From assembly GCA_018064885.1 (NCBI GenBank), contig JAGHUI010000036.1, forward strand, positions 1-57,604: a stretch of DNA of 57,604 bases. Direction: 5' to 3'. Below are positions 1 through 57,604 of the stretch, one piece after another. The notes beneath the pieces are model-generated. The model was not told the origin of the DNA and searched no databases. It saw only the letters and a program-made list of their open reading frames with translations. This stretch comes from Candidatus Minthosoma equi. Its GTDB lineage: Bacteria; Bacteroidota; Bacteroidia; Bacteroidales; Bacteroidaceae. The translations under genes and the position numbers were made by a program. The stretch's first letter is position 1; the number at the start of each line of letters is the position of its first letter.

Positions 1-1126
1 ATACACCACCAGCGTTAGAAGCCTTACCTGGGCAGTAGAGAAGCTTAGCGTCCTGAAGAACCTTGATAGCCTCTGGAGTAGTAGGCATGTTAGCACCCTC
101 AGCAACAGCGATTACACCGTTAGCAACGAGAGCCTTAGCTGCCTCTTCGTTGAGCTCGTTCTGAGTAGCACATGGGAGAGCGATCTGAGCGCCCTTCTCA
201 AACCAAGGCTTAGCACCTTCTACATACTTAGCAGTTGGGTACTTGTCAACATATTCCTTGATACGACCACGGTAAACATTCTTGAGCTCCATGATATAGT
301 CGAGCTTCTCACGAGTGATACCGTCTGGATCGTAGATGTAACCGTTAGAGTCAGACATTGTCATTGGAGTACCGCCGAGCTGGAGAACCTTCTCTGCAGC
401 GTACTGAGCAACGTTACCAGCACCTGAGATGAGAACCTTCTTACCTTCGATAGAGTCACCCTTAGTCTTGAGCATAGCGCGGAGGAAATAAACTGTACCG
501 TAACCTGTAGCTTCAGGACGGATGAGTGAGCCACCGAACTCGAGAGCCTTACCTGTGAGGACACCTTCGAACTGACGAGTGTACTTCTTGTAAGCACCGA
601 ACATGTAACCTACCTCACGGCCACCTACGCCGATATCACCAGCAGGAACATCACAATCAGCACCGATATGACGATAGAGCTCAAGCATGAATGCCTGGCA
701 GAAACGCATAACCTCAGCGTTAGACTTGCCACGTGGAGAGAAGTCAGAACCACCCTTAGCACCACCCATAGCGAGTGTAGTGAGTGAGTTCTTGAATGTC
801 TGCTCGAATGCGAGGAACTTGAGGATACCAAGGTTTACAGAGCTGTGGAAACGGATACCTCCCTTGTAAGGGCCGATAGCGTTGTTGTGCTGCACACGGT
901 AACCCATGTTGTTCTGGATGTTACCCTTGTCGTCCATCCAAGTAACGCGGAACTGATATACGCGATCTGGAATGCAGAGACGCTCGATAAGATTAACCTT
1001 ATCAAACTCTGGGTGCTTGTTGTACTCTTCCTCGATTGTACCGAGAACTTCTTCTACTGCCTGGTGATACTCAGGCTCATTTGGAAAACGACGCTTGAGG
1101 TCTTCCAATACTTTCTTTGCGTCCAT
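1..1126 (-). CDS. gdhA: NADP-type glutamate dehydrogenase, 3' end cut off by the window
   Basis: Interconverts 2-oxoglutarate plus ammonium and glutamate in the cytoplasm, the main ammonium assimilation route in many Bacteroidales. Reading from the ATG at 1126 gives about 375 residues beginning MDAKKVLEDLKRRFPNEPEY, and the frame is still open at base 1. The family is about 445 residues, so roughly the last 70 lie outside. Recognisable blocks are GPYKGGIRFH, the lysine-containing GGAKGGSDF with PRGKS, VPAGDIGVGGREVGYM, and the nucleotide-binding ISGAGNVAQYAAEK. The length and these motifs fit the hexameric bacterial type. It is monocistronic as far as visible, with a promoter candidate at 1315-1345 and a leader of about 180 bases. 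Its codon use (GAG, CTC, AAG rich) resembles that of tpiA here, as expected for high expression. Confidence 0.96.
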   Translation of the reverse strand, partial: MDAKKVLEDLKRRFPNEPEYHQAVEEVLGTIEEEYNKHPEFDKVNLIERLCIPDRVYQFRVTWMDDKGNIQNNMGYRVQHNNAIGPYKGGIRFHSSVNLGILKFLAFEQTFKNSLTTLAMGGAKGGSDFSPRGKSNAEVMRFCQAFMLELYRHIGADCDVPAGDIGVGGREVGYMFGAYKKYTRQFEGVLTGKALEFGGSLIRPEATGYGTVYFLRAMLKTKGDSIEGKKVLISGAGNVAQYAAEKVLQLGGTPMTMSDSNGYIYDPDGITREKLDYIMELKNVYRGRIKEYVDKYPTAKYVEGAKPWFEKGAQIALPCATQNELNEEAAKALVANGVIAVAEGANMPTTPEAIKVLQDAKLLYCPGKASNAGGV

Positions 1127-1314
1127 TTTGTGAAATGTTTTTTTGATTATTATTGTTTTTAATTAATTATACACGTTGTATGTTGAAGTAAACCGCTGTT
1201 TACGAAATGTCATGTAAATGTGACCATGATAAATTCTCCAAAGATTATCTCTTTTTCAGGAGAGGACGTAGGTCAAAAGTATTGTGTCTGTGTGTTGATT
1301 TTTGAAATCGTTTG

Positions 1315-1345
1315 CAAATTTATAACAATCTTAGCAAACTCACAA
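1315..1345 (-). promoter_or_regulatory. Bacteroidetes-type promoter, likely for gdhA
   Basis: On the minus strand TTG, 20 bases, then TAAATTTG, matching the -33/-7 pattern of the Bacteroidetes primary sigma factor. Transcription would start near 1308, giving a leader of about 180 bases. The rest of the gap between 1127 and 1431 is A+T-rich with no ORF. A second weaker -7-like box (TACTTTTG) lies at 1274-1281. Confidence 0.55.
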
Positions 1346-1431
1346 CAAAAACATAAAAAAAATATAAATCTGCTATAAAAAAGTTGAAAAACGTGACGTT
1401 TTGTAGTCAAAATATCGTTCTAGAGCATAAA

Positions 1432-1476
1432 AAAGTCGCGGCATTTGACTTAAATCAAATCAAATGTCGCGACTTT
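1432..1476 (-). terminator. Intrinsic terminator after the GH3 gene
   Basis: A 17-bp stem with a single G-T pair and an 11-base loop (arms 1432-1448 and 1460-1476), followed on the minus strand by a T run. It begins three bases after the GH3 stop codon. Confidence 0.85.
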
Positions 1477-1479
1477 CTA

Positions 1480-4428
1480 TCATTCTACTGCGAAATCAAT
1501 ACTCTGCAGGTCTTTGTCGAGCGATGAGCATCCATACATTATCTTATATCTGCCCGAACGAGTGGAGAGTTCATCGATTGAAGGATCGTAGTATTCGAAG
1601 GATTCTCCATCCAAAGTGATGACAGCCTTGCCTGTTTCGCCTGGGGCAAGCTTTATCTTCTGGAATCCCTTGAGCGACTTTATCGGAGCTTCTGCATAGT
1701 CAAGCGCTTTCACATACACCTGAACAATCTCTTCTCCCTCACGACTGCCTGTATTCGTGACAGGAACAGTTATTGTCACCTTGCCACCCTTCTTCATTGA
1801 TGACTTTGAAAGTTTGCCTTTTCCATATTTAAAAGATGTGTAAGACATTCCATAGCCGAATGCATAGAGTGGAGTGCCATTGAAATAGCGGTACGTGCGG
1901 TTCTCCATACTGTAGTCAAGGAAGTCAGGCAGGTCGTTGTTCGAAGCATAGAATGTGACAGGGAGCTTGCCTGATGGATTATAGTCGCCGAAGATGACGT
2001 CGGCAAGTGCCTTCGCACCGCCTTGACCAGGATACCAAGCCTGAATGAGTGCATCATACAGGTACTCCACTCTGCCGAATGCGATTGCAGAACCTGAGCA
2101 GTTCACCATCACCACAGGCTTACCTGTAGCGTGCATTGCCTGCAACAAACGCTGCTGAACCTTTGGAAGCTCTATGTCTGCCTTGTCACCACCCTCTCCT
2201 TCCATGCGAGCGGAGATGCCACCAATCACTATGATAGCGTCTGCATCCTTTACGCTATTTGCCACACCTGTGAAATCCACAAGCTTTCTCTCGCAGATAT
2301 CACCACGGAGCATTGCGAAGTTGCCGTTGCCGCGACGATACTCAAGTTCAATGTCGTATGTCTCGCCTTCCTTAACCTGGAACGACTGATACTCTGGCTG
2401 GCGATTGAATCCAAAACCTCTTCTGCCTGTGTTCTTTGGCATTTCCTGCTGAACGCCATTGATCTTCAGCACATAGCCGTTATCTGTAGAAAGAGTATAT
2501 TTCATCTCTCCTGTGTAAGTTGCCTTATACTTGCCTGTCACTCTTACAGAAAGGTTGTCTGTGCTGATGCCCTGAGCAAAGCCCCATCCACCGAAAGTTG
2601 AGAAATTCAGTTCGTTATAGTAACCGGTAACGTCTGGGTTGCCGCTCAGTTCCTTGTTGTTCCAGAACTCAACAAACACGCCCTTGCCATCATTGAAGTC
2701 CTTCAAATGACTAACAGTATTGTACTCGTCTGCAAGTGTGCAAGCCTTATGATAGATGACGTTGGCACCTGGCACAGCATTCCTGATTCCTTCTAGAAGT
2801 GAATGCTTGTGATTGTCAGTTGGAGTGCCGCCATAGTTACCGTTGAGCAATTCAACATCGTCAGCATTAGGACCTACGACAGCAATTGTCTTGATATCCT
2901 TTGACAGAGGAAGCACGCCGTTGTTCTTCAAAAGCACCATTGACTCGCGCGCAGCTTGAGTGGCGAGGTCGTTGTTTGACTCGCTGCTGATGACATCCTC
3001 CTTGAGATTTGCCCATGGAATCATGTCAGCAGGGTCAAACATGCCAAGCTCAAAGCGTCCGAGCAATGTCTTGCGGAGATGATCGTCAAGAGTTTTTTCC
3101 TGAATCAATCCTTTCTCAAGAGCTTCTGTAAGCACCATGAACACTTTGCCACACTCAAGGTCTGTTCCATTAAGCACAGCATCAACCGATGCCTCAAGCG
3201 GACCAGGGTGAGTCTCGTGCTGTCCCTTGTTGTAGAAGTTGTTTATGGCATCGCAGTCAGTAAGCACGATAGCATCGTAGTTCCATTTTCTGCGAAGAAT
3301 GTCAACGAGAAGACGGTCGCTTGTACAGCAAGGCTTGCCCTCGTATCTATTGTATGCACACATCACCTCACGCACGTTTGCTTTCTTTACCAAAGCCTTG
3401 AAAGCAGGAAGGTAAGTCTCCCAAAGGTCGCGCATGGATACTGACGCGTTGTATGTGTGGCGCAATGGCTCTGGACCGCTATGAACAGCGTAATGCTTTG
3501 CGCAAGCATGAGTCTTGAAATATTTGTCATCATTGCCCTGCATACCCAGTACTGTCTGCACGCCAAGCACTGCATTCATGTATGGGTCCTCGCCGCAAGT
3601 CTCCTGACCACGTCCCCAGCGTGGATCACGGAAGATGTTCACGTTTGGACACCAGAATGTGAGTTCAGGATTGCCCGGATAATATGTCACACCCATTGGC
3701 ACATTGAACACATCATGATTAGAACGGTTCCAGTTGGCACGAGCCTCATCAGATACAGTTGAGAAAACATCATACATCAGTTTCTCGCTGAAGGCAGCAG
3801 CCATACCGATAGGCTGAGGATAGACAGTATAACCACCCTGACGAACGCCATGACAAGCCTCACTCCACCAGTTGTAAGAAGGAATGCCAAGACGATCCAC
3901 GGAAACAGATTTGTTCATCATGAGACCGACCTTCTCTTCTGGAGTCAAGAGAGAAATAAGATTCTCTACACGTTCTTCGTTTGTTAGATTAGGATTCTGG
4001 AAAGGATATTTATATTCGCCATCAGCGACAGGAGCGGAAACCATATCACCTTCAGCTTTCACTATAGCCTTTGCAGAAAGAGCGCCAAGAGTATTGCCAT
4101 TGTTGTCAACAAGCTCCACGCTTCTGTACGTCTTGCCAGAAGCACCGCTTGGAGAAAAAGCAACCATAACCTTTGCCACCTCACCCGGATTGATAGCAAC
4201 TGTTGGATAGACAGCCTTTATGCACTCGCAGCTTGGAATAGATTTACCGATTTTTACTGGATTCTTAGAGACGTTCTTCAGTGTGAAGGTGTGACACACC
4301 GTACCCCTCTCTGCATTGATAGCGCCAAAGTCCCATTCGTAAGCATCGAACGAAAGACTTCTGCTCTGTGCCAATGCTGATACGCCCACAAGCGTACCCA
4401 TAGCAATAGATAAGAAAATTTTCTTCAT
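1480..4428 (-). CDS. Secreted GH3 beta-glycosidase (xylosidase/glucosidase type) with N-terminal DUF1573
   Basis: 982 residues. A signal peptide ends near residue 21 (VSALAQ). Residues about 24-120 are a DUF1573-like immunoglobulin-type domain (core FTLKNVSKNPVKIGKSIPSC). The GH3 N-terminal TIM barrel follows at about 140-470, with KHYAVHSGPE at 311-320 and the predicted nucleophile Asp391 in VLTDCDAI. The GH3 C-terminal sandwich starts near 490 and is interrupted by a PA14-like insertion at about 580-710. A fibronectin-III-like domain closes the protein at about 890-970. The DCDAI block and PA14 insert resemble xylan-active Prevotella/Bacteroides GH3 enzymes. The exact substrate cannot be read from sequence. 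It lies 62 bases downstream of the FecR-like gene with no clear promoter between, so the two may be co-transcribed. The DUF1573 head is unusual. Confidence 0.93.
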   Translation of the reverse strand: MKKIFLSIAMGTLVGVSALAQSRSLSFDAYEWDFGAINAERGTVCHTFTLKNVSKNPVKIGKSIPSCECIKAVYPTVAINPGEVAKVMVAFSPSGASGKTYRSVELVDNNGNTLGALSAKAIVKAEGDMVSAPVADGEYKYPFQNPNLTNEERVENLISLLTPEEKVGLMMNKSVSVDRLGIPSYNWWSEACHGVRQGGYTVYPQPIGMAAAFSEKLMYDVFSTVSDEARANWNRSNHDVFNVPMGVTYYPGNPELTFWCPNVNIFRDPRWGRGQETCGEDPYMNAVLGVQTVLGMQGNDDKYFKTHACAKHYAVHSGPEPLRHTYNASVSMRDLWETYLPAFKALVKKANVREVMCAYNRYEGKPCCTSDRLLVDILRRKWNYDAIVLTDCDAINNFYNKGQHETHPGPLEASVDAVLNGTDLECGKVFMVLTEALEKGLIQEKTLDDHLRKTLLGRFELGMFDPADMIPWANLKEDVISSESNNDLATQAARESMVLLKNNGVLPLSKDIKTIAVVGPNADDVELLNGNYGGTPTDNHKHSLLEGIRNAVPGANVIYHKACTLADEYNTVSHLKDFNDGKGVFVEFWNNKELSGNPDVTGYYNELNFSTFGGWGFAQGISTDNLSVRVTGKYKATYTGEMKYTLSTDNGYVLKINGVQQEMPKNTGRRGFGFNRQPEYQSFQVKEGETYDIELEYRRGNGNFAMLRGDICERKLVDFTGVANSVKDADAIIVIGGISARMEGEGGDKADIELPKVQQRLLQAMHATGKPVVMVNCSGSAIAFGRVEYLYDALIQAWYPGQGGAKALADVIFGDYNPSGKLPVTFYASNNDLPDFLDYSMENRTYRYFNGTPLYAFGYGMSYTSFKYGKGKLSKSSMKKGGKVTITVPVTNTGSREGEEIVQVYVKALDYAEAPIKSLKGFQKIKLAPGETGKAVITLDGESFEYYDPSIDELSTRSGRYKIMYGCSSLDKDLQSIDFAVE

Positions 4429-4490
4429 ATTATTTAAGCTAGCTAAAAAATCAATTTCACACCTTTTGACACATTATCCATAAAAAAGGT

Positions 4491-6032
4491 TTAAAATCTG
4501 TGTCCGCATTGTGTACAGAAATTTGCATCTGCTTCATTCTCCGTACCACATTGACTGCAAATTATAGTGTTCGCTGAAGATGGCGGTGGTGGAGGAGCGA
4601 CTTTGGAACTGACTGGTGGTGGAGGGGGTGCTGGAGATGCGACTGGTGCTGGAGGGACAGGAGGTAGAACTTGTGCTGTGGTTGGTGAAATGACTGGTAT
4701 TGGAGGAACTGGAGTTGCAATATTACCGATGTTGTTGCCTGTGGTCTTGCCTCCATTCTTCTTTTTCTTGACAGCCAGCACAATGAGTATAATGATGATG
4801 ATAGGGAAAGCGAGGATGAGTAAGCCAATGACTATAGCAGCTACAATGAAGCCAGGCTTATGAGTTATGTACCATTCTCCAATATCTGTCAGCGGAATGT
4901 CAAAATCCTCAGCAGCTTCCATTATGTCAAATTCCTCAACACGGATGATGCCATCTGTGCCGACATGCGCCATCTGACCTGGCTCAAGACTGATAGTCTC
5001 ACCCGTCCTTTTTGATGTGACATCCATCTTGCTTGTGAAAAGCCATGCTCGGGATTCCGTGCCAGTTTCTTCTAAGGCAAATACCGTACCTTTGATGCCA
5101 GACACACATTGAGACATTTCAAATCCCCATGTTTTTCCTTCGATCATTTTTTGTATGTTACCCCAGATGCGTCCTCTGAGCATTTCGAGTTTGGTGGTTT
5201 TGTCTTCGGTACCATGAAGAACTAATATAGAGTTTGGCTTGATGACAAATGTGCTCATGTCTTCAAGTCCGAGAATAGCACCCGATTCGTCTTTTGTTCT
5301 TATGCGAGTTTCCTCATAGATATGAGTGTCGAATTCAGCATATTCGTATCCGTCGTCTTCATCACTTTCACATCTGTAGCTTACCTCACCATACATATCA
5401 TTAAATCTTATCTTGCTGTCTGGTGCTCCGCATAATTTGCACACATCTTCTTCCTTTTCAGAAGAATCATACGATGAACTGTAGGATGATGAAGAACTTG
5501 ACGAGCTGCTGTTAGTGTTTTTGTTCTCTTTTTTAATGACCTTGTACTTCACTTCAATGCTAGCTATGCGTGATGTACCTCCATAAGGCAGGAAATACTC
5601 TGACGATGTGTAGAGCCATACTGTGATTTCATCGTCGGTATCCTTCACGGTGTAGCTGCCAGATGCAGAAGGAAAGGTCTCACAGTTGAATGTTTTATCC
5701 ACCAGATACTCACCATTTACATTTATGCTCAAAGACAGATGGTTCCAATCCTTTATGCCACCACTGTCGGTGAAACCCTCTGCCATAGTGACACTTGCCG
5801 AGATAGTCTCTCCCGGACGAATCTCGCCTTTAAGCGTTTCAGGATCAATGTTGCCACCGCTGACGGAGTAGTTCATTTTCAATGGCGCATCTTCTTTTGT
5901 GCCGCTGATTTCTCCGTCAGCCTTAGCTGTCGTAACTAATGCAGGAAATATGAATAGAAACAATAGAATAGCGCATTTCAGCATGTTAGCTTTTTGCAAG
6001 CTTGTTGTGAAGGTCTTTGCAAATGTATCCAT
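4491..6032 (-). CDS. FecR-domain membrane protein with proline-rich tail and C-terminal zinc ribbon
   Basis: 513 residues. A hydrophobic signal lies at about 19-38 (start at residue 1 or Met17). Then come a beta-rich region, a serine tract at 175-190 and a CxxC pair (CKLC, 198-201) with a further Cys near 221. A FecR-like domain at about 258-360 contains SGIKGTVFAL and LEPGQMAHV. One long transmembrane segment spans about 393-421 and is followed by KKKK. A Pro-rich linker (440-487) precedes a zinc ribbon at 492-511 with CSQCG and CTQCG. The lysines after the TM and the signal in front predict an exported FecR domain and a cytoplasmic ribbon. FecR modules usually sense envelope or polymer state, but no sigma partner is adjacent. 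Function unknown. Confidence 0.85.
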   Translation of the reverse strand: MDTFAKTFTTSLQKANMLKCAILLFLFIFPALVTTAKADGEISGTKEDAPLKMNYSVSGGNIDPETLKGEIRPGETISASVTMAEGFTDSGGIKDWNHLSLSINVNGEYLVDKTFNCETFPSASGSYTVKDTDDEITVWLYTSSEYFLPYGGTSRIASIEVKYKVIKKENKNTNSSSSSSSSSYSSSYDSSEKEEDVCKLCGAPDSKIRFNDMYGEVSYRCESDEDDGYEYAEFDTHIYEETRIRTKDESGAILGLEDMSTFVIKPNSILVLHGTEDKTTKLEMLRGRIWGNIQKMIEGKTWGFEMSQCVSGIKGTVFALEETGTESRAWLFTSKMDVTSKRTGETISLEPGQMAHVGTDGIIRVEEFDIMEAAEDFDIPLTDIGEWYITHKPGFIVAAIVIGLLILAFPIIIIILIVLAVKKKKNGGKTTGNNIGNIATPVPPIPVISPTTAQVLPPVPPAPVASPAPPPPPVSSKVAPPPPPSSANTIICSQCGTENEADANFCTQCGHRF

Positions 6033-6068
6033 CTGATTAATTTCAGTTATTATGTTTTATAATGGTGG

Positions 6069-6099
6069 CAAATATAGACATTATTTGCGAAACATCCAA
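6069..6099 (-). promoter_or_regulatory. Promoter for the FecR-like/GH3 genes
   Basis: Minus-strand TTG, 20 bases, TATATTTG, about 37 bases upstream of the ATG at 6032. Good match to the Bacteroidetes consensus. Confidence 0.6.
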
Positions 6100-6259
6100 C
6101 ATTTTCATTCGTAAATTCTTAAAATGTGCATTTCTCAAGCACAATATATTTTCCATCCTTTTTTCTATTTCGTATTTTCTTCCCCTGTTTCACGTCTTTC
6201 CATGCTGACATCTGTGAAAAAACACAAAGCAAGCGATGAGATGTCTTTATTCTGAGTAT

Positions 6260-7012
6260 TTATTTCTTTATACTACCTGTGGCGATTGGGAAGTTGAAGT
6301 AGGTATCGGGGAAAGGCTCATCCTTCAAAGTGAAGTGCCACCACTCGCAATCGTAAATCTTGAAGCCATGGCTGACCATTGCCTTCTGCAGTATCATGCG
6401 GTTCTTGTATTGCTGTTCAGTGATTGGCTTATAGGCACCGATCTCCTGACCAGGCTGAACATCAGGATGTGAGGCAACGCCGAAGTAGTCGTAGGTGCAA
6501 CCCATGTCAACCTCTTTCTCCAATTTCATATCAAACAGAGTGAGATCAACCGTTGAGCCGCGTGTATGTCCACTCTTCTCTGCCACATACTCACGAGGTA
6601 CAATTACAGACTTATCCAACTCAGGATAGAAGTATTCCTTCATGCGTATGTCGGTAGTATCTTGTGCCCACTTCATGAAGAAGTCAACAGCGCACTGCGG
6701 ACGATAGGCGTCAAATATCTTTAGGCGGTACCCTTGCTTCACAAGATCATCGCTGACAGCCTTCAGCGAATCGGCTGCCTGACGGGTGAGTATTGCCACT
6801 GGCTCCAGATAGCCAGGTATGCGCTCACCAATAAAGTTGTAAGTACTGTAATAGCGGATTTCAAGAATGACATCAGGAATGTGCTCCGAAATGAGTACAA
6901 ACTGTGAGCTGTCCATCTCTGGGGCCAACTTCTTTTCATCGTCACTACCACACGCTGTAGCACCTAAAAGTGCCACAAGCGTGAACATAAATAGATTGAA
7001 ATACTTTCTCAT
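6260..7012 (-). CDS. D-Ala-D-Ala dipeptidase, VanX/DdpX-like (M15D) lipoprotein
   Basis: 250 residues. The lipobox LLGATAC puts the lipidated cysteine at residue 21. Family M15D residues are visible: Arg104 in DAYRP, the zinc ligands His149 and Asp156 in SGHTRGSTVD, and Glu223 with ligand His226 in EWWH. These correspond to the VanX arginine, zinc ligands and catalytic glutamate, so the protein should be an active zinc dipeptidase cutting D-Ala-D-Ala. A lipoprotein location in the periplasm points to peptidoglycan peptide recycling or nutrient use, not vancomycin resistance, and no vanH/vanA partners are present. It lies 28 bases after the acetolactate decarboxylase gene on the same strand, so the two are probably co-transcribed. 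Confidence 0.93.
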   Translation of the reverse strand: MRKYFNLFMFTLVALLGATACGSDDEKKLAPEMDSSQFVLISEHIPDVILEIRYYSTYNFIGERIPGYLEPVAILTRQAADSLKAVSDDLVKQGYRLKIFDAYRPQCAVDFFMKWAQDTTDIRMKEYFYPELDKSVIVPREYVAEKSGHTRGSTVDLTLFDMKLEKEVDMGCTYDYFGVASHPDVQPGQEIGAYKPITEQQYKNRMILQKAMVSHGFKIYDCEWWHFTLKDEPFPDTYFNFPIATGSIKK

Positions 7013-7040
7013 TGTTTTGAACTTTGTTTATATGATATTG

Positions 7041-7826
7041 CTATTTGTTGACATTTGGCATGTACAATTTATAATAAGGTGTGGCGTCGATGTGCACCGT
7101 CACACTATCGTTTGTCGTGATGTCGAATATGTGACCGCCTTTCTTCTTATCAGCAGACAGGAAGTGCAAGTGCCAGCCAGTGGAGTTCTGCTTGTCAAAG
7201 AAGTCAGGGAAGTAGAGCGCAACTATCGTGCCACCGATGTTCATGTATGTGAACTCTCGCTGATCGGTCTGCAATACTTCTGCCAACGGGCGGTAAGGCT
7301 TCTGCTGAGGCAGCTCGCTACGAACGTGGATGCTTTCGCAATTGGCAACGTCCATACGTGCCATGTAGATTTGAGAGGCACCATACTCCCTGATAGCTTC
7401 ATTGAGCCGTGCAGTAAGATCAGGCAAACCCGCAACCTTCGGCAGGATGATAGTGACGTCTCTGTCGAAATACGTGATGTTGGCGAATGGCACGGTCAGG
7501 CTATCATTGGCAATATTAACGCTGCCATCATAACGCGCCTGATAGACGGTTCCGTCAACGACAATCATCTCGCCGTCAATCTTGTCGAACGTGCCAACAC
7601 CGATATCTCCATGATTGCGAAGCTCCTCAACCGTGATGTGACCGTCATAGCCACCATCGAGCAGCGACTGCAGGGTTGACACCTGATACATGGTCTCATT
7701 ATCATAACGTGGGACATCATTAGTGCATGATACGAGCAACACAATTGCTATTATGAGAGATACCATTATCTGAAAGAAACTAGTATTCTGAAAAATCTGA
7801 TATTGTAGCTTTTCCTTATTTCTCAT
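7041..7826 (-). CDS. budA: Alpha-acetolactate decarboxylase with lipoprotein-type signal
   Basis: 261 residues. Converts 2-acetolactate to acetoin. The family signature is clear: HGDIGVGTFDKIDGEM near 72-87, Arg169 in HVRSE, and the zinc-binding histidines His219, His221 and His232 in TGWHLHFLSADKKKGGHIFD. An N-terminal hydrophobic stretch ends in LLVSC (Cys34), which reads as a lipobox, so the enzyme would be exported and anchored. Known Bacillus-type enzymes are also exported, but a lipoprotein form is notable. The C-terminal acidic residue seen in some family members is not obvious. A -7-like box TAATTTTG lies at 7846-7853 without a clear -33 element. No acetolactate synthase gene is adjacent. 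Confidence 0.9.
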   Translation of the reverse strand: MRNKEKLQYQIFQNTSFFQIMVSLIIAIVLLVSCTNDVPRYDNETMYQVSTLQSLLDGGYDGHITVEELRNHGDIGVGTFDKIDGEMIVVDGTVYQARYDGSVNIANDSLTVPFANITYFDRDVTIILPKVAGLPDLTARLNEAIREYGASQIYMARMDVANCESIHVRSELPQQKPYRPLAEVLQTDQREFTYMNIGGTIVALYFPDFFDKQNSTGWHLHFLSADKKKGGHIFDITTNDSVTVHIDATPYYKLYMPNVNK

Positions 7827-7915
7827 CTGTCTGCGATTAATCTTGCAAAATTAGTAAGAATTAAGCAAAAGAAAGTCTTTCAGAATGTGTTTTTGAGCAT
7901 AAAAAAACAAAATGG

Positions 7916-8320
7916 CTACTCAAGCATGACAACATCTTCATACCTGTCAAAGCCGAGGGAAATGTCTGCTCCGCAACGCTCGAAGATTTTCAGCAGACGC
8001 TCCTGCTCGTCGGGCGAAATGGCTCGTATGCCATTCTTCGCACGAGAGTATGTTGGCTGGCTGCCGAAGAAAACATAGCCATTGAAGCATTTAGCCTTGC
8101 CTAATGGTATGGTATTTAGCATCTTGACAAAACCGTAGGCCAGACGTTCTGTCTTCTCCACAAGAATGTGAGGACAGCCGTTCTCTGTTGGAGAGATGAA
8201 ACGTGTGTTGAGCAATTCGTACGACTCAAGTTCATGAATCTTTGAATAATTGGCGTGGCGAACACAAATGCCACTTTTTGGACATGCTGCCAATGGACAG
8301 CAAGCAGAATGTGAAATCAT
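7916..8320 (-). CDS. Small conserved Bacteroidales protein, Cys-rich N-terminus, function unknown
   Basis: 134 residues, no signal peptide. The N-terminus carries a cluster of cysteines (CCPLAACPKSGIC within residues 7-19, plus a later NGCPH) that could bind a metal. The middle (GKAKCFNGYVFFGSQPTYSR) and a C-terminal stretch resembling a reading-head helix are typical of a small family seen near Bacteroidales accessory regions (possibly DUF6078). That assignment is from memory and unverified. It sits beside the iteron-like array and vapE, so it may belong to the same accessory island. No function is claimed. Confidence 0.7.
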   Translation of the reverse strand: MISHSACCPLAACPKSGICVRHANYSKIHELESYELLNTRFISPTENGCPHILVEKTERLAYGFVKMLNTIPLGKAKCFNGYVFFGSQPTYSRAKNGIRAISPDEQERLLKIFERCGADISLGFDRYEDVVMLE

Positions 8321-8339
8321 AATGTAATAATTGTTTTAT

Positions 8340-8690
8340 TTGAAGTTAATAATTTGGTTTTTATTCACTTAGCATGAATGCTCCTATGCTGTTGGCGTGA
8401 ATGACATTATTCACACGGTATGAATAACACTATGCACTTAAACTGAATAACTGCATCCACTTAGCATGAAATTTTAGCCATATCAGAATACCGCTTTGAA
8501 TTGTTCTGCGGAAATGAATTTAGCGACAAACTCGTCACTCGTCACAAAGCACCTTTAACAAAGTGATAATCAGAAACGTATAAGTGTGATGAGTGCTTTT
8601 TGACTCGTCACACACTCGTCACACTTGTATTGTACAGATAATCATAAATTTAAGCAATGCATGTGACGAGTGATGAGTGTTTTAAATTCT
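8340..8690. repeat. Array of GTGACGAGT/GTGATGAGT sites and hairpins (copy A)
   Basis: This 377-base gap between the small protein and vapE has no gene. It holds a TTATTCA-loop-TGAATAA hairpin at 8407-8427, then repeated 9-mers related to GTGACGAGT in both orientations: double sites near 8531-8545 and 8662-8676, and a hairpin at 8584-8613 with the 8-base loop GCTTTTTG. The same arrangement recurs near 39190-39570. It looks like an iteron or operator cluster of a mobile element. Confidence 0.75.
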
Positions 8691-8697
8691 ATGCAGA

Positions 8698-9951
8698 TTA
8701 AGCAGCAATGCCTACAAGATGATAAAGGGCTCCATTCCTTGTGTGTTTCGACACACATCCAAGATACTTCAATGTCTGTCCCACGCGAATATTGGTTGCG
8801 TTTCCTGTTTTCAAGGATGGGTAAACCTTTGTCATAGCCTTGCACACATCCTTGCAACTGAGCCATTCGCCCTCCTCGTTCTCTCGTGGCAGACGGAAGC
8901 AATGAAGAAGTATGCTCTCCATGTCATCTGTGCGGAAGTATGGGAGATTTGCTTGCTGCATTCGCTCCACCTGATCATTGCCAAACCAGTAAGGAGTCTT
9001 ATCCACATTTATCTCGTGCAACAGCTGGGCATAAAGCTGGGAGTAATTGATAGGAGAAGTGTTGTCGATGAATTGTCCCTTCTTCACTTTCAGACAGATG
9101 TAGCGGCGACTGCCTGTAGGGTCGCAAAGCGGATGCTCATCGTTGGTTGTGGCAAGGAAACTCGCATAGCGGCGGCGATCCTCCTGCGCCTTACCGAAGA
9201 TCGGACGGCCATTAACCTTAACCTTCGAGAGCGTCTGCTTCAGCTTGCCCTGCTGAGTCGTTCCCATGTTGGCAAACTCGTCAATGTTGACAAGCAGGTT
9301 GTGGGTGAGCGCCATCTCGCTGTCAAACTTATTGCCAAAATTGATGTGATCCATGAAGTAGCAGCGCAGATGTTCTGGCAGCAAGCGGACAGCAAACGTG
9401 CTCTTGCCGCATCCCTGCTCACCAATCAGTATTGGCACACATTCATTGCCGTGCAGCATGTCGATGCCCAGCCAATGTGCCACGGCAGAGCGCATCCATG
9501 TGGCGCACCACGAAAGCTGTTCGCTCGTAATGCCAGGAATGCGGCTGAACAAGTCTGCCACATGGTTCTTTCCGTCCCACTCAGGCAGGCGGTCAAGAAA
9601 CTCATGCACAGGATCGTATGTCTCCACAGCATCAGAGTTTATGTACTCCTCGATGTTCTGTCGTGGCGACTTATCACCACCAATGCCTTCCTTCTTAGCA
9701 TGGCGCACAATGGAATTGACAATCTCTGCCGTCACCGCCTTCCATTCTGGCTTCATATCTTTTGTCTCCTCCACATCTTTAATCTGCGAAGTGTTTGCCA
9801 GACATGTAGCCATTTCCACCTTGCCATTCAGCACGTTGCGTCGAAACATGTAATTCTCACCAAGGAAAGCCTCCACCTCGTAGATGGCTCCCTGCATCTC
9901 GGTCATCACCACGGATGCCTCGATAATTGACTTTGATTTGTTCTGATTCAT
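8698..9951 (-). CDS. VapE/VirE-type ATPase (predicted primase-helicase partner) of a mobile element
   Basis: 417 residues from the ATG at 9951 (MNQNKSKS). A longer frame to 10074 exists, but it starts upstream of the promoter candidate at 9987-9994, so the short start is preferred. The virulence-associated-E domain spans about 110-370: EWDGKNHVADLF, Walker A GEQGCGKST, Walker B VNIDEF, and a sensor-like FLATTNDEHPLCDPTGSRRY. The C-terminus looks like a winged helix (CKDVCKAMTKVYP). Such proteins act as superfamily III-like helicases in phage satellites and integrative elements. The usual BT4734-type primase domain is absent here but present in the separate protein at 54641-57118. Flanked by a repeat array and a gene of unknown function. 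Confidence 0.88.
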   Translation of the reverse strand: MNQNKSKSIIEASVVMTEMQGAIYEVEAFLGENYMFRRNVLNGKVEMATCLANTSQIKDVEETKDMKPEWKAVTAEIVNSIVRHAKKEGIGGDKSPRQNIEEYINSDAVETYDPVHEFLDRLPEWDGKNHVADLFSRIPGITSEQLSWCATWMRSAVAHWLGIDMLHGNECVPILIGEQGCGKSTFAVRLLPEHLRCYFMDHINFGNKFDSEMALTHNLLVNIDEFANMGTTQQGKLKQTLSKVKVNGRPIFGKAQEDRRRYASFLATTNDEHPLCDPTGSRRYICLKVKKGQFIDNTSPINYSQLYAQLLHEINVDKTPYWFGNDQVERMQQANLPYFRTDDMESILLHCFRLPRENEEGEWLSCKDVCKAMTKVYPSLKTGNATNIRVGQTLKYLGCVSKHTRNGALYHLVGIAA

Positions 9952-9986
9952 ATAAATATTTTTTGCGGTTAAAAAATTTGATGCTG

Positions 9987-9994
9987 CAAAGGTA
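9987..9994 (-). promoter_or_regulatory. -7 box for vapE
   Basis: Minus-strand TACCTTTG followed by C, a good TAnnTTTG match; the -33 element is weak (GTG at the right distance). It places the start of transcription about 30 bases before the ATG at 9951. Confidence 0.5.
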
Positions 9995-10171
9995 CGACAC
10001 TTCATTGCCTCCTTCACCTTTTTCCCTGCAAGTGCCAGCAAAGAATGGCGTAAAACAGGGAAAAGAAAATGCATAACGGGGAAAAGAGGATGGAAAAATA
10101 ACGTGGAACAGAGTATATTCCATTATAACAAGGATTTATTATGTGTATTTACGCAGAAATATTGATGTGTA

Positions 10172-10203
10172 TTTGGCGGGGAATGGAAATTGTTGTATTT
10201 TTG
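10172..10203 (+). promoter_or_regulatory. Consensus promoter for the 457-residue protein
   Basis: TTTG, exactly 20 bases, TATTTTTG, a full match to the Bacteroidetes consensus. The start point would be near 10210, giving a leader of about 75 bases. It is divergent to the vapE promoter. Confidence 0.7.
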
Positions 10204-10284
10204 TATTCGGAATTCAAATAAACGAATTTGGGTACACGCATCAACTAAGGAAATATACAAAATGCGGACACATACTTTGAAATA

Positions 10285-11658
10285 ATGGCAGAAGAAGTAT
10301 TGGAACTGGATTATGAGGCGTTTGACCGTCAGGTGGAGAACCTGATGGAGATGAGCCGCATGCTGGCAACAGAGATTGATGACTGCGGCATACAGGAAAT
10401 GACACTTGATCTTGTGTCACTGCAAACGAAGTCGGCACGGCTATGCTACATGGCGGATGTTGACTATGCCTTGCAGCAGACGGAGATTTCTCATGTGCGC
10501 GAGGAGAAAAACAAGGAGTATCATGAGATGTTCGAAGTGCTCATGGCAAAATATGTGTCGCCATTGATGATGAGAATATTGGAGGAGGATGCCAAGAGAA
10601 ATACGGTGACACCATACAAATATCCTTCCACACATCCCAACCTATCCACATTCCTGCCTCGGCTTCGAGAACTGGTGATGGCTGATGGTGAAGCGGATTG
10701 GCAAACGACCTTGGACTCTATATCAGGCAACCAGGCATTATTTGCCAAGAAACTGAAACTCACCACCTTTCCGGGCATGCAGCCAGCAGAAAGATTCTGG
10801 AGGCTGTTCCTTTATTACCTGCAGATGTGCTACCTGATGTACCATTTCCGCCGGACAAGCAAACTGTACGGACAGGAGATTGAACCGAAAGAAATGGGGC
10901 GCTTGCTGACTGCAGCAATACAGCACTATGCTCATTCGGAAGAAGGGAGCAAAGAACTGGAGCTGTTCATGGCAAAGCTGAAGTATAACAGCAAAAATGC
11001 CTTACTTTCTGTGGAGGCAATGCAAGACGCACAAAAATCGCTGCTCAATGAAGTGCCTGACTCCCTGCAGCTTTGCTACATAAAGCATGTAAATGACATT
11101 GATTCGCTGGGACAAGCCATCAGCAAAGAACATTTCAGCAATGACGATTTAGAAGCATTGGTGAAGGTCATTGCAAAATGGCAAATGCTGGCAAACAAGA
11201 TAGAATGCATACAGCATCCTAAGGCAAGCGAGGAAAGCATATACAACGAAGTTTTCCACACTAATGTGAACGGCAAACCTGTCAATCTCAAGGAACTCAA
11301 GACTCGTATTGAGCGAATGCTGAAGGAAGTTTACAAGAAGAATCAATGGGTGTGCGTATGGTGCGTGTTGAAGCATCATAACTTGCTGAGCAACACACAG
11401 CTTGAGCCATTCGCACGTCAGATGATGCACAAGGACTGGTTTGGGGGTATAAGCGAGGAGAAGTGCATCAAAGGTGACACTCTGCGCGACTACACGGGGT
11501 ATTTCACCATGTACGATTACACACGCTGGGACATTGCGCAATTCAACGCATATTGCGAGATGTACCACAAGACGAAGTGGTCAGCTACCCTATTCAACAA
11601 ACTCTTCCGCACTTGCATCAACATGGAAGACATTTATGACAACACTTCTGCACTTTAA
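10285..11658 (+). CDS. Hypothetical protein, mostly helical, accessory-region type
   Basis: 457 residues with no signal peptide, no membrane segment and no motif I recognise. The sequence is strongly helical and acidic at the N-terminus, and rich in aromatic and Cys/Trp residues at the C-terminus (NQWVCVWCVLKHHNLL, YDYTRWDIAQFNAYCEMYHK). It is transcribed divergently from vapE from its own consensus promoter and ends 47 bases before pepP. The location suggests cargo of the same accessory island; a replication partner, regulator or defence protein are all possible. No function is claimed. Confidence 0.75.
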   Translation: MAEEVLELDYEAFDRQVENLMEMSRMLATEIDDCGIQEMTLDLVSLQTKSARLCYMADVDYALQQTEISHVREEKNKEYHEMFEVLMAKYVSPLMMRILEEDAKRNTVTPYKYPSTHPNLSTFLPRLRELVMADGEADWQTTLDSISGNQALFAKKLKLTTFPGMQPAERFWRLFLYYLQMCYLMYHFRRTSKLYGQEIEPKEMGRLLTAAIQHYAHSEEGSKELELFMAKLKYNSKNALLSVEAMQDAQKSLLNEVPDSLQLCYIKHVNDIDSLGQAISKEHFSNDDLEALVKVIAKWQMLANKIECIQHPKASEESIYNEVFHTNVNGKPVNLKELKTRIERMLKEVYKKNQWVCVWCVLKHHNLLSNTQLEPFARQMMHKDWFGGISEEKCIKGDTLRDYTGYFTMYDYTRWDIAQFNAYCEMYHKTKWSATLFNKLFRTCINMEDIYDNTSAL

Positions 11659-11705
11659 TGTCAATTTTTGTTACTTTGCAATAGAAATAAATAATATAAG
11701 AAATT

Positions 11706-13469
11706 ATGACAACAAACGAAAAGATAAACGCATTGCGCGAAGTGATGAAGCGTGAGGGTATCAGCGCTTTCATCACACCAAGCACCGATCCTCATTCGGG
11801 AGAGTACATCCCTGAGAGATGGAAGGCACGCAGATGGATAAGCGGCTTCACGGGGTCGGCTGGCATCGCTGTAGTCACTCTTGACAAGGCTGCTTTGTGG
11901 ACAGACTCACGATATTTCATCGCTGCTAACGAACAGCTGAGCGGTTCTGAATTTGTGCTGATGAAGGAGAAGATTGAAGGCACTCCAACACAGGCTGAAT
12001 GGCTTGGAAACGTGCTTCCTTCTGGCAGCGTGGTAGCTGTTGACGGATGGGTGAACACGGTGGAATATGTTGAGGAGTTGAAGAACGATCTTATGGCGTA
12101 TAGTCTTGAGTTGAAGACAGATATCGATCCATACGAAGAGCTGTGGAAGGATCGTCCAAGCATTCCTGATGGAAAGGTGTTCATACAGGGATTGCAGTTT
12201 GCAGGTGAGAGCGCAACAAGCAAGATTGCACGCATTCGAGAGAAACTTAACGGATGCGGATTGCTCGTGTCAATGCTCGAAGAAGTGGCATGGACACTGA
12301 ACCTTCGATGCAGCGATGTGGAATACACTCCTTTCCTTGTCAGCTACATGTTGATCACACCAGAAACAGCAACACTCTACATCAACAAAGAAAAACTCAC
12401 TCCAGAGGTTGAAGATTACCTGAAAGGTGAGAATGTCGTCATACGTCCTTACGAAGCAATTGCTGAGGATGCAGCCGCATGCGACCTGCCTATCTACGCT
12501 CAGCCTGCAAAGACAAACTATACCGTTTATTCAGCCTTGAAGAAACCTGTTCGCAAGGACAGTCCTGTTGGGAATCTGCTGATTTTCAAGAACGACGTAG
12601 AAATCAACGGATATCGTTCAGCCATGGAAAAAGATGGCGTAGCTATGGTGAAATGGATTAAGTGGACACTCGAAAATGTGCCTAAGGGCGGACAGACAGA
12701 ATTGTCACTTGCCGACAAACTTGAATCGTTCCGTGCCGAGCAGGAATATTTCAAAGGCATCAGTTTTGAGAGCATCATGGGTTATGCTGAGCATGGAGCC
12801 ATTGTTCACTATGAACCAACACCAGAAACTGACGTGCCTGTGAAACCAGAAGGCTTGCTTCTTATTGATTCTGGCGGCCAGTATCTTGACGGAACAACAG
12901 ACATCACTCGCACTATTCCTCTCGGCCCTCTCACATGGGAGATGAAGCGCGACTACACACTCGTGCTGAGGGGTTGGATAAAGCTCGGATCTGCCGTATT
13001 CCCTAAAGGCACATGCGGCACTCAGCTGGACGGTTTTGCTCGCGAGGCAATGTGGAAATTTGGCATTAACTATCTGCATGGCACAGGTCACGGCGTGGGA
13101 CAGTTCATGTCTGTTCATGAAAGCATCGACCTTCACCAGTTCCGCATGCAATGGAGACCTACTCCTTTGTTGCCTGGCATGACAATTACTGACGAACCAG
13201 GCATCTACATAGAGGGCAGCCACGGCGTGCGCCACGAGAACACAATGCTTGTTGTTGAAGCTATGGAGGGAATAACTTTTGGCCCTTACTATAAGTTTGA
13301 GCAACTCACTCTCTGCCCTATCCTGACAAGTCCTATTCTTGTTGACATGATGGAAAAAGAGGAAATTGAATGGTTCAACAACTACCAGCAAGAAGTCTAT
13401 AACAGGCTTGCACCTCGATTGGATGAGGAGCACAGAGAATGGTTAAAGGAAGTCACAAAACCCATCTAA
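11706..13469 (+). CDS. pepP: Xaa-Pro aminopeptidase, M24B family
   Basis: 587 residues. Cytoplasmic metallopeptidase releasing N-terminal residues next to proline. Two creatinase-type N-terminal domains (about 1-300) precede the pita-bread M24 domain. Metal ligands are visible: the two aspartates in LIDSGGQYLDGTTDITRT, His in GTGHGVG, Glu in TDEPGIYIEG, and Glu in HENTMLVVE. A short C-terminal domain (FEQLTLCPI onward) matches the long, two-domain eukaryote/Bacteroidetes type. The ATG at 11706 gives the expected MTTNEKINAL start. It lies 13 bases before ruvA and is probably co-transcribed with it. Confidence 0.95.
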   Translation: MTTNEKINALREVMKREGISAFITPSTDPHSGEYIPERWKARRWISGFTGSAGIAVVTLDKAALWTDSRYFIAANEQLSGSEFVLMKEKIEGTPTQAEWLGNVLPSGSVVAVDGWVNTVEYVEELKNDLMAYSLELKTDIDPYEELWKDRPSIPDGKVFIQGLQFAGESATSKIARIREKLNGCGLLVSMLEEVAWTLNLRCSDVEYTPFLVSYMLITPETATLYINKEKLTPEVEDYLKGENVVIRPYEAIAEDAAACDLPIYAQPAKTNYTVYSALKKPVRKDSPVGNLLIFKNDVEINGYRSAMEKDGVAMVKWIKWTLENVPKGGQTELSLADKLESFRAEQEYFKGISFESIMGYAEHGAIVHYEPTPETDVPVKPEGLLLIDSGGQYLDGTTDITRTIPLGPLTWEMKRDYTLVLRGWIKLGSAVFPKGTCGTQLDGFAREAMWKFGINYLHGTGHGVGQFMSVHESIDLHQFRMQWRPTPLLPGMTITDEPGIYIEGSHGVRHENTMLVVEAMEGITFGPYYKFEQLTLCPILTSPILVDMMEKEEIEWFNNYQQEVYNRLAPRLDEEHREWLKEVTKPI

Positions 13470-13482
13470 AAAACAGAAATAA

Positions 13483-14082
13483 ATGATTGATTATGTTCGC
13501 GGTATAGTTGATGAACTCTCTCCTACCCAGGCAACTATTGAATGTCATGGTGTGGGCTATCTTCTCAACATCAGCCTCAACACTTATACAGCGCTTCAAG
13601 GCAAAAGCGAAGCTCGTCTTTTCGTATATGAATCCATACGAGAGGACGCATGGGTGCTTTTTGGTTTTGCAACGAAAGAGGAACGTGCACTATTTCTGAT
13701 GCTTATCAGCGTTAGCGGCGTGGGCGGCAATACGGCTCGCACAATGCTCAGCAGTTTCTCTGCTTCTGAGCTTGCCGGCCTCATCATGGAAGGTAACGAA
13801 AAGATGATCAAGAGTGTCAAGGGACTTGGTGCCAAGACGGCACAGCGCATCATCGTGGAACTTCACGACAAAGTTGCTGACCTCGGCATCAGTTCTACAC
13901 CAGTATCGGAGGGTAATGCCACTCAGGTTGTCAACGTTGAAGTTTACAACGAAGCATTCGAGGCTCTCAAGATGCTCGGTTTCTCACCTGCACCTGTTGC
14001 AAAAGCAGTCAAGAGCATCATGAAAGATGACCCTACTGCTCCTGTGGAGAAGGTTATCAAACTCGCACTCAAAATGCTTTGA
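13483..14082 (+). CDS. ruvA: Holliday junction branch migration protein RuvA
   Basis: 199 residues, normal length. RuvA tetramers bind Holliday junctions and load the RuvB motor. The N-terminal OB fold begins MIDYVRGIVDELSPTQATIE. Two helix-hairpin-helix motifs follow (VSGVGGNTARTML, VKGLGAKTAQRII), and the mobile C-terminal domain III contains EALKMLGFSPAPVAKAV, which contacts RuvB. Placement directly before sprA is a recurring Bacteroidetes order. Confidence 0.97.
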   Translation: MIDYVRGIVDELSPTQATIECHGVGYLLNISLNTYTALQGKSEARLFVYESIREDAWVLFGFATKEERALFLMLISVSGVGGNTARTMLSSFSASELAGLIMEGNEKMIKSVKGLGAKTAQRIIVELHDKVADLGISSTPVSEGNATQVVNVEVYNEAFEALKMLGFSPAPVAKAVKSIMKDDPTAPVEKVIKLALKML

Positions 14083-14113
14083 TAAACAATCTGAAGGCTC
14101 TATCATACATAAT

Positions 14114-14151
14114 AATCAAGGCAAGTTCCAATACAGGAACTTGCCTTGATT
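14114..14151 (+). terminator. Strong intrinsic terminator after ruvA
   Basis: A perfect 16-bp stem (arms 14114-14129 and 14136-14151) with a 6-base loop AATACA, then GTTCTTCTT. It separates pepP-ruvA from sprA. The remaining 216 bases before sprA hold no gene and no clear consensus promoter. Confidence 0.9.
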
Positions 14152-14367
14152 GTTCTTCTTACTGTGCATTGCAGATATTTTCTTATATCGTAACTGTTAT
14201 TGTCTGCAAATCAGAGTCATTTGGAAATTGCTTGGATATGGCAAGAAAATGTAAAAATTATTGAAAAAAAACTCTTTAAATACAATAATGTGTAAACATT
14301 CACGTTATTATATACGAGGTATGTAAGAAATGTTCCTACAGGGACAATCCAATACAGACAATAAAGT

Positions 14368-17300
14368 TTGAAGCAGACTCTTCGAAATATATTATATATC
14401 TTGTTGATAATGATGAGTGTGAGTACCGTTGCCAGTACAATTGGCGATGGTGCTTTTGCTGCATTCACAAAAACGATTGAAGAGTCAGCAGCTCCAGAGA
14501 TTACAGAAAAGGAGGAAGCGCCGATCCCTATTGTTCTTCCAGAAAATGCAAGTGACGACTCAGTAAAAGTCAAGAAAACCGTCTATCCTCAAGGGCAGCA
14601 GGCAGAGGTGTTCTCAATGGATTTGGAAGATCCAGAAAACATCAAGCCCGATACTGCTGAATATGATGTCAAGTCTGGATTCTATAAAGTCGGAACAAAG
14701 TTAGGCGACAGTTATCTGAGCCAGCCTTGGCTGATGACGCCTGAGGAATACATGAAATGGTCTGAACGCAAGACATTTACAGATTATTTCAAAACAAGAA
14801 ATGACTCTCTTTTTGTCACTAAAGGAAAGAGCAAGTTTGACTTCACAGACATGCATTTTGACCTTGGACCTGCAGAAAAGATTTTCGGTCCTGGCGGCGT
14901 ACAGATTAAAACATCAGGAAGCGCTGAACTGAAGTTTGGTTACAATTACACTTTCACAGACAACCCATCTCTTTCGGAAAGAAACAGAAAGAACAAGGCT
15001 TTTGATTTTGACGAGAAAATAAATTTCAACGTCAACGCAAAAGTGGGTGACCAGATGACCTTCAAGTTAGGCTATAATACGGAGTCTGTGATTGACTATG
15101 ACACAAAGAACCTCAAACTTGCATACCAAGGAAAAGAGGATGACATTGTGAAACTCATTGAAGCCGGTACCGTCCAATTCCCGACAAACTCCACACTCAT
15201 AAAGGGTTCAACTGCCTTGTTTGGTGTACGCACGGACTTGCAGTTCGGTCGTTTGAGTTTGCAGACAGTAGTGAGCCAAAAGAAATCTAAATCGAAGACA
15301 GTAAGCAGCAAGGGTGGTTCCCAACTATCTCAATATGAGATTCAAGCATACGACTATGACGAGAACCGCCACTTCTTCCTCGCTCACTATTTTCATGACA
15401 CTTACGACAGGGCTTGTTCAACATTGCCTAACATTACCAGCGGTATAACAATCAATCGAGTTGAAGTCTGGATAACAAACACAGGCGGTGCGACAGAGAA
15501 CACCCGAAACATAATTGGTTTCGTGGATCTTGCTGAGCGCGAAGTCAAGAACAGCATTTGGAATGGGAATGTAGGAAGTCCATTAAATCCTGCCAACAGC
15601 AGCAATGACTTGTATAGCACAATGGCTTCTGTGTATTCTGATGTCAGAAATGTTGATCAGACAAGCAACATACTTGATAATTTCATCGTTGGTGGCATTG
15701 ATTACGAGAAAGTGGAAAATGCCCGATTGCTCACTTCATCAGAATATACACTCAACAAGCATCTTGGTTATATCAGTTTGAAATCCAATCTGCAGCCAAA
15801 CCAGGTTCTTGCTGTTGCATACGAATACACATACAACGGTCAGACATACCAAGTCGGCGAGTTCTCTGGCGACCAGAAAGACAACGACCTCGCCCTATTC
15901 GTCAAGCTTTTGAAGAACACAAGCAATTCTCCAAAGATCAGAAACTGGCGACTGATGATGAAGAATGTCTATAACTTGAAAGCAACATCTGTGCAGAAGG
16001 AAAAGTTCAAGATGGACATCAAGTATCTGAGTGACACAACTGGCGTGAATCTCAGTTACATACCAGAAGGACCATTCAAGCAGACAACTATATTGAAGAT
16101 GATGAACTTGGACCGTTTGGATGATAATCTGAAGACTAATCCTAATGGTAAGTTTGACTTCATTGACGGATATACAATCAATGCTTCCGAGGGACGAATC
16201 ATATTCCCTGTCGCAGAGCCTTTCGGTAAATGGCTCCGCTCTGTCATTGATGACAAAACCATTGCAGACAAATACTGCTACGACGAACTGTATGATTCCA
16301 CAAAAACTACAGCAAAGCAGATTGCTGAGAAAAACAAATTCACTCTCACTGGTGAATATAAGGCATCTGGCGGAAGTGAAATCAAAGTGAGCGATGGCTA
16401 CATTCCACAGGGCTCTGTTGTAGTAACAGCAGGTGGTGTTACTCTTACAGAAGGCAGCGACTATACTGTGAATTATGCTGATGGTACTGTGTCTATCATC
16501 AATCAAAGTATCATCGATGCAGGAACTTCAGTCAACGTGAGTCTTGAGGATCAGAGCGAATACTCAGAAATGAGAAAAACAATGTATGGAGTGAACTGGG
16601 ATTATGATTTCAATAAGAACTTCAACATTGGAGGTACGTTCATGCATGTAAGCGAGAAGCCTCTCGTTTCAAAGGTTGCAATGGGTAGCGAGCCTTTGAA
16701 CAACACACTTTGGGGATTCCATATTAACTGGAAACAAAATTCGCAATTCCTCACAAACATGCTGGACAAGCTGCCTTTCCTTAATGTAACTGCACCTTCA
16801 AGCATCTCGTTCACAGGTGAGTATGCTCAACTTGAAGCTGGCGAGGCAAGCGGAACCCAAGGCAATGCGTCTTACATTGACGATTTTGAAAGCACTAAGA
16901 CACCTATTGACCAGAGCAATCCAAAGGAATGGGTGCTTTGTTCGACTCCAAGCCATCTGCAATATGGTTCACTCAGCAATGATGTAAGATATGGATACAA
17001 CCGTGCATTGCTGGCATGGTACAATATTGATCCTCTCTTCACAAGACGTTCATCTTCACTCACTCCTACACATATCAAAAACAACTTGAACGAGTTGTCA
17101 AATCATTATGTACGAGAGGTTTACACTCGAGAGGTCTATCCTAACCGAGACACAAACACAGGTGAGAGCAACACGCTCAGCATCCTTAACCTTGCTTACT
17201 ATCCAGAAGAAAGAGGTCCTTACAATCTTGACACAGATCTCACAAAGCAAGGTAAATTGAAAGACCCAAAGAAGCGCTGGGGTGGTATGATGAGAAAGAT

Positions 17301-20300
17301 TGACACCAGCGATTTTGAGACAAGCAACATCCAGTACATTGAATTCTGGATGATGGACCCATTCATCTATACTGGTGACAGCATCCAGTATGGTGGTGAT
17401 TTCTACATCAACCTTGGCGACATCAGCGAGGACGTTCTGAAAGATGGAAAGAAGGCTTATGAAAGTGGTATGCCTGTAAACACCGCTTCAACATATACGG
17501 AGACAACTTGGGGACGCGTTCCAAGTGAAAAATCCGTTGTCTATTCATTCTCAAACGAAAGCGGAGCAAGAGAGAAGCAGGATATCGGTATCAACGGACT
17601 TGCCGATGCTGATGAGGCAAACTTTGGCATTTACAAAGATTACCTAAAGAACATCCAAAATGTTGTTGATAACGATGTTTACCAAAACATTGTAAAAGAC
17701 CCTGCAGGAGACGACTATCACTATTTCCGCGGCAATGATTTTGATGATGCACAAACAGGTGTGTTGGACAGATATAAACGAATCAACATGCCTGAGGGCA
17801 ACTCTCCTAACGTAAGCGGCAACAGCTATTCTACTGCTTACAAGAGCAATCCTGATGCCGAGGACGTGAATAGCGACTACACTATGAATGAGTACGAGAA
17901 CTTCTATGAGTATCACCTCAATCTCCGACCAAAAGAGATGGAAGTGGGACGTAACTTCATCGTGGATTCTCGTGAGCAGTCAATTCCTCTAAGAAATGGA
18001 AACAAAGAAACCATTAAATGGTATCAGTTCCGAATCCCTGTTGAGGAATACGAAAGCAAGATTGGTTCTGTAAGCGATTTCTCCAGCATACGTTTCATGC
18101 GTGTATATATGACTGGTTTTGAGCGTCCTATTGTTGTTCGTCTTGCAAACATGGATCTTGTTCGTGGAGAATGGAGGAACTATACTCAGACACTCTATAC
18201 TGGTGACAAGCCAAGCGTCAGCGGTACTCTTGTTCCTTCGGCTGTTAACATCGAGGAAAACAACAACAAGGAACCTGTAAACTATGTTCTGCCTCCAGGT
18301 ATCACTCGTATTCTCAGCCCTGAGCAGAGACAGCTTCAGCAGCAAAACGAGCAAGCACTTTGTCTCACCGTGGAAAATCTTGCCAATGGTGATGCTCGTG
18401 CTGTTTACAAGACAATGAATCTTGACCTTCGCCATTATCGTCATTTGCAGATGTTTATCCACGCAAATGCATTGAAGGGCGACACTCAGCTTCAGGATAA
18501 CCAAATGAGTGTTTTCCTCCGTTTGGGCAGCGACTACAAGAGCAACTATTACGAATACGAAATTCCTCTCACCCTCACTCCTGAAGGTCATTATGACACA
18601 TACACTACTCAGGGATGTAAAGCCGTCTGGCCAGAGGACAATATGCTTGACATAGACTTTAGCGTATTCACCAACTTGAAGCATGAACGAAACAAGGAAA
18701 AGGCGCTTGGCAATGCAAGCTACACTCAGCTTTTCTACACCTATGATGAAGAGCGTCCAAACAACAAGATAAGCATCATCGGCAACCCTTCTCTCGGAGA
18801 GGTAAAAACGATGATGATTGGCGTACGAAATAACGGACGTCAAACTGGCAATGTGGAGGTTTGGGTAAATGAACTTCGTATGCAGGATTACAGCAATGAA
18901 GGTGGTTGGGCTGCACAAGGAAACCTCAATGTACAACTTAGCGATTTCGGTTCGGTAAATGTCACCGGACATGTTGAGACTGCAGGCTTTGGCGGTTTGG
19001 AAGAAGGCGTAAACGAGAGGCGTGATGATAACCTTTACGAATGGAGCATCACAACTCAATTCCAGTTAGGAAAGCTCTTCCCTGAGACATGGAAGATGCA
19101 ATTGCCTCTTTATTATTCTTATTCATGGAATAAGCTGTCTCCTAAGTACAATCCATTCGACACAGACATGCTCTTGAAGGATGCCTTGAATGAGTGTGCC
19201 ACAAAGACAGAACGCGACTCACTTTCTTCTCTTACTGAGACGCTTGTAAAGAGCAAGAATTTCTCACTTTCAAACTGGAAGTCTGGATGGTCACACAAAA
19301 AGCCATTGCCTTTCGACCCTGCAAACTTTGCGTTGAGCTATAGTTACAGCCAGCGATACAAGACTGGTGAAACTACCGTATATGAGAATGAAGAAAACTG
19401 GAAGTTCAATCTCCAATACAACTATTCTCCTAAATACACTCCATGGGAACCTTTCAAGAAAATGAAGGGCAAGTCCAAGTGGCTTGACATTCTCAAAGCA
19501 CAGAATCTGCAATGGCTGCCTCAGCAATTATCGTTCAACACAGATATCACTCGTAACTACTATGAGTTCCAGGAACGAGACATCGATGCTGGGACAAAGC
19601 TTCCAGTAGTGTTCTCTGAGCAGTTCCTATGGAATCGTGACCTCACTGTTCGCTGGGACATCTTCAAAGCATTGAAACTTTCTTGGACATCCTCAACTCA
19701 TGCAGAAATTGAGGAACCATACACAGTTATCAATAAAGATCTGTATCCAGACGAGTATTCAGCATGGAAGGATTCTGTAAAGCATAGTCTTGCTCACTTT
19801 GGACGTCCACTCACATACAGAAGCACTTTCACTGGTTCTTATCAGGTGCCATTCAACAAAATTCCAATTTTTGATTGGATCAACACAGATGCTTCATATA
19901 ATAGCAATTACAACTGGACACGAGGCACAGAACTTGAAGACGGAAGATCTCTTGGTCATACTGTTGGCACACAGCGCACCGTGAACATCAATGGTAAATT
20001 CAATTTGGAAACTCTTTATAAGAAGTGGCATTTCCTTGCTGATGCTGAGAAGAGATTGAATGGAGGAAAGCAGCCAAACCCAAACAGCAAGAATAATTCC
20101 AAAAACACAAAGAGCAACACAAAGACTCCTGCAAAGGACGACAAGAACGCTAAAGACAAAGACACCAATAACGATAAAAACAAGAACGCAAAAGACTCTG
20201 CAACAGTCAAGAATGGCGACACAAAGAGCAACAGCAAAAAGAAATCATTTACAAAGGAGATTACTCTCAATGATTCTACATCTATTGATGTTAAGCATGG

Positions 20301-21990
20301 ACAGAACTCAAAGCGAATAGAAGTTCGTGCAACTACTGCTGACGGAAAAACTTATAATCTGAAGTATTCTAAGGTTGATGCAAACACTATCAAGGTGAAG
20401 AATCACGATACAATTCCTGTGAAAATCAGCGTGATTGCAAAGAAGCCGCTTGAGGAACATTCATGGTATAAGACAGCACAGGTTGCTGCTCGTGCTCTTT
20501 GCCTTGTACGAAATATAAGTGTATCTTACAGAAACACATACGCACTCACTCTTCCTGGATTCAGCACAGAAGTTGGTGATGCTTTCGGACAGAAGAGCGT
20601 AAACGGAATGCTTTCACCTGGACTTGGATTCGCATTTGGTGCTGTAGGAGATAATTACATCCAGAAAGCGGCACAAAATGGCTGGCTCATGCAGAATGAT
20701 TCAAACATCACAACCCCTGCATCAAGTGCAGCGATGACAGACCTTCAGCTCAAGGCAACTCTTGAGCCTTTCAAGGACTTCAAGATTGACTTAAATGCAA
20801 GCAGAACAGTAAACAAGTCAAAGAGTGTTCAGTTCATGTATTCGGGAATGCCAACTACACAGAATGGTTCGTTCTCAATGACTGTCATATCGGCTGCATC
20901 GGCATTTGACACAGGTGGAAACATCAACAACAATTACCATTCTACCTATTTTGATAAGTTCCTTGCAAACTTGCCAGTAATTCAAGCACGTCTTGAAAAA
21001 CAATATGAGAGCTACAAGTATCCAGCATCTTCAGGTACAGAATTTGCTGGCAAGCCTTACAATGCTACTAATGGCGGCGTGGATCTCTATTCTGCAGATG
21101 TCATGATTCCTGCTTTCCTTTCTGCTTATTGTGGTGGAAATGCTCTCACTACCCCACTTGACATCTTCCCAAGCATCTCAAAACTCATGCCAAACTGGAG
21201 CGTAAAGTATAGCGGACTCGTGAAGCTTGTTCCATGGATTGGGGAACACTTTAAGTCATTCAACATCAATCATGGCTACAAGAGCATCTATTCTGTTGGA
21301 GCATACAATTCTTATTCAAACTTCATGGAATACATGGGTGACCGCGGCTTCATCACAGATGTCACAACAGGCAATCCTATACCAAGCTCAATGTATAATG
21401 TCTCAACCGTTAGCATTAACGAGTCGTTCTCTCCTCTTCTCGGTGTAGATATGACATTCCTAAACGGTCTTACAACAAAACTTGAGTACAAGAAGACTCG
21501 CACGCTCAATCTCTCTATGACTTCTGTTGCGCTTACAGAGAACTTCTCCAACGATATTGTTGTAGGAATGGGATACAAGATAAAGGATATTAATCTCTTC
21601 GGAGCGAAATCTGTACAAAACCCAGACAGCAACAAGAAGTCAAAGGGTAAAGGCAAGAATTCCAAGAACAATGATGATAGTAAGAAAACATCCTCAACAA
21701 ATAACCGAAACAGGAACAATACTGTCAGTCATGATCTTAACATAAATGCAGACTTCTCATACCGTTTGCAGAATGCTCTCAACCGAAACATCAAGACTTC
21801 TGTAACAACTGCAACAAGTGGAGCCACAGCCTACAAGCTTTCGGTAAAAGCAAACTATACATTCTCAAAGCTTCTTACACTCTCAGGATTCCTCGATTGG
21901 CAAAAGAACGTCCCTCTCGTTTCTCAATCATCATATCCTACAACAACTGCTGACTTTGGTGTTAGCATGAAATTCTCATTGACACGATAA
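14368..21990 (+). CDS. sprA: Type IX secretion outer-membrane channel SprA (Sov)
   Basis: 2540 residues, the usual giant size. SprA forms the large outer-membrane translocon of the type IX secretion system. A signal peptide covers about residues 1-30. Family blocks include repeated barrel-like segments and GNASYIDDFESTKTPID, IEFWMMDPF and RMQDYSNEGGWA in the middle. Two Lys/Asn/Ser-rich low-complexity insertions occur, one around residues 1905-1970 and one around 2415-2450; both look like flexible loops. The start codon is TTG at 14368, because an in-frame TAA lies at 14362-14364 and the next ATG (14410) would remove most of the signal peptide. Its presence implies that other T9SS genes (porK-N, porV and so on) exist elsewhere in the genome. 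Confidence 0.95.
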   Translation: MKQTLRNILYILLIMMSVSTVASTIGDGAFAAFTKTIEESAAPEITEKEEAPIPIVLPENASDDSVKVKKTVYPQGQQAEVFSMDLEDPENIKPDTAEYDVKSGFYKVGTKLGDSYLSQPWLMTPEEYMKWSERKTFTDYFKTRNDSLFVTKGKSKFDFTDMHFDLGPAEKIFGPGGVQIKTSGSAELKFGYNYTFTDNPSLSERNRKNKAFDFDEKINFNVNAKVGDQMTFKLGYNTESVIDYDTKNLKLAYQGKEDDIVKLIEAGTVQFPTNSTLIKGSTALFGVRTDLQFGRLSLQTVVSQKKSKSKTVSSKGGSQLSQYEIQAYDYDENRHFFLAHYFHDTYDRACSTLPNITSGITINRVEVWITNTGGATENTRNIIGFVDLAEREVKNSIWNGNVGSPLNPANSSNDLYSTMASVYSDVRNVDQTSNILDNFIVGGIDYEKVENARLLTSSEYTLNKHLGYISLKSNLQPNQVLAVAYEYTYNGQTYQVGEFSGDQKDNDLALFVKLLKNTSNSPKIRNWRLMMKNVYNLKATSVQKEKFKMDIKYLSDTTGVNLSYIPEGPFKQTTILKMMNLDRLDDNLKTNPNGKFDFIDGYTINASEGRIIFPVAEPFGKWLRSVIDDKTIADKYCYDELYDSTKTTAKQIAEKNKFTLTGEYKASGGSEIKVSDGYIPQGSVVVTAGGVTLTEGSDYTVNYADGTVSIINQSIIDAGTSVNVSLEDQSEYSEMRKTMYGVNWDYDFNKNFNIGGTFMHVSEKPLVSKVAMGSEPLNNTLWGFHINWKQNSQFLTNMLDKLPFLNVTAPSSISFTGEYAQLEAGEASGTQGNASYIDDFESTKTPIDQSNPKEWVLCSTPSHLQYGSLSNDVRYGYNRALLAWYNIDPLFTRRSSSLTPTHIKNNLNELSNHYVREVYTREVYPNRDTNTGESNTLSILNLAYYPEERGPYNLDTDLTKQGKLKDPKKRWGGMMRKIDTSDFETSNIQYIEFWMMDPFIYTGDSIQYGGDFYINLGDISEDVLKDGKKAYESGMPVNTASTYTETTWGRVPSEKSVVYSFSNESGAREKQDIGINGLADADEANFGIYKDYLKNIQNVVDNDVYQNIVKDPAGDDYHYFRGNDFDDAQTGVLDRYKRINMPEGNSPNVSGNSYSTAYKSNPDAEDVNSDYTMNEYENFYEYHLNLRPKEMEVGRNFIVDSREQSIPLRNGNKETIKWYQFRIPVEEYESKIGSVSDFSSIRFMRVYMTGFERPIVVRLANMDLVRGEWRNYTQTLYTGDKPSVSGTLVPSAVNIEENNNKEPVNYVLPPGITRILSPEQRQLQQQNEQALCLTVENLANGDARAVYKTMNLDLRHYRHLQMFIHANALKGDTQLQDNQMSVFLRLGSDYKSNYYEYEIPLTLTPEGHYDTYTTQGCKAVWPEDNMLDIDFSVFTNLKHERNKEKALGNASYTQLFYTYDEERPNNKISIIGNPSLGEVKTMMIGVRNNGRQTGNVEVWVNELRMQDYSNEGGWAAQGNLNVQLSDFGSVNVTGHVETAGFGGLEEGVNERRDDNLYEWSITTQFQLGKLFPETWKMQLPLYYSYSWNKLSPKYNPFDTDMLLKDALNECATKTERDSLSSLTETLVKSKNFSLSNWKSGWSHKKPLPFDPANFALSYSYSQRYKTGETTVYENEENWKFNLQYNYSPKYTPWEPFKKMKGKSKWLDILKAQNLQWLPQQLSFNTDITRNYYEFQERDIDAGTKLPVVFSEQFLWNRDLTVRWDIFKALKLSWTSSTHAEIEEPYTVINKDLYPDEYSAWKDSVKHSLAHFGRPLTYRSTFTGSYQVPFNKIPIFDWINTDASYNSNYNWTRGTELEDGRSLGHTVGTQRTVNINGKFNLETLYKKWHFLADAEKRLNGGKQPNPNSKNNSKNTKSNTKTPAKDDKNAKDKDTNNDKNKNAKDSATVKNGDTKSNSKKKSFTKEITLNDSTSIDVKHGQNSKRIEVRATTADGKTYNLKYSKVDANTIKVKNHDTIPVKISVIAKKPLEEHSWYKTAQVAARALCLVRNISVSYRNTYALTLPGFSTEVGDAFGQKSVNGMLSPGLGFAFGAVGDNYIQKAAQNGWLMQNDSNITTPASSAAMTDLQLKATLEPFKDFKIDLNASRTVNKSKSVQFMYSGMPTTQNGSFSMTVISAASAFDTGGNINNNYHSTYFDKFLANLPVIQARLEKQYESYKYPASSGTEFAGKPYNATNGGVDLYSADVMIPAFLSAYCGGNALTTPLDIFPSISKLMPNWSVKYSGLVKLVPWIGEHFKSFNINHGYKSIYSVGAYNSYSNFMEYMGDRGFITDVTTGNPIPSSMYNVSTVSINESFSPLLGVDMTFLNGLTTKLEYKKTRTLNLSMTSVALTENFSNDIVVGMGYKIKDINLFGAKSVQNPDSNKKSKGKGKNSKNNDDSKKTSSTNNRNRNNTVSHDLNINADFSYRLQNALNRNIKTSVTTATSGATAYKLSVKANYTFSKLLTLSGFLDWQKNVPLVSQSSYPTTTADFGVSMKFSLTR

Positions 21991-22007
21991 TAACAAAGAA
22001 GCACACC

Positions 22008-22700
22008 ATGAACAATAAGGATAAAATAGTATCTTTTGTCGAATCGCGCAACTGGGAAGGCATGAGAAAAATGCTGAATGGACTTAGCAATGCAGAGTTC
22101 AGAAAAATGGAACAGGTTGCGAGATGCGAGGTGCTGGCAAAGCTTGATAACGCTTTGTTTTGGGAGATGCTTTTACACCTTATTTATTTTAAAAGGCAAG
22201 CATTTTTGAGTGGGGTTGTTGCTGCAGAACATCTTGCAAAAGATGGCACTCTTGATTTTAGCGATAAAAATGCTAATAACATATATGAGTATTTAAGAGA
22301 AACAAATCCTGAATCTCTGGTGAAGGTGTGCAACATGATGATTCCTTTTCTCATGTCAGAAGAACAGATTGATGGGATGTTTGAAGCAATGCATATAGAA
22401 AATAATGTGACTCGATTGGCTGTTCTTCTAAAGACAGACTCTCCGTTGACATATTATATTATATTCAAGGTTCTGAAGATAATAGAAGACAAAGTAATTC
22501 AGAGAAAATGCTGCATGGCTATATTAAAGCGCCAAAACGACATGGCATACAATATGGTTAGTTTCTTGAAAGTTTATTATGGTTTGGATGACTTGCCTGC
22601 TCGCTTCTCTCTAAAAATAGAGCCTTACGAGATTAGCCGCGCAGAAAAGAACTTTGACGTTTTCAAAAAAATAATTGAAGGCAAAAAACCTATGATTTAA
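22008..22700 (+). CDS. Hypothetical helical protein between sprA and xseA
   Basis: 230 residues, cytoplasmic by composition. It is all-helical in appearance, with repeated amphipathic segments (EVLAKLDNALFWEMLLHLIY, MIPFLMSEEQIDGMFEAM, AVLLKTDSPLTYYIIFKV) suggesting HEAT/ARM-like pairs, but I cannot name a family. It begins 17 bases after sprA and ends 4 bases before xseA, so it probably belongs to a sprA-xseAB transcript. No function is claimed. Confidence 0.8.
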   Translation: MNNKDKIVSFVESRNWEGMRKMLNGLSNAEFRKMEQVARCEVLAKLDNALFWEMLLHLIYFKRQAFLSGVVAAEHLAKDGTLDFSDKNANNIYEYLRETNPESLVKVCNMMIPFLMSEEQIDGMFEAMHIENNVTRLAVLLKTDSPLTYYIIFKVLKIIEDKVIQRKCCMAILKRQNDMAYNMVSFLKVYYGLDDLPARFSLKIEPYEISRAEKNFDVFKKIIEGKKPMI

Positions 22701-22704
22701 GGAA

Positions 22705-24006
22705 ATGGAATCGCTAACACTATATGAATTAAACAATCTCGTCCGCCAGACATTAGAACTTACGATGTACGATGAGTTCTGGATTCGCGCTGAGATAAGC
22801 AGCCTCAACGTGAACCGTCATTGTTACATGGAGCTTGTTCAGAAAGGAGAATTCGGTAACGGTATTGTAGCGAAAGCAAGAGCACAAGTGTGGATGAACA
22901 GATGGGTAATGTTGAAGCCTATGTTTGAGCATACAACGGGACAAGCTCTATCTGCCGGAATGCAAGTTATGGTGAAAGCCAGAGTGACATTCCACGAATT
23001 GTATGGCTTCTCTTTGGACATAAGCGACATCGATCCAACATACACATTAGGTGATATTGCTAGAAAAAGATTAGAAATCCTGCAGCAACTGAAAGATGAG
23101 GGCGTTGACACAATGAACAAAGAACTTGAAATGCCACGTCTGCTTCAAAGGATTGCTGTAATCTCATCTGCATCAGCTGCCGGATATGGTGATTTTTGCA
23201 AACAACTGGCAGACAACAAGCGAGGTCTTGTGTTCAAAACTGAGCTTTTCCAAGCAATGATGCAAGGCAACGATGTGGAAAGAACCGTCATTGCCGCTCT
23301 CGACAGAATTGCGCAAAGAATGGACGAATGGGATATTGTCGTTATCATTCGCGGAGGTGGCTCAACATCAGACCTGAACGGATTTGACGCATTGGATCTT
23401 GCACGAAATGTGGCACAATTCCCATTGCCTATCATCACCGGCATCGGACACGAGCGTGACGACACTATTATAGACATGATATCTCACACTCGCGTAAAAA
23501 CTCCTACTGCAGCAGCCGAATTTCTCATTCATCATCAAGAAGAGGAATTGGATCTTATAGAGAATCTGGCAGGAAGAATGACGGAAGCCACAAACACAAT
23601 CATCTTGCAAGAGCAGACAAGAATGAAAATTCTGACAAGCAAGATTCCTGGCCTCTTCTCACAATTCAAGGCAAAAGAATTTATCAGATTGAATAACGTA
23701 TCTGCGGCATTAGCAAATGGATGCTCACAAATAATCAGTCAACAAACAAATGCCGTAAACATCTTGGACAAACGATTGGAAATCATAGCGCCAGTAACTC
23801 TGGCTAAACAGCGTCAGATTCTGGAACTTTTTGAAAACAAGATTGCAAACGCAAGTCCTGACAGAATCCTGAAACTAGGGTTCAGCATAGCAAGAGTAAA
23901 CGGAAAGGCTGTAAAAAGCTCCGACGAACTGAAAGAAGGCGATGAGATAGAAACAACATTAGCAAACGGAAAAATAAAATCAATAGTAACATGGAGAAAG
24001 AAATGA
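22705..24006 (+). CDS. xseA: Exodeoxyribonuclease VII large subunit
   Basis: 433 residues. Catalytic subunit of ExoVII, which degrades single-stranded DNA to oligonucleotides. An N-terminal OB fold (about 1-105) is followed by the catalytic core with the signature RGGGSTSDLNGFDALDLA and GIGHERDDTIID, then a coiled-coil region that binds the small subunit and a C-terminal segment SIARVNGKAVKSSDEL. Length is normal. It overlaps xseB. Confidence 0.96.
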   Translation: MESLTLYELNNLVRQTLELTMYDEFWIRAEISSLNVNRHCYMELVQKGEFGNGIVAKARAQVWMNRWVMLKPMFEHTTGQALSAGMQVMVKARVTFHELYGFSLDISDIDPTYTLGDIARKRLEILQQLKDEGVDTMNKELEMPRLLQRIAVISSASAAGYGDFCKQLADNKRGLVFKTELFQAMMQGNDVERTVIAALDRIAQRMDEWDIVVIIRGGGSTSDLNGFDALDLARNVAQFPLPIITGIGHERDDTIIDMISHTRVKTPTAAAEFLIHHQEEELDLIENLAGRMTEATNTIILQEQTRMKILTSKIPGLFSQFKAKEFIRLNNVSAALANGCSQIISQQTNAVNILDKRLEIIAPVTLAKQRQILELFENKIANASPDRILKLGFSIARVNGKAVKSSDELKEGDEIETTLANGKIKSIVTWRKK

Positions 24007-24179
24007 CATACGAGCAAGCCGTAAAGCGACTTGAACAAATTGTTGCACAAATTGAGAGTGGAGAAATGGATATTGATTCGCTCGCATCAAAATTAAAGGA
24101 AGCAAAAGGTTTGGTAGAGTTTTGCAAAGACAAGTTGACAAAAGTAGAGACAGAAGTGAAAAAATGTCTCGATATGTAA
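23991..24179 (+). CDS. xseB: Exodeoxyribonuclease VII small subunit
   Basis: 62 residues of the typical helical hairpin form (TYEQAVKRLEQIVAQIESG, MDIDSLASKLKEAKGL). Several copies wrap the XseA coiled coil. Two starts are possible: 23991, used here, or the ATG at 24003, which makes an ATGA overlap with the xseA stop and has GGAGAAAG just upstream. Either way it is translationally coupled to xseA. Confidence 0.93.
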   Translation: MEKEMTYEQAVKRLEQIVAQIESGEMDIDSLASKLKEAKGLVEFCKDKLTKVETEVKKCLDM

Positions 24180-24206
24180 AAAAACTCTAAAAATGTATTA
24201 CATCTG

Positions 24207-24237
24207 TTGCCCATAAACTTTTTTTTTACTAACTTTG
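24207..24237 (+). promoter_or_regulatory. Consensus promoter for ndk
   Basis: TTG, 20 bases, TAACTTTG followed by C. Transcription would start near 24244, leaving a leader of about 100 bases. Confidence 0.7.
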
Positions 24238-24342
24238 CAGCGAGAATTGAATAATCGGTGCCTTTATGTGCACCTTTTATTGTGGTGTTGAATTGGAAAC
24301 AAAAAACTCGAAACAAAGCGAAAAACTAACAAAAACAACACA

Positions 24343-24804
24343 ATGGAGAAAACTCTTGTAATTTTGAAGCCAGGTGCAGTACAGCGTGCACTCGTAGGTG
24401 AAGTAACAGCACGATTTGAGCGCAAAGGCCTCCGTCTTGCAGGCATGAAGATGATGCAGCTTACTGATGAACTGCTCAACGAGCACTACTCACACCTTGC
24501 AGGCAAGCCATTCTTCCAGCGCATCAAGAATTCAATGATGGCATCTCCTGTTGTTTGTTGTTGCTACGAGGGAGTTGATGCAGTAGAGACTGTACGTTCT
24601 ATGACTGGCAGCACAAACTCTCGCAAAGCAGCCCCAGGTACTATTCGTGGTGATTTCGGTATGAGTTTCCAGGAGAACATTATCCACACATCTGATTCTC
24701 CTGAGAATGCGATCATTGAACTTAATCGCTTCTTCAAACCTGAGGAAATCTTTGATTACACTCCAGGCGTATTCCAGTATCTTTACGCTAACGACGAGTA
24801 CTAA
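24343..24804 (+). CDS. ndk: Nucleoside diphosphate kinase
   Basis: 153 residues. Transfers the gamma phosphate between nucleoside tri- and diphosphates through a phosphohistidine. It shows the N-terminal MEKTLVILKPGAVQRALVGE and the active-site block NIIHTSDSPENA with the catalytic histidine. Length is in the range for bacterial and archaeal Ndk. It has its own promoter and no visible terminator before the M23 gene 66 bases downstream. Confidence 0.97.
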   Translation: MEKTLVILKPGAVQRALVGEVTARFERKGLRLAGMKMMQLTDELLNEHYSHLAGKPFFQRIKNSMMASPVVCCCYEGVDAVETVRSMTGSTNSRKAAPGTIRGDFGMSFQENIIHTSDSPENAIIELNRFFKPEEIFDYTPGVFQYLYANDEY

Positions 24805-24870
24805 TCAAGTCCTATTCCTCTCGAAAACAACCCAATTTACCCAAACCTACCAAAAAGAAAGACTAAACCA

Positions 24871-25782
24871 ATGGACTGTTCAACTATTAAAAAAACATTA
24901 GGCATCGCATTGCTTTCAATGATTTCCGTCAGCAGTTTTGCTCAGGACATCATCGCAAGACAAGCACCGTCTGATAGAAGATTAAAAGACGTGCACAATG
25001 TGAAGCTTGCAAATACCGTGACTTCTATCGCTAATTTGGAAAATCCTGCAGCAGACATCTACACTGACTGGACTGACGCAGTTTCAAGATGTGGCGGTAA
25101 CTGTCCAGCAAATTACAAGATTGATTTACGTGGCTTCCACATGCCAACACCAAGCAGAAAGGTAACATCTCCTTTCGGTCCTCGTTGGGGTCGCCAGCAT
25201 TCTGGCCTTGACATCAAAGTGTACATCGGTGATACTATCCGTTCAGCATTTGACGGAAAAGTTCGTATCTGCAAATATGACGGAAACGGCTACGGTTATT
25301 TCCTCGTAATCCGTCACCCAAATGGTCTTGAGACACTTTATGGCCACATGAGCAAGCAGCTCGTTAAGGCTGGACAAATTGTACGTGCAGGCGAACCAAT
25401 CGGTCTCGGAGGCAACACTGGTCGCTCAACAGGTTCACACTTACATTTCGAGACACGCATGCTCGGCCAGGCAATCAACCCTGCATTCATGTTCGATTTT
25501 GAGAACCAAGACGTAACAGGCGACTACTATGTACTTGGAACTGGTGCAATCTCTAAGTCAGCAACAGCATCAGCAGCTCGTAGCGCAAATCGTGTTGAGG
25601 CAGAGAACAAAGCAGCAGCAAAGCAGACAGCACAGAAGAGCGTCACACACTCTGTTCAGGCAGGTGAAACACTCTCTTCTATCGCACGTCAGTACGGCAC
25701 AACAGTTGATAAACTCTGCAAGCTCAACGGCATCAAGTCAAACACAGTTATCCGTAAAGGACAAGTAATCAAGTGCTCATAA
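24871..25782 (+). CDS. Exported M23 peptidase with C-terminal LysM
   Basis: 303 residues. A signal peptide ends near residue 25 (SSFAQ). The M23 (LytM) endopeptidase domain spans about 100-215 with HSGLD (zinc His and Asp), LYGHMS and the catalytic/zinc HLHFE. A linker rich in Ala and Lys leads to a LysM domain at about 258-302 (SVQAGETLSSIARQYGTT). All expected M23 ligands are present, so it should be an active peptidoglycan cross-link hydrolase in the periplasm, with LysM binding glycan strands. Likely role is cell growth or separation. Confidence 0.94.
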   Translation: MDCSTIKKTLGIALLSMISVSSFAQDIIARQAPSDRRLKDVHNVKLANTVTSIANLENPAADIYTDWTDAVSRCGGNCPANYKIDLRGFHMPTPSRKVTSPFGPRWGRQHSGLDIKVYIGDTIRSAFDGKVRICKYDGNGYGYFLVIRHPNGLETLYGHMSKQLVKAGQIVRAGEPIGLGGNTGRSTGSHLHFETRMLGQAINPAFMFDFENQDVTGDYYVLGTGAISKSATASAARSANRVEAENKAAAKQTAQKSVTHSVQAGETLSSIARQYGTTVDKLCKLNGIKSNTVIRKGQVIKCS

Positions 25783-25806
25783 CATAAAGCGCACTTATCA
25801 ATATAG

Positions 25807-25838
25807 ACACCAAGCAACCACAATTGCTTGGTGTTTTT
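25807..25838 (+). terminator. Intrinsic terminator after the M23 gene
   Basis: An 11-bp perfect stem ACACCAAGCAA/TTGCTTGGTGT with a 6-base loop, followed by four T residues. Confidence 0.88.
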
Positions 25839-25880
25839 GCTTTTAAAGCACTTTTTCTTTTTAATATAATTAAAAAACGC

Positions 25881-25888
25881 TAACTTTG
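25881..25888 (+). promoter_or_regulatory. -7 box for the DUF1599-tpiA-folE group
   Basis: TAACTTTG plus C, 30 bases before the ATG at 25918. The -33 position reads TTT only, so the upstream element is weak. Confidence 0.55.
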
Positions 25889-25917
25889 CACTTTATAAAG
25901 TTCACATCATACAGAAT

Positions 25918-26469
25918 ATGGATACTCAGCAACAATTCAAGCAGGCAATGGCAGGATGCCGCGACATTTTCTCAAAGAAGCTCTACGACTACGGAGCTGC
26001 ATGGAGAATAATGCGTCCATCCTCTGTGACTGACCAGATATTCATCAAAGCAAACAGAATCAGAAGTCTTGAGGTTAAAGGCGTGTCATTAGTTGGCGAA
26101 GGCATTTTCCCTGAATTCCAGGCAATCGTGAATTACGGCATAGTTGGTCTCATCCAGCTTGAACTCGGTTATGCTGAAAACGAAGACATCAATGCTGACG
26201 TTGCCATGGAGTATTATGACAAATATGCACAAACTGCATTGGAGTTGATGCTCAAAAAGAATCACGACTATGACGAGGCTTGGCGCTCAATGAGAGTAAG
26301 CAGCTACACAGATCTTATTCTCATGAAGCTTTACCGCACAAAGCAGATTGAAGGCAATGGCGGTGAAACTCTCATTTCCGAAGGCATCGATGCCAACTAT
26401 CTTGACATGATCAACTATTCCGTATTCGGATTGATAAAACTTGCAGAAGCAGCTGATGGCACAAAATAA
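25918..26469 (+). CDS. DUF1599 protein with two tandem copies of the domain
   Basis: 183 residues. Two halves align with each other: KLYDYGAAWRIMRPSS, then LVGEGI and VNYGIVGLIQL in the first; KNHDYDEAWRSMRVSS, then LISEGI and INYSVFGLIKL in the second. This is DUF1599 (Pfam nucleotide modification associated domain 1), which suggests nucleotide binding, but the role in Bacteroidetes is not established as far as I know. First gene of a run with DoxX-like, tpiA, SPOR and folE that I recognise as conserved in Bacteroidales. It overlaps the next gene by 14 bases. Confidence 0.88.
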   Translation: MDTQQQFKQAMAGCRDIFSKKLYDYGAAWRIMRPSSVTDQIFIKANRIRSLEVKGVSLVGEGIFPEFQAIVNYGIVGLIQLELGYAENEDINADVAMEYYDKYAQTALELMLKKNHDYDEAWRSMRVSSYTDLILMKLYRTKQIEGNGGETLISEGIDANYLDMINYSVFGLIKLAEAADGTK

Positions 26470-27601
26470 TAAAGGGAAAGTGCTTACAATTGCTGTGAAC
26501 GCTTGCCGAGCATTGCTTGCAGCCACATTCATCTTCAGCGGCTTTATCAAAGCAAACGATCCTTTCGGCACCGTTTACAAACTGGAAGACTATGTAGCAT
26601 CTATGCTCTGGTTCAGTCTTCCTGAAGCATTCATTCTCTGCTGTGCAGTACTGTTAGCGTTCTTTGAATTTACACTCGGCATGTACCTGCTGTTTGGCAT
26701 GCGCAAAAAAACAATGTCAATTATCGCTTGCGCCTTCATGACAGCAATGACGCTTCTGACAGTTTATATTGCAATTGCCAATCCCGTTGAGGACTGCGGC
26801 TGTTTTGGCGATGTACTGATACTGAGCAATTGGGCAACACTTGAAAAGAACATTGTCCTATTAGCAGCAGCCGTGCTAATAATGAAGTACAACAAACTTC
26901 AAGCAGACTTTGTGAAGAGCAGTGTCAAGTGGTTAATCTCCCTACTTTCACTCATCTTCATCATCGGATACGCCATATTCTGCATAATCAACCTGCCCGT
27001 CTTGGACTTCCGTCCTTACAAAGTGGGGACAGATCTGAAAGAAGCAGCTACAAGTTCAAGTAACCAGCCAAAATTCGATGTAAAAATCGTTTACGAGAAG
27101 GATGGCAAAACATTAGAACTCGGAATTGATGATGATGATCCTGATTCCACTTGGATTTATGTAGAGACCAAGCGCATACCTCTGAAAACTGTCGACATAG
27201 CAAAAGCAGACTTTTATGTCAGCAACACAGATGACGAGGACATTACCGAAGACATCTTATACAATGACGGAATAACTCTGCTTGTAATAATTCCAGACCT
27301 CATGCATGCCGATGAAAGCGTAATCGACAAGATAAATGATATCTACGAACATGCTCAGAAGGAAGGACATGCATTCTACTGCCTAACAGGATCTGTTGAC
27401 GAAAAAGCACAAAAATACTGGACAGATCATACTGGTGCTGAATATGAATACTCTATAGCCGAAGAGCGCATGCTGAAGACTGTGGTTCGCGCCAAGCCAG
27501 GACTCGTCATATTGCAAGATGGTGTAATAAAGCATAAATGGAGCAATTTCAATCTGCCAACGCCAGAAGAATTAAACAAGTTCGCAGCAGAAAAGAATTA
27601 A
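26456..27601 (+). CDS. DoxX/MauE-like membrane protein with C-terminal thioredoxin-like region (BT_3928 family)
   Basis: 381 residues from the ATG at 26456; a TTG at 26441 in the same frame is less likely. The N-terminal half has four to five hydrophobic segments of DoxX/MauE type (FIFSGFIKANDPFGTVYKLE at the start). The loop DCGCFGD carries the paired cysteines usual in MauE-like proteins. A soluble C-terminal region from about 200 ends in AKPGLVILQDGVIKHKW, which looks like the end of a thioredoxin fold, but no CxxC is present there. A role in envelope redox or quinone chemistry is plausible but not shown. Confidence 0.82.
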   Translation: MAQNNKGKVLTIAVNACRALLAATFIFSGFIKANDPFGTVYKLEDYVASMLWFSLPEAFILCCAVLLAFFEFTLGMYLLFGMRKKTMSIIACAFMTAMTLLTVYIAIANPVEDCGCFGDVLILSNWATLEKNIVLLAAAVLIMKYNKLQADFVKSSVKWLISLLSLIFIIGYAIFCIINLPVLDFRPYKVGTDLKEAATSSSNQPKFDVKIVYEKDGKTLELGIDDDDPDSTWIYVETKRIPLKTVDIAKADFYVSNTDDEDITEDILYNDGITLLVIIPDLMHADESVIDKINDIYEHAQKEGHAFYCLTGSVDEKAQKYWTDHTGAEYEYSIAEERMLKTVVRAKPGLVILQDGVIKHKWSNFNLPTPEELNKFAAEKN

Positions 27602-27659
27602 GCATAAAACATAAAAAGATAAAACAAATATATTTTTAACTAACAAAAACATTACTACT

Positions 27660-28412
27660 ATGGCAAAGAAAATCGTTGCTGGTAACTGGAAGATGAACAA
27701 GAATCTCCAGGAAGGTATCGCTCTCGCAAAGGAGCTTACTGAGGTTGTTAAGAACCCAAACTGTGAAGTAATCATTGGTACTCCATTCATCCATCTCGCA
27801 AGCGTAGCTGAGGTTGTTAAGGGCAGCTGCATCAAGGTTTCTGCTGAGAACTGTGCAGATAAGGCTTCTGGCGCTTATACTGGTGAGGTGTCTGCTGAGA
27901 TGGTTAAGTCAACAGGTGCTGAGTACGTTATCCTCGGCCACTCTGAGCGTCGCGAGTACTATCACGAGACTCCAGAGATCCTCAAGGAGAAGGTTGAGCT
28001 TGCTCTCGCTAACGGTCTCAAGGTTATATTCTGTATCGGTGAGTCACTCGCACAGCGTGAGGCTAACGAGCAGGAAGCAGTTTGCAAGGCAGAGCTCGCA
28101 GGTTCTGTATTCCATCTCTCTGCTGAACAGTGGAAGAACATCGTAATCGCTTACGAGCCAATCTGGGCTATCGGTACAGGTAAGACTGCTACTGCTGACC
28201 AGGCAGAGGAAATCCACGCTTACATCCGTTCATGCGTTGCTGAAGTTTACGGTGCTGAAGCTGCTGCCGAGACAACTATCCTTTACGGTGGTTCATGCAA
28301 GGCTTCTAACGCTCCTGAGCTCTTCGCTAAGCCAGACATCGACGGTGGACTCATCGGTGGTGCATCTCTCAAGGCTGCTGACTTCAAGGGTATCATCGAC
28401 GCTTGGGGCTAA
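27660..28412 (+). CDS. tpiA: Triosephosphate isomerase
   Basis: 250 residues, normal length. Interconverts dihydroxyacetone phosphate and glyceraldehyde 3-phosphate. Catalytic residues are visible: Lys in GNWKMN, His in ILGHSERR, Glu in [11 protein letters not shown]; the phosphate-binding YGGS is also intact. Codon choice is strongly biased (CTC, GAG, AAG), fitting a highly expressed glycolytic gene. The 58-base A-rich gap before it may hold its own start signals. Confidence 0.98.
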
Positions 28413-28430
28413 TCGCCAAACAAAATCTAC

Positions 28431-28487
28431 AGACGAAAGCCAGCAGAGAGGCAAACACTATTCTTGCTTAACTGACGGCTTTCGTCT
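28431..28487 (+). terminator. Hairpin after tpiA, possible terminator
   Basis: An 11-bp perfect stem AGACGAAAGCC/GGCTTTCGTCT with a long 35-base loop, followed by TTTACAAC. The long loop and short T run make it weaker than the other terminators; it could attenuate rather than stop. Confidence 0.45.
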
Positions 28488-28541
28488 TTACAACAAAAAC
28501 AAATAAGCTTTCATAAAACTCCGAAAAAATCAATTCTGAAG

Positions 28542-29030
28542 ATGAAACGTTTTCTTTCCCTCACGCTAATTCTCCTATTGTCTGCCGTCACCATGTCAGC
28601 TCAGGAATTCATAGAGCATCTCACCAGTAATGTTGCAGGACAAGGCACAGTGACAGTAAACGAAGACCCACGTCTTGACGAGATAGTGAACGGCAACAAG
28701 AAATACATCGTTCCAGAGAGAGAGGAGAAAGCGGATATTCCTGGACTTCAGACAGGAAAGAAGATGAAAGCTCGCGGATATCGAGTTCAGGTTTATTTTG
28801 GCGGAAGCACGCGCAACGACCAAACTAATGCATTGCGAGCAGGAACACGTGTCACCACTCTTTTCCCTGAGCTCCAGACTTATACAACCTTCGAAGCGCC
28901 AAACTGGCGTTGCCGTGTAGGCGATTTCAGCACACGCGAGGAAGCTAACGACTACTTAAGAAAGATCAAAGCAGCAAAACTTTGTCCAGATGCTGTCGTA
29001 GTAAAGAGTGAGGTTATTATCTACCAGTAA
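28542..29030 (+). CDS. Exported SPOR-domain protein
   Basis: 162 residues. The signal peptide ends at about residue 20 (TMSAQ). The C-terminal SPOR domain at about 78-160 contains [37 protein letters not shown] and [13 protein letters not shown] domains bind peptidoglycan glycan lacking stem peptides, usually at division sites. Position between tpiA and folE is typical of Bacteroidales. Confidence 0.92.
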
Positions 29031-29049
29031 AATTGAACAAAAAAGAGAT

Positions 29050-29613
29050 ATGGATAGAGAAGAACAGTTAGAATTGTTGAAGGAAACGTGCCGAAAGAAT
29101 CTTGAAGTCATTGGCGAAGATACACAGCGAGAAGGGCTTCTGAAGACTCCAGAGCGTGTTGCAAAATCATTCCTTGAACTGACTAAAGGATATTCAATGG
29201 ATCCTATAGCCACACTACGTTCTGCCATGTTCCAAGAAGAATATGATCAGATGGTTATCGTTAAAGACATCGAATTCTATTCACTTTGCGAACATCATAT
29301 TCTTCCATTTTTCGGCAAGGCACACATTGCCTATATTCCTAATGGACATATTGTAGGACTGAGCAAGATTCCTCGTGTTGTTGACATCTTCTCCCATCGC
29401 TTGCAGGTGCAGGAACATCTCACAAAGGAAATATGTGAATGTATCCAACAGGCACTCAATCCATTAGGCGTTATCGTAATGATAGAAGCACAGCACCTCT
29501 GCATGCAGATGCGTGGAGTGGAGAAGCAAGGTTCTATCACTACAACCATATTCCACACAGGTGTTTTTGAGAACAGCAGCAAGCGTCAGGAATTCCTTGA
29601 CATGATAAAATAA
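29050..29613 (+). CDS. folE: GTP cyclohydrolase I
   Basis: 187 residues from the ATG at 29050 ([10 protein letters not shown]); a GTG at 29008 overlaps the SPOR gene and is unlikely. First step of tetrahydrofolate synthesis, making dihydroneopterin triphosphate from GTP. Zinc ligands are in [10 protein letters not shown] and [11 protein letters not shown], and the family blocks [14 protein letters not shown] and [12 protein letters not shown] are intact. Confidence 0.97.
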
Positions 29614-29674
29614 GCAGCTCTCCAGCACTAATTTCAACTCTGGGGAAACACCTTAAATTTCAAAATATTCCGCC

Positions 29675-31750
29675 ATGATTCCACAAGCCACCATAGACCG
29701 CATTGTCGATGCAGCCAACATCGTTGACGTCGTATCCGACTATGTCACGCTTCGCCGAGCAGGTGCAAGCTACAAAGGTTTGTGCCCATTTCATGACGAC
29801 AAAACACCATCCTTCTCCGTATCCCCAGCACGCGGTGTATGCAAATGCTTCAGCTGTGGTAAGGGAGGCAATGCCGTCCATTTCATCATGGAAATGGAGC
29901 AGATGGGATATCAGGAAGCTCTTCGTCATCTAGCAAAGCGCTATGGAATACCCGTTGAAGAAGAGCAGATGACAGACGAGCAACGCAAGTCGATGAACGA
30001 GCGTGAAAGCATGTTCGCCGTCAACGAATGGGCTGCAAAATACTTCAACCAGACAATGATGAATCATCAGGATGGACGTGCTATAGGACTTGCTTATTTC
30101 CGCAGTCGTGGCTTCCGCGATGACATCATTGCCAAATTCCGTCTTGGTTTTTGCTTGGACAATTCAAATGCCATGTCCAATGAAGCAAAAGCCAAAGGAT
30201 ACAACGAAAAATATCTTGTTGACACCGGTCTTTGCGTGAAACGAGACAATGGAACTATCTACGACCGTTTCCGCGGCAGAGCTATGTTCCCATGGATAGC
30301 TGTCAATGGAAAAGTCGTAGCATTCGGAGGCCGCGTGCTCGATCAGCGCACAAAGGGTGTAAACCAGAAATATGTAAATTCACCAGATTCCCCTATTTAC
30401 CATAAGGCACATGAGCTTTATGGCATCTTCCAGGCAAAGAAGGTAATTGCCAAAGAAGATCTTGTGTATATGGTAGAAGGATATACAGATGTACTCGCCA
30501 TGCATCAGTGTGGTATTGAGAATGTTGTCGCAAATTCAGGAACTGCACTCAACGAAGCACAGATTCACCTTCTCCACCGATTCACAAACAACATCACTCT
30601 TATCTACGACGGAGATGAAGCCGGCATTCATGCAGCAACACGAAGCACAGACATGCTTCTTGCAGAAGGCATGAACGTAAAAATCCTTCTTCTTCCCGAT
30701 GGTGATGACCCCGACAGTTTCTCTCGCAAACACAATGCACAGGAGTTCAAGCAATATGTTGACGAGCATCAGACGGACTTCATCCTTTTCAAGAGCAATC
30801 TCCTTCTTAAAGATGCACAGCGAGATCCTATCAAGCGAGCAAAACTTACCGAAGAGATTGTCAGCAGCATTGCCGTCATTCCCGACGAGATCATTCGTTC
30901 AACATACGTTCACGAATGTGCCGAAATCCTTGGAATAGACGAAGCAATCTTGATGCGCGGTGCAAACAAGAACCGTGCCGCAATCATCGAGCAGATGAAG
31001 AAGGAAGCACAGCGTGAACGAGAGCGCCAAGAATATTTGATGCGCAAGAAAGAAGAAAGCGAACCACAAGAAATGCCGCCATTCCCTACAGAAGAGCAAG
31101 AAATACCAGATTTCGATCCTGCACAACTGCCAGACATTCCAGCACCCGACACCCCAAGCACGAACGTCAGCATGGGCATTGTCACAGGAAAGGAAGCAGA
31201 GCAATCCTTCTTCTTTGGTATTGAGCGACTTATCATGACACTCATTGTACGCTATGGCGACAAGCTCGTCGAAGGTATTAGTGAAAAAGGAGAACCAACT
31301 TCCACCACTCTCGTTGAGTATGTCAAAGACGATCTTGACTTTGATGGAATAACATTTCGTTCGCCATTATACGTCAAGATGCTTGAGGAAAGTTTCAATC
31401 ATGTACATGACGAAGGCTTCACAGCAAGCAAATTCTTCATCAACAACCAGTATGAAGACATCAGCCGAGAAGCAGCCGACTTAGCCAGCGAGCGATTCCA
31501 GCTCAGCGAGCGATTCCAGATGCCTCATAGCGAAGAAGACCTGAAAGCCACATACGTCTCACGACTTCTGCTCGACTATAAAAATGCCATCGTTGAGGAA
31601 GAGATGAAGCAATGCACATCAGACCTTACAAAACCAGAAATCGTGAAAGATATCACACTGATGATGGAAAGAATGAAGCGCATGAAGGAACTTGGAGAAA
31701 TACATCGCGAATTAGCTAAGCGTCTGGGTGACAGAGTGATGAAGAAATAA
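29675..31750 (+). CDS. dnaG: DNA primase
   Basis: 691 residues. Makes RNA primers for replication. An N-terminal CHC2 zinc domain (CPFHDDKTPSF and CKCFSCGKGGN, residues about 37-65) is followed by the RNA polymerase core with a Toprim fold (VEGYTDVLAMHQ, YDGDEAG) and a C-terminal helicase-binding region from about 480. A Pro/Glu-rich linker sits at about 465-505. Length is in the Bacteroidetes range. It is followed closely by recG. Confidence 0.97.
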   Translation: MIPQATIDRIVDAANIVDVVSDYVTLRRAGASYKGLCPFHDDKTPSFSVSPARGVCKCFSCGKGGNAVHFIMEMEQMGYQEALRHLAKRYGIPVEEEQMTDEQRKSMNERESMFAVNEWAAKYFNQTMMNHQDGRAIGLAYFRSRGFRDDIIAKFRLGFCLDNSNAMSNEAKAKGYNEKYLVDTGLCVKRDNGTIYDRFRGRAMFPWIAVNGKVVAFGGRVLDQRTKGVNQKYVNSPDSPIYHKAHELYGIFQAKKVIAKEDLVYMVEGYTDVLAMHQCGIENVVANSGTALNEAQIHLLHRFTNNITLIYDGDEAGIHAATRSTDMLLAEGMNVKILLLPDGDDPDSFSRKHNAQEFKQYVDEHQTDFILFKSNLLLKDAQRDPIKRAKLTEEIVSSIAVIPDEIIRSTYVHECAEILGIDEAILMRGANKNRAAIIEQMKKEAQRERERQEYLMRKKEESEPQEMPPFPTEEQEIPDFDPAQLPDIPAPDTPSTNVSMGIVTGKEAEQSFFFGIERLIMTLIVRYGDKLVEGISEKGEPTSTTLVEYVKDDLDFDGITFRSPLYVKMLEESFNHVHDEGFTASKFFINNQYEDISREAADLASERFQLSERFQMPHSEEDLKATYVSRLLLDYKNAIVEEEMKQCTSDLTKPEIVKDITLMMERMKRMKELGEIHRELAKRLGDRVMKK

Positions 31751-31790
31751 AGAAACTCATAACCCTAATCCCCTTTAACCTCAACCATAC

Positions 31791-33950
31791 ATGGACATAC
31801 TGAGTCAGGATATAAAGTATCTTCAGGGAGTAGGACCATCAAGAGCCACACTCCTCGCCAGCGAACTCGGCATCACAACCGTGGGCGATCTGCTGGCATA
31901 CTATCCTTACAAGTATGTCGATCGTTCCCATATATATAGAATATGTGACATTGATTCCGGCATGCCATACGTTCAGCTATGCGGACAGATTCTCTCCTTT
32001 GAAAGCGTTGGCGAAGGAAGAGGAAAGCGCCTCATAGCACATTTTGCAGACAGGACAGGCGCCATCGATCTGGTTTGGTTCCAAGGCATAAAGTACGCTC
32101 TCCACAGCTACGAATGTCATCAGCCATACATCGTGTTCGGCAAGCCTGGAGTTTTCAACGGACGAATACAGATAGCACATCCCGAGATAGAGAAAGCGCC
32201 TGCCGACATCAGATACGAAGCAAGAACAACAGGCGACCTTTTCTCAGCAGAGACAGCCGAGGCAGCAGTTTCCGCAACATTTTCCAAAGGCATGTGTCCT
32301 GCCTACAATACTAGCGAAAAGATGAAGAAAAGCGGACTCAACTCCGCCGCCATCGCTAAGCTCACAGCCAACATGCTCAAGGCAATAGCTCAGCCGCTGC
32401 CTGAAACATTGCCAGCATACATCCTTGCGCAGCATCACCTTATCTCATACGATGAAGCGATGCGCAACATCCACTACCCTACATCATCCCAGATGCTGCA
32501 GCAAGCCCAATTTCGACTCAAATTCGAGGAATTGTTCTATGTACAATTAGGCATACTTCGCTACACAAAAAATCGTCAGTTGCGATACCAAGGTATCGTT
32601 TTCAAGAACATAGGAGACAATTTTAACGGCTTCTATTTCAACCACCTGCCGTTCCAACTCACCGAAGCACAGAAACGAGTGATTCGAGAGATACGCAACG
32701 ACATGAAATCGGGCAAGCAAATGAACCGTCTTCTTCAAGGCGACGTCGGTTCTGGCAAAACCCTCGTTGCACTCATGTCTGCACTTATTGCCCTTGACAA
32801 CGGATGCCAAGCCTGCATCATGGCACCAACAGAAATCCTTGCACAACAGCACGTTGCCACACTTCGCCAATTCCTCTCCGACATGGATATTCGCGTAGAA
32901 TTGTTAACAGGCACCGTTAAAGGCAAGAAGCGCGAGAAGATCCTCAGCGACCTTCTCAACGGAGCAATCCACATCCTTGTTGGCACACACGCCGTGATAG
33001 AAGAAAACGTGCTTTTCCACCGCCTCGGATTAGTCGTTATTGACGAGCAACATCGTTTCGGTGTGGCACAGCGAGCAAAGCTATGGATGAAAAATGACAC
33101 GCCTCCTCATGTCCTCGTCATGACAGCAACACCAATCCCTCGCACACTTGCGATGACACTCTACGGCGACCTTGACGTGAGCATCATTGACCAACTGCCA
33201 CCAGGGCGCAAGCCTATAAGCACTGTCCATATGTTTGACTCTCACCGTTCTAAGATATACGATCTTATGAACAGAGAACTTACCTTTGGACGACAAATTT
33301 ATATTGTCTATCCGCTCATCAAAGAAACGGAAAAGATGGACATGAAAGATCTTGAGGCAGGCTATGAGGAAATACGCAAAGCCTTCCCACAGTACAATGT
33401 CAGCAAAGTGCATGGAAAGATGAAACCGTCAGAGAAAGACAGCGAAATGCAGCGCTTTGCCAATCATGAGACACACATACTCGTCAGCACAACAGTTATT
33501 GAAGTGGGAGTGAATGTTCCTAACGCCTCAGTAATGATAATTGAAAATGCCGAGCGCTTCGGTCTCTCACAGCTGCATCAGCTTCGTGGTCGCGTGGGAC
33601 GAGGAGCCGACCAGTCTTACTGTGTCCTTGTCACAAAATACGAACTGTCCAACACTACAAGACAACGCATGCAGATCATGGTGGACAGCACAGACGGCTT
33701 TGAGATAGCCGAGCAAGACCTAAAGCTCAGAGGCCCAGGCGACCTTGAAGGCACCCAGCAATCAGGCATGGCATTCGACCTGAAGATTGCGAATCTTGCT
33801 CGCGATGGAGAGATTCTCACACTTGCACGCCAGACAGCACAGCAAGTCATTGACTCCGACCCCGAAGAACGCAATCAACTCAACAATGTTCTTTGGACAC
33901 GTCTCCGACAACTTCGCAAATCCAACATCAACTGGGGAGCGATTAGTTGA
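31791..33950 (+). CDS. recG: ATP-dependent DNA helicase RecG
   Basis: 719 residues. Rescues stalled forks by branch migration. An N-terminal wedge/OB region (QGVGPSRATLLASELGITTV at the start) precedes two RecA-like domains with Walker A GDVGSGKT, DEQH box VIDEQHRFG, motif III TATPIPRT and motif VI QLRGRVGRG. The C-terminal RecG domain ends in RLRQLRKSNINWG. Convergent with the next gene, 15 bases away, with no obvious terminator between. Confidence 0.97.
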   Translation: MDILSQDIKYLQGVGPSRATLLASELGITTVGDLLAYYPYKYVDRSHIYRICDIDSGMPYVQLCGQILSFESVGEGRGKRLIAHFADRTGAIDLVWFQGIKYALHSYECHQPYIVFGKPGVFNGRIQIAHPEIEKAPADIRYEARTTGDLFSAETAEAAVSATFSKGMCPAYNTSEKMKKSGLNSAAIAKLTANMLKAIAQPLPETLPAYILAQHHLISYDEAMRNIHYPTSSQMLQQAQFRLKFEELFYVQLGILRYTKNRQLRYQGIVFKNIGDNFNGFYFNHLPFQLTEAQKRVIREIRNDMKSGKQMNRLLQGDVGSGKTLVALMSALIALDNGCQACIMAPTEILAQQHVATLRQFLSDMDIRVELLTGTVKGKKREKILSDLLNGAIHILVGTHAVIEENVLFHRLGLVVIDEQHRFGVAQRAKLWMKNDTPPHVLVMTATPIPRTLAMTLYGDLDVSIIDQLPPGRKPISTVHMFDSHRSKIYDLMNRELTFGRQIYIVYPLIKETEKMDMKDLEAGYEEIRKAFPQYNVSKVHGKMKPSEKDSEMQRFANHETHILVSTTVIEVGVNVPNASVMIIENAERFGLSQLHQLRGRVGRGADQSYCVLVTKYELSNTTRQRMQIMVDSTDGFEIAEQDLKLRGPGDLEGTQQSGMAFDLKIANLARDGEILTLARQTAQQVIDSDPEERNQLNNVLWTRLRQLRKSNINWGAIS

Positions 33951-33965
33951 GTTAATAGTTCCAAA

Positions 33966-35156
33966 TTAAAGCTGGAAACCAAAGTGGAGACCAAGCGACT
34001 GACGGCCGTTAGGAGCCTTTGAATCCGTATAGAACTGATAATCGTAGTTGATGCCGATAGCTATACGACCATACATATTTATTTGAAGCATTATGCCAGG
34101 TCCCACAGCAAAATGGTCATGATGATTCAAATTGCCGAAAAAAGGATGCTTATTCTCGTAATGCTGAGTAAGATGCGTTAGCGACGAACCGACGTATGGC
34201 GTAACACCCCACACATTATATCCGCACTGTATAGGCAGACGATAGCCAAGATGCGCACCCACATTCCATGCATGTACAGGACCTATCACCCCATTATCAG
34301 GGTGTTCATGGAAATCCAACGGAGTCGGCGAATCGCAGAACGGATAGTAGCTCTCCCCCATATTTATATACATAATCTGATGACATGTGGCAAACTCCAC
34401 CGATGTATATAAATGCTTATATGTCAACGAAATGCTTGGACTCGCATCCAAAGCCACATCACGCCACGCACCGCCAGTATAATTATGACCATTCACACCA
34501 ATCATAATAGAAGTCAGTGCATCATACCAAGGAACAAACTTCGTACGCTTATAACCGCTCAGCTCCTCCGTTCCTTCCATTTCCGTTATCGTTTTAGTTT
34601 TCATTTCCGTTTTCAATACACGCCACGGCATAACGAGGTCATCCTTAAACGTACCGAGATTTGCAATAGGCACATCATCAGGAAACACCTTCAGTACATC
34701 AAGAATCTTATATTCGCCGGTGAACCCCTTAGTGATGAAGCGATAAGCAACACCATCATTGTATGCACGCACCTGCAACATCATGCCCTCTTCCGTGCTT
34801 AGAATCAGACTATTGTATCTGCCCGTCAAACCCTGGCCCTGCAAATCCGCATCACCGCCACCATTAGTTTGTGCAGGCAAATTTGCCACCGTTTTCATCT
34901 CACAATGTCCGAAACGCATCCTTCTGCCATTACTAAGCACCGTCAGTCCCACTTCCTTCCTCTCGATGCACCTCTTTCCGTTCAACGTCACACTCATCGT
35001 CATCCCATTAGGAACCCTATTCAGATAACCGTACTTCTTCACACGCTTAACCGACAGAGACACACTGATTGAATCGTCAGGAGACTTAACAACATATTGC
35101 GCAAAAGCCGAGCAGCACATGCCCCACATCAGGAAAATCACCAGATATTTTTTCAT
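33966..35156 (-). CDS. GH97 N-terminal-like domain joined to an outer-membrane barrel-like half
   Basis: 396 residues from the ATG at 35156 (MKKYLVIFL); an in-frame upstream ATG at 35189 lies within the promoter and would put residues before the signal peptide. The signal peptide ends near CSAFAQ. The first half (YVVKSPDDSISVSLSVK, GLTVLSNGRRM, MMLQVRAYNDGVAYRF) reads as the GH97 N-terminal beta-sandwich. The second half is an alternating-residue barrel pattern (AWNVGAHLGYRLPIQCGYNV, GRIAIGINYDYQF) ending GFQL. The GH97 catalytic barrel is absent, so it is unlikely to be a glycosidase; a glycan-binding outer-membrane protein is a guess. It has its own promoter. Confidence 0.75.
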   Translation of the reverse strand: MKKYLVIFLMWGMCCSAFAQYVVKSPDDSISVSLSVKRVKKYGYLNRVPNGMTMSVTLNGKRCIERKEVGLTVLSNGRRMRFGHCEMKTVANLPAQTNGGGDADLQGQGLTGRYNSLILSTEEGMMLQVRAYNDGVAYRFITKGFTGEYKILDVLKVFPDDVPIANLGTFKDDLVMPWRVLKTEMKTKTITEMEGTEELSGYKRTKFVPWYDALTSIMIGVNGHNYTGGAWRDVALDASPSISLTYKHLYTSVEFATCHQIMYINMGESYYPFCDSPTPLDFHEHPDNGVIGPVHAWNVGAHLGYRLPIQCGYNVWGVTPYVGSSLTHLTQHYENKHPFFGNLNHHDHFAVGPGIMLQINMYGRIAIGINYDYQFYTDSKAPNGRQSLGLHFGFQL

Positions 35157-35186
35157 AATATCACAATTATAAATCAATTTCATTGA

Positions 35187-35217
35187 CAAAAGTACAACAT
35201 TATTTTAACTTACCAAA
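35187..35217 (-). promoter_or_regulatory. Promoter for the GH97-N hybrid gene
   Basis: Minus-strand TTTG, 19 bases, TACTTTTG, about 31 bases before the ATG at 35156. Good consensus match. Confidence 0.62.
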
Positions 35218-35245
35218 ATTGCACGGAGAAAATCCCCAAAAAATC

Positions 35246-38026
35246 TTATCGCATCAGCACCCAGCCATCATCACTCATTCCCTCTGCGCTGACATACATC
35301 CTATCGCAAATAGAGTTATTGTAGAATTCAACCCTTGCCCTGCCCCTTGCATCAGTGCGGATGTTCGGAGCCCAGTAAATCGTGCGTCGGAAGTCAGCCA
35401 TTGGAGGAATGACGGAGTAGTCTTCCATCCTGAAAGTTTCAGGCTTATTAAAACCTTGAAAATATGTGCGTCGAAGCCCCTTCTGGCTCTCGGTAGTCTG
35501 ACTAATATGAGTGTACAAGTAGATTATTATAGGCGTATCTCTTCGTGAGAAGAAATTTAAATCCCCAATCAAAGCATTCGGCACTTTTCCGTCAAAAACG
35601 ATGTATGCAGATTTAACATCCTCCATCCAACAATTATACCAATCCACATTTCCCCTTCTGTTATTGTTAACCACAAACTCTATGTCTCGTCCACCTTTAT
35701 GTGCATTCCCCAAATCATACTCATTTATATCAGCATCTAACTTTTGCCGAATAAACTCATAGAATGTAGGAACAAACTTCCCCTCATCTCGCAGTTTGTC
35801 AACCTCTTTGTCTATATTATAATATAGCGCAGCATACAATCTGCCATATCCTTCATCCTTATACACATAGTCATCATTCGTGAAGTAACGACGTTTGGCT
35901 TTTACAGTCACATTTTCAAGCACCTGATCACGATTGTCAATAGGTATGAACGGTTCTTCATCCAAAGAATCCTGTTCGAAGCCCAGATTCTCGCGCACAG
36001 GCGGCAAAGCAGACATCTCGAGCGGTGTCACATAGCGAGGTACAGGAGAGAATTGACGATTGATGCCTACATAGAAAGTTTTTCTTTTCCCTTTTATTCG
36101 CGAATATATCTGTACATTCCATTCCCCATCAACATAAGGAATTTTGAAAGCATAGTTACCATCCGCATCTGTCGTTGTTTTGCCCCTCAGAGTTTCCCCA
36201 TTGCTATTATACAGATATGCTTCGATGTCAACTCCTGCCCTATTGTTCCTTTTCCTAAATTCTCTAAGCTTGCCAAATATGTAGAATTGATCTTCTATAG
36301 GCTGAGCATAATCGAAATCCTTCATACCATCCATCAGTTCCCAGTCATACCTGCGCCACCCTTGCGTAAGCATGAGAAGATCAGCATTCCTGCGATGCTC
36401 TGCATCGTCAGCCTCAAAATAATAATCCACATTATGGATGTAGCCTTTCACTTCAGACGAGAGCAGCATCCATGTCTTCATGTTGCCTTGCACGCCATTG
36501 TTCATAGTTGCAGCATCTATGGCAGAAAGGGATATACAAGCATTTGGTAAACTATTCAGTTCCAGCTCTACCTTACCGCATGGCATGAGTTTTTGAGTTG
36601 AGGACACTATCCGTATGGAGTCAGCAGCTGACGGTTTTGGGCAGATGAAAAACAAACGTTCTGCCAACACCTTGCCATTGCTATCAATAATAGTGAACTG
36701 ATTAACACCTTCTTTTTGCTGTCTCCTGCTAAGCTCAATATCGATCTTAGGTACAGCAGTCATGGTGTCACAATAAACAGCATTGCCATTGTTGGACAAA
36801 ATAACAGCTATCATTTTGCCACACAAAGATTTAGTACAGCCTATACTTACAAGCATATCATCGCTGACTGCATCAACATGCAGAGCGCATCCTTCTGCCT
36901 TTGCTTCTGGAAGCGTGAATAACTGAATTTTATTATTTAGATTTTTCATTTGGAAATGCATCTCTCCGCCATCAGGAGTGACATCGAACGCTCCTCTGCC
37001 TAAGGAATCCGTATGGACGACAGCAAGCACATCGCCTTCCGAACTAGTGACAAAGCCATCACCACTGTATGCCCTTCCGCTACCATCCACAGACAGCATT
37101 GCCACATGGCACTTCTTACCCACTATCATATTGCCGCCCTCAGGATAGAAGCGAACGCTAATAGTCTCTTCCTGACTTGCATTATAGTACCCATTCTTCA
37201 CTGCATTATAGTATAGAGAATCGTCAGAGAAATCTCGGAAATTTAAAGTTCGCTGTTTGTACGACGTTTTCTTAATCAACAGATTACCATAGTCGCCATC
37301 TATTTCCGGTTTCTTGAAAATAGGAAACACACGAGAGAAACAAGCATTTGTCCCCCAGTTCGTCATGTATCGAGTATAAGCCCGAATCTCATAGAATCCC
37401 GATCCGAGAATAGAGTCAAGCCTCATATTTCCGCTTGCCTGTCCGTGCGAATCTATGTACCATTTTGTAGTTTTTATCACATCACCGCATTTATTGAGCA
37501 GTTCCACATACAGCACCCTGCTGATATCTGTGGCTTTCTGTCTGTCGGCACGAACCACATACGCTTTGAACCACATCATTTCATTCTCAAAGTATCCAGT
37601 ATTGTCAAAGTGCAGATACACTTTCTCTTGAGGATATTTCTTATTGAAATTCGTAGCTAGCATCAAGTGTTTGAACAGAGATCTTCTGCTATCCGTGAAA
37701 CCATCCACCGTCACCCCCCTAAGCTGCACACCCATGCTGCAAACACCTGGCTCTTCAATATTCTTTTCAAAAAGAACAATATTTTTGCCGCGCTTCTTAA
37801 AATCAACATTTGTACCTTCAAGCAGATTACGCAGATGTTTCGCCACCCCCCTATCATTGCGTTTCACACACTTAAATTCAATATCCACATCAAGATTGGA
37901 ATCATAAACAAAATGTACCCCATACCGTTCCTGCAATCTTTCTATTTCCTGCAACAGAGTTGTATTCTGACACCGACCGACAGCGCATGCCACCAAACAG
38001 AGCGCTATAAGCAAAAATCTTTTCAT
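35246..38026 (-). CDS. Envelope protein with STN, MG2-like and plug-like domains but no TonB barrel
   Basis: 926 residues from the ATG at 38026, which forms an ATGA overlap with the anti-sigma stop; an ATG at 38035 adds three residues. A signal peptide is followed by an STN-like domain (LLQEIERLQERYGVHFVYDS), then an MG2/macroglobulin-like region near residue 138 (KVYLHFDNTGYFENEMMWFK), a carboxypeptidase-regulatory-like segment (TTTDADGNYAFKIPYVDGEW) and a C-terminal plug-like region (ENVTVKAKRR, VFDGKVPNA) closing with WAPNIRTDARGRARVEFYN. A 22-strand receptor barrel is not present. Third gene after an ECF sigma factor and a FecR-like protein, so it is probably the target or partner of that signalling pair. 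Confidence 0.82.
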   Translation of the reverse strand: MKRFLLIALCLVACAVGRCQNTTLLQEIERLQERYGVHFVYDSNLDVDIEFKCVKRNDRGVAKHLRNLLEGTNVDFKKRGKNIVLFEKNIEEPGVCSMGVQLRGVTVDGFTDSRRSLFKHLMLATNFNKKYPQEKVYLHFDNTGYFENEMMWFKAYVVRADRQKATDISRVLYVELLNKCGDVIKTTKWYIDSHGQASGNMRLDSILGSGFYEIRAYTRYMTNWGTNACFSRVFPIFKKPEIDGDYGNLLIKKTSYKQRTLNFRDFSDDSLYYNAVKNGYYNASQEETISVRFYPEGGNMIVGKKCHVAMLSVDGSGRAYSGDGFVTSSEGDVLAVVHTDSLGRGAFDVTPDGGEMHFQMKNLNNKIQLFTLPEAKAEGCALHVDAVSDDMLVSIGCTKSLCGKMIAVILSNNGNAVYCDTMTAVPKIDIELSRRQQKEGVNQFTIIDSNGKVLAERLFFICPKPSAADSIRIVSSTQKLMPCGKVELELNSLPNACISLSAIDAATMNNGVQGNMKTWMLLSSEVKGYIHNVDYYFEADDAEHRRNADLLMLTQGWRRYDWELMDGMKDFDYAQPIEDQFYIFGKLREFRKRNNRAGVDIEAYLYNSNGETLRGKTTTDADGNYAFKIPYVDGEWNVQIYSRIKGKRKTFYVGINRQFSPVPRYVTPLEMSALPPVRENLGFEQDSLDEEPFIPIDNRDQVLENVTVKAKRRYFTNDDYVYKDEGYGRLYAALYYNIDKEVDKLRDEGKFVPTFYEFIRQKLDADINEYDLGNAHKGGRDIEFVVNNNRRGNVDWYNCWMEDVKSAYIVFDGKVPNALIGDLNFFSRRDTPIIIYLYTHISQTTESQKGLRRTYFQGFNKPETFRMEDYSVIPPMADFRRTIYWAPNIRTDARGRARVEFYNNSICDRMYVSAEGMSDDGWVLMR

Positions 38027-38511
38027 TTCTGACATATTTCAATACTCAACGATGTTTCGAGAACATCAATCACTTCCTCAACCTCAGATGCCTCAATCTC
38101 ACCACTCACGCACTTGGTCGTGTCGCTGGCAATGAGAGTCACGCCATAATACAAAGCCATGTCGTCAAGCACAATGTTTATTGGCGTTTTATCATAATGG
38201 AACACCTTTGTGCCGTCAACCATCTCGCTTACAACAGCCGAATCCTGCTGAACGTCACTTTTCTTGTTCCATCCAGCAAATTCCATCATCCACACACTAC
38301 ATGCCACAGCCATGCCACATACAAGCACAGCCGATGCAGCTACTGCATATTTTCTGAAATTGTTGCTTCTGGATTTTACCCTGCGACTTTTCAGTTGCTC
38401 CCATGCAGCATTTTCATTCATTGCTCCATCTTTGTAGTGCTCAACTACAAACTGAAGTTCCTTATCATAATTACATTTACTATTTACCATGTACCATGTA
38501 CTATTTACCAT
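38023..38511 (-). CDS. Short FecR-like anti-sigma factor lacking the central FecR domain
   Basis: Up to 162 residues. An N-terminal cytoplasmic segment (ELQFVVEHYKDGAMNENAAW) precedes one transmembrane helix (YAVAASAVLVCGMAVACSVW) and a C-terminal domain like the FecR C-terminal/DUF4974 or STN fold (INIVLDDMALYYGVTLIAS). The central FecR domain usual in this family is missing. The start is uncertain: ATG 38511 overlaps the sigma gene by 11 bases, ATG 38490 lies 10 bases past its stop, and both are in a repetitive GGTAAATAGTACATGGTA-type tract. It should hold the adjacent ECF sigma factor inactive until a signal arrives. Confidence 0.82.
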   Translation of the reverse strand: MVNSTWYMVNSKCNYDKELQFVVEHYKDGAMNENAAWEQLKSRRVKSRSNNFRKYAVAASAVLVCGMAVACSVWMMEFAGWNKKSDVQQDSAVVSEMVDGTKVFHYDKTPINIVLDDMALYYGVTLIASDTTKCVSGEIEASEVEEVIDVLETSLSIEICQK

Positions 38512-38515
38512 TAAT
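38482..38515. repeat. Repetitive TTTACCAT/GTACCAT tract across a stop/start junction
   Basis: Imperfect short repeats (TTTACCATGTACCATGTACT, then ATTTACCATTAATTAA) cover the end of the sigma gene and the start of the anti-sigma gene, providing several alternative ATG codons in two frames. Confidence 0.6.
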
Positions 38516-39013
38516 TAACCTCAAAGCATGAAAAGCATTGCTTATCTGCTTTTCCACCGTTTTGACCGACAGCCCCAAGCGATTAGCTATTTCCCTATAA
38601 GTCAAGCCATCACGCTTGCTCATCAAAAAAATTCTTCTTCGCGACTTTGGCAAATCATCTATTGCTTTCCACAGCCTCGCCTCCCTATCGCATTGTTCCA
38701 CAATCTCCATGAAGCGATCGTCTGTCGTGTCAACCATATCACCTATCGTATCAATATCAACAATATGCTGTAAACGCTTCATTTCGTCTATGCACATGTT
38801 TCTCACCATCATGTAAATATACCTCTTAGCATCACTGTTGGGCAACCATCCCCCCTCCACCTTCTCAACAAATTTTGCAAAGCAATCCATCACCACATCC
38901 TCTGCCCTGTCTGCATCACCCATTATATGAGTGGCATACAAGAACAGAGAATGATAATGCTCCTTGAAAAATATCTTTATATTGAATCTATTAACATCGT
39001 ACATTGAATCCAA
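38501..39013 (-). CDS. ECF-type RNA polymerase sigma factor
   Basis: 170 residues. Region 2 is visible in LYATHIMGDADRAEDVVMDC and KRYIYMMVRNMCIDEMKR; region 4 has the helix-turn-helix YREIANRLGLSVKTVEKQI. It is the FecI/Bacteroidetes sigma-70 expansion type. First gene of a three-gene operon with the short FecR-like protein and the STN/plug protein, behind a consensus promoter. The pair should respond to an envelope signal, probably through the STN domain of the third protein. Confidence 0.95.
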   Translation of the reverse strand: MDSMYDVNRFNIKIFFKEHYHSLFLYATHIMGDADRAEDVVMDCFAKFVEKVEGGWLPNSDAKRYIYMMVRNMCIDEMKRLQHIVDIDTIGDMVDTTDDRFMEIVEQCDREARLWKAIDDLPKSRRRIFLMSKRDGLTYREIANRLGLSVKTVEKQISNAFHALRLINGK

Positions 39014-39071
39014 CCTTTTCTTCTATGACAGCATTTTGTTCAAAAACCCTTATCCAATTTTCAATTATTTT

Positions 39072-39103
39072 CAAAATTACACATTATAGCTGTCGTAACC
39101 AAA
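39072..39103 (-). promoter_or_regulatory. Consensus promoter for the ECF sigma operon
   Basis: Minus-strand TTTG, 20 bases, TAATTTTG. Transcription would begin near 39065, 52 bases before the ATG. Confidence 0.7.
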
Positions 39104-39189
39104 TAAAAAAACACATTTTTTCCTTTGTTCTAAGCAAAAAAAGAATCTTGTGAGGACTACAATTTGTAACAAACAAGGCACGTTTCATG

Positions 39190-39570
39190 CCTTATGCATA
39201 CAGTTATTCACACGAAATGCATGACTGCATGTTATTGGCATGAATGCAGTTATTCACACGAAATGAATAACTGCATGCAGCGGAACAGCATAAGGACCCA
39301 AAAGTCCCTCTCACCACTCCAGTTTTCTCCCGTATAGAGCTAGGGAGTGCCATGCAGATGTGACGAATCAGAGAGAAGGTTCTGCGGTTTGGGGAAACAG
39401 CAAGGAAATGCAAAATACTCATCACTCGTCACGCAAGTGAGGTATTGCGCTGACAATCTGTATTTTGCAAGTGTGATGAGTGTGTGACGAGTCAAAAAGC
39501 ACTCGTCACACACTCAAACATCTATATTTCACAAACTTAAGCCATATTGGTGACGAGTGATGAGTTTGTG
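39190..39570. repeat. Orphan copy (B) of the GTGACGAGT array with palindromes
   Basis: The 600-base gap between the sigma gene and the serpin gene holds no credible ORF. It contains two TTATTCACACG-type palindromes (39193-39231 imperfect; 39244-39276 with a perfect 13-bp stem and loop CACGAAA). GTGACGAGT-type sites follow in both orientations, including a perfect 15-bp hairpin at 39478-39515 with loop CAAAAAGC, and a double site near 39550-39565. Order and sequences match copy A at 8340-8690, but no vapE gene is attached. Confidence 0.75.
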
Positions 39571-39617
39571 GCAAAATTCATTTCGAAAAAACATAAAGGA
39601 AACTGCATACAGTTGTT

Positions 39618-40907
39618 TTACAGTTTATTTATCACTCCCATAAAGAATATAACACCTGTGCTGTTTTCTTCTACGATGAAGGCAAAAGGTCTGTCAACAA
39701 CAAATGGAATATAAACAGGCTCTTCGACCTTGTCAGGATTGGCAGCAGATGTCATATCTTCTGCACTTACCGTAGCTGCCTCTGTGCCTTTTGTGTTCAC
39801 CTTAATCTTTGTACACTGCTTGATACTATTAATATAGAGAGAAGCGTCAGAAATGTTGGAGAAATTCGCTGACGAAGTAAATGCAGTTTTAATGCCCATG
39901 TCTGTAAGCATTTCCTTGATTGAACGGTCGTCACCTATTTCAAATTGAGGCAGTTCCAAGTCGATGTATTCCGTTTTCATGCCAATCTTCATCTGTTCCC
40001 AACTTTTCGCATTAAAGCTGTCAATGAAATCGTTCAATCCATTTGAATCTGATGGAAGAATGACATACATAGCATGAGCCTTATTACCATAGTCTTTCTT
40101 GAGAATCTTCACCTTGCCTGTATCAATGTATTTTGGACAGCAACGGAGCTGCATCATATCAACCGAGGATGTTGTTTTGTCTGCATTAGTGAACACCTTT
40201 TTAATTGTCTTTTCACGGAAACAAATATTCCACTTAGCTTTGAAATACATAGCATCAGCAATCACAACAGGACCACTAAGTTTCTGAGGTTCAAAGATGG
40301 AAGGTATCCTACCTCTTGTCTTATCCTTGCACCATGTATTTATGATGTCAGCCGCGGATGATTTAGAGAAATCAATATTATAAACTTCTGCATCATAATT
40401 AGTCAACAATGCTTCTTTGAACGTGTTGCGTATTTGAAATTTGCTATCAACCCAAATAGAATTTGCCAACGTGAATTTTGTGTTCTTATCAACAGACAAA
40501 AGTTTTTTGTACATTGATTGGAAATATGCGTTAACATCTGCGACGGTACAATTTGAAGTGCCTATCACTTCAATAATTTCATCTCTTGTCTTGCCTTCTG
40601 CACCGTTTGATGTCATCGCAAGCAATGCCATAGTGCTGAATGGAGAGACAAGAGTGTTTCCATAAGCTGCTTTAGCACAGGTTCTCAGATAGTTATACGC
40701 AAATTCTCTTGTTGAATCGTGTACATTTTTTTCATTATCTGTGAGCGTTATTGGCATAAGACGATTAAACATGATTGGCACTTCTTCGTCCTCCTCATAA
40801 TACTCATGCTTTCCGTTCTGATTCGCATTTGAGTCATCGACATCCTCTGCCTTTTTGCATGAAAACAAGACAAGTACAACTGCCAATAAAAAGAATATAC
40901 ATTTCAT
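39618..40907 (-). CDS. Serpin-family lipoprotein
   Basis: 429 residues. The lipobox LVLFSC puts the lipidated Cys at 17; an acidic linker follows. The serpin fold is recognisable from FAYNLLRTCAKAA-like helix A, NTLVSPFSTMALLAMTSNGA, and the C-terminal block PFVVDRPFAFIVEENSTGVI with FMGVINKL. The reactive-loop hinge reads KGTEAATVSAEDM, with the small residues expected of an inhibitory serpin. The scissile bond cannot be assigned with confidence. As a surface or periplasmic lipoprotein it may protect the cell from host or community serine/cysteine proteases. It appears to have a leader of about 250 bases. Confidence 0.93.
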   Translation of the reverse strand: MKCIFFLLAVVLVLFSCKKAEDVDDSNANQNGKHEYYEEDEEVPIMFNRLMPITLTDNEKNVHDSTREFAYNYLRTCAKAAYGNTLVSPFSTMALLAMTSNGAEGKTRDEIIEVIGTSNCTVADVNAYFQSMYKKLLSVDKNTKFTLANSIWVDSKFQIRNTFKEALLTNYDAEVYNIDFSKSSAADIINTWCKDKTRGRIPSIFEPQKLSGPVVIADAMYFKAKWNICFREKTIKKVFTNADKTTSSVDMMQLRCCPKYIDTGKVKILKKDYGNKAHAMYVILPSDSNGLNDFIDSFNAKSWEQMKIGMKTEYIDLELPQFEIGDDRSIKEMLTDMGIKTAFTSSANFSNISDASLYINSIKQCTKIKVNTKGTEAATVSAEDMTSAANPDKVEEPVYIPFVVDRPFAFIVEENSTGVIFFMGVINKL

Positions 40908-41162
40908 GATTAACGATTTATGTTTATATATTTAACATTACAAGGGAAATCTTTGGAGTTTGTGTGCGTCAACGAACTACCAGAATCAACAACAGCTATC
41001 AGACCCTCAGTATTTTTACTCGCAGAGACTAAAACGTACCCTTCATTATCTTTTAGATTATCTGTTTCGTGTCGTCACAGCCGTAGATGTGACATGAATA
41101 AAATTTATAAGAGGTTAAACTTTATGTTGTTTTTATTTTGTCATATTATATCATTGTTGCCA

Positions 41163-41193
41163 CAAATGTACTCATTTATCTTATATCTTGCAA
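41163..41193 (-). promoter_or_regulatory. Promoter for the serpin gene with a long leader
   Basis: Minus-strand TTG, 20 bases, TACATTTG. The start point would be near 41156, leaving about 250 bases before the serpin ATG. This 306-base gap holds no credible gene. The leader contains a small GTCACA/TGTGAC hairpin and a five-codon ORF, but no known riboswitch that I can recognise. Confidence 0.6.
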
Positions 41194-41213
41194 GTAAAAA
41201 AGTCTTTTTCTGT

Positions 41214-42290
41214 TTATTTCTTCAAATAAGCTTTTTCAAGTTTTTTGTATTCCTTCTTTGTAAGTCGCATGAAGGAACCATGCTGTGGGCCAGTAACGCC
41301 TTCGATGTCAACAGGATCGTGGAATCCTTTGAGGTATTCGTCTGTCTGACAAATGCGGTAGTGCTTCGGACGGTCGCTATACTGGATGTATGCTACTCGC
41401 CATCCTTTCTCGCCTACAATCTGGAAGGCAGAGGATCCTTCACATTTCTTCTTTCCTTCAAAACTGACAAAATCGTTCTCGTCTGGCTCTGGCCAAGGAC
41501 CTGTGAGCGATGCGGATTTTGTCTGGAAGATACCTGGGTGACCGCCTTCTTTCTTGATGAGCATGTGGTACATTCCGTCGCTCTCAAGATAGTTGATGTC
41601 TGCATCGATGGTTGCATATCCCCAATCGAAAAGCACACGAGGTTTGGTGAGTTTTGTGAAGGATTTGTCTGCATAGCTATACACCATGCGGTCGTGAGTG
41701 TCTCCCTCGCATGTTGACCAAATGGAATAGTAGATGAAATAACCTCCCTTGTCCCCATCTGGCCATACATAGTTTGGATCCCAGAAAATTTGCGGCGCCC
41801 AGACACGATTGATCTTTGACCAGTCGCTAATGATGTCTGAGCTTTCAGGATCGGAGAATATCTCGTTGCCTTTGCGGAAATCGAACGACTTGGATGTCCA
41901 ATGGATGAGGTCGTCACTCTTCAAAAGGTCTATACCGTAGTTGAACCATGACTTGCTTTTTCTGTTACACATATCTGTTGTCACCATAAGGTAACCTTTG
42001 CCGCTGTCGCTCTTTCGGCAGATATAAGCGTCTCGCTGTCCACCTTCGATGCGGGCATGTTCTTCAGGATCCATGATGGCATTGCCGCCAAGGAGATCAT
42101 GATAGTGAAGTCCGTCACGGGAGAGGGCGTATGCTGTGTATTCTCCCCGGTCGCTCATGTGGCAATAGAGATATCCGTAATTACCTTTTTGAAGATTCTG
42201 AGCATGGAGGGTGCTGAAGGATGATAGCGGAGAGACGAGTGAGGAGAGTGCAAGCAAGGATGCTGCAAGAAGTGAGCGTTTTGTATTCAT
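41214..42290 (-). CDS. Exported GH43-like five-bladed propeller glycosidase
   Basis: 358 residues. The signal peptide is long and Ser/Leu-rich, ending near TLHAQ. Propeller-type blocks include EGGQRDAYICRKSDSGKGYL, INRVWAPQIFWDPNYVWP, ATIDADINYLESDGMYHML and GPQHGSFMRLTKKEY. WAPQ and the acidic DADI segment are characteristic of GH43/clan GH-F-like enzymes acting on arabinose- or galactose-containing glycans. The three catalytic acids cannot be assigned confidently by eye. It stands alone, not in a SusC/D locus. Confidence 0.82.
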   Translation of the reverse strand: MNTKRSLLAASLLALSSLVSPLSSFSTLHAQNLQKGNYGYLYCHMSDRGEYTAYALSRDGLHYHDLLGGNAIMDPEEHARIEGGQRDAYICRKSDSGKGYLMVTTDMCNRKSKSWFNYGIDLLKSDDLIHWTSKSFDFRKGNEIFSDPESSDIISDWSKINRVWAPQIFWDPNYVWPDGDKGGYFIYYSIWSTCEGDTHDRMVYSYADKSFTKLTKPRVLFDWGYATIDADINYLESDGMYHMLIKKEGGHPGIFQTKSASLTGPWPEPDENDFVSFEGKKKCEGSSAFQIVGEKGWRVAYIQYSDRPKHYRICQTDEYLKGFHDPVDIEGVTGPQHGSFMRLTKKEYKKLEKAYLKK

Positions 42291-42319
42291 TGTAAGTCTT
42301 GTTTTTAGCTTTTATGTCG

Positions 42320-42327
42320 CAAAGTTA
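42320..42327 (-). promoter_or_regulatory. -7 box for the GH43-like gene
   Basis: Minus-strand TAACTTTG, 30 bases upstream of the ATG; the -33 element is not clear. Confidence 0.5.
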
Positions 42328-42411
42328 TGAATAAATCTCTAATTTTACTTAAATCTATTCGCTAATTGTTAACTGAAATGAAAAGTTATGCGTTATGTCG
42401 ATGCGTATTCT

Positions 42412-42419
42412 TAACTTTG
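42412..42419 (+). promoter_or_regulatory. -7 box for the outer-membrane protein gene
   Basis: TAACTTTG at 42412-42419, 20 bases before the ATG at 42440. This argues against the longer frame beginning at 42395. The -33 element is weak. Confidence 0.5.
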
Positions 42420-42439
42420 TATGGAAATTCAAAGAAAAA

Positions 42440-43222
42440 ATGCGTAAACTTTTCTTTTACATATCACTTCTCTTCTATCCTTTGGCTGCATTTGCACAAA
42501 GCGAGACGAACAGCGTGACGTTTATCGGAGTAGATAAGATGAAGGCTGAGGTTTTGCCCCAAGAATCCACAGACAGCACCCTACTCACCCCTGACTCTCA
42601 ACTCTCATCTCCTGACTCTCAACTTTCTGCATTCAAATCTTCTCTCTCTACTCTCAGCCTATACCGATGGGGCAAGCCAACTCTCTTTTCTTTGTGGAGT
42701 CCAAGCTATCCTTTCGGATGGGGCGCGGGCATGTGGGATCTGCACGAAGGTCTAAATGGTGAGATTGGTGCTGGAGTTACTGTTGGATGGGGCAAGAACA
42801 ATCCGTTCAAGGGGGCATCTTTCTTCACCGATGTTTCGCTTATGTATGTCAAGCCGATAAGTGATAAATGGACGGTTGCCATAGGCGGAACTGTGTCGCG
42901 TTTCCGATTCTTCAACGAGAATCAGGTGATGGGCAGTATGACTGCAATGGCAAACTATCAGTTCAACGAGCATTTGAGCGCAACTATATTTGGTGCTTAT
43001 CATGATAATTTCAACGGAACCAACACGTTCAATTGTTTCAGTCCTTTCCTTGAACGATGTGCTGAGGTTGGTGCTAACTTCTCGTATAAGTTCAATAATG
43101 ATGTTACGGTTGGAATTGGTTTCAGCGAATACATTCCTGTCAACACAAACAATGTACGCCCTTGGCTGCCTGCACCTCGTCACACAGGAAGATTCATTCC
43201 TACATACGGAAACAATCCATAA
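42440..43222 (+). CDS. Predicted outer-membrane beta-barrel protein, function unknown
   Basis: 260 residues from MRKLFFYI. The signal peptide ends near AAFAQ. After an Asp/Ser/Leu-rich segment containing two copies of PDSQLS, the rest alternates polar and aromatic residues in barrel style (GEIGAGVTVGWGKNN, FTDVSLMYVKPISDKWTVAI, EVGANFSYKFNNDVTVGIGF). It does not end in the usual terminal Phe. No family recognised. It ends at a hairpin shared with the convergent prsW gene. Confidence 0.78.
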   Translation: MRKLFFYISLLFYPLAAFAQSETNSVTFIGVDKMKAEVLPQESTDSTLLTPDSQLSSPDSQLSAFKSSLSTLSLYRWGKPTLFSLWSPSYPFGWGAGMWDLHEGLNGEIGAGVTVGWGKNNPFKGASFFTDVSLMYVKPISDKWTVAIGGTVSRFRFFNENQVMGSMTAMANYQFNEHLSATIFGAYHDNFNGTNTFNCFSPFLERCAEVGANFSYKFNNDVTVGIGFSEYIPVNTNNVRPWLPAPRHTGRFIPTYGNNP

Positions 43223-43258
43223 CAAGCTAATAACAACAAAAAAATACTTCTATAAATG

Positions 43259-43293
43259 AAATGAAAGCTCCTCATTCCGAAGAGCTTTCATTT
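43259..43293. terminator. Bidirectional terminator overlapping the end of prsW
   Basis: A 12-bp perfect stem AAATGAAAGCTC/GAGCTTTCATTT with an 11-base loop. On the plus strand it is followed by T-rich TTCTTTTA. The last seven codons and the stop of prsW (43272) lie inside it. Confidence 0.82.
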
Positions 43294-44030
43294 TCTTTTA
43301 TATCTGTTTTCTGAAAAATTGTTTCATTGTCTTTCGCCAGCAAGGTGTGCATCCTCTTGTGACCGACTGTCCACATATATATAGATAGGGCTATAAAGCC
43401 GATGGTTGCTACGAACTCGATAACTGGATCCATATCGAGGGAGAGCAGTGTGCAGTCAAAAATGCCATGGAAAAGCAATGGTGCTATGAAAGCAGTTATC
43501 ATGCGACGAACACGCAGATGCTTAGGACCGAATACTGCCAATGAGTAGTAATAGCCCATGAACACAGCATAGAGAAAGTGACCAGGCACACTGAGGAAAG
43601 CACGGAAAATACCAACCAAAGCAAAGTCTTCAAGATCATCAAGACAAACTAAAAGATAACTGATGTTTTCCAATCCTGCAAAACCTAAACCAACGCAGGC
43701 AGCATAGACTATGCCATCCATTCGTTCATCGAAATATGGATTATTCCTTACTAAAAGCCAGAAGAACAAGAATTTCATACTTTCTTCGGACAAGGCAACA
43801 GTAAGGAAACTGTCATACACCGCACCTATAATGCTCTCGGTTACAGGCTGATGCAACTCTGGCCAAGAAAACTCAATAAAAAGAGCAGGAATACATGACA
43901 GGGCTCCAAACCAAAAAGCCTTGGCGATCCAACGCCAAGGTTCACGCTGATACTTGTCTTTCCAATAAATGAAACCGACAAGTATCAGCGCTGGTAATAT
44001 GCCTGAAAGTATTGCTAAGAAATATAACAT
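43272..44030 (-). CDS. prsW: PrsW-family intramembrane metalloprotease
   Basis: 252 residues with about seven or eight hydrophobic segments. Family motifs are present: EESMKF with the two glutamates, GFAGLENISYLL, HFLYAVFMGYYYS and LLFHGIFDC with the putative zinc histidines. In Bacillus, PrsW starts cleavage of the anti-sigma factor RsiW; in Bacteroidetes the substrate is unknown. It begins 3 bases after the MORN gene, so the two are co-transcribed. Confidence 0.93.
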   Translation of the reverse strand: MLYFLAILSGILPALILVGFIYWKDKYQREPWRWIAKAFWFGALSCIPALFIEFSWPELHQPVTESIIGAVYDSFLTVALSEESMKFLFFWLLVRNNPYFDERMDGIVYAACVGLGFAGLENISYLLVCLDDLEDFALVGIFRAFLSVPGHFLYAVFMGYYYSLAVFGPKHLRVRRMITAFIAPLLFHGIFDCTLLSLDMDPVIEFVATIGFIALSIYMWTVGHKRMHTLLAKDNETIFQKTDIKENESSSE

Positions 44031-44033
44031 TTA

Positions 44034-44960
44034 TTACTTATCAGATGGCTTGACCTTGCGGAAGATCATCCAACCGAGAGAGAGTACAAGTACCGCAAGG
44101 AGTACGATTGCAGCAGGTGTGAGCTGACCATTAACAATGAGCGCATTCTTGAGGCTTGTCATAAGCTTGTGTATAATAGATTCTTCACCTACAAACTTGT
44201 TGTTCTCCCAGTTACCTGCCATCTCAAGACCGCTTTTTGTAGTATATACACCGTAGCCATGACGCTTGTCATTATGGAAGTTACCAACATAAACAGAGCC
44301 GTTCTTGCTTGTGTATGTACCTTCACCCTCGAATTTAGAGAGGACAAAATTGCCTTTGTAGCTTGCGCCGTTAGCAAACTGATAAAAACCTTGTCCTTCT
44401 CTTTCACCGTTCACCCAATTGCCTTCGTAATAGTCACCTGTAGCATAGAAATCATACCTTCCCTGACCATTGCGGCGGTTGTTCTCGTAATGTCCAGTGT
44501 ATGTGTCACCGTTTGCTGCAATGAACTTACCTTCACCCTGACGGACATCGTTCACCCAGTCACCCTCATAAGAGTCACCGTTTGCCCAGCGGAGCTTACC
44601 CTTGCCGTTACGCTTGCCCTCGTGCCAATTGCCTTCGTAGAGGTTGTTCTTGCCTGCATAATATGCAATACCTGCACCTTCTTGCTTGCCGTTCTTGAAA
44701 CCTCCTTGATAGACATCGCCCTCAGCCCATGCGTATGTGCCATAGCCTTCAAGCTTGCCCTTTACAAAGTTTCCTTCGTAAACGTCACCATTGTCCCACT
44801 CGTATGTACCCTGTCCGTGGAACACCCCACCTTTCTTTTCACCGCGGTAAGTACCTGCATTTTTAAGATCTGCAGCTTTTGCAAGATCTTTGGCATCGTC
44901 TGCAGACATTGTGCCAGCAAACATGAAAAATGCCATTAACAAAAAGAAATAGTTTTTCAA
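44034..44960 (-). CDS. Exported MORN-repeat protein with C-terminal membrane anchor
   Basis: 308 residues. The signal peptide ends near GTMSA. Nine to ten MORN repeats (for example YEGNFVKGKLEGYGTYAW, YEGNWHEGKRNGKGKLRWA) fill residues about 38-255, and a C-terminal helix (AAIVLLAVLVLSLGWMIF) ends with positive residues. The topology is repeats outside the inner membrane. MORN sheets often act as binding scaffolds. Transcribed from a consensus promoter and coupled to prsW. Confidence 0.92.
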   Translation of the reverse strand: MKNYFFLLMAFFMFAGTMSADDAKDLAKAADLKNAGTYRGEKKGGVFHGQGTYEWDNGDVYEGNFVKGKLEGYGTYAWAEGDVYQGGFKNGKQEGAGIAYYAGKNNLYEGNWHEGKRNGKGKLRWANGDSYEGDWVNDVRQGEGKFIAANGDTYTGHYENNRRNGQGRYDFYATGDYYEGNWVNGEREGQGFYQFANGASYKGNFVLSKFEGEGTYTSKNGSVYVGNFHNDKRHGYGVYTTKSGLEMAGNWENNKFVGEESIIHKLMTSLKNALIVNGQLTPAAIVLLAVLVLSLGWMIFRKVKPSDK

Positions 44961-45055
44961 AATAATAAGTTTTTAATTGTTATTAAACAAGTTTATATCT
45001 AATGTGAAAGTTTTAACTATGCTCTATTTGTCGCTTCATTATACCTTTTCGCTTG

Positions 45056-45086
45056 CAAATGTATTAAGTTTTCACAATCCCTCAAA
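45056..45086 (-). promoter_or_regulatory. Promoter for MORN-prsW
   Basis: Minus-strand TTTTG, 19 bases, TACATTTG. Leader of about 90 bases. The gap 44961-45306 holds only this promoter and the divergent fimbrillin promoter. Confidence 0.62.
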
Positions 45087-45193
45087 ATCTTTCAGTCAAA
45101 ATATTCATTTTTGACCTTGATTTTTGCAAAATTTTAGAATAAAAGGAGAATATCAAACCTATTTTTAACAAATTACGACATTTTTTAAGTCTT

Positions 45194-45228
45194 TTGTTGG
45201 ATATATAATAATATAATGTGTAACTTTG
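45194..45228 (+). promoter_or_regulatory. Promoter for the fimbrillin-TIR-channel operon
   Basis: TTTTGTTG, 21 bases after the second TTG, then TAACTTTG followed by C. Start point near 45235, leader about 70 bases. It is the only consensus promoter seen before 53970, supporting one long transcript. Confidence 0.62.
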
Positions 45229-45306
45229 CCCTCGTTACCTATTTATTCATTCGTATAAATGATAGCAATACTTAGAAATTTAATGAACAACAAAAATATA
45301 ACAACA

Positions 45307-46329
45307 ATGAAAAATCTTTTTACTTTTGGCGGTGCACTTTGCATTGCAGCTGCAACAATGATGTTCGTATCTTGCAGCAATGAAATCACAGAGACAAGCG
45401 AAACTGTTCAGACAAAGACTAATGTCCCTGTAAAGGTTAGACTCTATACAGGTCAGAGTTCACGTGCTGCTGAGACAACATTAGCAGATGTTGCACGTGG
45501 TAGTCTCGAATTAGTAGTTTACAAGAAGGCAAAAGACGGCACAATGACTAATCTCAATGCCAGCTACGAACTTGACGCCAATGGAAACCTCTCTCTCTTC
45601 ACTCTTAATGGCACAGAAAAGTATCTTCTCAGCTGGCCAACAGATGGCTCTACACTTGTGTTTGCTGCACAGTACGGTGCTATAAATGATATTTTCGAAA
45701 ACAGCAGCCAAGGCAATACAGCTGCAACATTCATCAGCAATACATTTGACATGAGTCTCTTAAACGCAACTTCTGAGTATGACGTTGTAACGGGTTATGC
45801 AGAAAGCACATTGACAGCCAGCACAGCTGGTGTTGTCAACTTGACACTCTCTCACATGCTAACTGAGCTTAACATAACATGCAAGGCTCCTGACGCTAAT
45901 ATCACTTATGCAGTAAATAGCATTGAGATGACAACTATGGCTATCGGTGCTAAATATGCTATCACTACAGGTACGTGGACACCAGACCCTGCAGGTTCTG
46001 AGCCTCAGGTTATTGAAATCCTTTCTAGCAACAGCAATCCTATCGACCTCACAACTGCAGGTGTAGATGCAAACAACACTGTGTTTGTATATCCAGATGC
46101 TGGTGCTAAGCTTTCTATCACATATTCTGCTAAGAGAACAACTCCTAACGGTGATATGCCTGTAGATTTCGGTAATGGCAATCTTACTAATACTGTAGAA
46201 GTTGAACTCGCTCTCGTAAAAGGTGAGAAGCAGCGCTATACTATTACTCTTCCATCAACAACAGTAGCAAGCGCAAAGGTTGTCGTTGATGCTTGGCCTG
46301 CTGAAGAAAACACAGATAAGGCTCTCTAA
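45307..46329 (+). CDS. Fimbrillin-family lipoprotein (Mfa/FimA-like)
   Basis: 340 residues from MKNLFTFGG; an upstream in-frame ATG at 45259 would misplace the signal. The lipobox FVSC puts the lipidated Cys at 23. The fold signature includes VPVKVRLYTGQSSRAAE near the N-terminus, LTLSHMLTELNITCKA in the middle and VKGEKQRYTITLPS near the end, typical of Bacteroidetes fimbrillin-type proteins. In the Porphyromonas system such subunits are lipidated, cleaved after Arg in the outer membrane and polymerised; an Arg lies at SSRAAE. First gene of the operon. It could be a stalk, tip or sensor. Confidence 0.9.
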   Translation: MKNLFTFGGALCIAAATMMFVSCSNEITETSETVQTKTNVPVKVRLYTGQSSRAAETTLADVARGSLELVVYKKAKDGTMTNLNASYELDANGNLSLFTLNGTEKYLLSWPTDGSTLVFAAQYGAINDIFENSSQGNTAATFISNTFDMSLLNATSEYDVVTGYAESTLTASTAGVVNLTLSHMLTELNITCKAPDANITYAVNSIEMTTMAIGAKYAITTGTWTPDPAGSEPQVIEILSSNSNPIDLTTAGVDANNTVFVYPDAGAKLSITYSAKRTTPNGDMPVDFGNGNLTNTVEVELALVKGEKQRYTITLPSTTVASAKVVVDAWPAEENTDKAL

Positions 46330-46348
46330 TATTCCTGTACAGTAAAAG

Positions 46349-46990
46349 GTGACTATATTAAAAAACATATTGCTTGCTGCATGCATGGCGGTCAGTACGA
46401 CTGCCGTGCATGCTCAGCATGCAGATACTGTTCAACCTACTTCCATCAATTCAAAACCTTCTTCGTGCTGGGTTGCACTCAAAACAAATGCATTAGCGTT
46501 TCCGATACTTGAACCTAATGGAGGCATTGAATTTGGTTTTGCTGGCAGATTTAGTATTGGCATAGACGGCTATCGTCCACGTTTTCACAATGTTGGTAAA
46601 AAAGGTATTGAAGTGAATGCCAATCTTTGGGGAGGCGACATCCGTTACTGGCTGAAACCTTGGAACAAAGAAGGAGGTCGTTCTATGAAGGGACATTTCT
46701 TTGGTGCATACTACACTGAAGGAATGGTGGATCTTCAGTACAACGAAAAGGGTAACCAAGCTGAAGTCATAACCACTGGTTTTGAGTACGGATACGTATT
46801 TCCTATTGCTAAGCATTGCCGTTTGGAGCTTGGGCTTGGCGTGGGCTACTTGCGTGCCGACTATGATCATTTCAAAGTTGCTGGTGACGGAAAGCAACTG
46901 AACTACTGTCATTCTGGTCGCACCACATGGTGGGGACCAACAAAAGCAAACGTTTCTTTTGTGCTCCTTCTTGGAAAGGGCGCAAAATAA
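46349..46990 (+). CDS. DUF3575-type outer-membrane protein of fimbrial loci
   Basis: 213 residues. The start is GTG at 46349, 19 bases after the fimbrillin stop; this start preserves the signal peptide (LLAACMAVSTTAVHAQ). The mature part begins ALKTNALAFPILEPNGGIEF, the usual DUF3575 opening, and continues as a short barrel (GIEVNANLWGGDIRYWLKPW, KHCRLELGLGVGYLRADY). DUF3575 proteins accompany Bacteroidales fimbrillin genes. The exact role is not established. Confidence 0.88.
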   Translation: MTILKNILLAACMAVSTTAVHAQHADTVQPTSINSKPSSCWVALKTNALAFPILEPNGGIEFGFAGRFSIGIDGYRPRFHNVGKKGIEVNANLWGGDIRYWLKPWNKEGGRSMKGHFFGAYYTEGMVDLQYNEKGNQAEVITTGFEYGYVFPIAKHCRLELGLGVGYLRADYDHFKVAGDGKQLNYCHSGRTTWWGPTKANVSFVLLLGKGAK

Positions 46991-46996
46991 AGAGCT

Positions 46997-47965
46997 ATGA
47001 GATTAATCATCATAAACATATTAGCACTGCTCACTCCTCTGCTGACACTTTTTGACTGTTCAGGAGGAATGCGAACTCTTGACCGCAGCAGCATTGAGGA
47101 CGAGCGAGAAATAACGCTCTACTTCGACTGGCATCAGTTGAGTGAACGCCCAACAGGAATGACTGTGCTGTTCTATCCTGAAGATGGCGGCGAACCATAC
47201 AAGTTCGTTAGCAATGTCGTGGATTCCATCACTGTGAAATTGCCGCATCAGAACTATGAAATGCTGGTATTCAATCAGACAGTGGAGGAATACAGGTCGC
47301 TTGCATTCAGAAATCTTACAGACTTCGCCTTGGCAGAAATGTATATTCCAGATGATGGCACACGCGCTTTCAACTCAAAGACCCGTTTGCAGCCAAACTC
47401 ATCTGCCACAAAATCTACAACCATTCCAAAAACAACACGTGCTCTCATAGAAAGAGCTAAGTTCTACATTGAACCAGAAAACCGCATCTACGACATGGAT
47501 GTAACTGTCTATGTTCGTGGTATTCAGTTCATGCGCAGTGTTGAGGGTTCTATGGACGGATTGGCAAGCGGTTTCAAACTCAACAGAGAAGCCCTTGTAG
47601 ATGAGCAGATGACGCAGATTCTTGAAGGTTGGGATATTCAACAGCCAAACAGCGAGGGCGTAGGCAATATCCATATCAACTTCGGTACTCTCGGTATTCC
47701 GTACCTTACTGATAGTGAAAGTGGCAATTCTGCAAATGTGAATTTGGATCTCACGTTCACACTTACCAACGGTGAGCAAGTGCATTTCTCTTTCAACGTT
47801 ACCAAGTACATTCAGGTGCATGAAGGTGGAACAGGTATCTACATAGACCTCTACCTCGGCACAAACGAGGAAGACAATATTCCACCTTTGGAACTATCTC
47901 CTTCTGAGGGTGCTTTCAAAGTCGAATCTTGGGGAGAAGAAAAGAACCATGAGATAAAGCTGTAA
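46997..47965 (+). CDS. DUF5119 fimbrial lipoprotein
   Basis: 322 residues. The lipobox TLFDC places the Cys at residue 21. The N-terminal part (REITLYFDWHQLSERPTGMT) and the central FKLNREALVDEQM are typical of DUF5119 proteins next to fimbrillin genes, probably an anchor or accessory subunit. Starts 6 bases after the DUF3575 stop and ends 22 bases before the TIR gene. Confidence 0.88.
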   Translation: MRLIIINILALLTPLLTLFDCSGGMRTLDRSSIEDEREITLYFDWHQLSERPTGMTVLFYPEDGGEPYKFVSNVVDSITVKLPHQNYEMLVFNQTVEEYRSLAFRNLTDFALAEMYIPDDGTRAFNSKTRLQPNSSATKSTTIPKTTRALIERAKFYIEPENRIYDMDVTVYVRGIQFMRSVEGSMDGLASGFKLNREALVDEQMTQILEGWDIQQPNSEGVGNIHINFGTLGIPYLTDSESGNSANVNLDLTFTLTNGEQVHFSFNVTKYIQVHEGGTGIYIDLYLGTNEEDNIPPLELSPSEGAFKVESWGEEKNHEIKL

Positions 47966-47987
47966 ACGAGATTAAGGCATAAATATT

Positions 47988-49109
47988 ATGATCAAGCAAA
48001 ACTTTGCATTCATCAGTTACAACCACCGCGACATGAAGCACGCCAAGTGGTTGCAGAAGAAACTGGAATCGTATAAGCTGCCAACAGAGATTCACAATGA
48101 ATTTGACGACAGCCGTTACATCCGTCCTGTGTTCCGTGACCAAACAGATCTCAACACAGGCGTGCTGGGCAATGTTTTGCGAGATCAGCTCGAAGCTTCT
48201 CATTTTCTTGTAGTAATCTGTTCTCCTAATTCTGCTCATTCTGAGTGGGTAAGCAAAGAAGTACAAGCATTCATAGAATGGGGACGCATCGACCGTATCA
48301 TTCCACTCATCGTTGAAGGACAGCCAAACTGCTACAACCCTGATATGGAATGCTTCCCTGAGTATTTAAGAAACTATACAAAGGAGCATCCAGAACATGA
48401 ACTGTTAGGAATCAGTTTTGCTGAAATCGGCAAGGAAAAAGCATTCATCCGAGTCGTTTCAAAGATGCTTGATGTTTCGTTCGACACTCTTTGGAAACGC
48501 CACGAACGTGAACGTCGCCGCCGTATAGCAATAGCATGTATCAGCACACCAATCATCATTGCAGCACTCTATTGGTTTGTTATGCCATGCAGCATAAACC
48601 TCACGCTAAAGGATGCCAATCACCAGCTTCCAATCAGCAAGAATAAGGAAGGACATGTAGGTATTGTGTCTGTAAACGGAACAGACTATAGAGTGAATTC
48701 TCTTGACACAACACTTATTATCTCAGCACTTCCTGGCTATTTCCGCTGTCAGAATGTACCTGTAAGTTTCAAGGCTATCTATTACGATTCTTTGCAAGTA
48801 GATGTGCCAATGGGAGTGGGAATTAGTGCAGATTACCTCCTACAGTTGCAGCGAGATGATTCTTTCCAGCATTTTGCAGGAAAAGTTATTGATGCAGCTG
48901 ATGGCAATGGTGTAGAGGGGGCAGAAGTCAGCATTGACAATGGAAAATATAAATCAACCACTTATGCCGACGGACATTTTGACATAGACATACCAATCTC
49001 TGATCAGCGAGAATATAAAGATGTAATAATCCATAAGGATGGTTATCAGGAATTCTCAAGCGAAGAAGAGACAGTTGATAACGATGTTACTTTCATGATT
49101 CACAAATGA
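47988..49109 (+). CDS. Membrane-anchored TIR protein with periplasmic carboxypeptidase-regulatory-like domain
   Basis: 373 residues. The TIR domain spans about 1-165: FAFISYNHRDMKHAKWLQK, then VVICSPNSAHSEWVSKEV. Glu91, four residues after Trp87, is at the position of the catalytic glutamate of NAD-cleaving TIR domains. A basic stretch (RHERERRRR) precedes one transmembrane helix at about 180-200. The remainder has a beta region and a C-terminal carboxypeptidase-regulatory-like fold from about 295 (GKVIDAADGNGVEGAEVS). There is no signal peptide, so TIR should be cytoplasmic and the C-terminal part periplasmic. NADase activity is an inference from one motif. It overlaps the next gene by ATGA. 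Confidence 0.9.
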   Translation: MIKQNFAFISYNHRDMKHAKWLQKKLESYKLPTEIHNEFDDSRYIRPVFRDQTDLNTGVLGNVLRDQLEASHFLVVICSPNSAHSEWVSKEVQAFIEWGRIDRIIPLIVEGQPNCYNPDMECFPEYLRNYTKEHPEHELLGISFAEIGKEKAFIRVVSKMLDVSFDTLWKRHERERRRRIAIACISTPIIIAALYWFVMPCSINLTLKDANHQLPISKNKEGHVGIVSVNGTDYRVNSLDTTLIISALPGYFRCQNVPVSFKAIYYDSLQVDVPMGVGISADYLLQLQRDDSFQHFAGKVIDAADGNGVEGAEVSIDNGKYKSTTYADGHFDIDIPISDQREYKDVIIHKDGYQEFSSEEETVDNDVTFMIHK

Positions 49110-49882
49110 TGAAACGAGCAATACTTTCAGGCATGCTTCTTTTGGCATGCCTTTTTCTTTCCGCACAAATCACTCAGAAGGTGCAAGTTCTGGAATACAA
49201 TGGCAAGCAGCAAAAGACTCCGCTTGCCACTGTTGAGGTTTCCGTTGCTAATGCAGGAAGTACGATTAGCGATGCCAAGGGTGAAGCAACGCTGCGCTTC
49301 CGCACTCTCAAAGCAGGAGACAGAGTGCAGGTGAAGCGTATCGGCAAAGACGGTTACGAGATTTTCAACAAAGATGCCCTTAAGCAATGGATGGTCAGCG
49401 GCAGCACCACCTTCACCATTGTCCTCTGTAAAACGGCATCATTCAAGAAGTTATGTGACAATTACAACCGTGCAGCAAGTGCAAGTTATGAAGCGCAATA
49501 TAAAAAGGAGCAGAATAAGCTTGCTGCCGAGCGCAAAGCAGGAAAGCTAAAGGAAGAAGAATACAAGCAGAAACTTCAACAGCTTGAAGACGATTATGCC
49601 CAACAGCTTGAAGATCTTGAAAAATATGTTGATGCCTTTGCTCGTATTGACTTGAGTGAAATATCTGAGCAAGAACAAAAGATTATCGATCTTGTCCAAG
49701 AAGGAAAAATTGATGAAGCAATCAAGCGCTATGAAGAGCTTGACCTTCTCTCCAAATATCAGCAGCAGAGCAAAGAGATAAAGAACATCTCTGATGCAGA
49801 GGATTCTCTGAAAATAATCCGAGACGAGAAACAAGCCGCTGTTGACACACTCAAAAGAGTTATTGACCTGATGCAGCAATAA
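49106..49882 (+). CDS. Exported beta-domain/coiled-coil protein, short paralogue
   Basis: 258 residues. A signal peptide ends near FLSAQ. An N-terminal carboxypeptidase-regulatory-like domain (EVSVANAGSTISDAKGEATL) resembles the C-terminal domain of the TIR protein. A long charged coiled coil (about 120-255; AERKAGKLKEEEYKQKLQQL) follows. It is clearly paralogous to the first third of the next protein (NGKQQKTP versus KGKQQKTA; LSEISEQEQKIIDLVQEGKI versus LSEISSVEQEIIDLVQQGKM). Function unknown; the operon position suggests a periplasmic partner of the TIR protein. Confidence 0.85.
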   Translation: MMKRAILSGMLLLACLFLSAQITQKVQVLEYNGKQQKTPLATVEVSVANAGSTISDAKGEATLRFRTLKAGDRVQVKRIGKDGYEIFNKDALKQWMVSGSTTFTIVLCKTASFKKLCDNYNRAASASYEAQYKKEQNKLAAERKAGKLKEEEYKQKLQQLEDDYAQQLEDLEKYVDAFARIDLSEISEQEQKIIDLVQEGKIDEAIKRYEELDLLSKYQQQSKEIKNISDAEDSLKIIRDEKQAAVDTLKRVIDLMQQ

Positions 49883-49902
49883 TCCTAAACTCAAAAACTC
49901 GC

Positions 49903-51765
49903 ATGACACATATATATAATATAAAGACAGCATTCGCATTGCTATTTTCTGCAATGTTATCCATTGGTATAGCCAATGCGCAGACAACACAGAAAATTGC
50001 CGTGAAGGAATACAAAGGCAAGCAGCAAAAGACAGCCATCCCACAGGTTGGAGTCACCGTCACCAATGCAGGTGCAACAATCACAGATGCCAATGGTGAA
50101 GCATCACTACGCTTCCGTTCATTGCAAGCAGGTGATAAGGTTGAAGTGAGACGAATTGAGAAGCAAGGATATGAGGTGTTCAATCAAGATGCGCTTGACC
50201 AATGGACCATCAGCTCCACCAACGCCTTCGTTATCGTCCTTTGCAAAAGTGACAATTTCAAACAGTTGAAAGACAGTTACATGCGTGCTTCCAGCGCAAG
50301 TTACGAACGTCAATATAAAAAAGATCAGGATAAGCTTGACGCTGAGCGCAAAGCAGGAAAACTGAAACAGGAAGAGTTTGAGCAGAAGATGCAAGAACTC
50401 GAAGACGAATATTACGAACAACTTGAGAATCTTGAAAACTACGTTGATCAGTTCTCACGCATTGACCTGAGCGAGATCTCATCTGTAGAACAGGAAATCA
50501 TCGACCTTGTTCAGCAAGGCAAGATGGATGAAGCAGTCGCACTCTACGAGAAGAACGATTTTCTTGGTCGTTACGAAAAAGAAACTGCCGACATTCGCAA
50601 GATTGACCAAGCAACACAGCGTCTGCAAGAAGTGGAAGCACAGAAGAGACAAGAACGCAGCGAAATTCTTGCCTCCATCAACCGTCAGATTGCCACATAC
50701 CGTCTTGCCGGAGGAAGAGAGAACTTCAAGAAAATATCCGCTCTCATGAAGGGAATGGCAGATGCCGACCTCACCAACAATGATGCCGTCATGCCATACA
50801 TCAACCACCTTCGTCAGCAGAAAGAATACGAAGAATGCAAGAAGTACATCACTATATGTGCCGACAACAACAAATCGGATATTGACATACAATGCTGGTG
50901 CCATTCCAAGCTCTCCCAATGTCAAATTGAAGAAGGCGACTTTGACGCATGCGAGCAGTCACTTCTGAAAATCGCAGAACTCCGAAAGAACGACGAACCA
51001 TCAGGTTCACAATATCTTGGTCTTCTTGCCAAGGCACAGCAAGAACTTGCATCTTTCTATGTGAACATTGGAAATACGGAAATGGCAAAAGAATGGATAG
51101 CCCCAGCCATCAGCAACTACGAAAAGCTTTATTCCGACCCCGATGACGGCTCGCTCTATTGGGGCGGTCTTTCACAACTCTATGGCAGTCAAGCAATCAT
51201 CTATCTTGAAGAAGAAAATGCTGACGGGGCAGAGAAATACGCTATCAAGGCATACGATGTTGTTCATGGGCGCACACTCACCGACGACATTGATGGTCAA
51301 TACTACGACATGACACTCAACTATGCCCAGCAGGTGTTCTATACGCTTGAGCGATGGACAGACATGGAAAAATACCTGCTTGAAGAAATCATCTTTCTTG
51401 AGGAGCGTTTCAAAAACAATCCAGACTCCTACATAGACAAACTGGAAGGAGCCTGCAGCAACGCCTCCGAACTTTATACCAATATGGAACAGTACGACAA
51501 AGCAGAACAATACTTCAAGAAAGCCGATGCCCTGCTGATGCAGATGGAATCCGACCAAGGCAGCGAATGCTGGTATCAGCGTTTCTGCCTCTACGATGCT
51601 GCAGCCCATCTTTACGAAAGCATGCAGCAATCCGAGGATGCCAGAAAATTCGCCAAGCTTGCCCTCCAAGCATTTGACAAACTCGAACCAGAAGAAAGCA
51701 ATGGTTTCGAAGAAAATGCCGAGTCGCTCCGCAATTTTTTTAACGAAAACGAAAACGAAAACTAA
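49903..51765 (+). CDS. Exported beta-domain/coiled-coil protein with TPR extension
   Basis: 620 residues. The signal peptide ends near GIANAQ. Residues about 28-245 parallel the preceding protein. The C-terminal region from about 270 consists of TPR-like helical pairs (DFDACEQSLLKIAELR, MEQYDKAEQYFKKADALLMQ, SEDARKFAKLALQAFDKL). It ends FFNENENEN because the stop codon sits inside an AAAACG repeat tract. TPRs suggest a scaffold for other periplasmic proteins. Function unknown. Confidence 0.88.
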   Translation: MTHIYNIKTAFALLFSAMLSIGIANAQTTQKIAVKEYKGKQQKTAIPQVGVTVTNAGATITDANGEASLRFRSLQAGDKVEVRRIEKQGYEVFNQDALDQWTISSTNAFVIVLCKSDNFKQLKDSYMRASSASYERQYKKDQDKLDAERKAGKLKQEEFEQKMQELEDEYYEQLENLENYVDQFSRIDLSEISSVEQEIIDLVQQGKMDEAVALYEKNDFLGRYEKETADIRKIDQATQRLQEVEAQKRQERSEILASINRQIATYRLAGGRENFKKISALMKGMADADLTNNDAVMPYINHLRQQKEYEECKKYITICADNNKSDIDIQCWCHSKLSQCQIEEGDFDACEQSLLKIAELRKNDEPSGSQYLGLLAKAQQELASFYVNIGNTEMAKEWIAPAISNYEKLYSDPDDGSLYWGGLSQLYGSQAIIYLEEENADGAEKYAIKAYDVVHGRTLTDDIDGQYYDMTLNYAQQVFYTLERWTDMEKYLLEEIIFLEERFKNNPDSYIDKLEGACSNASELYTNMEQYDKAEQYFKKADALLMQMESDQGSECWYQRFCLYDAAAHLYESMQQSEDARKFAKLALQAFDKLEPEESNGFEENAESLRNFFNENENEN

Positions 51766-51793
51766 AACCAAAACGAAAACGAAAACGAAAACG
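51742..51793. repeat. AAAACG hexanucleotide tract through a stop codon
   Basis: About eight units of GAAAAC/AAAACG with one ACTAAAAC and one CCAAAAC variant. The TAA within ACTAAAAC is the stop of the TPR gene; similar tracts occur at 54640-54670 and 57410-57444. Confidence 0.85.
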
Positions 51794-51794
51794 A

Positions 51795-51853
51795 CTCTTA
51801 ACTCTTAACTTACCAACTCAACTTTTAACTCTTAACTATTAACTTTTAACTTC
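51795..51853. repeat. TTAACT-type tandem tract before the channel gene
   Basis: Imperfect repeats of CTTAACT/TTTTAACT/ACTCTTAACT fill the 93-base gap. It is not a hairpin and has no promoter match. Confidence 0.75.
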
Positions 51854-51858
51854 CACCA

Positions 51859-53970
51859 ATGCTCCGGTTCTTCCGCAACTTCAAGCTCAACTTCGACCGT
51901 TCCTTCTCGAACAGCCTCGTCAAACAGATATACTGGCTCTCAGGCATCGTAGCAGCCATGTTCATCATCCTGCTCCTGCTCAGCCTCATTCCAGGACTTT
52001 ACACCCCTGGCAATGAGCAATACGGCAGAATCCCCGACATCATCTTCCTCCTTATCGACCCAGGAAGCGGCACAGACAGCATGTCGGCAGTATTCAGCAT
52101 CATCGGAGCACTCGTAGGTCTGGTAGCATTCACAGGCTGCCTCATCTCCGTCATCACCAACATCCTCAGCAATCGTGTGGAACAAGTGCGCAATGGAGAA
52201 ACATGGTACGACCTTGAGAACCACATCGTCATCATAGGCTTCAACGGTTCCGTACCATCCCTCATACACAGCATCTACGAAAAGAACCCCTCCGTTCGCA
52301 ATCACAAGGCATACATACTCATCATGAGCGAACAGTCAACCGAAGACATCCGCGCCAGCATTCATGTGGCAAATACAGAAGCTGAGGAAGACTGCATAGT
52401 CATCATACGCGGTCAGCGCACCGCCCTCGACGAACTGGACAAGCTCTCACTTGCAAAATGCCATAGCATATACCTGCTTGGCGAACCCGACGAAGAAGCA
52501 CACGACTCCATCAACCTTGAATGTCTCGGCTATATTGCAAACCTTCTGCCAGACCGTACTGTAGGACTTCCAGAATGTCATGTTCAGTTTGATGAGCAAT
52601 CACTCTTCTCCATATTCCAGTTCTCCGACATACCATCCACCGTCAACAAGCGCATGCACTTCATCCCATACAACTTCTGCGACGTATGGGCACAAAAGGT
52701 GCTCGTCAAGTGTGAGGCAGAAGACGGCCTTATCGGTTCCGACTACCGCATTCACTACCGTCCTATCGATGGAGAAGAAGGCATAAAGAAAGACAGCCCA
52801 AAGCACGTCCACCTCATCGTATCGGGAATGTCGCAAATGGGCATAGCACTCGCCGTCCAGACAGCCCACATCGCCCACTTCCCCAATTTCCGTGAAGACG
52901 ACAACAGCACACGCACACACATCACCCTCATAGATCCCGAGGCAGGCAAACTCATGCAGCAATTCATGGCACGCTTCCGCAGCATGTTCCAAGTGGCACG
53001 ATGGCGCTTTGTCCGAGCCGAAGACTTCATCAGCAATGCCTACCTGCAAGGCACAGCCCCACTCTACTCCCTCGACGACCAGCACTGGAACGACCCCATC
53101 TCTGACGCACAATCCACATCGCCATACAAGCATCTGGGTCCCAACTTCATCGACCTGCAATGGGAATTCATCGAAGCAGAGCCCGACATGCCCGTCCTCC
53201 AGCAATACATGCTCGATGCCGTCAGCGACACCTCTGCCATCACCACCCTCGCCTTCTGTCAAGACAATCAGGACGAATCGCTCCGTGCCAGCCTCTATCT
53301 GCCATATCAAACGTACGACCTTGCCCATCAGGTGCTCGTCTATCAGAACGAGAGCCCAACCATCATCCACACCCTCTCAGGCTTCTCCCTTCCAGAAGAA
53401 GAACGCCGCAAGCTGCGCTACGGCAAGATGGCGCCATTCGGCATGAACACAGAGTTCCACGTTGGCGACCTCGACAGCGAGAAATACGGCAGACTCGTCA
53501 ATGTCGCCTACAGCTGCAACCCAGACGACGGCATAGCAAGTCTCGAAGCCAAGCTCAACGACACAGAACATGTGGAGAAGGAATGGAACCGAACCAGCAT
53601 GGCAAACAAATGGTCAAGCACCTACAGTGCCAACATGCGCTACGTCAAGCTCCGCTTCATAGGTTGCAACCTCAACACCTCCACACGCACCGAGATAGAG
53701 GAAGCCATGGCAGCACACATCGAAGACATCAAAGTCACCGAACACAACCGCTGGAACGTAGAAAAGCTTCTCATGGGCTTCCGTCCGCTCACCGAACCCG
53801 AAACCCACGCCACAAAAGACGAGAAGAAACGACTCCGCAAATCCTCACAGCTCGCCCATCTCGACATCTGCTCATACCAAGACCTCAAAACCATCGACCC
53901 CGCCACCATTATCTACGATGCCTCCGTCAACATGGCACTTCCTATCATGGTGGACATCATCAGGGGATAG
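51859..53970 (+). CDS. CASTOR/POLLUX-like ion channel with Rossmann domains and RyR-type C-terminus
   Basis: 703 residues. Two transmembrane helices (about 24-47 and 76-103) flank a pore-like loop IDPGSGTD (66-73), reminiscent of the DxG-type filters of CASTOR/POLLUX channels. A Rossmann/RCK domain begins at 121 (HIVIIGFNGSVPSLIHSIY), with a second nucleotide-binding-like segment near 315 (HLIVSGMSQMGIALAVQTAH). The C-terminal 80 residues resemble an RyR domain (TEHNRWNVEKLLMGFRPL, then LAHLDICSYQDLKTID). TIR/RyR linkage has been discussed for bacterial nucleotide-signalling conflict systems, as I recall. Last gene of the fimbrillin-TIR operon. Ligand and ion are unknown. Confidence 0.8.
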   Translation: MLRFFRNFKLNFDRSFSNSLVKQIYWLSGIVAAMFIILLLLSLIPGLYTPGNEQYGRIPDIIFLLIDPGSGTDSMSAVFSIIGALVGLVAFTGCLISVITNILSNRVEQVRNGETWYDLENHIVIIGFNGSVPSLIHSIYEKNPSVRNHKAYILIMSEQSTEDIRASIHVANTEAEEDCIVIIRGQRTALDELDKLSLAKCHSIYLLGEPDEEAHDSINLECLGYIANLLPDRTVGLPECHVQFDEQSLFSIFQFSDIPSTVNKRMHFIPYNFCDVWAQKVLVKCEAEDGLIGSDYRIHYRPIDGEEGIKKDSPKHVHLIVSGMSQMGIALAVQTAHIAHFPNFREDDNSTRTHITLIDPEAGKLMQQFMARFRSMFQVARWRFVRAEDFISNAYLQGTAPLYSLDDQHWNDPISDAQSTSPYKHLGPNFIDLQWEFIEAEPDMPVLQQYMLDAVSDTSAITTLAFCQDNQDESLRASLYLPYQTYDLAHQVLVYQNESPTIIHTLSGFSLPEEERRKLRYGKMAPFGMNTEFHVGDLDSEKYGRLVNVAYSCNPDDGIASLEAKLNDTEHVEKEWNRTSMANKWSSTYSANMRYVKLRFIGCNLNTSTRTEIEEAMAAHIEDIKVTEHNRWNVEKLLMGFRPLTEPETHATKDEKKRLRKSSQLAHLDICSYQDLKTIDPATIIYDASVNMALPIMVDIIRG

Positions 53971-53989
53971 GGATATAAAGTCACAAAGT

Positions 53990-54052
53990 CATTTTGTCAT
54001 TTTGTCATTTTGTCATAAAAATAGGCATGCGATTCTCACGAATAGCATGCCT
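53990..54052. terminator. CATTTTGT tandem repeat and convergent hairpin
   Basis: Three full copies of CATTTTGT (53990-54013) are followed by a hairpin at 54023-54052: an 8-bp stem AGGCATGC/GCATGCCT with an inner ATT/AAT pairing. It lies between two convergent genes and could end transcription from both sides, although T runs are short. Confidence 0.55.
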
Positions 54053-54102
54053 TGCAACTAATTAGCGACATCATAACAGCGGTTGCCACACACGCCAATA
54101 TC

Positions 54103-54531
54103 CTACGACTTGAAGCAAAAAGCCATGTTGTACGCATCGTCAAGCATTTCATCTGATGGCAAGTACTGACTCTCTACCCAGCACATAGCCTTGACCAGAG
54201 TCTTGAAATCAGCCGAATTCATTCCTTGTATTATTTTCAGATTTCTGTCAAAATGAGCCAAATTGCATACCGTTTTGATATAAGCCTCGGTATTGTTGCC
54301 ATCGGACGGAGGAGCCCATCGTGAAATGATGCCCTCTATCGTATTGATGCCGTACTTACGACCATAATAATCAATCAGTCGGAACATAGCACGAAGACCG
54401 TACTCCATCGACTTGAATCTTATGAAGCTTTTATCCGTCTGTTCATTCAAAGGCAACTGACCGTCAAATGTTGCACCCTTGCGAATATTGCCAGGATTAT
54501 TATTCCTGATTCCTCTTGTAGTTCTTTCCAT
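54103..54531 (-). CDS. P5-like (phage structural/lysozyme-type) protein
   Basis: 142 residues from the ATG at 54531 (MERTTRGIRN). A longer frame to 54564 exists, but the matching leader at 57446-57495 shows ACG in place of that ATG, so it is rejected. The N-terminal RGIRNNNPGNIRKG is the hallmark of proteins commonly annotated structural protein P5 in Bacteroidales elements. The rest is helical (FRLIDYYGRKYGINTIEGII, AYIKTVCNLAHFD). A lysozyme-like fold has been proposed for such sequences; activity is unproven. It lies downstream of the primase gene. Confidence 0.82.
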   Translation of the reverse strand: MERTTRGIRNNNPGNIRKGATFDGQLPLNEQTDKSFIRFKSMEYGLRAMFRLIDYYGRKYGINTIEGIISRWAPPSDGNNTEAYIKTVCNLAHFDRNLKIIQGMNSADFKTLVKAMCWVESQYLPSDEMLDDAYNMAFCFKS

Positions 54532-54545
54532 AAGTTTTAGTTTTA

Positions 54546-54595
54546 CACCATCAACATCCCCCAAAACTGAACGAGCATCAAATATCTTTTTAAAA
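54546..54595 (-). repeat. 50-bp leader repeat, copy 1
   Basis: Matches 57446-57495 at 46 of 50 positions; all four differences are transitions. On the minus strand it ends 15 bases before the P5-like ATG. The shared core is AACTGAACGAGCATCAAATA. Confidence 0.85.
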
Positions 54596-54640
54596 TTATA
54601 TTTTGACGTTCAGCTTAAAGAAATATGTTGACGGTCAAAG

Positions 54641-57118
54641 TTATCGTTTTAGTTTTCTTTTCTTTTTCGTTGGATCAACCTTTTTCCACTTGTCTGTGCC
54701 GACCTTTTCCACCCATCCTTCAATCTTCCATCGGGAGACGATATGCTTGACAGGTGAGAAGATGCCCAATCGCTGGCAGCGAGTCATGATGTCCGTCTTA
54801 TCAAATTCGTCAGGCAATTCATCGTAGAGAGAAGCATTGTGGCGAACCGTCTGGGCGAGAGCCTTGCGTGCTTGGTCGTTCATAAGCTCGTTGTACTTCT
54901 CGCCGAAGACCTTTATGCGCTCTTGAAGGTCTTTCTCCATGTAGGCAATCACGAAGTCCTTGATTATCTCCTTTTCCTTCTCGCCTACCTTTGCCCACAA
55001 GCCGTAGCAGGCGAGAGCGAGCGAGCCGCCCATTCGTGCCGTTCTGCGACGGAACGTGTCCTTTGCATGATTTCGGGCAAGCATTGCCTCGCTGAGCTTC
55101 TCCTTCTGCCATTTCTGCAAGTGCGGCCAGAGCCAAGAGAGGTCAATTTCTTGGAAGTCTTTGAAGGTGTATTTCCACTTGATTTGAGTGTCAAAATCCT
55201 TCTCGTCAACCTGCTCGGCTTCCTCCACCGTGAAATCTATTGCTTCCCTGTAGGTGTTCTCGTCCCACATCTGCACCACGCTTTCAATGGCTTCTCTCTG
55301 CTTCGCATTGAGCTTCTTGAAGATTGGCATTTCGGCAAACTCCTGATTGAGGATTGGGCAGAACGAGAAGCGTGTTATCATGCCGTTCTCTATGTTCTGG
55401 AAGCATCGGTCAATCTGTGCAGGTGTGCCTGTAAGCAAGATGTTGTAGAACATTCTTACGCTTCCCTTGAACGTGTTGGCACTCTTGAAGTCCTGTCCAT
55501 ACTCGCCATTGTCCCAAGCGACACGGAGCATATCGGTCTTATCGCCACCAGCCGCCTTTGAGCCCTTCACAAACGTATCGACCTCTTCGGCGAACGTGAA
55601 CATGTGGTAGCCTTTGTTGTCTCGCATCTTTGACAGGAACTCTGGCTGAGAGTTGATAGCCGCCATGATGCGCTTGCTGACGTGCGGATCGTTCTTTGCT
55701 GAATCATCGCCCTTCTTGTTGCGGAGGTAGATGGCTTCACGCATTCCTGCGACCACGTCACGAATCTTTGTCAATTCAAAGAGCTTTTCTATGTACGGCT
55801 GGCAGAATGACTTTCCGCTTCCTGCAGGCGCATAGATGATGTTGAAGAAGGTGGTCGTGAGCAAGTGACCGTCCATGTAAGTAGAGCGGAGGTAGCTCGT
55901 TTGCGTTCCGATGATAGGAGCGAGAGCGAAGATTGCAGGCCATTTGAAATCCTTAGGCGCACAGCTGACGAACTCTCGGAACACAGGCGGCAGCTTGGAC
56001 GGAATTGGCACATCGGTTTGTGTCTCTTCCATTTCCAGAATCTGCTTTGCTTCTGCTGTCACTCGCTCCTTGACTTGGTAGTAGCCATTGTCCTTCAGGA
56101 AGAAATAGAAGTCTCTCGGAATCTGACGGAGCGTTGTGCTTCTCGTGATGCCCTTGCATTGCTTCTGTCTCTCATCGGAAGGAAGACCGAAGTCTGGCAG
56201 AACGGCGAAGAGAACCTTCCATTCGTTGTTGGCAATGGAGCGGAAATCTGAAACCAAACGGTTGTAGAAGTTGTGTCGCTCTCCTTGCTCTGGCTTGCCA
56301 AGCTTGTTCACATACTTTTCAGCAATCTCCGTCAGCAGAAAACCATGATAGGTCATTTTTCGTAGCGTTTCAAGCTCTTGCTCGTATTCATCTGCCGAAC
56401 CGTTTTCGCTCTCCACTTTGCCGACTCCTTTCGCATCACTTGCTGCTGAGCCAGATGCTTTCTTTTCATTCTCTCCTTCTTCATTGTATGCAGATTTTAT
56501 AGGCTTATGAGTTGGTTCGTCCCACAGATTTTCGACGTAATAAATAATGTCATTCTTTCCCACCACGAAAGACAGTCGGGAGAAGTCCTTGCAAGCCGAA
56601 TCATAGTCGCCGTACTTGTCAAGCCCTAACTCTTGAACGAGCCAATCCATGTGTTCCTTGACAGTCGGGAAATCCTTGACCGCCCTTGCCACAATGCGAA
56701 GACCGCAACCCGATGGAGTGACATGAGCGAGCACGATTCCAAGCTCCTCGCATCGAGGCTCTATCTTCTCTTTAAACACCTTGCAAATGTATTGACTAAC
56801 ACCCTGCATAGCGCTCCCTCCCTCTACGGGAGGGCTGGGGAGGGTCTTTTCTATATGGTCAATGTCAATCATGTAGAACTGGGTAGGCTCAAGCATTTCT
56901 GCTCTGCGCTCTCCATCGGCATTGCAGCCCACCCACATCGCTGCAGGCAGAAGAGCCTTGTAGCGAGAGTATGTTTCCTTATCGCCTTGCTCCAAGTACA
57001 TTCTCGCTCTTTCCACGTTGACCTCCACAGCGGTGTCGCTGATCAATTGCTCGAGCACCTCTTTTGTCAGCGGCTTCGCTTTCTTATCCGTTACTCTTTC
57101 TAAATACTGAAATCTCAT
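54641..57118 (-). CDS. BT4734-type primase-like and DUF3987 helicase-like protein of a mobile element
   Basis: 825 residues. The N-terminal BT4734/primase-like domain spans about 1-215 (AMWVGCNADGERRAEMLE, YMIDIDHIEK, HVTPSGCGLRIVARAV). DUF3987 follows from about 370, with PPVFREFVSCAPKDFKWPA, Walker A APAGSGKS and a Walker-B-like TFAEEVDTFV. Together these make a primase-helicase of the type found in Bacteroidales mobile elements. An in-frame palindromic repeat adds LPSPPVEGGS near residue 92. The C-terminus KKKRKLKR arises from an AAAACG-type tract and stops inside it. The start overlaps the stop of the small upstream gene by ATGA. A TAACTTTG box at 54636-54643 overlaps its stop and may serve the P5-like gene. 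Confidence 0.88.
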   Translation of the reverse strand: MRFQYLERVTDKKAKPLTKEVLEQLISDTAVEVNVERARMYLEQGDKETYSRYKALLPAAMWVGCNADGERRAEMLEPTQFYMIDIDHIEKTLPSPPVEGGSAMQGVSQYICKVFKEKIEPRCEELGIVLAHVTPSGCGLRIVARAVKDFPTVKEHMDWLVQELGLDKYGDYDSACKDFSRLSFVVGKNDIIYYVENLWDEPTHKPIKSAYNEEGENEKKASGSAASDAKGVGKVESENGSADEYEQELETLRKMTYHGFLLTEIAEKYVNKLGKPEQGERHNFYNRLVSDFRSIANNEWKVLFAVLPDFGLPSDERQKQCKGITRSTTLRQIPRDFYFFLKDNGYYQVKERVTAEAKQILEMEETQTDVPIPSKLPPVFREFVSCAPKDFKWPAIFALAPIIGTQTSYLRSTYMDGHLLTTTFFNIIYAPAGSGKSFCQPYIEKLFELTKIRDVVAGMREAIYLRNKKGDDSAKNDPHVSKRIMAAINSQPEFLSKMRDNKGYHMFTFAEEVDTFVKGSKAAGGDKTDMLRVAWDNGEYGQDFKSANTFKGSVRMFYNILLTGTPAQIDRCFQNIENGMITRFSFCPILNQEFAEMPIFKKLNAKQREAIESVVQMWDENTYREAIDFTVEEAEQVDEKDFDTQIKWKYTFKDFQEIDLSWLWPHLQKWQKEKLSEAMLARNHAKDTFRRRTARMGGSLALACYGLWAKVGEKEKEIIKDFVIAYMEKDLQERIKVFGEKYNELMNDQARKALAQTVRHNASLYDELPDEFDKTDIMTRCQRLGIFSPVKHIVSRWKIEGWVEKVGTDKWKKVDPTKKKRKLKR
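56815..56848. repeat. Palindromic CCCTCCC/GGGAGGG repeat inside a coding region
   Basis: A 7-bp CCCTCCC stem, loop TCTAC, GGGAGGG, then CTGGGGAGGGTC. It resembles a dispersed Prevotella-type palindromic repeat and is translated in frame as part of LPSPPVEGGS within the primase domain. Confidence 0.75.
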
Positions 57119-57402
57119 TTCTTAAAATTGTAGGTTAATAACTTAGTAATCACCACGGTCACAGCCTTAGTGAACATCTCCGAGATCACGTCCCTTCCAC
57201 CTTTCGGCAGAGAGATCAGCACCTGCACCCTATTCTTCGAAGTCTTGATGCTCCAGTTCTCGCCCTCAGTCACCATCTTCGTCCCATTAGGGTTCGTACC
57301 CTTCTGTTCCGGCTGGCATTGAAACTCGCCAAACTCATTCACCCAGAACGTGCCATGATACTTCTCGCCAGGCACTAATTGCATTTTCTGCTTTTCCTTC
57401 AT
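57115..57402 (-). CDS. Small hypothetical protein upstream of the primase-helicase
   Basis: 95 residues, soluble and basic at both ends. Beta-rich in appearance (GEKYHGTFWVNEFGEFQCQ, NWSIKTSKNRVQVLISL), with a helical tail (VISEMFTKAVTVVITKLLTY). No family recognised. The stop overlaps the primase start as ATGA, so they are translationally coupled; a single-strand DNA-binding or accessory role is only a guess. Its start is fixed by the repeat-containing leader. Confidence 0.72.
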   Translation of the reverse strand: MKEKQKMQLVPGEKYHGTFWVNEFGEFQCQPEQKGTNPNGTKMVTEGENWSIKTSKNRVQVLISLPKGGRDVISEMFTKAVTVVITKLLTYNFKK

Positions 57403-57409
57403 ATCCTTG

Positions 57410-57444
57410 CTTTCGTTTTCGTTTTAGTTTTCGTTTTCGTTTTC
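57410..57444. repeat. AAAACG hexanucleotide tract in the leader of the small gene
   Basis: On the minus strand, units of AAAACG with one AAAACT lie directly before the ATG at 57402; same family as 51742-51793 and 54640-54670. Confidence 0.8.
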
Positions 57445-57445
57445 C

Positions 57446-57495
57446 CACCGTCAACGTCCCTCAAAACTGAACGAGCATCAAATATTTTTTTAAAA
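57446..57495 (-). repeat. 50-bp leader repeat, copy 2
   Basis: Second copy of the element at 54546-54595, located 2,900 bases away in the same orientation, here followed by the hexamer tract and the small gene. The last 109 bases of the window hold no feature beyond A/T-rich sequence. Confidence 0.85.
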
Positions 57496-57604
57496 GTTCT
57501 ACTGGATTTTGTATGAAAGTGCCCTATCGGGCCAATTGAAAAAACAAAAAAATCAACCATAAAAAACATAAAAAAACAGTTCAATTATTGTTTTTTCTTG
57601 TTTT

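Follow-up and report, generated by a model that had tools for sequence, protein, structure and literature searches.

A transmembrane TIR protein and a channel with a predicted RyR-like tail form a recurring gene unit in Bacteroidota, joined to fimbrillin-type genes in Candidatus Minthosoma equi

The window studied here is a stretch of 57,604 nucleotides from the gut bacterium Candidatus Minthosoma equi (GTDB lineage Bacteria; Bacteroidota; Bacteroidia; Bacteroidales; Bacteroidaceae), namely positions 1-57,604 of contig JAGHUI010000036.1 in assembly GCA_018064885.1, forward strand. It carries an operon of seven colinear + strand genes at 45307-53970 (Table 1), which the first-pass annotation had placed behind one consensus promoter. 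This layout is borne out. The gaps between genes 1 to 7 are 19, 6, 22, -4, 20 and 93 bases, all six as claimed, and a pattern scan finds a TAnnTTTG box upstream of gene 1 that we list as a promoter candidate, on a consensus which we take to be that of the Bacteroidota. Two more TAnnTTTG strings occur on the + strand of 44901-54000, both within gene 1. The start of this gene was set at the ATG at 45307; a further in-frame ATG lies at 45259.

Table 1. Features of the operon and its divergent neighbours (positions in the window).
Feature	Position	Strand	Evidence
Bacteroidota-type promoter candidate: TTG (45197-45199), 21 bases, TAACTTTG (45221-45228)	45197..45228	+	direct reading and pattern scan
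Gene 1, fimbrillin-like protein (Mfa_like_1)	45307..46329	+	PF13149 E 5.8e-14
Gene 2, DUF3575 protein, GTG start	46349..46990	+	PF12099 E 1.4e-24
Gene 3, DUF5119 protein, hydrophobic N-terminal segment	46997..47965	+	PF17145 E 1e-25
Gene 4, TIR-TM protein	47988..49109	+	TIR domain: PF13676 (TIR_2) E 3.8e-13
Gene 5, CC1: short CCreg protein, signal-like N-terminus, then coiled coil	49106..49882	+	CCreg HMM
Gene 6, CC2: long CCreg protein, signal-like N-terminus (by eye), C-terminal TPR repeats	49903..51765	+	TPR_8 E 1.1e-6; CCreg HMM
Gene 7, channel	51859..53970	+	model pLDDT 90.7; GsuK and CASTOR/DMI1 matches
MORN-repeat protein, divergent neighbour, possible accessory	44034..44960	-	PF02493
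PrsW-family intramembrane protease, possible accessory	43272..44030	-	PF13367 E 2.6e-39

Fimbrillin, DUF3575 and DUF5119 genes together make up surface-fibre loci, and this is the content of genes 1-3, where Pfam matches above cut-off agree with the identities first proposed. The gene 1 protein has, by eye, a lipobox-like cysteine. Gene 4 encodes a TIR domain (residues 8-119) with the catalytic-type Glu91 (48258-48260), which is E in 109 of 111 aligned TIR domains. A single hydrophobic segment (residues 179-203), preceded by an Arg-rich stretch, forms the putative membrane span, and beyond it lies a CarboxypepD_reg-like tail (297-366; PF13620 E 5.5e-6, below cut-off) that is predicted from the sequence to be periplasmic. 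This predicted topology fits the periplasmic signal route suggested at first; for the phage-adsorption trigger suggested with it we found no direct evidence.

The start of gene 5 overlaps the TIR stop by 4 bases. Its product, CC1, has no Pfam family above cut-off and matches the N-terminal part of CC2 at 58% identity, and the two proteins have an N-terminal region and a coiled coil in common (CCreg). The CCreg N-terminus looks by eye like a regulatory-type domain, with no Pfam match there. When all seven proteins were searched with PADLOC at E 0.01, TIR-type profiles matched gene 4 only, and weakly (best SAVED_TIR 2.6e-9; ThsB 3.9e-5), and the channel had no match. An LmuB match of CC1 in the same search (E 0.0014) was set aside as coiled-coil noise.

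The gene 7 protein has hydrophobic stretches at residues 19-52 and 72-104 around a DPGS pore loop at 67-70, then an RCK gating ring at about residues 120-605 and a RyR-like domain at 606-703 (53674-53967). Its model predicts a two-helix pore followed by an RCK ring, as in GsuK and CASTOR/DMI1. GsuK is the top Foldseek match, with NAD- and ADP-bound forms among the matches, and the whole-model TM-scores are low (0.19-0.34 by query, among the matches listed). In Pfam, Slo-like_RCK appears below cut-off only and PF02026 (RyR) does not match the channel. The CASTOR/RyR-like channel of the first-pass annotation therefore stands where the RCK and RyR-like folds are concerned, on the model and fold searches, and is weak in Pfam, which gives no RyR match. 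The bacterial RCK channels GsuK and MthK share the two-helix pore and gating ring, but the channel described here differs from them in its RyR-like tail, its TIR and CCreg partners and its filter, the TVGYG potassium signature being found in 0 of 46 aligned channels. It differs from the plant nuclear calcium channels CASTOR and DMI1 in its RyR-like tail, its setting in a bacterial operon and its two predicted spans, where four are predicted for CASTOR (PMC6697748, in the text available).

When the tail is modelled alone, 33 of the 33 fold matches listed are ryanodine-receptor structures, with Foldseek E-values of 0.85 or worse, which suggests a RyR fold, resembling the domain by which animal ryanodine receptors bind nucleotides. 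No other fold appears among the matches listed, which leaves room for others. The closest solved fold is PDB 3NRT, a putative ryanodine receptor of B. thetaiotaomicron, which differs in being a free-standing protein of 103 residues. Four residues of the tail, H629, W632, H667 and D687, do not vary across the aligned channels (46 of 46) and correspond to the four ligand-contacting residues of RyDEP, a pairing made by hhalign with a probability of just 35.8%. The motif EH[NV]RWN was one of the two seeds of the scan that yielded 45 of these 46 channels, so the invariance of H629 and W632 is inflated, while that of H667 and D687 is not; H629, W632 and H667 are also invariant in 7 sequences of set A1, obtained without this seed. 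RyDEP is a phage RyR-domain glycosidase and sponge, and according to the available text of a 2026 preprint such phage domains degrade or sequester TIR-made ADPR signals (PMC13232231). RyDEP and the tail have the RyR fold and these four ligand residues in common; RyDEP, however, is a free phage anti-defence protein, whereas the domain here ends a channel of the host and has the four residues spaced further apart.

Candidatus Minthousia equi, which belongs to a different genus, has the whole seven-gene order too, its proteins being 35-75% identical. The order is kept at locus L063 (same contig as G130:C76) with gaps of 11, 8, 10, -8, -4 and 3 bases, a recurrence that is more than chance. A terminator-like hairpin at 49129-49152, within gene 5, may mark the end of the operon. 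The operon region holds 10 terminator-like sites, with 9.0 expected. A hairpin scan of L063 found no + strand terminator-like site in its gene 5, and the strongest site there is bidirectional and lies beyond the eighth gene (9132-9161).

In 45 genomes of the genus the TIR and channel queries match the same nine, one of the TIR matches (G001) being a broken fragment that spans 46 residues and contains three stops (E 7e-5). Among 399 genomes of the family, TIR is found in 34, the channel in 48 and both in 24 (Fisher p 1e-17); the channel match is absent in 10 of the 34 TIR genomes and the TIR match in 24 of the 48 channel genomes. These family-wide searches (DUF5119/TIR and channel) scored part of the first-look candidates. 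For the count of co-localisation, channel matches that had been split were joined where their pieces adjoin (17 matches became 15) and two TIR matches that fell short of the cut-off were set aside, and the background TIR density comes from Pfam, another method than that of the locus tallies. TIR and channel genes share genomes, and lie close together in them, far more often than expected by chance, and the evidence for this link is strong. The first-pass annotation had named rare co-occurrence as the outcome that would count against it, and its pairing of the two genes therefore holds.

Across the Bacteroidota we tallied the best 80 of 149 channel relatives, using home-made profiles and a mechanical gene call; 39 of the 80 loci are shorter than 21 kb. 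A TIR gene is present in 40/80, a separate RyR-domain gene in 34/80, SIR2 genes in 12/80 and nSTAND genes in 11/80. Neither TIR nor RyR gene is found within the stretch covered in 24/80, or 25 by an alternative count in which locus L098, where no channel gene was called, is included. In several of the 11 channel loci viewed by eye, the channel, partly with RyR, sits amid housekeeping-looking genes. Searched with PADLOC at E 1e-5, ten companion proteins divide into two SIR2-TIR and two TIR proteins that match TIR-bearing profiles (PDC-S66, ThsB, SAVED_TIR and others), and two nSTAND, two CHAT-type, one 507-residue and one RyR protein with no match. The recurring unit is a TIR-TM protein, a secreted CCreg protein and the channel, to which a separate RyR gene is often added. 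In the window genome a PF02026 search finds no such gene.

The fimbrillin trio does not hold as the general part of this unit that it was first taken to be. Its DUF5119 gene adjoins TIR in just 2 of the 23 family genomes carrying DUF5119, and the trio is found in 1/80 channel loci (best 80 of 149), in a single-query search that is insensitive for fimbrillins. On these counts we rejected it as a core part and kept it as a conserved local fusion. It is probably a surface-fibre unit in its own right, with no more than a promoter in common with the TIR-channel genes. Sets of TIR, CCreg and channel genes in which no fimbrillin was found, at L083, L110, L111, L134 and L141 (L162 was left out of the fimbrillin scan), point the same way, as does the fast evolution of the fimbrillin, which is 35% identical between the window operon and L063, against 75% for TIR. 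However, two genera keep the full order with tight gaps. The trio, joined upstream in this lineage, could be either the object that is sensed or a case of mere shared regulation, and its separateness is compatible with the mechanism that we favour.

We give an even chance to the view that the core works as a nucleotide signalling module linked to the membrane, in which the TIR product gates the channel and the secreted partners serve as input. From sequence and model, its parts are a TIR domain with intact Glu91, one membrane span and a predicted periplasmic tail; two CCreg partners with signal-like N-termini, one with TPR repeats; and a channel of the inner membrane that bears an RCK ring and ends in a RyR-like domain. 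A change in the envelope may be perceived by the CCreg proteins together with the TIR tail, and the TIR domains, clustered by them, would turn NAD into an ADPR-type nucleotide (a cADPR isomer or similar). The RyR-like domain, as its residues suggest, may bind this nucleotide, and the RCK ring would then open the pore. The RyR fold of the tail, the RyDEP ligand residues and the retained Glu91 make such gating a concrete hypothesis. Cation or calcium entry would follow, since the pore lacks TVGYG and its filter resembles that of the CASTOR calcium channel. Several Bacteroides strains, in the available text of the source, have no active TIR, which counts against this mechanism. The same holds of the 24/80 channel loci with neither TIR nor RyR gene, of the broken TIR fragment in G001, of the family genomes in which TIR or channel lacks its partner, of the weak Pfam, Foldseek and hhalign scores of the tail, of the low whole-model TM-scores, of the weak PADLOC matches and of the missing separate RyR gene in the window genome. 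The outcome could be defence, a contact response or a stress response; we incline towards defence, since elsewhere this channel family is found in the company of SIR2-TIR and nSTAND genes.

The module may instead have a physiological role in Bacteroidales, in the response to envelope stress or in ion homeostasis, which we consider somewhat unlikely. The housekeeping-like settings and the 24/80 loci with neither TIR nor RyR gene speak for this role, and imply that the channel may work without a neighbouring TIR; the patchy distribution of the channel and the company of SIR2 and nSTAND genes speak against it. It is unlikely that the TIR does no more than deplete NAD, or serves as a non-catalytic adaptor, and that the channel reads the NAD/ADP/ADPR balance by its RCK ring and tail, with no dedicated messenger. 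Many TIRs are NADases. The channel that heads the fold matches, GsuK, is activated by ADP and NAD (PMC3510474, in the text available). However, the channel of the module is accompanied by a RyR-like tail and by separate RyR genes, which speaks for a ligand specific to the RyR pocket. Finally, the tail and the small RyR proteins are very improbably signal-degrading enzymes that, like RyDEP, reset the system while the pore answers something else, for although H629 and D687, the counterparts of the RyDEP pair H75 and D117, are invariant, the domain forms one protein with a gating ring, and such rings are where ligands usually act to gate a channel. In the available text of PMC13232231 that RyDEP pair is catalytic, so the tail might hydrolyse a ligand and not sense it, but RyDEP relatives can also sequester the signal.

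Thoeris, which showed TIR-made ADPR signals in bacteria, is one of the nearest known systems: its TIR protein ThsB produces a signal derived from ADPR, and this signal switches on an effector. The likeness is a TIR with a conserved Glu beside a protein with a likely ADPR-type pocket. The differences are that the TIR here is membrane-anchored, with a predicted periplasmic tail, that CCreg partners are present and that the effector would be an RCK channel with a RyR-like sensor; no ThsA-type effector was found by PADLOC among the seven proteins (E 0.01). The literature we searched describes neither the unit nor a host receptor in which a RyR-type domain is joined to a channel that neighbours a TIR, and an earlier prediction in comparative-genomics work is possible; PMC9503650 has no occurrence of ryanodine or channel, and PMC8195603 has ryanodine in its reference list only.

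The pairing across many relatives suggests a bacterial version of ADP-ribose nucleotide signalling to a channel, to which surface-fibre genes are joined in two genera. If true, a TIR anchored in the membrane and fed from the envelope would have nucleotide-gated ion flux as its effector, and there would be a small bacterial system for testing directly the disputed connection of cADPR with ryanodine-type domains. A bolder reading, which we hold to be rather unlikely, is that bacteria have their own form of the cADPR-RyR calcium axis of animals: a transmembrane TIR, triggered from the envelope, would make a cyclic ADP-ribose isomer for a RyR domain carried by an RCK channel permeable to calcium, and in some lineages fibre proteins would be the sensor on the outside.

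The channel has no match among 72,556 plasmid records. One fecal 'Bacteriophage sp.' record holds a partial channel and a RyR gene. A MORN homologue also lies close to the L063 operon, but downstream, and PrsW is near the operon there too. PrsW is too common to be told as a core part (27/45 genus genomes); 2 of its 32 matches lie within 10 kb of TIR, both in such TIR-channel islands.

Of the 45 genomes in the genus, nine match the TIR query and the same nine match the channel query, although one TIR match (genome G001) carries little weight, being short and interrupted by three stops (E 7e-5). Equal nine-genome sets would arise by chance at about 1e-9 assuming independence, an assumption that the kinship of the genomes breaks. 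In a sample of 399 genomes of the family, with matches counted at E up to 1e-10, TIR was found in 34, the channel in 48 and both in 24 (Fisher p 1.1e-17). The first-pass annotation had made its TIR-channel system depend on co-occurrence of the two genes elsewhere, and co-occurrence is frequent. They are also neighbours: a Pfam TIR gene lies within 10 kb of the channel on the contig in 8 of 15 channel places of the genus, compared with 1/24 DUF5119 and 2/32 PrsW matches (Fisher p 7e-5). Seven channel places have no TIR gene nearby, and three of these sit on contigs shorter than 9 kb. Conversely, a channel or RyR gene occurs within 10 kb of 19 of the 41 TIR matches.

The operon itself recurs in a second genus. 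Locus L063 of Candidatus Minthousia equi (Bacteroidaceae; contig G130:C76, from a genome placed by genome search in a different genus of the family) carries all seven genes in identical order, with intergenic gaps of 11, 8, 10, -8, -4 and 3. Protein identities to the window are 35%, 52% and 48% for genes 1-3, beginning with fimbrillin, and 75% (TIR), 64%, 50% and 71% (channel) for genes 4-7; DNA identity is about 64-69% in alignable parts. This shared order and identity therefore indicate a unit kept together across considerable divergence. The PrsW-MORN pair is present in L063 too, elsewhere relative to the operon, and further PrsW relatives occur in L062, L078, L114 and L126.

In the window, seven colinear genes on a single strand, with gaps of 19, 6, 22, -4, 20 and 93 bases, were confirmed as first read. 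Pfam matches over cut-off are fimbrillin-like, DUF3575, DUF5119 and TIR_2, with TPR in gene 6. A pairwise comparison shows genes 5 and 6 to be paralogues, with 58% identity along about 230 residues; both have signal-like N-termini, gene 6 having the additional TPR repeats. We call their common region CCreg; by eye it resembles a carboxypeptidase-regulatory domain, and Pfam found no such domain in either gene. Two hydrophobic stretches lie close to the N-terminus of the channel. A pattern scan of the + strand gave one TAnnTTTG box ahead of gene 1 and a further two within that gene, with none from there as far as 54000.

A species-genome collection scanned with the channel alignment yielded 149 relatives. 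The best 80 of these are titled Bacteroidales or by genera and families of that order, with L100 and L123 titled only Bacteroidia. Among these 80 loci, 40 have a TIR gene, 34 a RyR-domain gene and 56 either; other companions are SIR2 domain (12), nSTAND (11), CCreg (8) and CHAT (5). Restricting the count to the 41 loci that reach 21 kb gives 24, 22 and 32. Strand is shared with the channel by 57/61 TIR and 33/34 RyR genes, other genes dividing 530 vs 415. These 80 loci hold 61 TIR genes in 1.40 Mb; the background is 41 Pfam TIR matches over cut-off in 45 whole genomes, about 130 Mb by summed sizes.

The core unit consists of TIR-TM, CCreg and channel. Among 33 loci with full-length TIR-TM relatives (two contigs entered twice), 25 carry a CCreg gene no more than 2.5 kb away. 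Of the rest, L050, L124 and L169 show TPR-type fragments upstream at the contig edge and L161 begins at one, leaving L055, L069, L074 and L076. TIR, CCreg and channel genes share one strand in L111 and L141, in L110 (two genes separating CCreg from TIR), in L134 and L162 (where a RyR gene and one other separate the channel from TIR) and in L083 (SIR2-TIR and nSTAND genes in between). A single fimbrillin query matched nothing in L083, L110, L111, L134 and L141; L162 was outside that scan. The fimbrillin trio behaves otherwise: of the 23 family genomes (of 399) with DUF5119 relatives, two have them next to TIR, namely those of the window and G130.

When 111 TIR domains from the loci are aligned, 109 retain Glu91. 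The TIR domain of TIR-TM is predicted to lie inside and the tail outside, because an Arg-rich stretch precedes the single span. PMC9092222 reports that some gut Bacteroides TIR domains, maybe of another subfamily, make cADPR or v-cADPR-x in vitro, and that other strains listed there lack an active TIR.

With the parts, gene order, linkage, predicted folds and residues of the TIR-channel unit established, a working can be proposed. An envelope signal would enter through the CCreg proteins and the TIR tail, the TIR domain would then yield a product, and the RyR-like tail would bind it, opening the pore. That the TIR product acts on this tail and gates the channel we regard as an even call; a fuller bacterial counterpart of the animal cADPR-RyR calcium axis seems unlikely, and fimbrillin as a general sensor less likely still. 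Such a working is like that of Thoeris, but ThsA is absent and the channel tail falls below the Pfam RyR cut-off; we therefore place the unit in neither Thoeris nor the RyR family. It would be a variant form of TIR nucleotide signalling. In the literature searched, which leaves out likely comparative-genomics papers, no description of TIR with a RyR-domain channel was found.

Nine of the 45 genomes of the genus carry a separate PF02026 RyR gene, including eight of the nine channel genomes, the exception being the window genome. The ninth RyR-gene genome has three TIR matches and no match to the channel query. At E up to 0.01 a small RyR protein matched 262 of 50,697 phage records, although just 4 of these matches span 80% of its length; among the 20 phage matches listed, most are annotated hypothetical.

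Positions of the operon and of other features
Feature	Position	Strand	Remark
PrsW protease and MORN gene pair	43272-44960		adjoins operon
Seven-gene operon	45307-53970	+	
Inverted repeat	49130-49151		inside gene 5
Simple repeats	51742-51851, 53988-54016		channel-gene surroundings
Inverted repeat	54024-54051		3' of channel
153-residue protein and 825-residue BT4734-like protein (below cut-off)	54103-57402		3' of operon
Second recurring cassette	L057:2890-10945		
Protein with RyR domain at or near its end	L062:9989-10924		

A second cassette recurs in loci L057, L060, L061, L105 and L138, and is cut by contig ends in L113 and L119. It encodes a soluble RCK-RyR-like protein (about 490 residues), trypsin-like and kinase-like proteins, a TPR-CHAT protein and one more protein, about 460 residues long; the Pfam run covers four L057 genes only. 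RyR domains also lie at or close to the end of longer proteins. In the L062 protein the middle part has a sub-threshold resemblance to peptidase C39 (E 0.0029), and the proteins of L081, L086, L109, L117, L126 and L163 look alike by eye.

The genes downstream of the operon resemble what we take to be remains of a mobile element, the 153-residue protein being without a Pfam match. AACGAA x 8.8 spans the gene 6 stop, the 93-base gap contains ACTCTTA/AACTTTT repeats, and GTCATTTT x 3.6 follows gene 7; these repeats might tune channel expression. The two inverted repeats have identical GGCATGC...GCATGCC arms, and shuffles of the window give an expectation of 0.02 for such a pair.
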